From NCBI GenBank assembly GCA_015501075.1, contig JADNYJ010000018.1, forward strand, positions 1-64,000: 64,000 nt of DNA, given 5' to 3'. The DNA is from Gymnopilus junonius. Taxonomy: Eukaryota; Basidiomycota; Agaricomycetes; Agaricales; Galerinaceae. Below the pieces are notes generated by a model, which saw nothing but the letters and a program-made list of their open reading frames with translations, did no database searches and was not told the DNA's origin. Of the stretch, positions 1 through 64,000 are shown one piece after another (within the stretch, counting starts at the first letter, position 1; each line of letters opens with the position of its first letter). A program made the position numbers and the translations under genes.

Positions 1-635
1 TCCCTTATTTACTGATCACACTAATCAACAAAAGGTTCCCATTAGGGGTTCCTGGGGCTTGCTTCCCTTCCACAACACTGTATGAGCCTATCCTAGCTGC
101 TATGCATTTTATGAAGCCATTTACAATTACTGTACTAAACCAACTGACTCTTTGGTCATGCATCACAAAGCCGGCCGAAGAGAAGAGATTTCCCTGTTTG
201 TCACACATCACTGAGGGCTCTGAAGAGGGTGACAGGCCAAAAAAAGAACAGCCAAAAATGGTAAAAAAACTTGAAAATTTTCTCCCTCTACCTGTGTAGT
301 GTTGTATACAAATGACAGTGACAAAATTTATCAATTTCAAACCATCTACCATGATTTGCAACCAGTTGAAGAGTTTTGCCTCTTCATCACGCATCCCAGG
401 CACCCCCGAAGAGCTGAAGAGATGGCCGAAACATGTCATGCGTCACCCCGCTGAAGAGTTGGTCGGTTTGGTACAGTATACTCAATTCATATTCTTGATT
501 GTTAGTCAGTGTTTGCCTAGCCTGTTTTCATAGGCTAGGCTTTCATTTGCATGTGATAGTAGACAATCAAGTTGGTCTCACACCCACTATTCCAAACAGG
601 CATCAACCACATGTATATAAGTATGGCCTCGTCAC
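1..635. other. No supported gene
   Basis: Open frames of up to 144 codons run on both strands, but none resembles a protein I recognise and none joins to a neighbour by credible splice sites. The stretch contains a loosely repeated word around CTCTTCAG or its complement (near 175-190, 215-225, 405-425 and 448-460). This could be the remains of a decayed repeat, but I cannot define an element. Confidence 0.3.
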
Positions 636-2341
636 TTATTTAGAATGTAATAATTGGGATTGTCCTACTTCTCGTTGTATGGCCCATTTGACAGCTTCTT
701 CCACATCTTCGGCAATGTGGGCAGGTGAATGAGAGGGAGGTCCATCTGATGGATCATACACACCAGTCTTCACCAGAATGGATGACCATCCAGCAGCATT
801 AGCACCTGCAACATCTAGACCAAATTGAAGAGTGAAACTGCATCATTATTCAAGTTCATACCTGACTCAGGATTATCTGTTCATGAACAAGGGTTTGTCA
901 ATCTTTTCAAAATTGTAATACAATAATCTTTACCTCCAATCATATAGCTGCCATTTGGTGTACTGAGTATTTCGTTTCATCGAAGAAAATGAAGCCAACC
1001 TACACATTCTGCAGGAGAGGGACATCGCCATAGAGTTCCTTGACTCTGCCATGTAAGAGAACTTGTGCAAAATCATAGGTTGCTTTGGTTGGTTTGCCGA
1101 ATTGCGTATGTGGGTATTCGGAACCAGTAAGGGCCTCAGCATTGCATAAGTATGATGATGATGCCGCTTCAAGTTAAACCTCACCTTGAAGACGGATTGG
1201 AACGCCATTTTGAACGACCTTGTCCCAGCCTTGGGCGCTCGAAGTCTGACTTCCACAGAAGGTCAGGATTGCAAAAGACCAGCTTGACAGGGGCTTTCTG
1301 CTGCTCTAAAGGCCGGGAAGGACCACCAATGATGCCGCCTGATAAAATTGTGTCGCAAGTTACTTGTACTAATCAGACACTAATTAGTTTAACGAGCGAA
1401 AAAGGGAAGATCATCATACTGTCTAAGGCCCAATTTCTTGGATCGTGATAAACAAATATTGCTGATATGGGCGTCTGAGAGAAATCCACAGGCTGGATAA
1501 GTGTTAATTATCAGCCAGGAAGAATATGTCGAAGACAAAAAATTTAGAGAGAAATTACTAATGAGACACGTCTTTCAGCTTCTGATAATGTATGGAATGG
1601 CCAAACTCTTTTGGTAAGATTAACATTTTGCAAAGGCCATGGCGAAAGCGGAGGAAACAGTAGCATACGCGGAATTCCACGCCAGCACGTCCAAGGTGGT
1701 GTACGCCTTGTTGTAACCATATCTGAGCATGCATGCGGTCAGTTGAGAAAGAGAATAAAGCCCAAAATGACATGCCCATTCGCGACCTGGCGCACTTTAT
1801 CCAGGTGTCCACCAAGGACCAGAACAGGTGTATCAGAATATTGGTCAGCAAACTTCTTCAGGATTGTATGAGCCTGGCAATATTGGCTGGGATCCACCTT
1901 TATGCAGAGCATCGAAATAAAGGTTGCGCTGGGAAGCTAGACGCTTACTTTGACTCCAAGCTGTTCGCTCAGTTTCCTGCATCGTTCTTGCTCAGCAAGT
2001 CCTCCTCCATTTGTGAGCTACTTTGGGTAGGATCAGTTAGACGCCTCATCTAGAGTTTGAGATATACAAATATGTATGGTATTTTCCTGACTAGGTTCGA
2101 TAAGAGATATTTGGCAAGGATGTTCGCACTCACTTCCCGAATGGATTATCGCCATCGAGGATCCTAAGAGCGCGTTTCGCAGCGGGAATGTCCCTGGGTC
2201 CGCGCAAAAGGACACCATCCTGCGATGAATAATTAAAATGATGTACAGGTATAGGAGAAAATGAATACGCACGATATCAAAGACAAATGACAAAGGCGGA
2301 CGGAGAGCTCGAAAGAACTGCATGCTGATGTGGCTGTGCAA
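636..2341 (-). CDS. CECR5/HDHD5-type HAD-superfamily hydrolase
   Basis: This is a haloacid-dehalogenase-fold phosphatase of the class IIA, CECR5 (HDHD5) type, usually mitochondrial; its natural substrate is not settled. About ten short exons read in order: FVFDI joined to DGVLLRGP (the HAD nucleophile Asp region), KIPYIF joined to LTNGGG (HAD motif II), TTLDVLAWNS, VWPFHTLSEAERR, KLVFCNPDLLW, then MIGDNPES (motif III acidic pair) and VAGANAAGWSSILVKTGVY near the C terminus. The stop is at 636-638. The start is either 2341 or the internal Met at 2323 (MQFFRALRPPLSF); the latter fits the family better. One conserved stretch, between RLGQG and FKMAFQ at about 1215-1220, is out of frame by one base. 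That is either a lesion or an assembly error. The gene is divergent from and directly abuts the gene at 2344. Confidence 0.85.
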
Positions 2342-2424
2342 GGATGGCTCTCTTCAACTTGGACACATCTCGAGCGTCTGCATCGAGTCCGTCTGTGTCG
2401 TTGGAGCGCGGAAATTATCGGATG
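2324..2424. promoter_or_regulatory. Very short or overlapping bidirectional start region
   Basis: The candidate ATGs of the two divergent genes are at 2341 or 2323 (minus) and 2344 or 2425 (plus). With the outermost ATGs only 2 bases separate them; with the innermost, 101 bases. Each transcript's 5' leader must therefore run into the other gene's coding exon. No TATA box is visible. Confidence 0.5.
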
Positions 2425-3915
2425 CGCGCACCACGCCCGCGTCCGCCGCCCTTCGTTTTGCCCGATAAAGGTCCTCCAATTGTCCAGCATCGCGTCAACA
2501 GGAATCTTGCGCTGCTACTCCTCGCACTCGCCTTGGCCTGCATGTCCTGTTTCGCTTCTGCTTACTATCTCTTTGCCACCAGGTGGGATTTCCATCCAGC
2601 ATCTCTACCTTATCCTCTCGCTAATCCGACCTCCAAAGCCAACGTATCTGATACCGCCCGCCAGCCGGAGAAATACCTCGCCTACCTGCCACACAGCGGT
2701 TTCCATAATCAACGCATCGCTTTCGAAAATGCTCTCGTGCTTTCCCGTATTCTTCGTCGCACTCTTCTTGTACCTCCGATTCGTCTTGGAAATAGACCTA
2801 TTCGCTATGTCGAATTCCACACTCTTTCCCGTCATCACGAACTTTCGGGTAAAGAAGGCCTAAGTCACTGTCCCCGGGTTCCCGTCTACCTCTCGCGGCC
2901 ACCGGAATGTCTCCAGTATTTTGAGTCTTCATACGCGCCCTGGGATTGGTTAGTTGACCTGTCACCAGTCATTGCTAAGCAGTCCTTATTTCTACGCCCG
3001 AACATGTCGCTGGCTTGGGTACGAGCCAAATTCAACCTTGAACTGTCAGATATGTACACTTTGGCCGATGATTCGCCTTATTCTTTTCGCTTCTTGGACA
3101 CGCCAGAAGACGGTACCTCAAGTAATGCTAAATACCTAAAAAATATCAATATCGCCGACCTCGCTGCTGTTAACCAAAGTTTCTTGCAACTCGGCACTCT
3201 CTTTGGTACCTCTCGCCTCCGTTTAAGGAATCCTGATAATATGGTCATCCACCAATCTATTCGCCGATCTATGATTCTCATAAACTCGGACCTCACTCGT
3301 GCCGCTGATAGGATAGCTCTCTCTTTCAAGCACACTTACCTGGGACTGCACTTGCGTTTGGGCGATGGCCCTTTCCAGCAGAAGGTTCAAAATACCACTA
3401 AGACTACGTGGTGGAAGGTTTTAAGTGATGTGCTTGGCTTTTCAAACTCAGAAATATGTGAACTCGAGAGGAATCTTCTCATATATCCCACTACTCCTAC
3501 ATGTTCAGATCCAGTGTCACAAGTTCCCCTGGAGGTTCCCGTTTTGCCCAATCTTTTCAATGGCAAATGTAGATTTCAACGACATACCGGAGAACGTTAT
3601 CAATCCCTCAATATCCCTCTATATATCGCGACAGACCTGAAAGGCGTTGAAGTGAATCCTTTTTTGTCAATCTTTCCAAAGACCTTTCCCTGCGTATTCT
3701 TTCTTCAAGATTTCTTGCCAGAAATAGCACCATTGGAAAGAATTAAAAGTCCTTACGACGATGTAAACCTTATGCCATTTCTTCTCCCTTTTGTTGATTC
3801 ATTAGTTGCAGGTAAGGCCATGGGATTTGTAGGTACTGAAGGAAGCACTTTCAGCAAATTCGTCAACGAGATCCTATGGGCATCATCTCACACGAATCGA
3901 ATTCAAGTAGTTTAA
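2344..3915 (+). CDS. Type II membrane protein, O-fucosyltransferase-like
   Basis: This is an uninterrupted 523-residue frame. A basic, proline-rich N-terminal tail is followed by one hydrophobic anchor (about residues 55-75, rich in Leu and Ala), giving the layout of a Golgi type II glycosyltransferase. The lumenal part has YLPHSGFHNQR and an adjacent run of basic and hydrophobic residues ending in LLVPPI, as in the donor-site region of GDP-fucose protein O-fucosyltransferase-like proteins. Further on are HLRLGDGPF, IATDLKGVEVNPF and, near the end, GFVGTEGSTFSKFVNEILW, which match the C-terminal sugar-nucleotide lobe of that fold. Related basidiomycete proteins are often left unnamed. The family fold is a confident call; donor and acceptor are not known. 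An alternative start is Met28 at 2425, which would shorten the cytosolic tail but keep the anchor. Confidence 0.7.
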   Translation: MALFNLDTSRASASSPSVSLERGNYRMRAPRPRPPPFVLPDKGPPIVQHRVNRNLALLLLALALACMSCFASAYYLFATRWDFHPASLPYPLANPTSKANVSDTARQPEKYLAYLPHSGFHNQRIAFENALVLSRILRRTLLVPPIRLGNRPIRYVEFHTLSRHHELSGKEGLSHCPRVPVYLSRPPECLQYFESSYAPWDWLVDLSPVIAKQSLFLRPNMSLAWVRAKFNLELSDMYTLADDSPYSFRFLDTPEDGTSSNAKYLKNINIADLAAVNQSFLQLGTLFGTSRLRLRNPDNMVIHQSIRRSMILINSDLTRAADRIALSFKHTYLGLHLRLGDGPFQQKVQNTTKTTWWKVLSDVLGFSNSEICELERNLLIYPTTPTCSDPVSQVPLEVPVLPNLFNGKCRFQRHTGERYQSLNIPLYIATDLKGVEVNPFLSIFPKTFPCVFFLQDFLPEIAPLERIKSPYDDVNLMPFLLPFVDSLVAGKAMGFVGTEGSTFSKFVNEILWASSHTNRIQVV

Positions 3916-3948
3916 TATGTGTTTACATATATGTGGTTTAGAAACTTA

Positions 3949-3981
3949 CAGCTGTTTCGGAAATTCTTGTCCGCGTGACTT
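3949..3981 (+). repeat. Left TIR of outer element
   Basis: Inverted partner of 24381-24413 (31 of 33 positions identical) and preceded by TA. Confidence 0.8.
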
Positions 3982-3983
3982 CT

Positions 3984-4109
3984 CTCGTTGATGCACGTGA
4001 GCTGGCGCGGGTCACGGCCTCGTTAGGCTTGCGCCCGTAACGCGTTATGATCACCTTTGTCAGCCTGAGTCAGCGGGGCTCGCACCGTCTTTCCGCGCGG
4101 GCGCAGCTC
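3984..4109. other. Orphan GC-rich segment between TIRs
   Basis: These 126 bases are much richer in G+C and CpG than their surroundings and match neither the outer element's other end nor the DDE element's right end. A 6-bp repeat ACTTCT lies at 3978-3983 and at 22916-22921. The whole block 3984-22915 could therefore have entered as one unit. Confidence 0.4.
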
Positions 4110-4111
4110 TA

Positions 4112-4137
4112 AGGTAGGCGTCGCTCTAATCCAGCAC
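4112..4137 (+). repeat. Left TIR of DDE transposon
   Basis: Inverted partner of 22889-22914 with 25 of 26 positions identical; preceded by TA. Confidence 0.75.
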
Positions 4138-4193
4138 GTGTTTATGTAAGCAACAATCGACCTGCCTTTGAGCACTTTCTGTGCTTCCACAAC

Positions 4194-4201
4194 AGAAGTA
4201 T
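4194..4201 (+). repeat. hAT target-site duplication, left
   Basis: AGAAGTAT, identical to 8932-8939. Confidence 0.93.
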
Positions 4202-4491
4202 TAGGGCTGCGCACCGACCCGTCACGGGTGTCGGCCATCGAAGTGACGCCCGTTACCCGTTCATCTGAGACCGATGACGGGCACGGGTGGTCTTTCCTTT
4301 AGGCCTCGACGGGATGGGTCAGGCAGTAAAGTGCCCGTCAACGGGTTGTGACGGTCTGACGGGTGCATGAAAACTCCTTTCTTTAGCAATCTAGCTCAAA
4401 TTCGTGTACATGACGAAGAAGTATAAAGACATATTCATTGTAATCCATCTGCTAAATACCATATACATGATTTACATTTCAAATCTGTTAC

Positions 4492-7400
4492 TTACGAGAA
4501 AGTGAAAGGCGTTGAAGGCGAAGCTTCTGCTTCAAAAGCATCAAGACACGAATGGTTGATGGATGCAGGCTTGCACGTCATAAGGAAATGGTATCTCGTC
4601 CACCAGAGAAAATCCTTTCGACAGCAACAGCAGATCCTATAGAAGTTCTCAGAGAAATGAGCATAGTTGAGAAAAGAAAGACCAACCAGGAATGGCGAGC
4701 ACATCGCATGCAAGTCGATAGACATTAGGGAACTGTGCCTGTCTACCAACCCACCATTTGAGTGGATCACAGGAGTGAAGTCTTCATGTGGCAATTTGAA
4801 ATACTCCTTGAGCTCGTTGACAGACACCTTGTCCTTCTTGTACCGAGAAGTGAAGTTTATCTTTGGCATTGTCTGCTGAGTTGACGCTGAAGCAGTTGTC
4901 AGAGTAGACGAGGTCCTGGAAGTGGATGGTGTATAGCGGCCCGCATAATGAGCATTGTAGTGGTCATGAAGTTGCCGTTTGGCCGTCTCGAGATAGGACG
5001 ACAGATCTGGGTCAGAGGCATAATCATCATGAATCCCCTCATATGAGATGTGAGGGTCAAGCACTACAATGAAGAATAGGTACCTTCTCAGCATACAGAT
5101 AAATGGCCCAAGGATAGACTCACATGCAGCCCAAGTATAAAATGGGGATTCGTCGTACTTGTAATAATACTCTGAGAGCTTGATATGGGCATTCAGCAGT
5201 CCAACCTTTAGTTGAGGAGGCGCAGATGAAGGAAGAGTGGTAAGAATTGACTTGATCTCTTCTTGAAGTCCACGAAATATTGCATGAGTTGTTGAAAGCA
5301 TGGGCTTCTTAGTAGTCGACATCTGTGTTGTCGCCTCACGGAAATGGAAGAGCCAGGTTGTGACCTTCTTGACCGACTCCCACTCCTCATCAGAAAGCTC
5401 TAGAGCCCGAAGGTCTTTCGAGTGCAAGACAAAGGAATGAATGTTTGATTGGAAGGCGAGCGCGCGAGCTGACAAGGAATTAGTAAGTATTCAACAAGCA
5501 GACCAAAAGAATACACACCAAGCATCTGATGGGTAGATGACCAGCGAGTCCTGACATCAAGGATCAGCATGAGCGGCTGCTTCAGGCTATTTGGTGTGTT
5601 GCTTGACTGCAAGGTAGCCTTGACTTGAGTGAGCCAGCTCTGCTTACATTGCGGACTAGAGCGGACAGCCCGAACAATCTTTCGCAGCTACAATGGTGTC
5701 AAAAATAGTTCATATATAGTCTGTAGTTACTATACCTTGTCAACACTGGAGAGAATGCTATCTGTAGTACTTGGGTTAAGCTCAAGAGGATCCTCAGAGT
5801 TGTTATCATCTGCTGCAGCCGCCTGTTCGTCCGCATCTGAACCAACAATAGTGGTCGCAGATTCCTGATAATTCCCACTTCGGGATCTCGCCATCTTGGC
5901 CTCCGAGTCCAATATGACACCAAGACCTTCAAGGAGCTGAAAACGATGTGTTAATGACGTCTGGCCATTGAATAGACAGACATTGATACATACCTTGATT
6001 GCTGCCAGGTGGACTGTGTGAGGGAGACAGCGAAGGCGAATCCAGGCAGCATTGAGAATAATTCCAACGGTGGCAGCATGGTCGACAATGCCCTGGACAA
6101 GGGTATCATTATTTGTAGCATTGTCCATTACAAATGCCATGATCTGAAATTGATACCATGGTCAGCTAAATTCTATAACGCTGTTGTCAAGAATGTACCC
6201 GATCTTGGATGCCAAAGCAAATGAGAGTTTCCCAAACAGCCTCCACCATATTCTTGCCAGAATGCTCGCCAACAAGCTCTCAGAAATCTATAAGCAGTTC
6301 CTCTGCATTGGAGAAGGAAAATGAGTAATAATTGGTATTTGACAGATGAAGTACTAACCTGCATCACCATCCTCCGTGGCATAGTGAGCAACAATAGCCA
6401 GAAAGGCAAAATTATTGCTGGATGTCCAAGCGTCAAGCGAAATGCTGATCTTTCCCGGAAGTTTCTATTTATTGCCATAAGTATCACAAAAAAGGGAGTG
6501 GTAATGATACTTACAGCAAACATCAACTTTATCTCGTCTATTCCTTCACTGCCCATCTTCATGACACGTCTCTTGATGGTATCCCGGTGTGGAACTGAGA
6601 TCTCCGGGGTCTTGTGATGAACATATGAGAGGAGAGCACAGAATTCCGAGCTGTCAACCGTATCAAATGGCTGGTCAGTGGTGACGATCCATTCGACAAG
6701 GAGCTTCTCAAACTCCTGCTGATCCCATGGACCCTGTAGACAAATTAGAAAAGGGTATACTAGATAAACATGATGGCTTACCGAAGCTGCTGCAGCTTGT
6801 TTCTCGAAGGCGTGACGAATGTCTGCCTGATCAGACTGAAGAGACTTGATGAATTCATGGTGCTTCGCTGGGTCGAACATGGTCTTGCCCGACGCTAAGT
6901 CGATCTCCTCCTGAGTAACTTGACGGCCAACCATAGCACTGTAAAGATTATACATAGGTGCTGATGCCGACTTGAGGTTTCGAATAAGTTCTAAATTCGA
7001 TCATATCAGTATAGGTCAACAATGAAAGAAAATGAACGTACTCGTAAGATTATGCCGTCCAGCCTTCGTGACCGTAACGACTGTGCGATTGCCATGATAG
7101 CATTTGTAGTGCTTGTCTCCATCCTCTCCGGGCTGTTGTAGGCTGTTCTGCGCAACAGTCTCATAGAAATAATAGATTGGATTTTGGGTCTTTGTTGTCT
7201 GTTCGTCGTGATAAGCCAAAAAGTCTCGTACAAACCAAGATCCATTACATACTGCAGCACCACCAATTGGTGCACTTGCCATGCTCGCATCATCTGCAAG
7301 GCTAGCAACAGAAGCACTCGCTACACTTGCCAGTGATGTACTGGCAATGCTGGCAATGGAAGGTTGAGTCGAAAGCCGACCTGGCTTGGCCTTGTTGCAC

Positions 7401-8019
7401 TTGTGTTTTGAACCCTTGCCCACGGACGGCATGAGCTTCGAAGGAAGGAGGAGCGCAACCTGGTATGAAGAGTTAGACTACGAAGTCAAAAAAAGATAGA
7501 ACCCATACCTCGTCATTTGGAATATCTTCGACATCGGATTCTTCAGATTTGGACTCAGAGGCAGAGCTGAAATCGTCGTCGTCTTCATCCTCGTCAGCAG
7601 TACGCAATTTCTTGCACTGCCTTCGAGACTTTGCACGGTTTCCTGCATTAGCAGGCTCAGGCTGACCCCACTCATCAAGCTTCTCTTGCTCGAGAGACTT
7701 CTCGTATCGCCCAAGGTTCTTCGCACGCTGAGGGCGACCTAGAGAAGTCAAATAAAAGCATGTTATTGAGCAGAAAAGAATGGCAGTGAGTAGAGAACTT
7801 ACCAGCTGCTGGGAGTGAGGATGTGTCTCCTCGAATATTGCTACGAGGTTCTAGGACGAGCAGTTTGTCTACTAGAAAAGTATCATTACATTAGAGAGGT
7901 CTGAGATGTCAAAAAAGAAAATCTTACTCACCATTCTTTGGGATCGGGGCCTTGTCGCTCTCAGAAAAGTAGAACTCATGGTCATCTGCTGAAGCGAGCT
8001 GTTGATTGGGCTCAGACAT
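4492..8019 (-). pseudogene. hAT transposase, disrupted
   Basis: A multi-exon transposase frame runs from an ATG at 8017-8019 to a TAA at 4492-4494. The N-terminal part is acidic and low-complexity. It is followed by a Ser/Ala-rich stretch and a possible zinc-finger-like domain (C and H around 7080-7110). The catalytic core includes FVMDNATNND and RLRCLPHTVHLA (both near 6010-6130), and the C-terminal dimerisation region has VYRLACDVLAIP joined by an intron to GSAVAVERIFSGGRD. Two lesions are visible. There is an in-frame TGA at 4578-4580 inside the dimerisation domain, where CGA is expected, and a one-base frame change near 4770 just before the conserved tryptophan pair. The element therefore probably cannot move itself. 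Confidence 0.85.
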
Positions 8020-8931
8020 GACGATACTGATGAGTTATCGCGCTCAATTTCCTCGCTTTTAAGTCTGTGAGCGAGCCTTATCGATCGCTAAGAAAACATC
8101 TGATAACTCACGGATATCTGTGCCGTTCCTTCTTTCCATGTGCAAATGGGCAGCTGAGCTGTTTTTCAGGACTGTAGGAGCTATGTTATCGAGGTCCTGA
8201 AGAGCGAAAACAAAAGAATGAAGCATGCAACATGGTCAGCACCTCGAAAATTTCAAAGAAATGGGGATAGACTCACAAATGTTGGATAAAAAATGTGCTG
8301 AAAAAGGGAGCGCAAAGGGCTGAGGCTGGTGCACGAGTTTTGATAAGGAATGAGGAGAGTCATCTGTGCTGAAGGCGGCATGGTGCATTTCAAATCAGAA
8401 AGATTTTTGGCCCGGAAAGCCGACCCAACTGAGGGTTGGAAGGAAAGAGGGAACCTGGGGCGGTGACAGGCTCAAATCTGCGTGCTTTATACCTCTTCTC
8501 CAAAGTTTATAAGCCCATTGTCAAATTCACAGCAGCGAAGAAGTCAAGGGAAGTGTGTAGTACGTGGCAACAAGGACGAACACGAAGAGATTCACATCAT
8601 CTAAATTTAGATAAGGGCCATTATCGCAAACCCTAAATGCTATCTCGTACCTGATATGGGTGATCTCCGAATACCAATCCACAAATCGAGGCATGAGGAG
8701 TACCCCGGAATAATGCCTCCCTGACTCTCCCTGACTGAACAAGTACTCTAAGGTGTCTACCTGTCATACCGTTGCTACCTGTCGACGGGCGTTTTCCGAT
8801 GGTCAGAGACAGGTGTTGCCCATTGAAATAATGGGCGTCATGACTGGCCTCCCTTGAGCTGACGGAATGGGCTGGGTCACCCGTCATCCATGCCCGTCGA
8901 CCCGTCATGACGGTGACGGTGTGCAGCCCTA
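8020..8931. other. Non-coding 5' part of hAT element
   Basis: Upstream of the transposase start I see no convincing reading frame. The last about 170 bases carry the GACGGGT-type subterminal repeats and the right TIR. Confidence 0.6.
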
Positions 8932-8939
8932 AGAAGTAT
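8932..8939 (+). repeat. hAT target-site duplication, right
   Basis: AGAAGTAT, identical to 4194-4201. Confidence 0.93.
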
Positions 8940-9272
8940 TTCACAATTGAAGACCTGGGAAGTGTAGGGAGGATGTATCTCTTCCATTCTCAGGTCGTAA
9001 AATTTTCACTTAGTCCTTGGTTGTGCAGTAGTTACACTCACAAAATATTTTCTCCCCTTTTTATCTCTACATGCTTTAAACATTGTTTCCGCAAGATTCA
9101 GAGATTTTTGCATTTTTGGGAGCCTGAGATTTGGCCACTTATATAATGGTCACGTGATCTGGTGGGTGGGCGGGAGAGTGCAATATTGCCATGCTCCTTC
9201 CTCATTTTAAGGGTTCAAACAGTGTTATGGTGCAGCAATAAAATTTATTTTACATATCTACACCTACCTACC
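8940..9272. other. 5' non-coding part of DDE transposon
   Basis: AT-rich sequence continues the DDE transposon after the hAT insertion and leads to the ATG at 9273. No other gene is seen. Confidence 0.5.
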
Positions 9273-10263
9273 ATGCCTAAGAAGTCTAAAGCTGCTCAGT
9301 CTCACATTAATAACCTCAGATCAAATGCACAGAAGTCAAAGCAAAAGCGGCCTTCAGTAACCATTGAAGATGTTGAGGACAGCAGAGAATTTCTTCTTGA
9401 GTCTTCATCACATCCTCAAGGCAGTACTGATCAGACAAAGGAGAATACCACAGAGGAAGGATTTATTTTCTATGGTGAAGATGGATCTCTGACCTTGGTT
9501 GGCTTCTTAGAGGACCTTGGAGAGGATTCACTCCCAGACTTTGTTATCAATCAAGTTGACAATACTATTGACATTTTTGAAGGCAGGACAAATGGACTTG
9601 CTACAGGTTTATTCATCTTTGACAATGCACCTAGCCATCAAAAATATGCAGATGATGCACTCTTGGCAAGAAAGATGCCAAAAAACCCTTCAGCCACTTG
9701 GACTCATCGCAAAGGAGGTGCTCATATGCATACCACTACACTTCCTAATGGTGAAACTCAATCATTTTATTTTGATGATGACCATTCTACCATACCGGGC
9801 TGGTTCAAGGGCATGGAGAAAATTATCCAGAAATGAGGCTTGTGGAAAGATGGCTTACTTGCACAATGTGAAGGTTTTAAATGTGTTCAGGGAAAGACTG
9901 ACTGTTGCTGCTGATGCCTTCTTTTTAACCAACCTGACTTCATTGTGCAGAAGTCCCATCTCAAAGAGTTTATCACCTCATGTGGCCACATTTGTGACTT
10001 CTACCTGAAGTATCACTGTGAGCTTAATTTTATCGAGCAATACTGGGGTGCTGTCAAATTCTGTTACTGCAACACCCCCAAAACAAATGACATTGATGAG
10101 ATGGAAAGGAATGTGATTGCCTGCCTTGATGACATTCCATTGCTTCAGATCCAGAGGTACTCACTCATAATCTTTCATTCGATAATGGACTGACATCTTA
10201 TCTATAGATATGCAAACTGGTCTGCCTAGTTTATCTCTGCTTATGACTTAGGCTTGTCAGGAG

Positions 10264-10268
10264 CAGAG
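10264..10268 (+). repeat. Gypsy target-site duplication, left
   Basis: CAGAG, repeated at 22686-22690. Confidence 0.9.
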
Positions 10269-10619
10269 TGTGACAATGAGTGACCTATGACGTCTGTGCT
10301 ATCTTGTTATACCTTGTGACAGTTAGCTTTCTTTATATTATTTACTTGTATTATTTTTGGAAGCCTATCCTATGTAACCTGGTACCTCTTAGGATAGACT
10401 AATTTTTTGAATAACTACTACTATGACCTTGCTCTCCCGTTCGATCCCCTATGCACCCTCTTAGGCTGAGCATCCACTTCTGCTCCCCTGTCGAGGGTGA
10501 CATGACTTCTCACCTAGAATCACAAGGTAAACCCGCGGGTCTAGAATCTGTACCTGCTACTAGATCTCCAGACCTCGCTACCTCCTGCGGATAGGGTCCT
10601 GCGACTGCGCTGTGTCACA
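10269..10619 (+). repeat. 5' LTR
   Basis: 351 bp, starting TGTGACAATGAGTGACC and ending GTGTCACA. It differs from the 3' LTR at nine substitutions, all transitions, plus a small indel near 10410. Confidence 0.95.
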
Positions 10620-10640
10620 ATGGTGGGGGCACCACAGACC
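10620..10640 (+). promoter_or_regulatory. Putative tRNA primer-binding site
   Basis: Directly after the 5' LTR the sequence begins ATGGTGGGGGCACC. TGG followed by a run complementary to a CCCCCACCA tRNA 3' end is the usual form of a primer-binding site. I do not assign the tRNA. Confidence 0.55.
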
Positions 10641-10842
10641 CTATCCACAAAGGAAGCCTCAGGATGTAGGGTCACTACAGCTTCCAGCTGTAGGGCTAAC
10701 ACTGAGACTACCCACTTGTCTGATCGGACTCCTGTCATTGGAATGATAGGATCCTGCAAGGACAAAGTGTGCATCCAGCCATAGTCTGGTTGTCTGCACA
10801 AGTAATCATGATGGAGCTGACTGCTGGAGTGCTGAACTACGT

Positions 10843-13800
10843 TTGGAAACCACATGTACCCTCAAGAATGTGTTTACAATGCCTATTGCTACCATGCAAA
10901 CTCAACACGATGCATCCAGCCAGACCAAGCTATATAACTCCAGCCCCCTCTCCCACTTTCGACAAAGTTATCATCCGGCCTCTTCTGCTATGCCCTCGGG
11001 TCACCTATCTGAAACCTCGTCATCTAGTGCTAGGAAGGTTATGAAGCCATCCCTTTTTCCACTTAAGCAAACTCCCTACCCTTCCGACACCATCGCCTCC
11101 TCATCCAGGAAAGTGTCCAGGAGGACTACCATGGAAGAAGTACCCGACCTGGATTCAAATCACAGAGGCTCCCCTCCTATTCCGCTTGGAGGGCCCTATT
11201 AATGCCTGCTGACTCAGTCGCGTCATTCACGGAAAGCAGAGGGGGATCCGGGTCAAGAAAAGAGAATCAGGGAGAATCCTTCCATGTCGAACAAGCCCCT
11301 TCTGAAGCTGAGACCTTACAAGCCCCTGATTCTACTCGAGGAGTGTGATTTGCTAGTCTCCCTGAAAGGCCTGTCTCCTTGTTCGAAGGTATCCCACATA
11401 TGAACAAACATTGCCTAGTCGACAACACCATTCAATCCGCCATTCTCCACTACTGCTTCCCTTTTGATCCTCTGAGGGACTATGACCCTCTTATAGAATA
11501 TGGAGCTATCAACGGAGTTTTGCCTGGAAAATCGGACAAAGAATCAATCCTAATCTGAGACATTCTGCTTTGATGGTCTGCTCCGCATAGCCAGTGTAAC
11601 TGGGATAACCTATATTCAGCAGTTATGGATTTCGTCAAGGTGAATATCAGTCTATCTGACATCATCAAAGTAGCAGACATTAATGGAGACAAGAGATACT
11701 CTATGATCGCCAACAAACTCCTCAATATAGGACATATGCTAATGGCCCTTACCCAAGTCTTGAGGGAATTAGCCCAATATCTGTATAATGAGGATAAACT
11801 AGCTTTCGCTGTTGACCCTAGCTACTCCCTGCTGCGTTCACTAGCTTCGAGCAAAACTTGCGAATCTATAATCCTCTCTCATCCCCTGCTGAAGAAAAGA
11901 TGTGGAGTTGGACTCAAACGTGTCCTGGGATTCCTTAATCTGCTCAAGAAGGCGTACCTCCCAGCTGAAGAAGCTTATTCGATCTTGTCTTATGAATCCA
12001 CTTCCCCTTCAGAGAGACTCAAATATTGGGAAATGTCCCCTCAATCCCTGATCACCTCCTTTACAGCTCGAGAAGATCTAGCCACTGATTTGAGCGATTC
12101 TGCCAAAGCGGCTCGATTAGCTCTCCTTGATGAAGAATGTCAAAGAGGAAAATCATACTTGTCGACCCCTTACTATCATCGGTCATGAGTTGAAGGTGTA
12201 GTCACCCCTCAAAGCATTTTAGATCAACGAATAGCCATGCAAGAATCAGCGGGGCAGAATTACTCAAGCACTCCTACCTCGGCCAGCTTCTACACCCCTC
12301 AAGTTCAATTTCATTCTGCTCCTGTCCCTCCTGAAATACCCACCTCCATATCAGCCTTCTCTAGAAATCACCCCATATCCACATTCCCAGGCATAGGTCG
12401 CCTTCCCCCTCTTCCTACCTCTATGCTTCCTAATATGACTGGGGGGCCATCATCGACGCAGCAATGGACCCAAGTTATTGATCGAAACTCTTTACTCAGA
12501 GCCCCCGCCTGCTTGGAATGATCCTCCTCTGAACCTAATCATCAATCCCCGGTAACTCCCGGAGTTTATGCATTACAAAGGGAGAACTCAAGCGACCTGT
12601 TAGAACAAGGATACCCTATTGATTCTGAGTTGTTTGGAGGCCACCAAGGGAAAGAAGCGAATTATAACAATGAAGGCAAAGAAAACCATAGCGGAGACAG
12701 ACGAGGCCATTATGAAGGCAGATCAGGTAATGAAAGGTTGCCAGGACCTCGGGGGCTGCCTGGTTTCAGCAGATCAGGTTGGCCAGCTGGTCCTGGAGGG
12801 CCTGGATTTCCTGGAGGAAGCAGTGGAGGTAATGGGGGGCCTGGGGGAAATGGAGGCAGCAGTGGAGGTGGCGGCAGAGGCAGACCATTTGGCTCTGGCA
12901 GTAATCCTTCATTTTTTCCAGGAAGACAACTCCTGCCTGGACTGCCTGGACCCCCAGGACCGCCCCAAGGGCCTAATACTCCCATTGGAGCCTTCTACAA
13001 TCCTCCTTACTACAATAGCTGGCAGATGAATTACAAGATCAGCCCTTCGCAATTACCTTCCTGGGATGGAGAGGGTATATCTCTTATCGACTACCTACCC
13101 AAGATGGAAACTCTTGCTATACTCGGTCCGCAAATGAAATCTGGCATGGCCACTGTGGCTGCACAAAACTGGGGAGGCCAAGCCAGAAACTGGTGGGAAA
13201 CTCTTCCTTCAGCAGAAAAACTCTTCTATTCTTTCAACTGGGACAATATGCTCTTAGGCATTCATCAACACTTCCTTAACAAAAATTGGTGGCGAGATAG
13301 AACACGTGAATTCAAAGAAATGAAATTCCATCAAAAGGGGTATGACTCAGAGAAGCCGGTTGATTTCCTGCAAAGACGAATCAAGTACCATCAAATCCTC
13401 TTTCCTGATGACGTGGATGGCTCTAGAGCAGTTGCCCAAATTCTATACACTCAACCTGTGGAATGGTTCATTGAGAGAAACTACCCCACTATCGCTGAGC
13501 TACAGGAAGCGGCTAATCGATTATGTGACTCATTATTGGTGCAACATCAAATAGCGGAGAATATTAGAGCCCCTTCCAGTTTGAGACGATTCCCCCGTCA
13601 CCCTTATATGCACCGTTTACAAGCTAATGCTGCAGATGTCCATTCTGAGGAAGGAGATGATGACCCCCTTTCCGAAGAAGACAAGGATATCTTCGCTTCG
13701 TCCTCCAAACCTCAGTCCAAAGGTCCCGTAAAACCTCATTCGGACAAGTTCCCACAAGGGAGAACTATAGACAGCTACTCCTTTATGCGAAATGACTCGG

Positions 13801-14123
13801 TAGTCAGCACTAAGCTCCCTAATGGTGTCTGCTTTATATGCACTAGTCCCAAACATTTCTACAAGGATTGCCCTCATTTCGGCAAGTTCGACTCTCTTCG
13901 TAGAGCCAATTTGATTACTGTAGATCTAGATGAAGCCCAGGAAGAGTCTATGGAGAGAGAATATTTAGCTATGCTCACGGAATCTAAATCCTCCATTCCC
14001 CTTTATAATCCAGGTGATGAGAAAGAAGAGGACAGGATAGTCAACCTCGCTGACATCCATTCCTCAGTATTCACGAGCCTTCATGCATTGCCATCCATTC
14101 AACCTAACAGAAATTATTGGTGA
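10843..14123 (+). pseudogene. Gag-like polyprotein region, disrupted
   Basis: The frame can be followed from about 10843 to 14123, broken by TGA codons at 11346, 11556, 11571, 12186, 12519 and 14121, with the reading frame resuming identically behind each. The middle (about 12720-12990) encodes an unusual Gly/Pro-rich, collagen-like stretch such as GLPGPPGPPQGP. After it comes the capsid-like core with WGGQARNWWETL and a helix-rich segment. A zinc knuckle follows at about 13831-13872 with the spacing C-X2-C-X4-H-X4-C. It would package the element RNA and form particles. The low-complexity insertion and the long N-terminal extension are atypical. Confidence 0.75.
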
Positions 14124-14126
14124 AGG

Positions 14127-17100
14127 GTGTCCTTCGAGGATAAAGGAAAGGAACGAGCGCCTGTTGACAAGATCCAGCCTAACTGGAGTTCATGCCGATC
14201 CCGTTTAAAATCTCGAATTTCCGTTAACCTATCCACTGGCAAATCTGAAGCAGAAGTAATCAATGAGGATAGCGAGGCTTCTGACTTGTCTGATGTTAAT
14301 GGCGCCCTAGATGCTTCCTCTTTGCAAATCAGAAAACCTTCTATTATCATAGCAAAAAAGGGCCGCAACCACCCTGAAGGAATGGGCTCCGTAGGATCAA
14401 GAGCACTACACATCAAGGCCTATGTCTCTTACTGGGAAGCAAATCCTGTTCAAGCATGATTAGATTCTGGAGCTGATATCACATTAATGTTGGAAGAATT
14501 CTATACTTCCCACCCTAACCTACCTGCTCTGAAGGCTGGTATGAGAATGAATCTATATCATTTAACGGGGAAGGCCAAAGTGCTGGGATATGTCAAAACC
14601 CTCTTATTCACTAAGACCCCAGAAGGCTCCCTCATTCAGTTTGACTTAGAAGCATACATTGTTCGTGGAATGCGCGTTCTGTTACTTTTAGGAGAGGACT
14701 TCCAGTCTCTGTACGAAATCGGGTTAGAAAGATTGGCTTTGGGCCATTCCTCTGTCCTCATAGGAAAGGAGCCTCGAAAAAGGATAGAAGCATCATCGGC
14801 CACTGTGGTGGATCTCCGGTTCGAAATAAGACAAGCCTTCCTCTCACAATCCTGGGTTTGATCCAAAACTCTACGCCGAATGAAAATCAAATCCAAGAAT
14901 TCAAAGATAAATCTCAACTCCTATGTCGTTGCCTCTGAAGACTGTGTAATCCTGGCTGAATCGGTCAAAACTATAAAAGTGGACACCCCTTTTGGACTGC
15001 AAGAGGAATGGCTCATTGAAAAATTCCTCATAGGAACTGACTCAGCTGATGTTTTAGCTGCTCCTACCACCTTTATCCTCGCTTCAGACCCCTATCTATC
15101 TATAGCTAATCCTAGTCCCAGACCTTGGTGCATCAGAGCTGGTGACATCATAGGAAATCTGTTAGATCCCAATTCATTGGACCACCCTACTGAAAAACTT
15201 TTAGAACAATATGTTGCATCCACAGAGGGAATCAAATCTCTAATACAGATCGGCCTTGCTCAAGAAGGACTTAATAGGGAGCCTGTTGAGTTCAAAGAAG
15301 ACAGACTAACTGAAGACAAATCTTGGGGACCTAAAACTACCACCCTTCCTGACAAATGGACAGAAGGTGACATCGCTCAGCTTGTCAACTTGGGCCTGGA
15401 CATCCCTGCTGAAATCCGTCCTAAACTAGCAGACATTTTGCATAGAAATGTGAATGTGTTCGGAGTAAACGGTCAATTAGGAAGGGTAAATGCGAAGGTG
15501 AAAATACCCTTACAACCAGACACTGTGCCGATTTCAGTACCAATGTACGCAGCATCACCGGCGAAAAGAGAAGTGATAGGGAAGCAGGTCAACGCATGGT
15601 TCGAAGCAGGAGTAATTGAACTGTCTGTAAGCCCTTGGGGATTTCCAGTGGTGGTGGTTTACCATAATGGGAAACCCCATTTGGTTATCGACTATCGTAA
15701 ACTCAATGCGAAAACCATTCCAGATGAATTCCCCATCCCTCGACAATCCGAAATCATCCAGGCTTTATCAGGATCCCAAGTTTTATCTTCATTCGACGCG
15801 CTGGCTGGATTCACGCAATTGGAAATGGATGAATCTGATAAGGAGAAAACTGCCTTTCACTGCCATCTCAGGCTATGGCAATTTAAGAGAATGCCCTTTG
15901 GTCTTCGGAATGGCCCCTCAATATTCCAATGAATAATGCAAATGGTGCTCACACCCTTTCTGTGGTTATTTGCTCTTGTCTATATCAATGACATAGTAAT
16001 ATTCTCCAAAAACTGGGACGACCACTTGAAACACTTGAATCAAGTTTTGAACGCCATCAGCAATGCTGGAATTATGTTATCGCCTGCGAAATGCTATATT
16101 GGATATTCTTCAATTCTCTTGCTTGGCCAAAAGGTTTCTAGATTAGGATTATCCACCCATGGCGAAAGGGTAGCCACCATAACTGAATTGGAACGTCTGC
16201 GTAACACCCCCGACCTTCAAAAGTTCTTAGGCATGGTCATTTATTTTTCGCAATACATTCCATTCTATTCCTTCATCGCTGCTCCCTTATTCGCACTCCT
16301 GCAGAAGGGTGTCAAGTGGCATTGGCTAGCCAAGCACAAAATCGCTTGGCAGCAAGCAAAAGATGCTCTAATCACTGCTCTGATCCTAGGACATCCTATT
16401 CAAAATTCACCATATCAACTGTATATGGATGCTTCAGACATAGCTATCGGATCTAGCCTACAACAAGTGCAACCCATCCAAATCCGTGATTTGAAAGGCA
16501 CTCCCATTTACGATTGCCTTTTGAAAGCTTGGGAAGACAAAAAATCTCCCCCATCCTTGGTAACAACTCTTATCAAGGATTTCAAGGAATTTACCCCATC
16601 TACTTCATGGGGACCGACCTTTGAAGATACAATCGTTCAAGTGGAAAGGGTAATCGCTTACTGGAGCCGCTCTCTATGCCTAGCTGAGCGAAACTACAGT
16701 GCAATGGAACGTGAAGCCTTAGCTGCTAAGGAAGCCCTCATCAAATACCAACCATTTATCGAAGGCGAAAAATTATCCTAATCACTGATCACACTGCTCT
16801 GCAGTGGGCTCAAGTATATGAGAATGCAAACAGGAGATTAGCGGCATGGGGGGCAGTGTTTGCAGCATATCCTGGATTGAAAATAGTTCATAGACCCCGA
16901 AGAGTACACTCTAATGTGGACCCCCTTTCGCGTCTTCCAAGAATTCTGCTGCACACCTCTCCTGTCATTGATGTCTCAGATACCATAATCCAAGAAGAAG
17001 AGAAGTGCACCTTAGCTCAACTAGTGGAAGAAAGAACCAGACTCACTCTGGCTCCTAGAGTGGCCTTTTCTGTTTGGTGGTGGGAAGATGTAGTTGACAA

Positions 17101-18828
17101 ATCGGCATTTCAAACAAAGACTAGGAGACAAAGATTATGGGAATCGGAAGAAGAAAGAAAGGAGAAAGCAGAACTTCCTGATAACAAGAGATAGTGGATG
17201 AGCTACCCTTCCCGCGCGAAGATCATTGGACTTATCCCTCTGGAATTAAAGCCCCTCCTACGGAATTAGAAGAAGATTGGAACTCAAGGTCCCACTTGCT
17301 AGTATCCATCAATCCCGAACTTATAAAGGATTTCATCAAGGGCTATGCTTCTGATCTGTTTTTCAAGAAATGATATGTAGAGGAAATTCCGAACCCCAAT
17401 GTGGTTATAACTCCTTCTCATTTTCAAAGAGTTCCGATGGGTTACTCTATTACCTGGATGCTGATTGGAAGGCTCATCTTTGCATGCTGAGAGCCATGAT
17501 CGACTTTGTATTGAAATGGATTCATGACTCCCTGCATGAAGGTGCTCACGAAGGTTATAAGAGGTTCACTGCCAGGCTACAAGAAATATTCTACTGGAAA
17601 ACATTGCTCAAGGATGCAGAGAGGTTTGGCTCAACTTGTGATGTTTGCCAGAAGATTAAAGCCGATCACTGTAAAGGAGTAGGCCCTCTCCGCCCCGCCC
17701 ACATACCTCATCGTCCTTTCGCTACTATATCCTTGGACCTGATTACTGGGTTACCTCCTTTGGGAGAAGAAAAGTTCACCACGGTATTAGTAATGGTGGA
17801 TAAATTAACCAAATTTGCCATCATAATCCCTATGCATGACACTTTATCTCAGGAAGGATTCGCGAAACTTTTCATTGAAAGAATTGTAAACGTCTATGGA
17901 TTCCCTCAATGCATCATATCAGACAGGGATAAAAGATGGGCCATGGACTTTTGGAAATCTGTGGTGTCATGCTATGGCAGCGCATTAGCCCTATCTTCCT
18001 CTCATCATCCTCAGATGGATGGCCAAACCGAAATCCTTAATGTGACTATTGAACAAATGCTATGCGCCTACATCGCCGACAACAGGTCCTCTTGGTCCGA
18101 ATGGCTTAGTGTCCTTACCTTCACCTATAACTCTTCTGTTCATTCTTCTATGACTTACTCCCCCAATTTCTTACTGTATGGATATAATGCTCAAATTTCC
18201 ATGGAACCCTTCGACATCAATTCAGACCCTGTATCTCGTCCGTTCCTGCCCAGTATGAAAGCCGAAAACTTTGTTCGAAGCCTAGACATCATATGAAAAT
18301 CAGCTAGAGATGCTCTCATGCTAGCTCAAGAAAAACAAGCCAAAGCCTTCAATAAAGGGAAGAGACCGCCGGATGACATTCAAGAAGGAGATCTGGTCTT
18401 GATAAACCCGCATACACTAAAATTGGTCGACATATCCAGAACTGGCAAAAAACTAGTACAGAGAACCATAGGTCCATTCGAAGTCATGGAGAAAATCAAT
18501 CCCATGGTATATTGACTTCGTCTGCCTGACTCCTTCCCTATGCATCCAGTTATCAATATTGCACTTAAAGAAATATCACCCATCTCCCACCGAGTTCAGT
18601 AGCCAAGTCACCCTTCCCAGTACTCGAGACTTCCTTGCTACGCCTGAATATGAAGTAGAAGCCATTTTAGGGCACAAACTTATGGGCAAAAAGAAAGGGA
18701 ATCGAAGAATGTTCCTTGTGCGAAGGGCTGGATATGGCCCAACTGAAGACTCCTGGGTCTCGGAATATGACTTGAGAAATGCTCCAGAAATCAAAAGAGA
18801 GTATCTAGCTTCCTTGGAAAAGGTTTAA
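14127..18828 (+). pseudogene. Pol: protease, RT, RNase H, integrase, chromodomain, disrupted
   Basis: Domains in order are: aspartic protease with LDSGADITLM (14460-14490); reverse transcriptase from about 15540 (LVIDYRKLN, FDALAGFTQLEM, MPFGLRNGPSIFQ); RNase H with TDHTALQWAQ near 16790; integrase with an H-H-C-C finger (17520-17650) and the catalytic DDE set at SLDLITG, IISDRDKRW and DGQTEI; then a chromodomain (18645-18828) expected to direct integration to methylated-histone chromatin. Stops TGA lie at 14457, 14859, 15930, 17371, 18294 and 18513, each consistent with former CGA. One-base frame changes are seen near 16776 and 18562. The RT catalytic box is YIND rather than YIDD (15981-15992), so the polymerase is dead independently of the stops. 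Confidence 0.92.
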
Positions 18829-19250
18829 TCCCTTAATTCTTTCAAAATTTACCCTGTTCCTCTCATAGTGTCAGAACTTCATTTACTTTACCTACAATGA
18901 ACAACTTGATTAACGTAGAGATGCTCTTATTCCTTTTGTTTCATTTTCATTAATGTTGAAACTGCTAGTCAAGAATTCTTATCTAGTTAGAAATCTAATT
19001 ACCTTCCTAAAAATATGGTCCATATTATGTAATTTAGTTAGTATTCTGCATTTCCCTTCTATTCTTATGCACTCTTCACTCTTTTCTGTTGTACGGTCTG
19101 CTAAGCTGCGCCTCATCATTGGCTAGTCGGCTGAACACATAAAGTATCGATAGGAATCAGTCGGAAGCTGCGTCCTACCGATTGCGCTCTGCCTGACCTA
19201 CTATCGACTGAAGAATCAAAAGAGAAATCGATAATCGAGCTGCGCTTATG
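18829..19250 (+). other. AT-rich spacer inside Gypsy element
   Basis: This separates the chromodomain from the downstream frame. No reading frame of note was found; it could hold a splice or promoter signal for the third coding region. Confidence 0.4.
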
Positions 19251-19252
19251 GG

Positions 19253-20645
19253 TTGCACCTGATACCTCGAATTCAACTCAGCCTCCTTTCTCGTAGACAG
19301 CTACTACTTGCCATGTCGCAATCCCGCTGGACCTTTTCCTCTCCTCGCCAGTATAGCTTCACTGGGTATGATAACCTCCCTATGGTTTCGGAAGCTATGC
19401 GCTTCTATTTGCCCCCTTTCCAGCTGGCTTCGCACAGGATCATTCACTCTAATTCAAGATATTGGGAGCTATGGTCACCCAACTCTTCTTGACTAACTTT
19501 CTTGCCAGGCTTGAAGGACACGTATGTCAATCTGGAAAAGGACATCCCGGAGGATCGGAGAAGGTGCGATGGCCACTTAGGATGGTTTGACCCAATGGTA
19601 TCCCCCCAAAGTTTCGATCCCAAAAAACCTTGGCTTGGATTCATTCAATGGTCTTCCAATGTTCCACATGCTGAGTACGTTCCCTTACTCAAAGTATGGC
19701 AACATACCATTGCCCCAAACCATGGATTCTTCTGACCATCGTTCATACGGGACTTAAGGAACCGGGTTACTTCAGTAATAAAAAGATATGGAAGCTGGAC
19801 CGATATAGCCTCCTCTCACCTGGCTCTATGGGCTAATCGCCCTCTATTCCCTACTCCGAAGGATATAGACCTTTTGAACGATATGATTTCTTTCAACACC
19901 GCAGTAGATTCTCTTTCAAGGATCCAGAGGGGCATCAAATACATGTCTGCCTGGTTCAGAATGGCTCATGCTCTCTCTGAACAAAACTTTTCCCCGTGGA
20001 TTAATATCGAATGAGTCCCTCAAGCTGATGAAGCTCTAATGGGGGTGTGGATCAATGACTGCAGCGAAGAATATGGGTTATGGCTTCTCTTCCACAAGGT
20101 TCCGTGCTACATCGTCCACATCGTTAATGACTCTGAGAGGGATTTGGAATGTGTCTTCAATTGCCTACTGCATTATCAATCATTTACCACTTCTACCAAT
20201 GTGGAACTCCTTGCCCTGCATGTCAACCCCATCGATCTGATGGTTAAAATGGAAAGTCAAGGCAAATCCATGCTAACCAACTGGCCAAATGATTTCACTA
20301 TATGCCTGCCAGATCAGTACCCACTCCCATGATCTCTGACTGAATTCACTCCTCCCCCATAGGTCAAGGATTGGAAAATGGCCTATACTCAGACCCTAGA
20401 GCCAGCCTACTGTTGCTTCTGTTCCTGTTCAGCAAGCCTGATCTTATATTGAAGTCAATGGCTGAATCCAACCTCCTCGTGTAGCTGAAGTTCTTCAAGG
20501 GGTTAGATGGATAACTTGGGAGGAAGACACTACAGATGAAGGTGAAAGATGCTATATAAAAAAGGGGAGGAAGAACGAGGCATCAGGCAAGGTCTACTAT
20601 GATCACGAGAAATGCAGGAGGCTTTACACTATGGAAGAACCTTGA
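19253..20645 (+). pseudogene. Third coding region of Gypsy, unknown function
   Basis: Past the integrase a further protein-like frame reads through TGA codons at 19733, 20012 and 20330, again with the frame kept on both sides. Recognisable features are a Trp/Pro-rich segment KPWLGFIQWSSNVPHAEY, then RDLRNRVTSVIKRYGSWTDI, and MGVWINDCSEEYGLWLLFHK. Composition is that of a folded globular protein, not of an envelope: there is no signal peptide and no membrane segment. Similar unnamed proteins are, as far as I recall, frequent in mushroom genomes. The role is unknown. It could act in integration, packaging or host interaction, but this is a guess. Confidence 0.6.
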
Positions 20646-20659
20646 TTCCTTACAACTAG

Positions 20660-22336
20660 ATGCTGACATGGACATATTTGGGCTGCCGCTCCGATCTTCC
20701 TTTCTTTGAAAGGACCAACTCGGGTCTAGTCACCAGGAAAGGATGGATTGGATTTATAAAACAGAAAGAGCTACAAATGCCACTAAAGGTCTAATTTTCC
20801 AACAACCAGACTACTCCTCTGTAACTTCGTCTGCTCCCCCTCTGCCTTCACTCCCCAGCCTTACAGCTCTTGAAGAATGAGAAGCGGAGACATCTAGGTC
20901 ACATCCAATTGATTTTCGAGCAGATGTGATGAGACCCTCTCAACCTTTTCATTATGAAGGAATGGTTGCTCGCCATCGCTCCGATCTATGAGCCCGAGTG
21001 TGTTCCTAGTGGTGGAACCAGCTCCGGCCTAAGGCCGCTGACCATCACTTGCCTAATAAACCCCCCAGAGCTCCTGCCGCCATGCTAAGGAGAAGTCCTT
21101 CCCCTTACCCTCGTCGAGGTGCTCCCCATCCCGTTCCCCAATTAAGGAACTCTATACTCATCAAAGTCCTGTAAGGCTACCGCATAATGCCGCTCCCCTA
21201 GGCAATCACCCAGCGCATCCCGCTTCCATAATGATGTTCAAGGAGAACAAGCCATGGATGTGGATAAAGAGGACAAGCGAAGTGAGAGAAATGACTTGAG
21301 AAGCAAGGAGGGAAAGGAAGAGAGGAGAGACTGATCTGAAGGAACTGCTAGGGAACCAGCCCTACTCAAAACCATGAGGTCGTCATCCCTGTTGTCTCAC
21401 TTGAGCTCCCCTGTTGATTCCCATGTAACTCGAGCTCCTTTACCGTTAGCTGCCTGCTTGAATGTCGAGCTCTCATACCTTCATCGAGAACAGATGCTAA
21501 GGAGTGATGATGAGGAAGAAGAAGGCGAAATTATGGACTATGAGGATAGCAACATGGCTCTAGCTCATTACGATCCATCTATGGCAACCCAGATTGATCT
21601 TCCGGGGACCCTTAGAGCTCCACCTATCAATGTTCTGTCTAGGATATCGGAAGGCAATCAGACCCGTTACCTATGCATTTGGAGTTTGGGAGCCTTCTTT
21701 ACCTGGCATGATGTGATATCTTGGATCAACTCGCTACTCAGATTGTTGGGATGAAACGTCAAGTTAGAGCATGTTGTCCACTCATACAAGAAGGCACGCA
21801 AGTCTTTTGGTTAAAATTCTGTTCTCTACAATCTGCTTTATCTTTTCGTGGGTTAATTGCCTCAAGAGATACTGAAGACTCTAGAGACATTCATTGTGAC
21901 TTTGTCCATGGGAACCTCTACAATGATACGAGCAGTCATTCTCGAGATGCTTGGTCCCCAGCATGGGGACTAGAAACTCAACAATCAGTAGCTGCTCCTT
22001 TCCGGATTCAAGGATTGAATTTATTACCCCTTGCCCAATGATTATCAATTGCTCCTGCTGCTCCATCCACTAGGAACCAACGTCGTCGTCTGGCCAAACA
22101 TGCTGCCTCAGCTCCTAACTTGTCTTCATCATCGAATCTGCAATACTGCTCTCCGTCCTCTCCTCCTACTGCAGGTCCTTCAAATATTAGTTCTTCCCAA
22201 CCTGCTGCTTGCCCCTCTCCTTCTTCCCCCTCTAAACAAGATGCTCCTCCAACCTCAGACCTTAACAAAGGTCACTTCAAATATCGTGGATATTGATCCA
22301 ACTATAAGGGCAAAGCTCACACAGACGGGGGGGCGA
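20660..22336 (+). pseudogene. Fourth coding-like region of Gypsy, basic/acidic tail
   Basis: Patches of open frame continue to the 3' LTR with several stops. They include a charged region near 21270-21330, an acidic patch DDEEEEGEIMDYED (about 21506-21547), and a later globular part around 21620-21960 that might be an RNA-binding-like fold. A Ser/Pro-rich tail runs to about 22290. I do not recognise a defined family. Confidence 0.4.
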
Positions 22337-22685
22337 TGTGACGATGAGTGACCTATGATGTCTGCGCTATCTTGTTATACCTTGTGACAGTTAGCTTTCT
22401 TTATATTATTTACTCGTATTATTTTTGGAAGCCTATCCTATGTAACCTGGTACCTCTTAGGATAGACTAATTTTTCGAATAAACTACTATGACCTTGCTC
22501 TCCCGTTCGATCCCCTATGCACCCTCTTAGGCTGAGCATCCACTTCTGCTCCCCTGTCGAGGGTGACATGACTTCTCACCTAGAATCACAAGGTAAACCC
22601 ACGGGTCCAGAATCTGTACCTGCTACTAGATCTCCAGACCTCGCTACCTCCTGCGGATAGGGTCCTGCGACCACGCTGTGTCACA
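22337..22685 (+). repeat. 3' LTR
   Basis: 349 bp, starting TGTGACGATGAGTGACC and ending GTGTCACA. A G-rich tract just upstream (22325-22333) is the likely polypurine primer for plus-strand synthesis. Confidence 0.95.
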
Positions 22686-22690
22686 CAGAG
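22686..22690 (+). repeat. Gypsy target-site duplication, right
   Basis: CAGAG, identical to 10264-10268. Confidence 0.9.
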
Positions 22691-22888
22691 GTGGCATGGG
22701 TTAATAAAAGATACCATGGGCATTGCACACTGCCCCCAATCATGCTCGCAACAGTACGACAAGCTCAAATTAACATGTCTGCACCTTTGTAGCATTATTC
22801 TGAGCATTTTTCACCTCTACAAACTTTTGAATTTTTTTGACTTGAAGATTTGGCTGCTCTTGGTGCTTAGTAATACAGATTACATAAG

Positions 22889-22914
22889 GTGCTGGATTAG
22901 AGCGATGCCTACCT
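22889..22914 (-). repeat. Right TIR of DDE transposon
   Basis: Inverted partner of 4112-4137; followed by TA at 22915-22916. Confidence 0.75.
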
Positions 22915-22926
22915 TACTTCTGTTTG

Positions 22927-22950
22927 GGCTCACTTTCTATAGGTGTGGGC
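22927..22950 (+). repeat. MITE left TIR
   Basis: Perfect 24-bp inverted partner of 23668-23691. Confidence 0.9.
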
Positions 22951-23667
22951 CAAATATGATATAACTGAGTTTGAAAATATAATCATGTACAAACAAAGTA
23001 ACTCAGCCAAATAATGCAGCTACTTCGACATGTTCTGGGGCGCGGAAGTCCAGAACCAGAGCATAAATCAGTGAGATGAGCCTGATTCCTGAACATGGTA
23101 AATTTTAGAATATTTGACCTTTTTCTTAGCTCGGAGGCCACTCAATGAACACCACTGTACAAGGAAACTCATTAGGTCAGCGCAGACAGGTGATGAACTG
23201 GCCCTTTTGCATACATTCTTCCAAAGATTGGAAGGCATCTGGAGAGCTTGAAAAATAAGATAAAAATTTTAATCTGAGTAACATTTAAAGAGGATAGGGA
23301 GGGTGCATGAAGCGCGCTAGAAAAATCAAAAATCCACCCTGTTCTCCTCCCCACCCTGGAGCATTTGAAAGACATCTATGCAATTCACAGTTCTTGGTTC
23401 ATATGCATATTGAGAGGGCCATGCGAAGCATGGTAGGAAAAAATAATGTGCTACTTGGACCTACCCAAATCAAGGACCAGATCAATTTCATACCCAAATG
23501 CGTGAAGCACGCCTCGAAAAAATGGACTGCTTTCAGCCCCTGCAGATTTCATCAAATCACAGCATGCTAGATGACCTTCACCTATACTTATAGACACTGC
23601 ATGATTTATTTATTTCTTCCCTCCCTTCTTCGATTTAATTTATTTAATTTTATTTAATATTAGGTGA

Positions 23668-23691
23668 GCCCACACCTATAGAAAGTGAGCC
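23668..23691 (-). repeat. MITE right TIR
   Basis: Perfect 24-bp inverted partner of 22927-22950. Confidence 0.9.
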
Positions 23692-23699
23692 TCTGTTTG

Positions 23700-24413
23700 T
23701 TTTTAAAGGAAGAAATTCAGAAATTCACAGAAATTCAAGAAAATGCATTTCCAGCTCTTGAGACTTCGAACAAGCCTTATTTTATGATAGTATACAGACA
23801 TATAAACCCTCCCGGAAACAATACCCCCTCCAGCTGCTTGAAGAGGGCCAAAAATGGATAAAATTGGGCATCTCAACTGAAGGCATCCCCCTGCCACAAC
23901 TTGAACTTTGAACATCGCTCCGGTGTCAACCTCCTTCTCTCCCTGCCAGGCTGACCTCGTAATCTCGATGCTGAGGATACAGCAGATCGGGAGAGCTTGT
24001 ATTCTACTGCTACTTGGCCTGTCTTGACTGGGTAGTAGAGTCTGTTCAGAAACTCACCTTTGACATCTCTGTTACTGTCTTTGAAGTCCATAGGATGTCG
24101 CCCCATGTCCTCAAGTCCTCCATGACCCACAAAAGCCATGTTAGCCCTTATGTTGGGCCTTATGTGCTGGCACTGACTGGGCCCTGCTGTTGAGGCAGCT
24201 ATCTTCACTTTCCAATCCCAGAAACTTCCAAGGAAGGTTGCTGTTCTTATCTTACATGATGTATGGGTGGTTAAATGGGTGTAGCTTGCATTGTTAGAGG
24301 CAGAAAAGAGCGTAGAGAGTTGAACAATGAATTTTTGAATTTCTGTGATTTCTTGAATTTCTTTTCTTTGAAATGAACAAAAGTCACGCGGACAAGAATT
24401 TCCGAAATGGCTG
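23700..24413. other. Right remnant of outer element
   Basis: AAATTC/GAATTT-rich blocks at about 23704-23745 and 24325-24372 are roughly inverted copies of each other and extend the outer TIR inward. Between them a minus-strand frame (ATG at 24466, stop at 23873) reads protein-like (for example NMAFVGHGGLEDMGRH), but it crosses the TIR. It may be a captured gene fragment; I cannot name it. Confidence 0.45.
24381..24413 (-). repeat. Right TIR of outer element
   Basis: Inverted partner of 3949-3981 and followed by TA at 24414-24415. A short chance open frame on the minus strand (23873-24466) runs through it, which argues against that frame being a real gene. Confidence 0.8.
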
Positions 24414-24619
24414 TAGATCATTTCTGCGAGATCATCCCAATCAAAAGAGCACTGCCTTACTGTCAAAGAAAGCGATGTTGCCGGCCAGGTCCCGAAATAT
24501 GACAGTTGCTAAGGCTGATGATTTGTTTCGGAAGGGATGATAAAGCGAGCAGCCCACCCATGCGTTCCCTTTGTCCCTGGTACCCCATCCCATCCCAACA
24601 CGAAGGCTGAGCTTTAGCA

Positions 24620-26191
24620 ATGTCGACCATTGAATTCAAAGAAACTCCTCAAGTCCCCGTCGCTATTAAAGACGTGGACCATGCTCCAGCTTCTGGTCAA
24701 GCAAATGGAGCACAATCTACTTCTGCAACCACTGTGGAAGGTTTCGACCGTTGGATTAAGGACTTCCAGAAATATGAGTCTATCCTGGTAAAACGTAATT
24801 TCCTCACTCGAGCTTTTCTTCACTGAGCATGCCCTTTAGAATGAAATGGCTAAAGTCAATGCAGATACCAAATTCAAGGACGAGCTCGCTACCATCGAGA
24901 AATGTTGGTGTCAAAAATCTCACAGATCTCATCTACGAGCGCTCATGTTTGTTTGACTTAGGGTTCAAAGTCTTGAACGAGTCAGAAAGGACTGCAGCAA
25001 TCTATGCCCTTCTCCAGCATTCTACACAGGACCAGGTTCGCTTTTTTGTGGCTGTCCTCCAACAAATGATTCGACTGAGGAACCCAAGGCTGCACCTGGT
25101 ACGCTAAATTTTGATGCGAAAGAAACGTACCCTTATCGCCAGATTCTATAGTCGCTCCTGAACCCCAAATCAAACCCAAGCTTGGGAAGCTCAGCTTTCG
25201 TCCTCCCAGCTTGAATCTTCCCGACCATCTCGACTCGCCGGTCACTCCTACTCCTGTCACCGCAAGGGAATCTGCAATCGATGAGCAGAGTCATGAGAAC
25301 CTGCTCGCCCAGGCCACGTTGAATGATATGGTCAACACACCCGTGTTACCCCTTTATCAGAAAGACAAGGACGCCGCCAAAGACCCCAAGGCGGGAAGCT
25401 CTACTGCTTCCCTTCCTGGGTTCTCTGGCATCAATCCATACACTCTCAACATGCTTGCCAATGCAGGGCTTTCTACTGAGGCCCAGCTTCTCGCTGCACA
25501 GCTAGTTATGAGTGGACTTGTACAACCCACCGGCCTTGCTTCGCAACCTTCGGCTAAGCCTAAGAAGTCTCAGTTACCTTCCAGCTGGCGAACTCCCACC
25601 AGTGCTCGTTACCCTGCAAGTGCTTTGAGAAGCAGTGGCTTACGTCCTAGTAGCAGCCTCAAGAGTGCTGGTTTGAAAAGCAGTGCACTCGCGGCGCCAG
25701 CCACTCCCGTCAGCGCATTGGAGACGCCTCGTGAAGAAGACTTTGTTCCCGAGATGTTGAATGACATCCCAGGCTGGTTAAGGGGCCTTCGTCTTCACAA
25801 ATATACACAATGTTTCGAAGGCCTGTCCTGGCAAGAGATAGTAGTTCTCGATGACGCCACCTTGGAAAACAAAGGAGTAGCGGCCCTCGGTGCTCGAAGG
25901 CGTTTATTGAGGACCTTTGAACATGTCAGGAAGAGGATGGGGATGGAAGAACCTACTAGTGCTACCCCAACGACCAGCGCGATCCCGACTGGTGCAGCTC
26001 TCAACAGCACTCCAGAATATGATCACGTCCCTCACAGTGCACTACCCCGGTCGAAATTGTCGATCAATTCGCCCATTTTCACACCTACTTGGGATACCTC
26101 CAAGGTTCCCCAAAGTGCTTCCCCTGCTGTATCTGTTAACCCGATTCCGCCTACTACCAAAAGTGCCTCGACTACTACCACCGCCGAGTAG
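24620..26191 (+). CDS. VTS1: Vts1/Smaug-type RNA-binding protein with SAM domain
   Basis: Vts1 binds Smaug recognition hairpins in mRNAs through its SAM domain and promotes their deadenylation and decay in the cytoplasm. Exon 1 starts at 24620. Introns lie at about 24789-24839 and at 24904-24961. The N-terminal conserved helix region reads [19 protein letters not shown] and [11 protein letters not shown] long Ser/Pro/Ala-rich linker follows, then the SAM domain near 25760-25950 with [38 protein letters not shown] and a basic helix that contacts RNA. Around 25061-25072, after LQQM, the frame must shift by one base to reach the linker; no credible intron explains it, so a base is probably missing. 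The stop is at 26189-26191. The gene begins just outside the transposon nest. Confidence 0.88.
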
Positions 26192-26577
26192 AGAATACGT
26201 CTCGTTATATTCTATTGAGGCATGAGGATATGTATACAGCCTTTTCTTTTATCTACTACTGTCAGTTGGGTGTGCTCTACAAACCTTTTTCATCACTGCG
26301 TGATGGAATCTACCAAATATAAATACATGAAACCCCATTTTGGCAGTATTCATAATAATAGAAAGTCTAAAGATTACAAGTCGAGAAAATAGCGGTGTTT
26401 TCGTTCCGGTATTTTTACCGCGATTGCTGGTACATCTGCGAAGCAAGTGGGGAAAATAACATAAGTACTGTACGAATGAAAGATGATATTGTATTTCAAT
26501 CTGTCGAATCTCCGTAGCAGATATCAAATTCTGCCCAAATGGATGTGCAAGCACAGATACACCGAGTTCAACAAACC
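26192..26577. other. Convergent 3' intergenic region
   Basis: Between the ends of VTS1 and the dipeptidase gene. It is AT-rich with no gene seen and must hold both polyadenylation sites. Confidence 0.5.
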
Positions 26578-28501
26578 CTACAATTCGATCCGCTTCTTCC
26601 CAATATCTCGACGCTTCTTATACAAGTCAAAAGCAGGAGAGGCGCCCGCTGCTTGGAGTTCCAGGGCAATCTTCTCTGCACCTTCCATAACACGTAACAG
26701 GTTGCCGCCCGTCAGTCCAGCAAGTTCGTATTTGTTCCATCCCCGTCGGTACAGCTCAGCAATCTTGAAGTGGATCAATTAAGAGATTGCGATAAAACCA
26801 TGGTAGTGGTGTGCTCACCAAAACAGGATATTTAGATACATCCTCCAGTCCGACAGGAACGTCCCCAATGCCATCGAAGTCACTACCTAGGCCGACACTG
26901 AGCATCACAGGATTAGGGACCGTCAGGACGTTAGATGAAGACATTTTACGCACTGCTCCTTGCCGGATACTTGTGCTATATGGTCAACGTGATCAGCAAC
27001 AGCTTCGACTGTTGCCTTTCCAGGGGCAGCAACAAAGAAAGGCGCAAAATTGACCTGCAGTAAGATAAGCCATGTTAATGGCTACAAAAGATGAAATATG
27101 AAGGCCAATTACCATCACCACTGCATCCGTCTTGTTTTCCCCATGTCCGATGAGTCGTAAAATATTGTCGGGAACATTTCTGGGAACATCATGGACAGCC
27201 CGAGCAGATGAATGAGACCAAATGACTGGTGCCTTCGAATGCGCGATACCCTGTTTTGCAGTTGCATCAGAGGTATGTGAAAGATCGACAAGGACGCCCA
27301 AGCGGTTCATCTCATCAATCAACACTTCTCCAAGAGGGCTACAATCATGGAACTTCCTCAGATATAAACCAGAATGAGATGTAAGAAAGGATGCAACTAC
27401 CTCAAGCCACCATGTAGTGGAATAATACCAGAATTGAGCCCGCAGGAGTCCGCGAAGGCATTGTGGCATGTGTGAGTGAGTGTGACGTATCGAACGCCAA
27501 GGTTATAGTACTGTCGTAGGACAGCAATCGAATTGCCTAGTTGATGACCTCTGCAATGGACACGATGAGGATCCACATTGCATCAGGAGATATGCACATA
27601 CCCTTCCACGCCGAGGAGACTGGCAATCTTTCCTTCTGCTACGGCAGTTTTAACATCTTCCGAAGTCAGAGCGAGGGCAAATGTCTAGTAAAAGGAAATG
27701 AATTGCTTCCATTACAAAGTAAGAGAAGCAACTGTACGTTGGGATATTTAGCGATCAGGAGCTTCGAGACATCGATTTGTTCCAGTGTATCGCTAGAAGA
27801 TATTCATGCTTAGGAAGACCCGCACAGGAACTTAATTTCTCAAAGGGCACGAACCGAACTTTCCAAGTTGCTCCTAGAAAATCCCAGCCCGCGGCTGCAG
27901 GGTCTGGACAGGAAACATAAGTGGACCTAATGTGCAGGATAGTATGTCAGCATATGCATTTCATGGCTGCACGGCTGATTCGACTAACCAGAAGAAACCG
28001 CCGACTTTGCCTTTCCTCAATCGAGGTATATCGACATGTCCAGGCATCTCCGACTCGAGGTCAACCGCAGAGGCATTGTTGCTGTACGAGCCACGGACGA
28101 GGATAGGAAGGTCTACAAAAAGAGATCGGAAAAAAAAAAAGATTAGATGATACAAATGCAAACCAATGTGTCCATCCTGTGAGAGCCGAGATAAGAACTA
28201 GACAATAACTCAAGCACGATATGCAACGCACAATGACTGGGGCTTTGTCGAGGATGGCCAACGCAGCTAAGTGAGGGTCTTTCGGCAATTTGCCTAACCA
28301 GGGGGCGAACGCATCCCCGAACAGGCTCTCAAACCCAACCAGGAGGATAATGGCAGCAACGAAGAGCACAGTCAGAGAACCCCACACGGTAGCCCGGACC
28401 TTTGGGTTTGACTTGGTGGCTGTCTGGATATCGGTGTGTTCTTGGTTGCCGTCATTGGCAAGGAGAGGCGAATTCTCAGTAGGGTGGCCATTGGAGGACA
28501 T
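26578..28501 (-). CDS. Membrane dipeptidase (peptidase family M19)
   Basis: A zinc-dependent dipeptidase of the renal dipeptidase type, which cleaves dipeptides at the cell surface or in a vacuolar or secretory lumen. The start at 28501 gives a cytosolic Ser/Asn-rich tail and one membrane anchor (about residues 40-60, [12 protein letters not shown]), so it is a type II membrane protein. Metal and active-site motifs follow: [44 protein letters not shown] and LGSDFDG. The C terminus is [13 protein letters not shown], stop at 26578. There are about ten introns. The first zinc-binding motif is on a 13-nt micro-exon (28164-28176). The length matches the family. Confidence 0.9.
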
Positions 28502-28904
28502 GACGGAGCATGAAGGAAGAGATAGTTCGCCTAATGTGCAGAGCACGACGCAGAGGGTCTGTCGCTGCGGGAACTACCAGCGTCCGCATGTCTGCATCAC
28601 CAATTCTTGTCGGTTAAACGTCATCGGTGGGAAGGAAGACTCAATAAAAACTTAGAATTGCGACATGTTTTCAAATTTTAACTGCAGTACCGTTTTCGGC
28701 TCGTTTTAAAATCTTTGTCAGTTTGAAGAAAATAAATGTGCTAAAATACATGCGTCCAAGAACATCCGTAACGTGGACGAAACAAAGGGTACTAAATATA
28801 TGAATGCAGACACAGCGAGAGGTACTAATAAGAGTGTAGACGACATCAGTACTTATCCGACGATGTTCTACTTTTCCAAAGGCTAAAAACCAGCATGAAT
28901 TGGT
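28502..28904. other. Intergenic region
   Basis: Promoter side of the dipeptidase gene and 3' side of the fumarate reductase gene; no gene seen. Confidence 0.5.
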
Positions 28905-30979
<2,075 letters not shown>

Positions 30980-31501
30980 TTCTAATTGTGCAGCGATTTG
31001 TGAGGTGGTGATGGTAGGGAGTGAAGGGGCAGGGTACGGATAACTGGAACTCTTATAGCCTTCGCATCACGGGGTAATTAGTCCCGGGTGCGGACACATG
31101 TGATTCCGCTCATACTGGCAAGTCGCCGGCTCAGTGAGCCAATGGCTCTTGCGTTTTTACTACGCTCCTTTTATGAGCCCACATATTTAAGCTCCTTGCA
31201 ATGTTTTTACTCCACATCAAAGTAAAGACAATAGTATCACATCGGAGTAAGAGTGGCAATTCCAAAGGAAAGGCCTGCGGCGTTAGCAAAGTCTACCCAC
31301 CCGAGTTTACCACTGAGGGTAACCCCACTGAAGACCGGAATGAGCTTGTCAATGATTATGGTCGAACGGACTAGGCCTGGGTCGATTATTCTGGTTCACT
31401 AAATATCACGCGGGAAAGTCAGGAACTTTCAGCTGCTGAAGTTAATATTTGTCGAATTACAGCTCGATCTATGACAAACTTATACGCGCTGCATACTCAT
31501 T
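30980..31501. other. Intergenic region
   Basis: Promoter side of the fumarate reductase gene and downstream of the riboside kinase gene. A CCAAT-like box occurs at about 31138-31142. No gene seen. Confidence 0.5.
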
Positions 31502-32644
31502 CTACAGACTCTCGAAAGCATCTTTGATCACGTTGCAGCAGCGTTCGACACCCTCTGTCATCGAAATGTCTAAACTCTCCAATAGCGTCAGGTCTTTTAT
31601 CTTACTCGTCGGCTTGCCGTGCTCCACGTCTCCATCCTCGAAGAGGTCCTTGTGTGCTTCGACGTATGCTGGATAAACTACATCGTCCCAGTAACCAGGA
31701 GGATCGCGCCATAGCGAACCCTCTGGGTCAGATTGGACTCCACGAGACGGTATCCGAACGCATCACCGCAATTTTATTCACCGAAAGATACGCAATGAAC
31801 GGAATAAATAACCGACGGCGTGGGGAGGGAAATATGAATTGCAGGTAGGGGATGAAAACAGTTAGTTCGGGATAATATAAGGGAGACAGCAATGCAGTTT
31901 AATGCTATATCTTACCAGCTGTATGATAACCGTGCCTCTCGTGTCGACGTTTCTTAAGCACGTCATAAGGGACCCGCAACATTATCCGGACATCTAATTG
32001 GTCGATCACGTCCTGTAATTTATTGAATTAATACGAAGAAGCGAAAACTTGTACGGGTTGAAGACATACCTGATTCCAATACAGTAAAAAGCCGTCTACC
32101 AGGCCCCAAATGATACGTTCGTTGAGTGCGTCTTCCTTCTCTGCCTTGATGTGTTTGAATTCGTTGATCCACTTGGCGCGAACTTGAGGATCGATCTTAA
32201 TTTCTTTCTGTTCATTGAGATGGTCGTGACTGCGGTGGTCAGGAGGAATTTGGCCCGTCTCTTTGACATTCTGAAGGAACTTGACGAGACGGTGCCAAGT
32301 TATTGCGCCAGCAGGTGCATCCCAGTCTTGAACATTGTGTATCGGATGGAGGGGGACAAGCTCCTGGGGCTGAAAGGAGTGAGGAGGGCGATTAAAAGGA
32401 CGGATGGTGGCTACACACCGGGGCAAAATCCTGCATGACATTGTCAGAATTGTGAGGCAGGAAGGGCAGCTTTACTTACGTCCTGATGGATGATAACACT
32501 ATCAGGCAGGATGCTCCTGAGATGCTTTGCAAGAGTGGTCTTGCCCGAGCAAGTTGCACCGCTGAACGGGTCTCTTGTCAATGGCTGTCTGGGAGAGCGA
32601 AAGAGGGCTCACCCGACACCGATCAAGATGACCTTTGTCTTCAT
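31502..32644 (-). CDS. NRK1: Nicotinamide riboside kinase (NRK family)
   Basis: This phosphorylates nicotinamide riboside to nicotinamide mononucleotide in NAD salvage, in the cytosol. The start is at 32644 (MKTKVILIGVG). The Walker A motif GATCSGKTTLAKHL spans an intron. It is followed by SVIIHQD and DDFAP (the substrate-binding Asp), then VQDWDAPAGAI and, after another intron, DVRIMLRVPYDVLKKRRHER, the lid Arg region. The stop TAG is at 31502-31504. There are about five introns. The gene is divergent from the mitochondrial protein gene at 32773. Confidence 0.88.
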
Positions 32645-32772
32645 GATTGTGGTGGATAACTTGCAAGATAGATGAGTCACGTGTCATGCGTCATGGTCTC
32701 TGCGTCATTGCAGCTCCTCTGATTTATTAATATATATAAATGAGGCCCTCCAATGCTGCAACATGTCAAACC
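32645..32772. promoter_or_regulatory. Bidirectional promoter with TATA-like box
   Basis: 128 bases between two divergent start codons. A TATATATAAA box at about 32730-32740 lies 33-43 bases before the plus-strand ATG at 32773, and so fits that gene. Confidence 0.6.
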
Positions 32773-33578
32773 ATGCTTCGTTCATCTCTCCTCCGTCTCA
32801 AGCCTGCTATCTGTCTTCCCGTAAGCAAGCGTCTCTCTTACTTGTCCGTCCCATTGTTCATCTTCAAGTAGCCCACACGTCCCTATGCTACCGTCCCCCC
32901 CCCACCCAGCAAACCCAAACAACAGTCAGACAATACCATCGTCTATGTTGCTCTCGGCATAGCAGCGGCAGGGGGCGCCTATTACTACTTCAGAGAGTCC
33001 GATGAGGCTCGCGACCTCAAGGAAAAGGCCAAAAAGGACGAAGAAGAGGCGAAACGCAAAGGCCAAGAAGCCGTCGTTGCTACAAAAGCCCGTGCCAATG
33101 ATACCTACCGTCAAGGACAGGCTACATATGAGAGTACTAAGGTGTGCCTTTTGCTGTTGCTCATCCTTCTTCGTACTCATGTTTTCCTTAGCAAGAGAGT
33201 AAGGAGCTCTTGGACAAGGGAATCCGCGCTACAGAAGCACGCGGCCGAAGCATTGGCGAGGACCTCGAGGCCAAGCTAGATTCAGCAAAGAACTCTACTA
33301 TCAGCGGACTAACACGTGCCCGAGATTCAACAGAACAACTCTACTCTGAAGCCCGCTCCACTGCGGAGCGGAAGGCGAAGGAAGCTAGAGAGGAGGCCGA
33401 AAAGAAGGCTGAAGAGACCAAGGCTAGTTGGTCTAGCTGGTTCAGCTGGGGAAGTTCCAAGGCCAAAGGAGGAGCAAGTAAGGTCGAGATTGAGGCCGAT
33501 CGTTTCAGAAGAGAAACTGCCCAAAAGACTGCTGACGTTGCGGATGAAACCAAGGAACGGGCTCAAAAGCACGCGTAA
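32773..33578 (+). CDS. Mitochondrial single-pass membrane protein with charged coiled coil
   Basis: The start at 32773 gives a basic, Leu/Arg-rich mitochondrial presequence (MLRSSLLRLKPAICLP). An intron of about 50 bases follows, then RPYATVPPPPP, a typical cleavage region. One transmembrane helix (YVALGIAAAGGAYYYF) comes next, followed by a long Lys/Glu/Ala-rich helical part with RARDSTEQLYSEARSTAERK repeats, and a stop at 33576. A second intron lies near 33141-33192. The amphipathic repeats resemble LEA- or apolipoprotein-like helices. I do not recognise a named family. An upstream ATG at 32763 is in another frame and is unlikely to be used. Confidence 0.7.
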
Positions 33579-33873
33579 TAATTAATTTATGCCTAGCTAT
33601 TATCACAAGTCATAATATTTGTTGTAAGTCCTGCGATATTACAAGCCTCAACAACGAAGAGATAGAACCACCAAGCACACCTATAACAGTCACCTCGAAC
33701 TGGTCTAAACAACTTTTGGTTGCAGGTAACCAGGCCGTCAACGCGTCAACTTGAGCATAGGAAGTTGCGGATTTATGGTGCGATCTTCTTTGAAAGAGCC
33801 ATTGCAAGGTCCTCCCTCTGTCCCTGGTAATTGAGGACATAAATCGTCCGGAACGACGGGAATAAGGTTGGCG
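33579..33873. other. Intergenic region
   Basis: A minus-strand frame at 33610-33840 has no family features. Nothing further is supported. Confidence 0.35.
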
Positions 33874-34185
33874 TCACACGACTTTGTTAAATTTCTCTAG
33901 CCAAGCGCTGACATTGCAGAGCTTGTCATAATGTCGTTGGCAGTAAAAAAAACCATATTGTGTATTGTGGTCGAAAGACATGACCCAGTATACTACTGGA
34001 ACGCTCATGACATGGTAGTCGGTTGGTCCGTTGAATGTCCTGTGGATGACGTGGGTCACGCTTTCAAGTTCGATATTTTCCGATGGCCGAGGGTCTAATA
34101 GTACGTTCGCAGGGACCTACCCCAGGTTACTGAGGAATGTGACGATATCCTGGCATTCGTGCCAAATTCCTGCAGTGCTTCGCAT
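33874..34185 (-). CDS. Possible small hypothetical protein
   Basis: A frame from ATG at 34185, with a 37-base intron (GT...AG, about 34085-34121), would encode roughly 90 residues including HVIHRTFNGPTDYHVMSVPV and NTQYGFFYCQRHYDKLC. The residue content is protein-like, with aromatic and cysteine-rich stretches. I know no family, and the intron is unusually short. It could equally be the tail of a longer or decayed gene. Confidence 0.3.
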
Positions 34186-34784
34186 TTGTGAGAGTCGTCG
34201 TTGAAGATGATAAAATATTAAACAAGCAAGAAGAAATCTTTCATTATTGTCTTTCCCACGGTAAACACAGCATCTGTTCCAAGGTATAAATTATAATCTT
34301 GACGTTGCTGTAGATCACGGCAGAAAGCGCTCAGACTGCTATTCCTCAAAGAAATACCAAGCATGCATTTTGTCGTGCGCTGAATGTGCCGATATCCTTC
34401 TCCGTTTAAGATTCTCCTGCGGCGTATGCCTCTACTCTACGTTGACTTGATACCCCATCAGCATCAGTCGCTGCTTGAGCGTGTGTACGACAGGAAACTG
34501 CCAGCCAAGCATCACGGAAAATATGCCACACTCGTCAAGTTGACCGTCACTTTACTCCTTATTAAGAGCGAGGGCGTGAGGAGATACCAGATTGCGCCCT
34601 TTACAAAGATTCGCCTTCATTCTCTCGTAAGAGGCCTGGAATCCTATACATAGTGCCGTTTTAGTGCACTGCATAGGATCTCTGCTTCTAAGGCTTCAAG
34701 TCTTCTATTACTGGAGTTGAACTTAGACTCAGCTGTGCTCCCTGTCCTCACTACCAGCTCTTAGACTGCTCTCCACTCTCGACC
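34186..34784. other. Intergenic region upstream of G-alpha gene
   Basis: A plus-strand frame of 89 codons at 34384-34653 has no recognisable features. The region otherwise appears to be promoter sequence; no gene seen. Confidence 0.4.
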
Positions 34785-37223
34785 ATGCCAAAGTTTTCAG
34801 CCCTCCGTCGGCGGTCAATTCGGGGTGACCCAGAGAGGGATGATCCGCTAAGCAGAGCTATAGCCCCACCCGAGAATGAGTCCCAAGAGGAATATGCAGC
34901 CCGGCTTGCTACAGAAGAAGAGGCACAAAAATGTTCTGACGCTATTGATGAAGAAATAAACCGCCAGAGGCTGGAAAACAAAAGGGCGCCCAAGAGTATT
35001 CGTGTGTTACTGTTGGGTAAGTGACCTTGAATATGGCCTGATAGTAGTCTATCAGTATGTAATAAAGCTAACTTGTAAAATAACAGGCCAAAGTGAATCG
35101 GGTACGATACTCTCCGCGTATCTGAGGACACGGGTCTGGTACTGATCTTAAAATGCTCAGGAAAATCGACTACACTCAAGAGTACGTTAACTTTCCACAT
35201 GCAGACAATCACAAGAATGAATTAAATTGCATCAGATTTTCAGTTGATTGATTCTTCAAAGGTATGCCGTTTTGTCTTTCTCACCATGAGGTTACTGAAC
35301 ATTGCAATTATCTGCATGTATCGATTAGGCTTTCCGCCATGAGCGTGCATCATGGCGAGCAGTTATTCAACTCAACATTGTGCGCTCCATTAGGCTAATC
35401 CTCGACCTCATCACTGAGGCCCATGCCCATGCCAGTGGCGATGCCTCACCAGCCCAGATCTCAACAGGTTTTCCTCGTCTTTTGACGGAGTCCGCCGACT
35501 CACCGCCAATACAAACACAATCCAAGGTCACCCCCGATCTCCTGAAATTGAGGATGCGGCTTCTTCCACTGCAGCAAGTCGAAGAATCTCTGCTGCGTAA
35601 AATGACACCCGCTGGTTCTGCCGAATTCGAAGCAACTCATCTATCGCCTATGACAAACCGTCCTTACAAAGGCCGGTCAGGGAAATTCAAGGAAGTAGCA
35701 ATCAATTCCACAGCGCAATGGAAAGGAGCATTTGGGAGGCTGATTGCAACTGCTCGTGCAAGTATGGATAGTGCTGCAGATATTGACTTCGAGGATCCGA
35801 ATGATCCGGGTGTTATCCTGAATGCGTGCGCTGAGGACATCAGCAAACTCTGGAACGATCCGACTGTAAAGTCGCTCTTGAAAGCTCACAGAATTCGATT
35901 GGAGAGCATGTCTGGATTGTATGTTAAGTTGACTCGATATGCGCCCTTTACCAGCAGCTAACAATAACCAGCTTCCTGGATTCAATAAACCGTGTGACAG
36001 GTCTGCGATATATCCCAACAGATGGTCAGCGCTTCTCAAATTCGGCCAAATAATTGACAGATGGATCTTCAGATGATATTCTGCGAGCACGACTCAAAAC
36101 ACTAGGTGTTTCAGAGCATCGGTTTACTCTGAAGTCTGCGGGTGAGCAGAAGAATATGCATAGGTGAACTCTCGTTCAGGACAAAATAACTAGGGAGTAT
36201 GGTCAGCCATGATTGGCGAGTATACGACGTAGGGGTGCACGATCTTTGGTGTGTATATCCTATGCCTTACAGTTTATTCTTCCTGCTCATGCTTCACTTA
36301 GCGAGGTTAGCATGACCAGTCCATCTGTATGACTATCGCTCTCGTGGGCTGATTTCGCGTTCTCGAACGATAGCGGCATGGGCCCCTTATTTTGACGATC
36401 TAGACGCCATTATCTTCCTTGCCCCGCTGTCTGGATTTGATGAGGTATGCCTATTTGCGTTTTGGAACCTTTGCCATAGAAGAATGTGTAATAATGGCAT
36501 TGAAGGTCTTGGTAGAAGATCCTTCCGTGAACAAGCTGGTGAGCTCCATCTTGTGTTAGCTTAATGAGTACTTACTTTCTCTCTATAGGAAGACTCTATT
36601 CTCCTTTGGAAACATGTTGTATCCAATCCTCTCCTGAAGAATACCCAAATTGTTCTATTTTTGAACAAGATAGATTTGTTTAGAGGTAAAGTTCAATGAC
36701 ACGATTTTCTATCAATTGTTAGATGACCATTATTTATAGCTAAACTTGAAGCCGGGATTCGGTTTAGCGAATTTGTGGTCTCCTACGGAGCAAGATCAAA
36801 TGACTACGAGTCAACGTCAAATTGTACGTCGAATTTGTTCTCTATCTGGAAAAGCATACATGTTAAACGTTGATACTCTTTTTAGACATCCGGAAGAAAT
36901 TTGGTAAGTTGGGGATGAAATAGCACACATTCATTTAATTAACGACTAATGGGCTCTAGGCATGCTTCTGAAGCAGCACTCTCCTGTCCCACGTATATAC
37001 TACAGTCATCTAACGTCAATGACCGTACGTCTCATGTTGTATCAACTTACTAAACAATCTTACCTGATGTCTCCTGAAAATATAGGACTCCAAGTCTACT
37101 CAACATATTCTCGTGAACGGTAAAACCCTTATGCTCTTTAATTTGAGGAAATAATTGCTCATTATTTTTTCAGTCAAGGATATGGTGATACGGGAAATGC
37201 TGCAAAAAAGCAGTCTAGTATGA
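34785..37223 (+). CDS. Expanded-family G-protein alpha subunit
   Basis: A heterotrimeric G-protein alpha-like GTPase of the basidiomycete-expanded subfamily, probably at the plasma membrane downstream of receptors. More than ten short introns are seen. P-loop residues GQSESGKSTTLK are split over several small exons near 35020-35190. A long helical domain follows, with an insertion rich in Ser/Pro. Switch I has RARLKTLG. Switch II reads DVGGARSL then RAAWAPYFDD across a 4-nt exon, so Ala stands where the catalytic Gln is usual. Then come FLNKIDLF (NKxD guanine motif), VVSYGARSNDY and HLTSMTD. The C terminus is MLQKSSLV, stop at 37221-37223. A G run at 36232-36235 is one base short for the frame. 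Hydrolysis may be slow. Confidence 0.88.
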
Positions 37224-37704
37224 AGAGTTCTATCCCTTGTATATTATTCAACGAGTGGCTGTACCCTCCCTACATTCTGGCATTGCCCTCTTATATACAC
37301 GGCTGTACTTACAAGTTAGTATGTCACTATTTGATACCATTAGTAATGGCAAGACAAGAAAGTTGAAGCGTGTACTTTCAAGTTCAAGTTTGGTACTAAG
37401 TACTTATACTTATATAAGCAGTACTTACAAATTGAAGTTACAATAGCCATCAGCTTAATGAATACGGCAGATATCGGTCCTGTTCTGCTTCGGCAGGTGT
37501 CTCGGAGTAGGTAGAAAAGAAGTCCTTATAACATGTCTACCAGGTACTTATGTACCTTGAACTTCTTTCTCTTACATATGGTCGAGGAAAACTTTGAATT
37601 GAACTTTCAATTCTTATGTTCGCCTTACATAATGCGGTCGGCCTAATCAGTATTCACTCAGGCTGCTGCGCATCCTTGAAGCTCCTTTGGCTTTAGCACT
37701 AGTC
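37224..37704. other. Intergenic, AT-rich with GTACTT/AAGTAC repeats
   Basis: Holds many copies of GTACTT, AAGTAC and AAGTTCAAGTT-like words between 37305 and 37610. These could be the remains of a small element, but no clean TIR or target duplication was found. Confidence 0.35.
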
Positions 37705-38771
37705 ATGCCTGACTTTCTGGCCAATTTCAATTGCTTGGACGAACTCACGCAAATCATTTACCAGAGCATCTACAAATTCGTGATCCTCTCCACTGTCTCT
37801 GATTCTGCGTGGAACATTTATGTTGGTCTCAGTGGCTCGCAGGGAAGATGGTGGCACGGAGCCTGGACAAAAGACGACATCTATCGCATCTTTGTCCGTT
37901 CCTGTTCATTAATATGACATGATATTCATTACTCTCTCGAGTGCGCAGGGCCCTAAAGTGTCGGATATGCTGCTAGAAGCTGCTGCAGAGAAGATGGCAG
38001 ACGCTTTCATACAAGGTGAAATGTGTATAAGTGATTGGAGCACTGAAAAGGACAGGAAGATTAAGGTATCTTGTGAAATCACCGTCGTCTTTTATATAAA
38101 TGCCATTGTGCTTCGTTCTTCAGCTTACGCTTGGCCCTGCAGCCAAGAGACCCATGCATGTCAATCTACTCGAAATGTCCCCAGAGGACGCTGCTGCACA
38201 TGCAACTAGTGTCTTTATCGATGTCTGTAAACCAATCTTCTCTTGACTCTACCTCATGTTCTTCTTCAGATAGCTTTACAAGCCCAATCACGAAAATGTC
38301 GACTATACCCTTCTTCTACGGACTACTCGTCGACCTTCCAAACATCGCGTGTAACCTTGCTGCCGAAACGAAAGGAGCCAGGTATGTTGCTGAATCTCCT
38401 TCATAAGCTTAGTCCACCTTCCATGATTTTTCCAGAGTTAGGACTAGATGATGCGGACTTCAGCAAAGAGACGAAGGCTAAGGCCTCTGTTTTCACCATA
38501 CCCGAATCTAGCATTAGCACCGATGTACAAGCTGCCCGGGATGAAATAAATTCGCTCAAGTCTCAATTGGAAAATGTGAAACGGAAAGGCACCCCCGCCA
38601 AAGGTAGCTTTCGATGCATTTCACATTTTCTGGTCACTGATGGCAATTTCTCCCCTGACAGGGCCTGTCGCTCCTCCTATTGCCCGACCTCACAAAGGAG
38701 CTTCCCTCGCGAACCCTAACAAAAAGGCTCGAAAATATCAGGCGATTGAATTTGAGAGTGACGATGAGTAA
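37705..38771 (+). CDS. Possible XRCC4/XLF/PAXX-superfamily end-joining protein
   Basis: Exons read MPDFLANFNCLDEL, then a beta-strand-rich head with SDSAWNIYVGLSG, GRWWHGAWTKDDI, EMCISDWS, LTLGPAAKRPMHV and FIDIALQAQSRKCRLYP. A helical, probably coiled segment AARDEINSLKSQLENVKRK follows, then a basic stretch and a short acidic C terminus EFESDDE. A beta head, one helix and a charged tail is the layout of XRCC4-superfamily proteins, which bridge DNA ends in non-homologous end joining. This is a fold-level inference. The catalytic nature cannot be tested from motifs because the family has none. The start is the ATG at 37705; the stop at 38769-38771. Confidence 0.5.
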
Positions 38772-39479
38772 CGTGCAATGCTATCACGAAAAATATTGCG
38801 TCTGTGAGTAGGAGATACCCATCAGAAAATGAAAATTTGTCGCCCACGAGCATTGTTCTGTTCCTTTGGCTTCATTTTTATAGATGCACCAAGTTCAGCG
38901 AGCTTTGACAAAATTGTGCAGCGCACAAGAAACTATTACCTAAATTTGGGGGATTGATCAAAGGATTCGTACTTATCCCTTAGCGGCGAAAGTGTCAATA
39001 CCCGACTCTATCTTTCTCAGTAAATACAATCCGTGCCAGTTGCCTCCTTTCGACTGCCAGGATCTGCGTGAAATCTGAGTTCCCTGCTGAGGGGTAAAAG
39101 TAGAATATGTAATGCAGAAGTCGAGATACTAAACTAAGAAGAATGGAAGGAAGTAATAAAATCTTAGCATGCTGCATAGTTTGAGGCCGTGGAAAAACTC
39201 AGACCGACATTGGTGGGCGGGAGTCATGCTAATGTTCATGATCATTGATCAATGTTCATTAACGTTCATTTCGAACTAGTAGTAGTATTAGCATTGAAGT
39301 TCTATCACACACGTGACATATAGTCTTTTCTCTCCATTTGGCTTCGGAGTCTGATTCAGAAATCAGCGCGTCATTGCATCATCTTGCTCAGCGGTCACGC
39401 CAACTGCTTCTTTCAGTGATGAACATCACCACTGGGTGGACTATGTTCAAGTTGGTGCCTTTGAAGTTATACCATCGTC
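38772..39479. other. Intergenic, with AAYGTTCAT repeats
   Basis: No gene seen. Three copies of AAYGTTCAT occur at 39231-39239, 39251-39259 and 39261-39269, close to a palindrome GATCATTGATC, about 210-250 bases before the permease ATG. Confidence 0.5.
39231..39269 (+). promoter_or_regulatory. Triple AAYGTTCAT direct repeat
   Basis: Direct repeats spaced 20 and 10 bases apart, start to start, in the promoter of the permease gene. This is the arrangement expected of a binding site for a dimeric or tandem regulator. The factor is unknown. Confidence 0.4.
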
Positions 39480-41680
39480 ATGAATACATCATCGTCGCAC
39501 AAAATTTTGGAACCTCTTTCTCCGCCTGTCGATTATGGATCTACGCAACAGGAGATTACGAGTTCCAATTCGGTTTCTCGCAGACATAGCACACTACAGC
39601 GGGGTTTATCAGCGCGTCAAGTTCAGATGATTGCCATCGCCGGAACGATAGGAACAGGCCTCTTCCTTGGAACAGGTCGCTCTCTTGCTCAAGGGGGTCC
39701 TGCGAGCATGCTCATCTGCTACAGCATCGTTGGGTTCATAGTTTACATTACCCTTCTACTACTGGGTGAAATGGCCACTCAGTATCCAGTTGCAGGATCT
39801 TTCAATGCCTACGCTACTCGATTCTTTTCTCCGGCATATGGGTTTGCATTGGCATGGAACTATTGGTTCAACGACGCTGTTTCTGTTGCTTCCGATCTCA
39901 CTGCCGCCCAGCTTGTCCTCCAGTTCTGGTCGGTAAAGCATCCCTGGATAGTCAGTATCGTCTTTTGGGTTTTCCTTGTGGGCGTAAATTCATTACAAGT
40001 GAGGGGTTATGGCGAATTAGGTATGGTTTCTATGAAGCTCTAGCTGGTTACTAAATGTTAATGGGTTCTCCAGAATATTGGCTATCTTCTCTCAAGGTCG
40101 TTACTGTTGTTGCCTTCATAGTTGCTGGGCTCCTTGTGGATGTTGGTGTAAATTCCGAGCATCGCTTCATTGGTTTCAATAACTGGAGAATTCCTGGTGC
40201 ACCCTTCGTTGGAGGGTTTGGTGGATTTGCTAGAGTTTTCGTAACGGCAAGCTTCGCATGTATGTTGTCAGCTGAGATTTCGACATGCGTGCTGACTTCC
40301 TGATGGACTATCAGTTGGAGGGACAGAAAGCCTTGGTATAACCGCAGGCGAGACCAAGAATCCTTCCAAGAACATGCCCAGGGTCGTCAATCTCGTCTTT
40401 TGGAGGTGCAGTTCCATAGCAATGAAACTCTGATTAAGACTGATCAATGCACAGAATTATGATTTTTTATATACTAACCGTTTTTATGATTGGACTCAAT
40501 GGTAGCCAACTCTTTTTCTCAAGGATCCAGTACAATTGACGTCTTCACAGTACCTTGGGATTATCCCAATCTATCCAATAGAAGCACGGCGACATCGCCT
40601 TTTACAATTGTTTTCGTTGCGGCTGGATCGTGTAAATTTTGATTTGGTGCATCTCTTGGAAACTAATTCACCAATGCTTTTCTAGCCACGGCTGCTTCCT
40701 TCATGAACACAGTGATTCTCACTTCTGTTTTATCCGCAGGGAATCATGCCTTATTTGCCGGAACGAGAGTTCTTTATGGTGAGGGCATTTTGAGCCGCAT
40801 TCCGCTACGGATCTGAATTGCTGCTTGAAAGGCCTTTCCGTGACCAATCCTCCTCAAGCACCGAAAATATTCTCTTGGACTTCTACCTCTGGCACTCCGA
40901 TTCCAGCTCTTCTTATGACCAGTAGCATCAGCGGTCTTTGCTTTCTCAGTAGTTTCATAGGAAGCGGGGAGCTATGGGGCTGGCTTCAAAACATTGTTGG
41001 TGTTTCTAACCAAGTATGTTTCTTACTCAGTATCATAAGATTCTCCTCATGTAGTTTTCAGATCGCCTGGCTCTCCATAGGTCTGTCCAGCTGGAGGTTT
41101 CGAAAAGCTTGGCTCAAGCAAGGCCGCTCCATACAAGAATTGAAATTTCGAGCTTCATGGACCTGGCCCTGGGGTCCACATTTTGTGGTTAGTAGCCAAA
41201 GTTGTATTCTTGTCAGGTTCATTTTTAATAGGGGACTAGGTGGTATCAGTCACTTTTCTCATCTTAGGTAAGTAAACATGGTCCTACCACTAGTCCTCAG
41301 GCTCAAAAGAGAAAAAAGTCCAAGGATGGTCATCGCTGTTTCCAGCATTTTCTGTCGTTGACTTCGTTTCATTTTACATCGAGCTTCCGATCATGGCCAT
41401 CATGTTTTCAGCTTGGATAATCTTCAGAAGGTCAAGGTCTCAATTTGAGATACAAGCAAATTCGATCTCCAGCGAGATTCAACAATCAGGATCTCAAAGC
41501 AGAGTCACTAACGCCAAGAAGATACCTCGTTTGCATGACCTCGTAGATATTTCTACAGTTAATCTGTATCAAGACGAATACGTCGAGTCTGTGGCTACAG
41601 TCGATGTTGAGGATGTAATGAAGAAAAGAATAGATGGGAAATTGGGTATTCTTTGGAGAATATACTATTTCTTAGTATAA
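39480..41680 (+). CDS. Amino-acid permease of the AAT/YAT family (APC superfamily)
   Basis: A proton-coupled plasma-membrane amino-acid transporter with about 12 membrane spans. The N-terminal cytosolic tail is followed by LSARQVQMIAIAGTIGTGLF, the conserved first helix. FNAYATRFF, FALAWNYWFNDAV and GTESLGITAGETKNPSKNMP (helix 5-6 loop) follow, then ALFAGTRVLYG, NPPQAPKIF, VDFVSFYIELPIM and the C-terminal PRLHDLVDISTVNLYQDEYV. Several short introns are required. The two near 41187 and 41270 remove apparent stops (TAG and TAA) and restore VSVTFLIL to VQGWSS. With these the gene is intact. The stop is at 41678-41680. Confidence 0.88.
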
Positions 41681-41830
41681 TTGCAGTCTTTTTCTTACTA
41701 CAAAGATGGGAAGCACAGGAAAGCAATCTGCTCCGCATACATAGTGGCTGTGCCCGAGCTGTGCATACACTTCCACTCACCGTCCATTAATATGTCAATT
41801 TGACAAACCCTGTTCCAAGGGCCAACATCA

Positions 41831-43673
41831 ATGACGACCATTGACCACGACCTTCCTTACGCAAATGTCCCAGAGTCAGCCATCGCGCATCGTTTTCCGC
41901 AACCTTCGCAGTTTATTTCTAAAGACCGTAACTCGAGCCAAAGCATAAGTGGCCATGGGAGCGTCACCAGCCGCCGAAAGTCGAGGTCTAGTCGGGATAT
42001 AGGGAGCTCATTTCATGCAGAGGTAGAGCGAGGACTTGAAAAACTTCAGGCACAGTTGCAGCAAGAGAAACGTCGTTCAGAAATTGCAGAGAAGCGTGCA
42101 GAAGACGCTGAAAGAAAACTTGACGAACTGACTGCCCATCTGAAGGTCATCAACGATGCTAGACTTGAGGCATTGCGAGAAGCAGGTAGAGCTAATGAGG
42201 AACTCAAGTTAGTTTTGGAACCTCCTACCGGTGCTTGAATTCTGATGTCTTCAGACTCTATCGCATCCAGCTCGACACTGCGCAGAGGGAGATATACAGA
42301 GCACAAGACGTCATCGGCATTGTTGATAAACAGAGACTCGTTGCTGAGAAAGACGCTGCAAAGAGTAGAACAAGAGCACGCGAATTGAATGAAAGACTGT
42401 TAATGGAATCTGCCAAGAACGAAGCGTATCAATTAGGCCTACAGGAGGGTCTCAACCGAGGTAGAGAGTTGGCTTTTGTAAGACCAGGCTTTGCTCCAAA
42501 CGCCGGAGAAGGCGAAAATGGACCTCCAGCACAAGGCCATTATAATCCAGGAGAAAGTCCATCACTTTCTTCACAGAATGACGACTCCGAGTACCCCCAA
42601 GACCCAGATCCATTGTTAATGGATATACAAGGTCTCTCAGCATGCGACCCGATGCATCTCCTGCTTCAGCTCTTAACTCTCTGCCACCGGTGCTTGCTTT
42701 ACCTACTCATGATGCGACAGAACAACAGGATGAATCCCTGGCGCCAATTCCGGGACCTTCCAACCCTCCTACGGAGCTTACTAGTGTACATCCTAGCATG
42801 CATCCATCCCAAGATATTAGACCATCCAGCCTACGCAATGTATCTCACACTCCGAAGATTAACAGCGCATTTATCCCTCCCGACAATTTCATTCCGTCCT
42901 TAGATGCTGACAATAGGATCCGAATCCCTCCTCCGTTTGAATTTCACCGGACCTCAACTCCAGAGCGTCAGCCATCGCCTCAACTGCCCGTCCTATCTGA
43001 CATCAATCAAGAACCCATTCCGATCCCCCCTCGATCAAACATCCCGGGCCAGCGTAAAGGATACCATCATGCACGAAATTCTTCGTCTGATTCTAATTCT
43101 TCCTCGTTATCTCAGCTTGAGCTCATTAACAGTACTGACTTCTTCGGTGGTCTGCGTACTCCTATGACTATGATTCCAGAGGTCAACAGTGCTTATACCA
43201 GCAGCCCAAACCCCCATTCAGAGGACGGACACGGAGAACGAGCAGATCATACTGCAAACAGCCATTTTTCTGCGGTGAGTTTCAACTAAACTTGAAGTGG
43301 CCGACAATGACATTTGGAAGTACAGAGCAAAAATATGTATCAGAGTCCGCAAACATCGTCCATAAGAATGCCAGCAGATAACAAAAGCCATCGAAGATCT
43401 CGTCCAAGATCTTGGATGAATCAACAACGAACTTCTGAAGTATCAAGTCTAGCTACTCTGCCAGATATCAGTATACAACCTCCTGTAGGTTATTTCATGG
43501 TATTGACAACATGTAATAATAAACTGACGGCAGCATTCTAGTCTCAGCCTGTATCTAGTCGCGGGGACTCCTTGCATGGCGATTCTCGTGCCGGCAGTAG
43601 CCCCTCAACGGCTCATCGAGCCAGTAGTTTATCTCCTGTTCACGAAGATCCATCAAAGACCCCGTATTCGTGA
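41831..43673 (+). CDS. Coiled-coil, Ser/Pro-rich hypothetical protein
   Basis: The N-terminal half has a long coiled coil (VERGLEKLQAQLQQEKRRSE and ERKLDELTAHLKVINDARLE, continued after an intron by LYRIQLDTAQREIYRAQDVI). It then turns into a disordered Pro/Ser/Gln-rich part with many SP/TP motifs (SNPPTEL, RTSTPERQPSPQLPV) that could be phosphorylated. At about 42632-42669 either a 38-base intron or a one-base slip is needed to stay in frame. Further introns lie near 43275 and 43485. The stop is at 43671-43673. Function is unknown. The layout suits a scaffold for the cytoskeleton, spindle pole or a membrane site. Confidence 0.6.
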
Positions 43674-43985
43674 ATACCAAAAGACTTCAGAGATGCCTCG
43701 CCTCATGATTTCCATTACTTTATCCACATTCCTAATTTCGTTATAGCATGCAACGGAAGTTGAGTTTGCAAGCCACAGCCAAAAGGACAAGGATGGTACT
43801 ATCTCATCCTTTATTGGTGAGCTTGAGACCTCAGAGACCTTGACAACACCTTTCTTTCACTCAGCTGGCTGGGGGCCATACCGTTGAACATTGTCAATCT
43901 AATTTATGGAGTCGTAGTGGGGTAGAAAAACTATAGAGTCGAAGTATCACTTCCCTAGTCAATGTTCATTTCCGCACCCATGCGA
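43674..43985. other. Convergent 3' intergenic region
   Basis: Between two convergent genes; no gene seen. Confidence 0.5.
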
Positions 43986-45302
43986 CTATTGCATATACTC
44001 CTTCCGACGATTTTCTCGGCCCTGGTCACGGCTCGAGTAACGATTGTCTCTTTCATCATAGCGAGGACGCTGACTGACATCCCCGTATCGTTTATCGGAG
44101 TCCTTATACCTTTCGTTATTATTATAGCGACGCTGATTTGAGTCTCTGTCCCCGGCTTCGCGAGAATTGTGGCGATCAGGGGAGCTACGGCGAGAGGAAG
44201 TGGCAGAACGGCGGGGAGAACGAGATCTTTCTCTACGTCCGCTACTGCTTTCTTTTGATGTACTGTTGGAGCGTTCCTGCCTGATGATGGGTACATATCG
44301 ACGCTCCGGGCGATTCGATTTCGTGGTTTTCTTACTGCCATCATCGAAGACCTCTTGTTCCTTTGCTCCGATGCCTAATAGAGCTGGTCGAGCGACTGGA
44401 ACATAAGGATCCACCATGCCTCGGCCTGACTTTCTAGTAGCAGCAGTGCCCTCTTTCCATCCCATTCCTCGAAGCATCGCAGCTCCAAATTGAGAGACAG
44501 GGATGCGATTGTAATCTTCCAGAGTGGCGACATCAGGAAGTTCGTCCACGTCTTGTTTCAGAGCGTCAGCTTCTGATATGGGAGTCGGAATCGCGTCGAT
44601 TGCACGGGCTTCCTGTTTATGGGAGCCATTGGTCTCTGCAAGGATCGCCCTCAACGCCACTTGGTCATCAGTCTCTACCTCAGCTACTACCATCCTTGTG
44701 TCCTCTGTTTCTTCGATGACGACGTCGTTCTCAACCAGCTTCTTTTGCTTCACTTGCAGGCCTGAGAGCACAGGGCCAGAGTTAATCACATCTCTTGTGC
44801 CAAGGCCCCCCACGCTTCCGTCCTTGCCAATCTGCGATGCACCGGATAGAGGCACGAACTGAGCGGCACTGCGCCTCTTGCGAGCAAGATCCCGCCAATC
44901 CTTATTTTTGAGTGCAGGTATAACGAGAGGCTTGTCAGACTTCTTTCGTCCGTTCAGACTGGATTCAAGTAGGACTTGTGTGAGTTCAAATAACTGTATT
45001 CCTTGGGAAGAAAATTGAACACACCGCTGAACTCCGAACTTATCAAAGCCCGTTACGAGTTCGTCCTCGACGACACTTTCTGCGTCGCTTGAATTTTCAT
45101 CATGATACACAGAGGCCGGAGTAAGTGAGTGTGGTGAAGAAGTTTCACTGCGACCAAGCGGGCTGTCATGACGGTGGGTCGAAAGATGAGAAGGAAGCTG
45201 AGGGACCTTGAAGGATGGCCCTGCATCTGAGTCTGGTCCGGAAGACGCAGCCCTCGAAATTGGAGTAGGTCTACGAATTGTGAAAGAAACTTTGGAATCC
45301 AT
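43986..45302 (-). CDS. Spp2/GPKOW-type G-patch splicing factor
   Basis: Spp2 (GPKOW in animals) is the cofactor of the DEAH helicase Prp2 that starts the catalytic remodelling of the spliceosome. The start at 45302 gives a disordered N terminus and GFDKFGVQR. After an intron, a basic segment reads LVIPALKNKDWRDLARKRR. A G-patch region follows at about 44420-44470 (RIPVSQFGAAMLRGMGWKEG), which binds the helicase, and a Pro/Val segment PYVPVARPALLGIG. The C-terminal 130 residues are Arg/Ser/Asp/Tyr-rich with RRERSRSPRRS, typical of splicing proteins. The stop is at 43986. Confidence 0.85.
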   Translation of the reverse strand: MDSKVSFTIRRPTPISRAASSGPDSDAGPSFKVPQLPSHLSTHRHDSPLGRSETSSPHSLTPASVYHDENSSDAESVVEDELVTGFDKFGVQRCVQFSSQGIQLFELTQVLLESSLNGRKKSDKPLVIPALKNKDWRDLARKRRSAAQFVPLSGASQIGKDGSVGGLGTRDVINSGPVLSGLQVKQKKLVENDVVIEETEDTRMVVAEVETDDQVALRAILAETNGSHKQEARAIDAIPTPISEADALKQDVDELPDVATLEDYNRIPVSQFGAAMLRGMGWKEGTAATRKSGRGMVDPYVPVARPALLGIGAKEQEVFDDGSKKTTKSNRPERRYVPIIRQERSNSTSKESSSGRRERSRSPRRSATSSRRSSPDRHNSREAGDRDSNQRRYNNNERYKDSDKRYGDVSQRPRYDERDNRYSSRDQGRENRRKEYMQ

Positions 45303-45472
45303 TATGATTATGAATGTACGGAACAACTTCAACAGGTCCAAAGTATTTAGAGTCAGTTGATTACGTAATTAAGTGCCTAATTTGTCTTTCCCCACAGCTA
45401 GGTGACCCTTCTCCAAACCATATAATCAACTCACAATCATGTTCCTGACTTTCTTTCCTCACGTTCTCTACG
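45303..45472. promoter_or_regulatory. Bidirectional promoter
   Basis: 170 bases between the divergent starts of the G-patch gene and the DUF6533 gene. Confidence 0.5.
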
Positions 45473-46832
45473 ATGGATGTCCAGGTGCGCGCCGCAGCCG
45501 TCATTAGTGCACAGCTGATGCTCTTCGTGCGAGGATGTGCTTGTGGGTCCCGCCCTGCTCGTTCAACTTTGTTCCCGTTGCTGAAAACTCGCAGATGCCG
45601 CTTTTTTCTTGACCCTCTGGGAATGGATAACAACTCTAAATTTTGAGACACTTGTCATCTGGAGGTCAGAGCCCTCGTAAACTGCTTTTAATTCGATAAG
45701 GGCTTATTCATTGCTATCTACACTAGGAAGGACACCGACAAACGGTTACGTCTTTTGTATCTTACTTCACGTTATTTGGGGCTCCTGGCGCAAGCGTGCG
45801 TATCCTCACTCATTACTTGATCGCCTTGTATCTGACTCAATTTTTATTTCTCTGGCGCAGCACAAATGCCTTTGTTGTTGCATTTGTACAATTTAGCAAC
45901 TTTTTCGCTTCACCAAGCCACTGCCGAATATGGTACGGTTTTCAATTGGCAGTCTGCACAGTTTTGCTCGTGTCGATGGACTGTAATCTGATATTTCGGC
46001 GTACGTAAAGCAACCTCCCTGTACAAAACCTTCTAGCTCACACCTATCCTTGACAGTACATGCACTGTACAGACGCAGTCGTCTCATAACATGTTTCCTA
46101 CTGCCTAGTGTTCTTGTTGAAGCTCTTGTTGTTGCAGTCTGTGGGAGTTCTGCTATTCATTATTTATCATTTAGCAATGATGGTGCATGCTTACCAATGC
46201 ACGCATCAACCTCGATTATATATTTAACGTCAGTCATTCTTGATTTCTAAACCAGCAACCAGTTAATCCAGTGTTTTCTATATGATTAATTTACAGAATA
46301 GTGCAAATGGGCACACAAGTCATTATTTGGTCCATGACCTTCTACCAGTCCATCTTACTCTTCTTCCAGCATGGTTGGATGAAAATTCCTCTGTTATCCC
46401 TCATCACTCGTGATGGGCTTTGGGTATTTATCTTATTCACTGGTTTGTGCATAGATATTTTTTAGGAGCTTGATGTGTGATATTTTCTTTATTCAGCCCT
46501 TCTTGCTGCTATGCTATCAGATGCCATGAACCGAGAATTCGGAATGCAGGCTGCCCAATTGTGCTATGTCATCTTTCCGTAAGCTCTTTCATGATTCCTT
46601 TTCTATATTAATGCTTATGCCTTGAAGTATCTATGTTGCCTTTGTCTCTCTGTCAGTAAGTATGTTATAATGCTGAATTTGCAATTGTCACTGATCCTTG
46701 ATTTTTCAGAGCTGTAGGATTATAATGAACATAAGAACATTTGCCTTAGAATTACCAACAAGATCATTAGATTCAGGGACAGAACACATTGAACTAACCA
46801 CACTCTTTACAACAATTACTAGTACACCATAA
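45473..46832 (+). CDS. DUF6533-type seven-helix membrane protein
   Basis: A multi-exon gene of the large basidiomycete DUF6533 family. The start at 45473 leads over an intron to AAFFLTLWEWITTLNFETLV and IWRSEPS. A further intron leads to LRLLYLTSRYLGLLAQ, which is the family's N-terminal signature (helix, charged turn, helix). Later helices include NAFVVAFVQFSNFF, WYGFQLAVCTVLLV, VHALYRRSRLITCFLL, MGTQVIIWSMTFYQSILLFF and LLSLITRDGLWVFILF. The C terminus reads ISMLPL or, in my preferred frame, IYVAFVSLSSCRIIMNIRTF; the stop is at 46830-46832. Function is unknown; the size suggests a receptor-like or transport role in a membrane. Confidence 0.7.
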
Positions 46833-46924
46833 TTACCTTGATTCCTTAAAAACTCTCAGGGCTAAACTTCTACCGACTTAGCAATGCTATATCTTAGGGG
46901 AAAGTGTCAGAGTGAGTGTCCGAA

Positions 46925-48025
46925 TTAGTGGTTTACTGATTCTGAGTACCGAGATACATGTACAAGGTGATCAGGATACATGGTTGCCTCAGAATCATTG
47001 ACCAAAGCTTCCTGAACTATCATTTCGCCAGTAGTCTGTGAGTGCTCCACCAGTGTAACCCCAGTTGATAAGGGTGGTCCGTTGCTATTCGTTAAAAGAC
47101 CAATCTGTCTGTCGAACTCACTTTCTGTATAGGGGTTAAATTCAAAGTCAGAGGGCTCTAGATCTCGGGCCCCCAGGGGAGGCAGATACCCAGGCAATCT
47201 CCCTTCAGAGTCACCTCCAGGCTCTTCTAACCTGGTATATTGGTGTCCGTTCTGAACTTTGAGCTGGAAAGCGTGTTCTGTATCCAACCGCGTTGCCCAG
47301 GTAGTAGCCTTTCCGCGCTTCAGTTGATTAAGGTAACGAGTTACGATGATGGCTCCATCTGTAGATTCCTTGAATCAGAAGAGAACATGAGTCAGGAAGT
47401 CGCTTTTGGCACATACATAGCTCCACGATAAGGACGGTAATTGCGATGACTAGATAAACCCATCTTGCAAAGCCAAGAAATCCTTCGCACTGGCCCTGTG
47501 CTTGTGGGTCCTTTATGGCGGTCTCGCAAGCCAAGTTTTCGAAACTGGTTGTGGCATGAATCACTTCGTATGCTAGATATGCAGCAACTCCAAGGTTGAT
47601 GGTAAAATGAATATAGAGGATGTAGGAGTAGATCCGGACGAGAGACTGTTTGCGAACAATGGCACCTACTAATCTGTCAAGGGAAAAATTAACGTAAATC
47701 AAGCCACAGGAGGACATAGTATGCATACCCAAAGATCGAGGCTGCGAACAGAATAGTCTCCGTCAAAGCAGCGACTATGAAGGCATCACGCTCTCCACTA
47801 GTCAACCCTGCTGCGGCTTGTGAAGACAAAAAGTGTCATAACAAGTACGATATAGAAAAGGTAACGAAAAGCTGACACACAGGATACTTCAAACCACAAC
47901 ACCACCGTGAGCAAGCCTGCTACCAAGCAGCCAAGTATGGACATTGATACAACGCCTAGTCGGACAGGTAAGCAGCAGCAAAAGGTAGATCCCTCGAGGA
48001 ACAGTCGGCTGTAGCTGAATGGCAT
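46925..48025 (-). CDS. Four-helix membrane protein with acidic C-terminal tail
   Basis: The start at 48025 gives MPFSYSRLFLEGSTFCCCLP, with a Cys triplet that could be acylated. Hydrophobic segments follow: LGVVSMSILGCLVAGLLTVV, AFIVAALTETILFAASIFG, SYILYIHFTINLGVAAYLA and ARWVYLVIAITVLIVELY. The tail has a PGYLPPLG motif and many Asp/Glu/Thr residues, stop at 46925. The layout resembles tetraspan fungal proteins; no named family is recognised. Orientation is convergent with the DUF6533 gene. Confidence 0.6.
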
Positions 48026-48365
48026 TTTGGAGTAGAAGCGAGTGTACACTGCGAATTTGTACGTTAAAATGTCGAAGACCTGTGCAAAAGCCTGGCAAGG
48101 CTGTGAAGCAAGCGCAGGCACTGTACAACTTGTGCAAGTGCCACACCAGGCTGTCGTGGGGACAGTGACTATGTCTAAATTTAGTGCCAACATGCAATGA
48201 CTCCATTTGGACTGGTTTGAGACGGAAAGGTTCGCCACATAGTAACAAGCAAACACATGGAGACAAGATCCTAATTGCGACGCGCCAGCCGCCATCTGAA
48301 CGATTGTCCCTCGTAAAATCTAAAGGTCGTCATTCAAGCATTTCTCTTCTGTCTTGATTCATGAC
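48026..48365. promoter_or_regulatory. Shared upstream region
   Basis: Lies between the divergent starts at 48025 and 48366. Long open frames on the minus strand continue the membrane gene upstream with another possible start at 48295, but the MPFSYSRLF start is the most natural. Confidence 0.4.
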
Positions 48366-49293
48366 ATGAACAAGCGTTTTCATGTCCAAAGGCTGCATGT
48401 TGTTCATTCGGTAAATTTCCAACGATCCAGTCCATGAATGAGCTGACCAAGTTTGTGACCTTAGCTCGATTCCCTGTTATACCAGCTGCATACACTTTCT
48501 TTTTTTTTATCTCCTTCGTTGTGGCTCTATATATGCAGAGTCATCTCCCAATTTCATTGCTCCAAGCCCAGAGAACTGGATCCAACGCGGTCGTTACGGT
48601 TCTTCCTCACAGCGCTAATTTTTCTGAACTTGCCCAATTTTTGGAATCACGCAATGCGGGGAGCTGTGGAAGGCCGAACTATAATACTTGACTTCGTTGG
48701 CATGTGTGAGCTAGCTTTGTACCAAGGCCTGGGTTTGGTACCCTCTGACTATTAATCCAGCTTTCGTTCCGTCAAAGATTCAATTACTCTCCCTCGACAT
48801 GTTTATCATGGTATTACAGCTCCTGCTCATTACCATCGCATACGAGACTTCTGCATATTACCACAGCGAAGAGGCCGACCAGCAGGATGTGCTTCTGGCT
48901 GAACCTCCGACGAGACCGTTTACAATTCCTCTATTCTACACTTCACTGGAACCTTCCTCCGAAGCTTCGCAGTCCTCTGCAATATCACATAAGGGTCCAA
49001 AAGTTCTTCCTCCTTCTCATGGATTACCTTTTGTTATCGACCTTCACTTTAATCCTCTCATAGCACAACTTCGTCATCCGCCGCTACCGCCTCTTCCACA
49101 ATCTAGAAACTCTGACTCAGTTCTCCCCCTTCCGAGTACGACATCATGGCATCTTCCTGGTATAAGGATGTGGATGCGTGCAACGCAGATGAGGGAGAGT
49201 AGAGAGGGTGGGAGCAGAACACTTCCAATGACGGCGGCGGATTCGGAGACTCAGAGCAACCTCCCAGGAGAGATAGACCTACGCCGAGGATAG
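48366..49293 (+). CDS. DUF1746 membrane protein
   Basis: A fungal DUF1746 protein. Exon 1 at 48366-48410 encodes MNKRFHVQRLHVVHS. After an intron the frame continues with LDSLLYQLHTLSFFLSPSLW, CSKPRELDPTRSLRFFLT and RGAVEGRTIILDFVGM. A second intron precedes PSKIQLLSLDMFIMVLQLLL, a further helix. The C-terminal half is disordered and Pro/Ser-rich; the stop is at 49291-49293. Expected in an internal membrane, with several spans. Function is not established to my knowledge. An ATG at 48434 opens a competing frame that does not fit the family. Confidence 0.7.
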
Positions 49294-49405
49294 AAATGGT
49301 TAACCAGGAAATTTGTTGTATTAGTGTATGCTATTCCTAGTCCTCGTGGACTTTCAAGGTCATCTGCCTTGCTTCATCTGCAACTACTTAGATAATGCGC
49401 ATATA

Positions 49406-49594
49406 TTAGTTGGGCTTACTCACTGCTTCACGTAGGCACTTCTGGAAAAAAAGGAACTCCTTTTTGCAGGTGTCCTTGTTGATATCGGCGTAGTTACTGA
49501 CGACACATTTAGCATACACTGTCGCTTGTGTGGCGCATGTCGCAGTGGAATGCAAAGCAAGTCGTGTCAGAGGATGATTGCGCTGAACCTGCAT
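49406..49594 (-). CDS. NDUFAF8-like twin CX9C mitochondrial protein
   Basis: A 62-residue protein with twin CX9C motifs: CATQATVYAKC and CKKEFLFFQKC. The layout suits a small intermembrane-space or matrix protein folded by the Mia40 pathway. The spacing and the KDTCKKEF segment resemble NDUFAF8 (C17orf89), a factor for complex I assembly with NDUFAF5. The frame is complete in one exon, starting at 49594 and stopping at 49406. The family call is plausible, but other CHCH proteins cannot be excluded. Confidence 0.65.
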   Translation of the reverse strand: MQVQRNHPLTRLALHSTATCATQATVYAKCVVSNYADINKDTCKKEFLFFQKCLREAVSKPN

Positions 49595-49879
49595 GAATGT
49601 TTTTGGAAAGTCTTTATCCGGGGGTCAGGCAGTAGATGTAAATTACGTAAGTTTGATCGCAAACGCTGGCATTTTGCGGCTGCCTATTTTTGGTAGGCAC
49701 ATGGACATCCGGCGGGTTGTTCAAAGTTCGAACCATTGACCTTGCGTTCCAGCGTACTCTGTCTTTGGCCACTCTGTCCTTGGCCCCTCTCCTGATGAAA
49801 CTTTGTCCGACACAAGTTTCAGATACACTCTGGCCTTTAGAATTTAGCCTTGCTGACTCGAATCTTTGCCTAGCAAACC
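49595..49879. promoter_or_regulatory. Bidirectional promoter
   Basis: 285 bases between the CHCH gene and the Csf1 gene. TTGGCC-type repeats (CTTTGGCCACTCTGTCCTTG) occur near 49763-49790. Confidence 0.45.
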
Positions 49880-52800
49880 ATGTTTAGCCATCTCTTGCTC
49901 ATAGCTTGCATCTGTATCGTCGTGGCCCTCGTCCTGTACTTCTTTTATTGGAACCGTTTTATCGCTTTCATCATTGGCCATGCCATCCGAATACTCTTTT
50001 GGAACCAAGAACGGTCGAGTGTATGGGTTGAAATTGGTACGTTTCAATTTCATTTGGGTACAGGAGCGCTTCATGAATTATTTCCACAGGTTCCATACAT
50101 TTTTCTCTCTTGACTGGAAGAATACTTCTTAAGGACGTGCGATATCACTCGAGCAACCAGACAATCAAGATCGTCAAAGGTCAAATCCAGTGGAGGTATT
50201 GGATCAGGAAACCAACCTCTGAGGAAGAAATCATTTCTGTTCCAGGAGAACATGGTATGCATTATTATGAAATCGATCAGCTCTCATTTACGTGGTACCA
50301 GTGAAAGACAGTTCTCGCCTATGGTCTTGTCGCATCCACTTATCCTTCCAGGGCGTGGAATGTTTTCTGTATAACAAAACTGCTGCTTATGACCATATCC
50401 TCGACCAGCTCGAGAGAATGAACCGGCCTACTTCTCGGACTAGTTCTCATCAGAGATTCTTTAGTAGATTCTCTCGTCAAGGTAAATCCTTGCATTCGTC
50501 TTGTTTGTCCTTGCCACCTCAACGTGCCCCCGAAGATAGCTCATCTCCATTCTATCCTCCATCCATTGTTAGAGCTTCTATGCAAGTCCCTGAGTCCCTG
50601 AAAAAGGCCATGGCTTGGTTCAGACACCAATTGCCCACTCTTGATCCGAAAGATCTTTTACCTCTCGGAATTGATATCCAAACTGGTGCTATTGTCCTTG
50701 GCAACCCATCGACGCCTAATTTGCTTGTTGCCGAGTTTCGAGACGCGCTTGGTACCTTTGGTATTGCCGCTGTATGTTTCTCTTTCCAACCACTATAACT
50801 CGCCTCTCAGAAGAATTGCTTTGTAGTCCAAGTCAAGATATGATCTTTATAAACAAGTCCTGAACCTCAAATTTCAGAAGTCTTTGGTAAGGCTTGTACC
50901 GAATGAAGACTACGTGAATCCTATTACTGCCCTGGGAGCTGTAATCCATGACAGAATCGGTCGGTTAGTAACATTTTGGCTTGAGTTATGAAGAATGACC
51001 CACCATTGTAACATCTCGACAGTGACGCTACCCTCCGCAAACCTTCTTTTTATCAAAGCTATCGGAATTTCTTCAAACTCTGGAGACAGGTTAAACTCTA
51101 TGATTCAGTCACTGATTATTTCAAGAGCCAACGTATAAATCGGTCACAGCCTCTGAAAAAGTCGACTAAATTGGCAGATGAGGAAAACTCCAATTGGTGC
51201 TGACTTCTCTAAACTTGAGTATGCCATAGAACGTAAAATATTGGAAACACCGACACTGGAATTGACTTACTGCATGGATGTCGTTGGAGAGGTCCCTTCA
51301 CACATACCAACAGCGCGTTACGCTTCAGCCGACATGCATGACATTGGCAATCGCGACACAGATCCAGAATGGGGCATTGATTTAGTCATACACGGTGGAT
51401 TCCTACGATACGGACCCTGGGCCGACAGGCAAAGGTAATGTTACATGTACTTCATGTTTGATTTGCGTGAAACAGATAGGATTTCATTAGGGCAGAATTG
51501 CAACGCATTTTTTTCCCTCCGGTATATGTAGATTCGGACGTTACCCCAGTCCTTAGACCGGGAGACAAAAGGAGGTGGACCGCTCTGCAAATTTTTGTGG
51601 AACTTCGCGATGAAACAGTTCTTCATACTCCATTTCGCGAGGCGTCCAAGGTATTTATAATTACCCAAATTCCTGTATGTCGCCTGAAGTCCTTCGCAGG
51701 ACTGGCAATGGGACGGAGTAGTCGATGTGCCAGACAGGCCTCGAGCTCGTGAATCGGCTTCAATCAGTGTTGTTGTGGGTGACTGTTCTTCTGTTAACTA
51801 TGTCGTTCCGATGGTCGTAGGACCGACGGGATACGAGTCCACCCTAGAGGTTCATCTCGACGCCGTGTCCATTACTTCAAGCCTGAATGACATACGGCTT
51901 ATTTCCGCAGAATCTTGCCGTGTGCGCAGCGCATTTTTTTGACATACTTGTCTAGAGCTAAACTTCAACTAGATTCGTTGTGAATTTCCAAGTCATGTAC
52001 GCTGGGACGCAGAACGATCGTGGACAATTGCTGCTTATCTACGACAACCGGCTCTATTTCTTTTGCGGGATCACATCAATATGTTTACTGACCTTGGAAA
52101 GGACTGGATGTCCGGGCCCCCTGCAGATTACCAAAACTTTATTCCTATGGTTTATATCTTTAAACTTGAAATGCACCACTTCGAGATGAATCTGTATGCA
52201 AATGATCACAACATAGTTGATAGGCCCTTGATTAAAGATGAAAACGGTACGATATCAAAATATACAATTTGCACATACCTAACTATTGAATCTGAAGCTC
52301 TCGTTACGCTCAGGGGACCCCATCTGAGGTCCATTACTACGATTCCTTCAAACGACTTCAGGCCCGAATCGATATTAATCCCTTTCATTATAACGGTCCC
52401 TGATATTGCAATGTCCTCTTCTTTGCCTCGGTGGAATACTCATGCACTGCATGCCAAGGAGAAAGACATTAATATTATGAAATCTGATCATCTCAGTATA
52501 GGTGGCTCATATCGTTATTTTAGCGAAGTGAGGGAGGACCTTGTGGAACAACTAAAGCTTCAATTCGACGTGTGTATTTGTCTGTACTTGTATTCCCCAT
52601 TCTAATCAAATGTGTAGGCTAGAGGAACAGCTTTTCGAGCTTATGGGTGGTCCATACGTCATTTCATGGTGCTACGAGATAATTATTTTGGTTCATTTAC
52701 GCACTTCCAGACGCTGTCGGAGTACCTCGAGAAAAGGCAAAGAGGTGTTCCTATTGGTGATCCAATTGCTTTAAAATATCGTCATGGCAAAGTACGTCAG

Positions 52801-55800
52801 TAAGATTATTTTTTTTCTCCGTTGACCGTTTTCCGTTTTGTCAAGAATAATATGCTCCAAGTTGAAATAACGTTAAGAGTGGAAAACTCCAAAATCTTGT
52901 TGCCCCTTGGTTTGATCGGCGCTCCGACGCAATACGCGATTGGAGTAGCCACTGCCGTGCAGGGCGAAGACAATTATCTGGTCTTGAAAGTGCAGGAAAT
53001 ACAGCTCGGACTTCGAGTTCACGATTATTTTATGGGTATTTGCCTTTTTTTTTTTTGAAGGAACAACTCCAGATGCTAATTTCTGGTGCCACTGCCCACA
53101 GATATGTCTTTGAATGTCGACACCGTTATAGGAGCGATTCAGCGTGGTCAACTTACTCTGCCTTCGTTATCGTCGACATATAAAGAAATACTGATATTGG
53201 ATGGTTTGTCCGGCTCTGCTTTTGGTGTGGAAGGCTCTTCCTAATTCTTTCTAGGCATCAACATCACTGCACATCGTTTGTTCGGCCCTCAACCCAGAAC
53301 TGCGACTTACTTGTGCATCTGGGAAATTGCAATGGGAACCATCAAAGGTTTTATGTCAGCAAGTGAAGTCAATTATTGGCTGAAGCCATTGACTCTTTTC
53401 GATTAAATTTTGTTGACGTTGTGAACGCTCCTGCCGATGAATTTTGCCAGCCATTGACCCTGATGGTAATGTATGCACCTGATTCATGATGATGCAAATA
53501 CTTCCTAATGCCTCTTGCAGTCACATTTTGCAAATTTACTATCGAAACCAATCGAGACAACTATCAGAGCTCCGCACACCGCATTGCTGGTCAGAGTCCC
53601 ACAAGGATTCAAGTTCGATAGCAATGACCTTGGTACTCGTCAATATCACAAATTAAACAGCTTGATTGTCCCGCAAAATTTATCAGCATACTTATCAATA
53701 CGTCAACTGAACGAGATACATGGTTAGAAGCGGCAGAGGTATCCTTTGATATACGTCTCGACCTGTACTCATCCCCAGCGGGGTTGAAACTATGACCAGC
53801 AAACAGATGGCTTTCGTAGCAAACCAAGACAGATAACGGGTCGTGCAAAAAGTATCTTTACCAGTTGAGGCGAGAAGCTCCAGGCAAGATATTTCTTTTC
53901 CTGAAGAATCATTTTTTCATCGAGTTTTTTCAGATTGTAACGTATCACATAGAAGTGGAGTTTACATGCCCCAGCCTGTATTACCAAACTCTGTCAATGG
54001 AACAGCTCCCCTCGGACCTAAATCGGGAGCGGTCCACGACAGAAATCCTCGTCAAGGAAGTTTTCATTCCCGGAGGATCCGTCTGATTCAGAAGGGAGGA
54101 ACGAGTCTCTGAGGCTGATCGAGACGCCAGGCTGGCGTAAGTTACCCTTCGATTTCTGGCACATTACTAAACAAGGATGCAGGAGGACCCGCACATCGAC
54201 ACCGGCCCACGAACGTCCAGAAGACGATGCTGCAATGTCGAGTGGGGATGAGTCTGATGAGCTGACTTAACGGACGCTGGTTCTGCGGAAGAAATTGGTC
54301 TGATGTTGGAGGTGATTCTCCTTTCAAGTTCGTCAACATCTAAATGGAATTTGATCCATGGCGTTGCAGATTCTTTGAATGAAGAGCCAATTGGTTCACT
54401 TATGACGTTCTATTCGCCTCTTGTAAGACATTTTGTGGCAAAATGGTCACAGATGCCGTGGGATGGCGAGACATTTGAGATGACCAGGGTGAGTCTCCGC
54501 TGTTCGCATGAGATCTTGACTGCATTGACCTTTCCATTGTGGCATTAGGATCGGGCACCATTCATTCGCCCTTCCTCGGAGACTGCAATGATGGCAACTT
54601 TAAGGATGAGGCCTCTCTTTCTATACCGGAATGCATAGTGGAAAATGAGGACATTAGCACTCTGCGTGTGAAATTTTGCAAGACTGGGAGGATTATTACC
54701 ACTCCCCTTTTGCTCCAGGCTGCTCTCTACTTCGAAGAAGATATAAAGGATATCGTAAGCACAGAATGGTTTTTTCTTGGTATGTCATCATCTCATCCTA
54801 TTTGAATAGGTCCCTCATCCAGAGGCATGTATTGATTCACTCTTGATTGATTGCCTTGCAAATATTAGTGCAAAAAAAACATCGAAATATTTCGCTTTTC
54901 AGATTGATCTACCCCACGCAACAGGGCGTCACATCCAGCATGTGAACGCTTCCTGAGAATAATACAAATGTCGCTGGGCAATGGAGTCTACGGCTATGCC
55001 GTCGAACCTGGATATAATGTCTCTTTGAATCTGAGTGTTCGTGGACTTCGTTTTCGGGCGTCCTAGGAGGGGAAAATCCAGCCATCAAGGCGTCAATAGG
55101 CCAAGTTATCGCAACATTGGATACCTCAATAGACAAACGAACGTTGACGTCTATCTCCCCTGACACCCTCATTTTCGAGTTGATCATCTCTACATCTGCC
55201 ATTGAATTAGCGCACAATCATCTTTGGCTGAAGCTAGACGATATATCGGTTAATGCAAGCAATCACAGTCCTGAGTTGGCTGCAACGACCTTGACTGCTT
55301 TCTTGTCTTTGGGAACTCTATGCAAAAGATTTCATTCATCGACTAAGATCCCATCATATAAAAAACCACAAGGAAAGTCATTTATAACCTACTGAAGACC
55401 TCTGAACAACAGGGACCTGTTATCGATCCTCTTTCTACGATTCAACCCTCATATCTTGTGCAGAAAGGCATGCCACATCTACTGCGGACGGACGCAACAT
55501 TTAGATTACTATACCACCTCCGCAGTTGCCTTTTGCACATCCCTCAGGACATTTCTCAACAGACCATCGGTGAAGTCGCTTTGCGTGACCTGTCGTCGGC
55601 AATTGAATCCAGACTAGCTTTGTTGGATCAAGATGCAGCTAGTATTGACGATCTAACGTCAGTGGACCCAGTTTTCTTTGGAAAAGAGGCGAGCTGGAAT
55701 GCAACAGAGCGATCTCCAGGAAACAAATTCAATGCTTCGTTATCTCTTCAAGTCGTGCGCGCCTGTGTCCTGATTCCTGCTCCTGTAGGAGGATCATCGA

Positions 55801-58800
55801 GTCAATTCACGGTCAATAGTTTGGCAGTCGACGTGCAATCAAGGATGTTGGACCTCATCCAAATCAATACCAGCAACCCATCTAGTTGCGTCCCAAACTT
55901 CCTTGCGTTCCAAAGCAACAAAGATTGTGCGCGAAACGGTTGTATTCATGTCGCTTGGAAGCATGGCCTTGATAGTAAACACCTCACCTAATGCACTTCG
56001 CCCAACACATTTTGCGCGTGAAAAGACGGTTTACGGTCAGTTTAAAAGATGGTTCTCAACACGTCATAGGCGGATCATCAGATAAATCCTCGAACCATCA
56101 ACCTTCTGGAGCTCTGCTTACTCAAAATCTTCGCCAACATCCAGCATATTCACATACAAGCAGCTGCAGAGAACCTGGTGCTTGCCTTTGGCATAAACGG
56201 ATTGCAGGCATCTTCCACCTTCTTGTTACTCATAATCAAACCATTCAATCTATGAACCAAGTGTCTTACTTGATAAAATGTATTTCCAGGCTCGTTCACC
56301 TGCGGATCATTCCAAAGACAGTGATCAAGATATTTTGGCCTCTTTGTTGTTCAAGACCTGCCGCATGAGTGCTGTGTCACGCCCAGAAACAGGTTCGAAG
56401 GAAAATTTAAAATTTGCAATCACACAAGATAGTTTACACTTGCAAGTTCCACGCAGTGCTCTCCGCTTATACCGTTTTATCGACGAATGGAGAGCGGATT
56501 ATTTTCCCGGAATCGAAGCAGCTGTGAAGACTTTACTTTCGGAATACAATGCAGGACCTTCCAGGCCCCATTCTCCTACGCCTTCACATTTATCACGCCG
56601 TAGTCGTATCCTACAGATACATTGTGCTGTGCAGCACTTTGAAGTCTCTTTGCAGGTGATGCATGGCACCTGGCTGTCCTGGGAAGCTCATCAAACAATC
56701 GTTTACTTCGATTCATCCGGTGCTTTGAGGGCTGGATGGTCGCATGCATTTGGATTACAAGTTAAATTTATGGTCGTCAACGTCTCTTCAAAACCTATTG
56801 CTCAAGACTCTGCGCCCAGCTCCCGAGTAAAGCTAACTTTGCCACCTCTTTCGCTTGCAGGCCATTCAGATGGATATCATATACACACCTTGATACTTTT
56901 GGAGTTTATAGACCTCAAGGTAAAACCCTCTCATTGGGATACACTGTTATCTGTTCAACAAAAGTTTGGACAAGACTTCAACGATCTTGTCGCTTTGATA
57001 CAAAAGTCTCGTCAGAAGAAGCCATTACCTTCTCAGGAGGGAGGAGCGCATAGTCAGAAGAAGAAAGCATTTGCGTACGAAGCTCACTGGAAGATGCGAG
57101 GCTTTCGTATTGGGTTGGAAGGAGTGTCCTCAACAGTCGTGTTAGAGTGTCAAGACATCAATGGAAGTGTCAGCAACGCCAAGAGGTGGTCGTGGGACGT
57201 AGGAGTATCAGATCTTGCACTATCCCTCGCCTCACGGCTAAGTAGGTCGGAGAGGACTCTTTTCAGCCCCAATCACCGTTCGGCTTTCGTGACAATTGAT
57301 TTCCGGATCAATGGGTTGGACCCAGCTCTGGAACACGAGAAGACACTTGAACTCTCTATAAGTAAAATGCATGCGGTCATGCAGCCGAGTTCAATCGGCG
57401 AGTTTGGTGATTTCATTGATAACTTACAGGTAATCTCACCTTTCTTCTATTACTGGCGTTTTCCTCAAAAGTTGTATGCAGGCTGAGATGTTGGAGCGTC
57501 GAGAAGAACGTGCATCACAGATGGCAGCATTCAAAGAGAAAACGCAAAGTATCCTCAAAACTTTCGATGTCAACATCGGGGAAGTCCCGTTGGAGGAGAG
57601 GTCCTGGATTTCCAAATTGATTGTGAACGTCTCAATTCGCAGTATCGGAGTAGCTTTCCCATTAACGCATAGCGAGGAACTGGTACTCCCCGGCTCCAAG
57701 GAATCCTCCCCTGTGCGCGCGTTCTTATGCTCAGTCAAATCTATCGAATTTGGGACACGCCGAGGTGAAACAGGCCAAGCTGTAATGCAGCATCTCTCTT
57801 TCCAATTCGTTTCTCAGTGAGTAACGTCTTATTGGTCTCTGATTTTCTATCTGAAAGGGCTCCCCAGGTTTAGACAGTCCGTTCCTGATAACTTCACTGC
57901 TGAGAGGCATCATACGCAAAACTGCCTTCTCTATCCTGAAATGAGGGCTCAGCTTCGTTCTTCAAGTCCAGGATCATCAAGACAGATATGGGTCAAAGCG
58001 GATGTGAGCGGTTTCGTTCTGGATATCGATTCCACAATTCCAAAATACATATTTGCCTTAATCGATGTCTATCGACAAGGGAAAGAGCGTGTCGACCGTC
58101 TTTCTGTCAATGTGCCTTCAACACCGTTTTCGTCGATCCCGATTTTCGAGGACAGCAAATCAACTTCACTTGAGAGGCGTTATTCAGCTGTGCCTACCTC
58201 TAATGTCTTCATGAATTTGGTCTTTCATAGTGGCAAAGTGCGGTTCTTTAGCGCTGCTGCCAGCAGTCTCTTCAAGAGCATCTTATCTTCAAATCATTTC
58301 CGAGAACTATTGGATGAACAAGTACTTGGCCTAGGTGCTGAAGTGTTCAATCTTCCTGTCGTAACCGTGTGGGGAGAATACCGAGCAACTCCAGCCACCC
58401 ACAAGCTGTCCAAAGTGTCAGAAAAAGTCCCATCTGTTCTCATGTTTAACTCAACAGTCCACTCAAGTAGCAATGTGTTACGACCAACTTTACTTCCATT
58501 CTTAACGGAATTCATTGGTCACTTAGAAACCCGCATGCGAAAAGTCACTTCGGGGCAGTCACAGTCGCCGGTAGCACCGCCGCCACTTCTTCCTACCATG
58601 TCTTTGCCGAGCATGGATGACGGCCTTGAAAAATCTATCTCCAGCACGCAAATATGTTTCAGCCTGCAGATTGACCGTTCGAAATTGGAGCTCACCTGCC
58701 AACCTGATGTCAATGTCGTCGCCGGACTACATTGGGAAAGTGGAGGTTTTGTTATAAACGTTGCGCCTGGTGCAAGCCAAGCTTCCCTGTTCGGCAGCGT

Positions 58801-60935
58801 TGGTGGCCTTACGGTTGGTCTAAAACATGGTTTTTTAAGTGAAGATTGCGTCCGGTTAGATGCCAGGAATCTCGCATTCTCTGTTTCATTCAAGGCAATG
58901 GAGTCAGGGCGCCAGGCTGCTGCTAGCTCTATTTCAGTCGTGCTGGATACCGAATTTTTGGGTGGCGTACGTTTCTCGCGACTGCAAGACGTGCTTTGTT
59001 TTAAAGCTGTATGGCTGGACCGTATCCCGGTATTTAATAAGCAGTCACTGCTTAAAACACTGCCATTAGATGCCTCTGTGAATGCCCCTGTCAAAGAAGA
59101 CATATCGCCCAAAAGAGCACTAATGACAGTTATCTTGGTTCGAATCCGCGAAATCAAGTTGGAGGTGGATCTTGGCCAATCCATTACCAAACTCGACCTA
59201 GAATTATGTGATTCCGTTTTCAGAGCACATTTAGCTGACGACCTCAATGAAGTGTTCTTATTCGTGAGCGACGTGTCTCTGGTCGCCAACGGGAACATGT
59301 CAGGCCATGCTCGTGTTTCTTCTTGTGTATTTCAGACGATTAGGAGGTCAGAAAGTGCCATGCGGGATGGTAGCGCAACGAGTAAGATGTTGGAACTTAG
59401 ATTGACTAGTGGACCATTGGTTGCGGCCCTCGATTCAGACCAACAGCAGTTACTCCATTACCGGTAAGTCATTTGTGGATTCTAAGTCGCTGTGTCGCTG
59501 ATGTTATTCCTTAATAAGTGCTGAACCGCTGGAAGTCGAGATTGTAGATGATTGGTCACAACTTCACCTACCAGCGGAGCAGGAATTTCGACCGTTGCAA
59601 TTATCATTCACCGTCAGCTGTCCTGAAATCATCGCAGCAGCCACAATTGGAGCTATTCCAAAGTTGCTTTCCTACTTAAACAAATTCAAAGCCAACCTGG
59701 ACGCTCAGCGTCAGGGCGCCTTCAGAGAATCCCAGACTTTCCGAGCAACCAGAACTCCGAAGCCAAATAACCCACTGTCCGCCGTTGCTGAAGCCATGCT
59801 CCACTCGGCTCGAAGTCGATTTAAAGAAGCTGATTCTGCTCTGTCTTATACGATCCTGCAGCATATGGTCCTTCGACTTGATGTCTTGCGCCTGATCGTG
59901 TTTCCCCGGTCTATGAAAGACGTAGAAATTGCGCATTTCATTGGTTACGATGTTCGAGCTAATCTAAATAGCCAAGTCGGATCAAGTTCAGCACCTGCAA
60001 AACGAGATATCCACTTGTCATTCTCATCTATGGTGATTTCCAAGTACACCCAAGTGGCTCGTCAGACTGTCCCTGCTAATCCTTTGGAGGAGCAAGCTGA
60101 TTGGCCAATGAATCTATTCAAAGATGCGACAGAGGCCACCATTGTTGGGTTGCCGTCGATGAAGATGCACATGGTCAGCGAAGAGAGAAAAGAAGACACG
60201 ACCACAACCCTTTTATACGACTTCCATAGCGAATTCGTGCGTCGGGCTGGAATGAAAGCATTCGAAGATATATATATTACACTGAACATATCACTGTACT
60301 CTTGGCTAACTGTCCTTCGCAAAAACCTCACACGGGAAATGGAGCAAGTTCGCGCTACGGAGGATTGGAGAGTTTCTATCAGCACAGTTTCTCCTTCAAT
60401 TACTGCAGCGGGGTCCCAAAGGAAGAAGAAAGTACCTGAAAAACTTTCCCTTGGGGAAAGCCCACGCTCTGCCACGCTACCTTCATCAGGCACTGCTGGC
60501 TTGTCGCCTTTCTCCCCGTCGTATATCCGCCATGGCACAGTAGACCAAAATAGAACCCCTCAAACGTCGAGGGAGTCGCTTTCTCCCCTGCCTCCTGCAC
60601 TGTCCCCTCAGGTGCAATCCGTCTCCAGCAAGAATGCCATAGAAGAGACAGCGCTACTTCAAGGCCTCCCGAAACGATCTACCTTGACATATAAGGCCCG
60701 AAGGCGACACATCGAGCGCTTAACAATGCGACAACTTGGTGAAGCAACACCAGATGTCATGCACCCATTTTTCATGAAGAAGGCTGGGTTCAACCTTGAA
60801 GATTCCTTGCCACAGTATGTTCACGAATACGCTACCATACCTTTAGAAGAGATCATGGAGGTTCTGCTCAAACTATATAGTCAGCAACTACTGACTGGAC
60901 CAAAGAAAATCCGGGGTGAATCTGAACCAAGTTAG
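49880..60935 (+). CDS. CSF1: Csf1/BLTP1 bridge-like lipid transfer protein
   Basis: A very long (over 3,000 residues, many exons) bridge-like lipid transfer protein that carries phospholipids from the ER to other membranes. The start at 49880 gives a membrane anchor (LLLIACICIVVALVLYFFYW) followed by NRFIAFIIGHAIRILFWNQE and, after an intron, LTGRILLKDVRYHSSNQTI. This is the conserved chorein-like N terminus, with the signature VKGQIQWRYWIRKP. Further hallmarks are DHINMFTDLGKDWMSGPP with EMHHFEMNLYANDHNI (near 52070-52210), SALRLYRFIDEWRADYFPG (about 56460), and YKARRRHIERLTMRQLGEA near the C terminus; the stop is at 60933-60935. Long beta-repeat groove segments fill the middle. The small exons before 55500 are the hardest to join, and I did not fix them individually. 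Confidence 0.88.
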
Positions 60936-61032
60936 ATAGGGGTTGGATGATCTTTTTATGAGTTAGATACCCACTTCAGGAATAATGTACACTAAGCATG
61001 TAATGGAATTTAATGACATCGTAAATTTGCTA
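60936..61032. other. Convergent 3' intergenic region
   Basis: Only 97 bases between Csf1 and Yip1 stops; no gene. Confidence 0.5.
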
Positions 61033-61920
61033 TCATTTTTCTAGTGGTCTTCCATTGAAAATACTCAGCAGGGCAAAGCATCCATATAACAGTCCGACAG
61101 GGTATGCAACAAGGAGGCGTTGGTCTGACATGCGGAGAACAGCTACGAAAATACCAGAGGCAGCATATGTACACCACAGGATGGATACAATGGAGAGCAA
61201 ATAACCGAATGTGCCACTACAGAAATTATGAGCAACGTAGAGAAGAAGATAGAATAGACTTACTCTAGGGCCATGATAACACTGATTGCGCCCACCCCAA
61301 CCATAGGAAGCAAACAGTACCCGAGAACGGAGGCAACACGATAGGCATCTATGCCTTGCTCAGACATTAAATTGAGGAGGGTATATAGAGAGGCAGATCC
61401 GAAAAGGCCAACGCCATATATGTAATTGAAATTGGATTTCCCTGACTGTCCGGTGGATAAATGAAGGAGAACACAGAGATTATGGAAAAAGGACTGACGA
61501 AAAGGAGGGAAATTCCAAAGCAAAAGCAGAAGAATATGGGTCCGGCTAGATCAGCATCATCCATTATATGCTCATCGACGCGACGCAAGGGATTGAGAAC
61601 TGTCAAAGATTTGTCGCGTATATGCTGAAAATTGATGCCAAGTTCTGAGGAAGCAGTTGAGCTAGAAAGAAGAGCGACAGAAGAGAATATTGACCTTGAA
61701 GCAAAGGAGGCTCTCCCTCGAAGCCACCTGTGCCGAAAGCTGTCCACCATGCGCCTTGGGACTGGATGTTGCCTGCGAACGAGGAAGGCTGCTGAGCGAT
61801 GGAGCCCTGGACATTGGCGTCGAGACTTGTGCGGGATGCAGGATAGTAGTCGTTGGGCTGGGCATAAAACTGTAAGGGCTCTTGGGGATAAGCGTACGCA
61901 CTTTGGTCTTGCTGCCACAT
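61033..61920 (-). CDS. YIP1: Yip1-family Golgi membrane protein
   Basis: Yip1 (YIPF5) is a multispan ER/Golgi protein that binds Rab GTPases and helps COPII vesicle formation. The start at 61920 gives a Gln/Tyr/Pro-rich cytosolic N terminus with a Trp-Trp pair. It reaches FEGEPPLLQ and, across an intron, [20 protein letters not shown], the family signature. Then come [59 protein letters not shown] and a final span before NGRPLEK; the stop is at 61033. About five introns. It lies head to head with Nsa2. Confidence 0.9.
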
Positions 61921-62007
61921 AACTCGGTCAAGAGAACCTCAACACGTGCGCGCTTCAATTAACGCCTGTTGTCTCTTGTTTGGCCCCCAGTTCTTCCTTC
62001 AGCACTC
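61921..62007. promoter_or_regulatory. 87-bp bidirectional promoter (Yip1/Nsa2)
   Basis: The two ATGs are separated by 87 bases. No TATA box is seen. Confidence 0.55.
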
Positions 62008-63043
62008 ATGGTATGTCCACCCTTTCTTTCTGCAGGTCCAATGTTCATCCTCTCTCTAGCCTCAGGTAATGTTCTTTGCAGCGTCCTATCCACTCTCTCA
62101 CTCTTTTTAGAACGAGTATATCGAGGAGCACATCAAGCGCCATGGTCGCAGGTTAGATTATTATGAACGGAAGTATGTCCAACAATTTTTTTCTATTCCT
62201 TCTCGTCTCATCTTCCCATAGGCGAAAGAAGGAAGCTCGTGCTGCCCATAAATCTTCCTCTTTCGCCCAAAAGGCTTTTGGTATCAAGGCAAAGCTTCTG
62301 CACGCTAAGCGCCATGCCGAAAAGATTCAGATGAAAAAGACCATCAAGGCTCACGACGAACGCAACGTCAAACAGCCCGATGCCGGGACAGTGCCAGAAG
62401 GAGCACTCCAACGTATCTGCTTGACCGAGAGGGGCAGAAAGATGCTAAAGCGCTCTCAAGTGCCATCAAGCAAAAGCGAAAAGACAAGGCCGCCAAGTAT
62501 GCCGTTCCGTTACCGAAAGTTCGAGGTATTGCGGAGGATGAAATGTTCAAAGTCCTCAAGACTGGGAAGAGCAAGAGTAAAGCTTGGAAACGAATGGTTA
62601 CCAAGGCTACTTTCGTTGGGGAGGGTTTCACCAGAAAACCAGTGAAGATGGAAAGGTTTATCAGACCAATGGCGCTGCGGTATAAAAGGGCTAATGTAAC
62701 ACATCGTATGCTTTATTTGCCATTTTCCTCCTCCTTCGGCTCACTTGTTGCGCGTGACTACCAGCTGACCTCAAGGCTACGTTCCAACTCCAGATCTTAG
62801 GCGTCAAAAAGAACCCTCAATCCCCAATGTACACACAACTCGGAGTCATGACCAAAGGCACTGTCATCGAAGTTAACGTGTCAGAGCTTGGGTTGGTTAC
62901 AGCAGGAGGAAAAGTTGTCTTTGGAAAATATGCCCAGATAACCAATAACCCAGAAAATGACGGCTGTATAAATGCCGTTCTACGTATGTCCCTCGTATGC
63001 TTGAATTCTTTTCTTTACCGACCTTTCCGTTACAGTTGTCTGA
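62008..63043 (+). CDS. NSA2: Nsa2 ribosome biogenesis factor (60S)
   Basis: Nsa2 is an essential nucleolar/nuclear factor for 27S pre-rRNA processing and 60S maturation. The coding sequence begins with a lone ATG exon (62008-62010), a six-base exon (62060-62065, Pro-Gln) and then [20 protein letters not shown]. The next exon starts with [20 protein letters not shown]. After the central domain come [56 protein letters not shown] and, over a last intron, NAVLLV; the stop is TGA at 63041-63043. The family's length is reached. At about 62406-62410 one base is lacking (CTCC where CTCCC would keep the frame), so a homopolymer deletion is likely. Confidence 0.9.
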
Positions 63044-63322
63044 TCAAATGGTCAATATGTCTGTATCCAACTCGATTTTTGATGCCATGATGAACTCCAT
63101 AATGAAAGGACATTGTCCATTGCCGGTGTTAAGAAAACGGCAGTCTATACCCTGTCGACGCACATCCTCCAAGCCGTTCAGAACAATTTTTGTATTTTAG
63201 TAATTTACTGTAGTCAATCATATTGCTAGCATGTCATACCACAACAATACAACCTCTCTGCGTTGATGGAAGAATTCATCCTATGTAGTGCACGTGAATT
63301 TTATCGTTGATAATCTACATCC
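63044..63322. other. Intergenic region
   Basis: Between the Nsa2 stop and the SDHAF4-like ATG; no gene seen. Confidence 0.5.
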
Positions 63323-63637
63323 ATGTTTCTACGCACCTCCTCTAGTAGGGTAATGTCCCTCTTCATTCGTCATGTTTCTCTCAACCGTCCTGCTCCTCTT
63401 CCTCTTCCGATCGAAGACCAACGTGAATTCGAGGAACTGCAGCGCAAAGCCCAGACTACATCTGCAATTGACGGCCTCGCCGTTCATCCAGATGCTCAGC
63501 AGCCTTCACCCGAATTCGACGGAGATGTCAATCCAATCACTGGTGAACAAGGAGGTCCAAAGCGCGAACCCATCAAGCGCTCAACAGCTGACCCGGGAGG
63601 AGATTGGAGTTTCAAGGGCAGGGTGTCTGATTTTTAG
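63323..63637 (+). CDS. SDHAF4/Sdh8-like complex II assembly factor
   Basis: A 104-residue, single-exon protein. The N terminus is an Arg/Ser/Leu-rich mitochondrial targeting sequence. The middle is disordered, and the C terminus carries NPITGEQGGPKREPIKR and DWSFKGRVSDF, the DUF1674 signature of SDHAF4 (Sdh8 in yeast). This factor binds free flavinylated Sdh1 and helps its assembly into complex II in the matrix. The start could also be the second Met at 63353. Confidence 0.85.
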   Translation: MFLRTSSSRVMSLFIRHVSLNRPAPLPLPIEDQREFEELQRKAQTTSAIDGLAVHPDAQQPSPEFDGDVNPITGEQGGPKREPIKRSTADPGGDWSFKGRVSDF

Positions 63638-63639
63638 AG

Positions 63640-63862
63640 GCTCAGAGAGCACGATGCTCGGTAGGTATTTAGTCGTCATGGACAGCATGTCTTCTAACGA
63701 TGAACTTCACCCATTCATTTCTACATGAAGAGGCCCAACTATAAGTAAAGATCATCGGATGTCAACATACGATGCCAGTCTTTCATGTGTTTATTTCAGT
63801 CTGTTCCAAGAACTTACAAATGTCAAAATTCCAAGTAATACATATTAATATCAAAACACGAT
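63640..63862. other. Intergenic region
   Basis: No gene seen. Confidence 0.4.
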
Positions 63863-64000
63863 GAAACTTTTGGGTTACATCGACGACGCGAACTGCCTCA
63901 GGGAGATTAATTGAATGGACCTCATAAAACAATCTGTCTGCAGCAGCAAAATCGATTGGCAATCGCTGTTTGTTCTTCTATCTTCTGATTCCTCTGGCAG
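63863..64000 (-). CDS. Possible C-terminal part of a minus-strand gene
   Basis: On the minus strand the sequence reads DFAAADRLFYEVHSINLPEA and continues RVVDVTQ, which looks like coding sequence and is open to the window edge. The rest of the gene lies outside the window, so neither the family nor the stop is certain. Confidence 0.35.

Follow-up and report, generated by a model that had tools for sequence, protein, structure and literature searches.

Transposons in the genome of Gymnopilus junonius (Agaricales) have lost CpG sites copy by copy after insertion, and methylation of these sites followed by gradual deamination is our best reading of the loss (probability about 0.7). This reading was put forward, in place of CpA-type RIP, in a preliminary description of a 64,000 nt stretch of JADNYJ010000018.1 (hereafter the window). 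It is supported by CpG-specific change in three transposon families, by the lack of any CpA preference and by one genic pair that is nearly free of the change. The spectrum is centred on CpG, close to symmetrical between the strands and graded in extent. From it we infer the methylation itself, and a deamination that would be spontaneous or linked to replication and would involve no dedicated mutator.

The window carries a nest of elements, whose parts are listed in Table 1. The nesting order agrees with the CpG depletion, as the element that is host to the other two is the most CpG-poor. In the compared parts, the window copy of the Gypsy-type element has lost 275 of the 474 CpG sites inferred to have been present, and the hAT-type element 43 of 162. 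The hAT label is putative, being based on the preliminary call and the 8-bp duplication, and the pieces scanned gave no Pfam transposase match. The DDE label has the same origin, with no Pfam match in the two ORF pieces scanned; since close copies of this element are absent, its age is judged from how the elements are nested and from its base composition. No allelic contig was found for window flank 1-4109 among 40 scored of 78 candidates, nor for 22917-30000 among 40 scored of 66.

Table 1. Parts of the transposon nest and the control flank, with CpG observed/expected ratios (CpG o/e)
Feature	Position	Strand	CpG o/e	Remarks
Putative DDE element, left end with TIR	4110..4201	+		
hAT-type element	4202..8931	-	0.72	Inserted in DDE element; 8-bp target duplication AGAAGTAT
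Putative DDE element, core	8937..10268	+	0.16	Stops 9834, 9912 are TGA
Gypsy-type LTR element, 12.4 kb	10269..22685	+	0.49	Target duplication CAGAG; RT, RNase H, integrase domains
Gypsy 5' LTR	10269..10619	+		
Gypsy gag-pol frame (p%3=0)	11346..15932	+		9 in-frame stops, all TGA; RT domain match
Gypsy integrase frame (p%3=0)	17355..18515	+		Stops 18294, 18513 are TGA
Gypsy 3' LTR	22337..22685	+		
Putative DDE element, right end with TIR	22686..22916	+		Host of both hAT-type and Gypsy elements
Flank outside nest, composition control	27000..64000	.	0.83	

The interior of the window Gypsy copy was compared pairwise with pieces on six other contigs. Summed over six rows of the comparison, 2089 differences from the window copy were found; 1989 were transitions, and 1803 of these lay at CpG. 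The alignment of several copies, named beforehand as the comparison that might refute the CpG reading, shows C-to-T change enriched at CpG. The 474 inferred former CpG sites were analysed in six rows, the row of C187 being left out. At these sites the copies have lost 42-81% of CpG, as against 0.3-0.75% of non-CpG bases that differ, which amounts to a 59-170-fold excess per cytosine. Over all rows the products of loss were TG at 739 sites, CA at 765 and TA at 9, so that the strands were hit about equally overall; the double product TpA would be expected 251 times under strand independence. The window copy has 130 TG and 143 CA at former CpG sites, and single rows vary (TG and CA respectively, 65 and 46 in C725, 97 and 129 in C409). 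An asymmetry of the strands suggested by the TpG and CpA ratios of the Gypsy element was considered and dropped; pooled copies lose CpG about equally both ways. The expectation that CpA would not be preferred was borne out by the comparison of the window with C112, where 490 of 526 transitions were at CpG and 13 at plain CpA (7 and 6 per strand).

Copies keep CG at sites where other copies show TG or CA, and across the Gypsy pieces the loss is graded, from 33 to 83%. A runs test on six rows detected no strand-clustered hits (z -1.48 to 1.26), and the loss was even along five of the six (p 0.098-0.89), C91 being uneven. Regional hypermutation was considered for C91 and dropped because its non-CpG changes also rise from 16019 on (17/4733 before this position and 14/1908 after it, gaps not counted); the pattern fits a mosaic or joined contig. 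Where a site was lost in both rows of a pair, the direction was the same at 1074 sites and opposite at 892 (sum over 14 row pairs), a surplus that fits context preference and also some loss shared before insertion. In one pair of recent copies 39% of CpG sites differ, with differences at only 4 of 4199 other bases, and in another 38% differ, with 16 of 4182. CpG loss and other divergence are thus out of proportion among recent copies; a simple clock predicts otherwise, unless the other differences predate insertion.

The sequence reads TGA at each of the 18 codons listed in the preliminary description as stops derived from CGA, the one at 4578 being on the minus strand. Its account of in-frame TGA codons in the Gypsy element stands for the gag-pol stops from 11346 to 15930 and for both integrase stops, and fails for 17371, whose frame (p%3=1) is not that of the integrase ORF (17355-18296, frame 0). 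The hAT stop at 4578 proved to be out of frame with the ORF that spans it (4492-5490), and the two stops in the DDE core are TGA as described. The 3' codons at 19733, 20012 and 20330 are TGA in one common frame, with TAA 19232 and TAG 20360 just outside; that they are decayed CGA codons is plausible only. Over the whole Gypsy interior, TGA accounts for 47/100, 72/192 and 97/192 of the stops in the three frames. The origin of these stops at former CGA codons is supported by the other Gypsy copies, which carry CGA at 10 of the 15 listed Gypsy codons, TGA alone at two and other codons, none of them CGA, at three.

The two LTRs of one insertion are identical at the start. Those of the window Gypsy copy show 9 differences, all transitions and 8 of them at CpG, exactly as had been claimed. 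An independent LTR pair, that of the Gypsy copy on C200, shows 21 differences, all 21 transitions and 17 at CpG, so that in the two copies combined 30 of 30 differences are transitions and 25 fall at CpG. In a presumed LTR pair of a second Gypsy family (family 2), 10 of 22 CpG sites have changed against a single other difference. In the terminal repeats, the mismatches in the DDE and hAT TIRs are CG against CA; that in the outer TIR is TG against CA.

The same change was observed in the other families. Nine copies of family 2 have a CpG excess of 85-397-fold, and the double product TpA was found twice against 160 expected. Four copies of the hAT-type family, with a CpG loss of 9-27%, have an excess of 15-156-fold. 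A context preference of ACG>CCG>GCG>TCG is common to all three families, TCG being lowest in each (0.219, 0.150 and 0.043). This order resembles mutational signature SBS1. The sole genic control is a 4.3 kb pair of 99% identity, called genic from a glycosylase-domain match alone, in which 5 of 192 CpG sites and 28 of 3935 other bases have changed, that is, with almost no CpG bias. The pair may be allelic, in which case it is no test of duplication.

These features would be explained if the fungus methylates CpG cytosines in its transposons, and 5-methylcytosine then becomes thymine by deamination with the mismatch often left unrepaired. Each inserted copy would shed its CpG sites singly, to TpG or CpA according to the strand hit, and CGA codons would become TGA, breaking the reading frames. 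Since TpG and CpA would no longer be targets, the double product TpA would stay rare. Methylation of this kind is on record in related fungi; repeats of Marasmius oreades are reported as CpG-methylated, with an average of 0.75-0.76 of reads per CpG site (PMC9674265), as are nearly all affected transposons in Ganoderma sinense (PMC4457147). The rate at CpG in the human germline is given as 'at least ten times' (PMC11549043), and the excess found here is mostly far above this figure, so that it would take inefficient repair, a very low rate of background mutation or an active mechanism to produce it.

CpG-type decay has been published for other basidiomycetes and its kind is therefore already known; the G. 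junonius case fits the process reported in these related fungi, with unusual clarity. Amselem et al. 2015 (PMC4352252) described CpG-type C-to-T change in the repeats of Microbotryum and, at a weak level, of two rusts. As in G. junonius, the accounts of Microbotryum and Ganoderma report mainly CpG-type C-to-T change in repeats, no CpA preference and host C-5 methyltransferases (PMC4352252, PMC4457147), and methylation of the affected repeats is reported for Ganoderma (PMC4457147). Microbotryum and other Pucciniomycotina are reported to favour TCG (PMC4352252, PMC4014442), whereas in G. junonius the change is strongest at ACG and weakest at TCG; this difference is unsurprising, since a CpG bias without a TCG bias is what is expected of an Agaricomycete (PMC4014442). 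Rhizoctonia solani AG8 is likewise an Agaricomycete with CpG to TpG change, but there genes and repeats are hit alike, and CpG accounts for about 40% of C/T changes (PMC4014442). Neither the per-site excess relative to non-CpG bases nor the scarcity of TpA, both quantified here, was encountered in the basidiomycete accounts compared, and the papers found for G. junonius and transposable elements, judged by title and start of abstract, do not treat CpG decay. Neurospora-type RIP also costs transposons their function by C-to-T change, but the change here is at CpG and not CpA, with few TpA, no strand runs and a graded extent. Mammalian 5-methylcytosine deamination shares the conversion of CpG to TpG or CpA on both strands with a single hit per site; it differs in that the loss here was seen in transposons but not in the single genic pair compared, with an excess mostly greater than 'at least ten times' (PMC11549043).

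An active RIP-like process, which would recognise repeats in the sexual cycle and mutate a fraction of CpG per meiosis through a non-RID methyltransferase, is unlikely, though it is the most probable of the rivals. The very high excess (up to 397-fold), its occurrence in transposons but not in the only genic pair examined, and the disproportionate CpG loss of recent copies would all suit it, and the authors of PMC4352252, PMC4457147 and PMC4014442 call basidiomycete CpG signatures RIP or RIP-like in part or whole. Against it, CpG loss ranges in grades from 9% to 83% and is uniform along five of six rows, unlike a burst; strand runs are absent in the six rows, double hits are few, and the 4.3 kb pair shows hardly any such change, though it is uninformative on duplication if allelic. 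Comparison of copies would not separate a slow CpG-specific RIP-like process from passive deamination with certainty. It is doubtful that Agaricales have a dedicated, RID-independent CpG mutator of transposons, removing CpG sites up to about 400 times faster than other sites change, ACG-preferring, acting on one strand per hit and sparing genes; if they had, CpG loss and not ordinary divergence would be the clock from which the age of their transposons could be read most finely.

The remaining explanations are all very improbable. A family that had always been CpG-poor, with TGA as an ordinary stop or part of a non-standard code, might account for the apparently strand-asymmetric Gypsy TpG of 1.21 without CpA excess (0.96), but is refuted by the copies, which keep CG where others have TG or CA in similar numbers, and by the CGA found elsewhere at 10 of 15 listed codons. 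Editing of the element's DNA or RNA intermediate by an APOBEC-like cytidine deaminase is suggested by C-to-T hypermutation of a retroelement, and can hardly be reconciled with CpG-centred change that affects both strands about equally without strand runs in six rows, has TCG as its least affected context, and occurs in a hAT-type DNA transposon and within LTR pairs after insertion. As for an artefact of haplotype collapse or methylation-linked base-calling errors, C91 does change character near 16019 and ends with its contig, like joined or mosaic sequence, and the assembly contains some near-identical contig pairs; yet the spectrum is the same in all three families (six rows, nine copies and four copies), which are spread over many contigs, and it recurs within LTR pairs.

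G. junonius provides a replicated and quantitative mushroom case of transposon inactivation through CpG loss, in which the LTR pairs of single insertions and the nesting serve as controls. Because the excess is so large, two questions can be put to the test. One is whether T:G mismatches are poorly repaired in mushrooms or an active mutator is at work; the other is whether recent insertions, which ordinary substitutions cannot yet date, can be dated from their CpG loss.

The C-5 cytosine methyltransferase domain (PF00145) was found over cut-off at no fewer than four loci in the genome, as methylation-driven decay would require; judged from exon pieces, a RID gene was not identified among them. 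A PF03167 profile search of the genome gave no matches; this negative is not trusted, because loci are found with the NCBIfam ung model when the E-value limit is relaxed (best E 1.2e-27, none over the family cut-off). We considered the loss of a uracil or thymine glycosylase as a cause of the high excess but make no claim of it, and the genome does contain HhH-GPD loci.

Gymnopilus junonius is an Agaricales mushroom with a wood-decay lifestyle; its assembled genome comprises 58.0 Mb (898 contigs). Comparison with other copies gave the order of the transposon nest in the window. Since the element called DDE hosts both the hAT-type and the Gypsy element, it is older than either. The names DDE and hAT are those of the preliminary description, because the scanned ORF pieces of these two elements gave no transposase match in Pfam.

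Elements of the transposon nest in the window
Element	Position	Termini or target duplication	Placement
Element called DDE	4110-22916	28-nt TIRs, apparent TA target	hosts hAT-type and Gypsy elements, separately
hAT-type element	4202-8931	8-bp duplication AGAAGTAT	inside DDE element
Gypsy element	10269-22685	5-bp duplication CAGAG	inside DDE element
Outer inverted-repeat pair	3947-3981 and 24381-24415	35 nt each	surrounds DDE element with both guests

The interior of the Gypsy element was compared with close copies or parts of copies on six other contigs, leaving out an LTR piece on contig C517. Summed over the six rows, there were 2089 pairwise differences, comprising 1989 transitions and 100 transversions, and 1803 of these transitions were at CpG. 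The preliminary description had read TGA codons, LTR differences and TIR mismatches across the nest as traces of CpG deamination, and the multi-copy alignment bears out the concentration of changes at CpG. All 18 codons it listed as stops are indeed TGA, among them the nine stops of the gag-pol frame (11346 to 15930) and the integrase-frame stops 18294 and 18513. Codons 17371 and 4578 lie outside the long open frames, and for the three nearest the 3' end the case is no more than plausible.

For a count by site, we used alignment columns with at least four rows, which gave 474 inferred former CpG sites. Nearly all precede position ~19,050, since too few copies reach further, and the codons at 19733-20330 therefore fall outside the table; C187 was omitted as it overlaps too few other copies. 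Lost sites numbered 275/474 in the window, 184/434 on C91, 339/471 on C112, 229/308 on C409, 375/465 on C200 and 111/165 on C725, all minimum values because a loss shared by every copy goes unrecognised. Minority bases at non-CpG positions amounted to 0.29-0.75% per row, and the resulting excess of CpG loss was 59-170-fold per cytosine. A single copy may be divided between C409 and C725. The Gypsy pieces on these two contigs break off and resume at ~15682-15689 with an 8-base overlap, as if split by a later insertion, and both contigs carry an element of a related Gypsy family (family 2). The pieces on C112 and C187 show such a break at 21066-21070, with a 5-base overlap.

Outside the nest, CpG observed/expected was 0.83 at 27-64 kb of the window. 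As a control we took 4.3 kb common to two contigs at 99% identity, around an HhH-GPD glycosylase-domain match. In this one pair, either allelic or duplicated, 5/192 CpG sites differed vs 28/3935 non-CpG bases, which makes the excess per cytosine roughly twofold. Contig pairs C352/C457 and C57/C804 carry matching gene pieces, which suggests that the assembly retains some allelic or duplicated contigs.

The CpG bias of the Gypsy copies recurred in other families. Family 2 shares ~69% identity with the window's Gypsy element and was found at 13 loci, of which nine (L022-L030) were tabulated; L021 and L031-L033 were left out of this table as more distant, and the further loci L039-L053 were not used. 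These nine copies had lost 34-62% of 286 CpG sites against 0.10-0.50% change elsewhere, an excess of 85-397 per cytosine, and one pair differed at 68/173 CpG sites vs 4/4199 other bases. Four hAT-type copies had lost 9-27% of ~163 CpG sites, with an excess of 15-156, calculated from 3-12 non-CpG changes in each copy. The two LTRs of one insertion are identical at the time of insertion. Within single Gypsy insertions, 8/9 and 17/21 LTR differences were at CpG, and the earlier count for the window's own pair (nine differences, nine transitions, eight at CpG) proved exact. A presumed family-2 pair showed 10/22 CpG sites changed and one other difference.

Over all Gypsy rows the products TG (739) and CA (765) were about equal. 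TpA, in which both strands have changed, was seen 9 times vs 251 expected under strand independence, and twice vs 160 in family 2, so the target must be a CpG still intact when the change occurs. Runs tests on the six Gypsy rows detected no strand clustering. Loss was uniform along five of the six rows, the exception being C91, where it rises from 33% to 72% near position 16019 together with other divergence, which points to a mosaic copy or to a contig that was joined there. The frequency with which two copies had both lost a site nearly matched the value obtained by multiplying their individual fractions, as if copies were hit independently. At sites lost in both rows of a pair, the same product occurred 1074 times vs 892 for the opposite (14 Gypsy pairs), a surplus that a context preference would produce, as would some loss before insertion. 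By the base before C, loss followed the order A > C > G > T in all three families (Gypsy 0.49, 0.36, 0.28, 0.22; family 2 0.45, 0.23, 0.19, 0.15; hAT-type 0.107, 0.094, 0.070, 0.043).

The likeliest account, to which we give a probability of roughly 0.7, is putative CpG methylation of transposons followed by passive decay: cytosines at CpG would become methylated, and deamination would then remove the sites singly. This would explain why CpG is the target, why the strands are nearly symmetrical and why double products are rare, as well as the graded and mostly even extent, the nesting order and the spared single control pair. At least four loci of the genome encode a C-5 methyltransferase domain. 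An active, RIP-like process is the unlikely alternative. CpG loss and other divergence are not in proportion among recent copies, which weighs somewhat toward bursts, or toward other differences that are older than insertion. The accessible text of PMC11549043 quotes 'at least ten times' for CpG mutation in the human germline, and the excess here is mostly far higher, a level that calls for low background mutation, poor T:G repair or an active step.

CpG decay in basidiomycetes is already published, and the Gymnopilus case is of that kind; we found no report of it for Gymnopilus in the literature searched. In the portions of these sources available, a CpG signature is described in Microbotryum and, weakly, in two rusts (PMC4352252), and in Rhizoctonia (PMC4014442); in Ganoderma, C:G to T:A accounts for >87% of point mutations in one species and for 90-91% in two further ones, the changes favour CpG, and the repeats are methylated (PMC4457147). 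In the published accounts searched, subscription journals being mostly beyond reach, we found neither the measured excess nor the scarcity of TpA, nor a complete ranking of contexts. The TCG preference reported, as far as those texts go, for Pucciniomycotina is the reverse of the order seen here, which agrees with the expectation in the accessible part of PMC4014442 of CpG without TCG bias in an Agaricomycete.

Several further repeats were noted in and around the nest. An O-fucosyltransferase ORF (2329-3915) ends just before the left end of the outer inverted-repeat element, whose CpG observed/expected is 1.33 on the left 163 bp (3947-4109; 20 CpG) vs 0.36 on the right 1499 bp (22917-24415). 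Within the latter, a MITE-like repeat of ~765 bp (22927-23691) with perfect 24-nt inverted ends has at least 36 near-full-length genome matches at 88-91% among 40 candidates scored; it lies beside or within a repeat (23692-24415) that C821 and C667 also carry, in copies at 95%. Two shortened forms of the hAT-type element, ~400 bp long and derived by internal deletion (C342:9156-9552 and C257:202849-203245), retain 241 and 159 bp of the stretch used for the search, at 98-99% identity. At the window's left edge, where CpG observed/expected is 0.24-0.35 across positions 1-1000, a dispersed repeat (126-485) has at least 12 near-full matches at 90-95% among 40 candidates scored.
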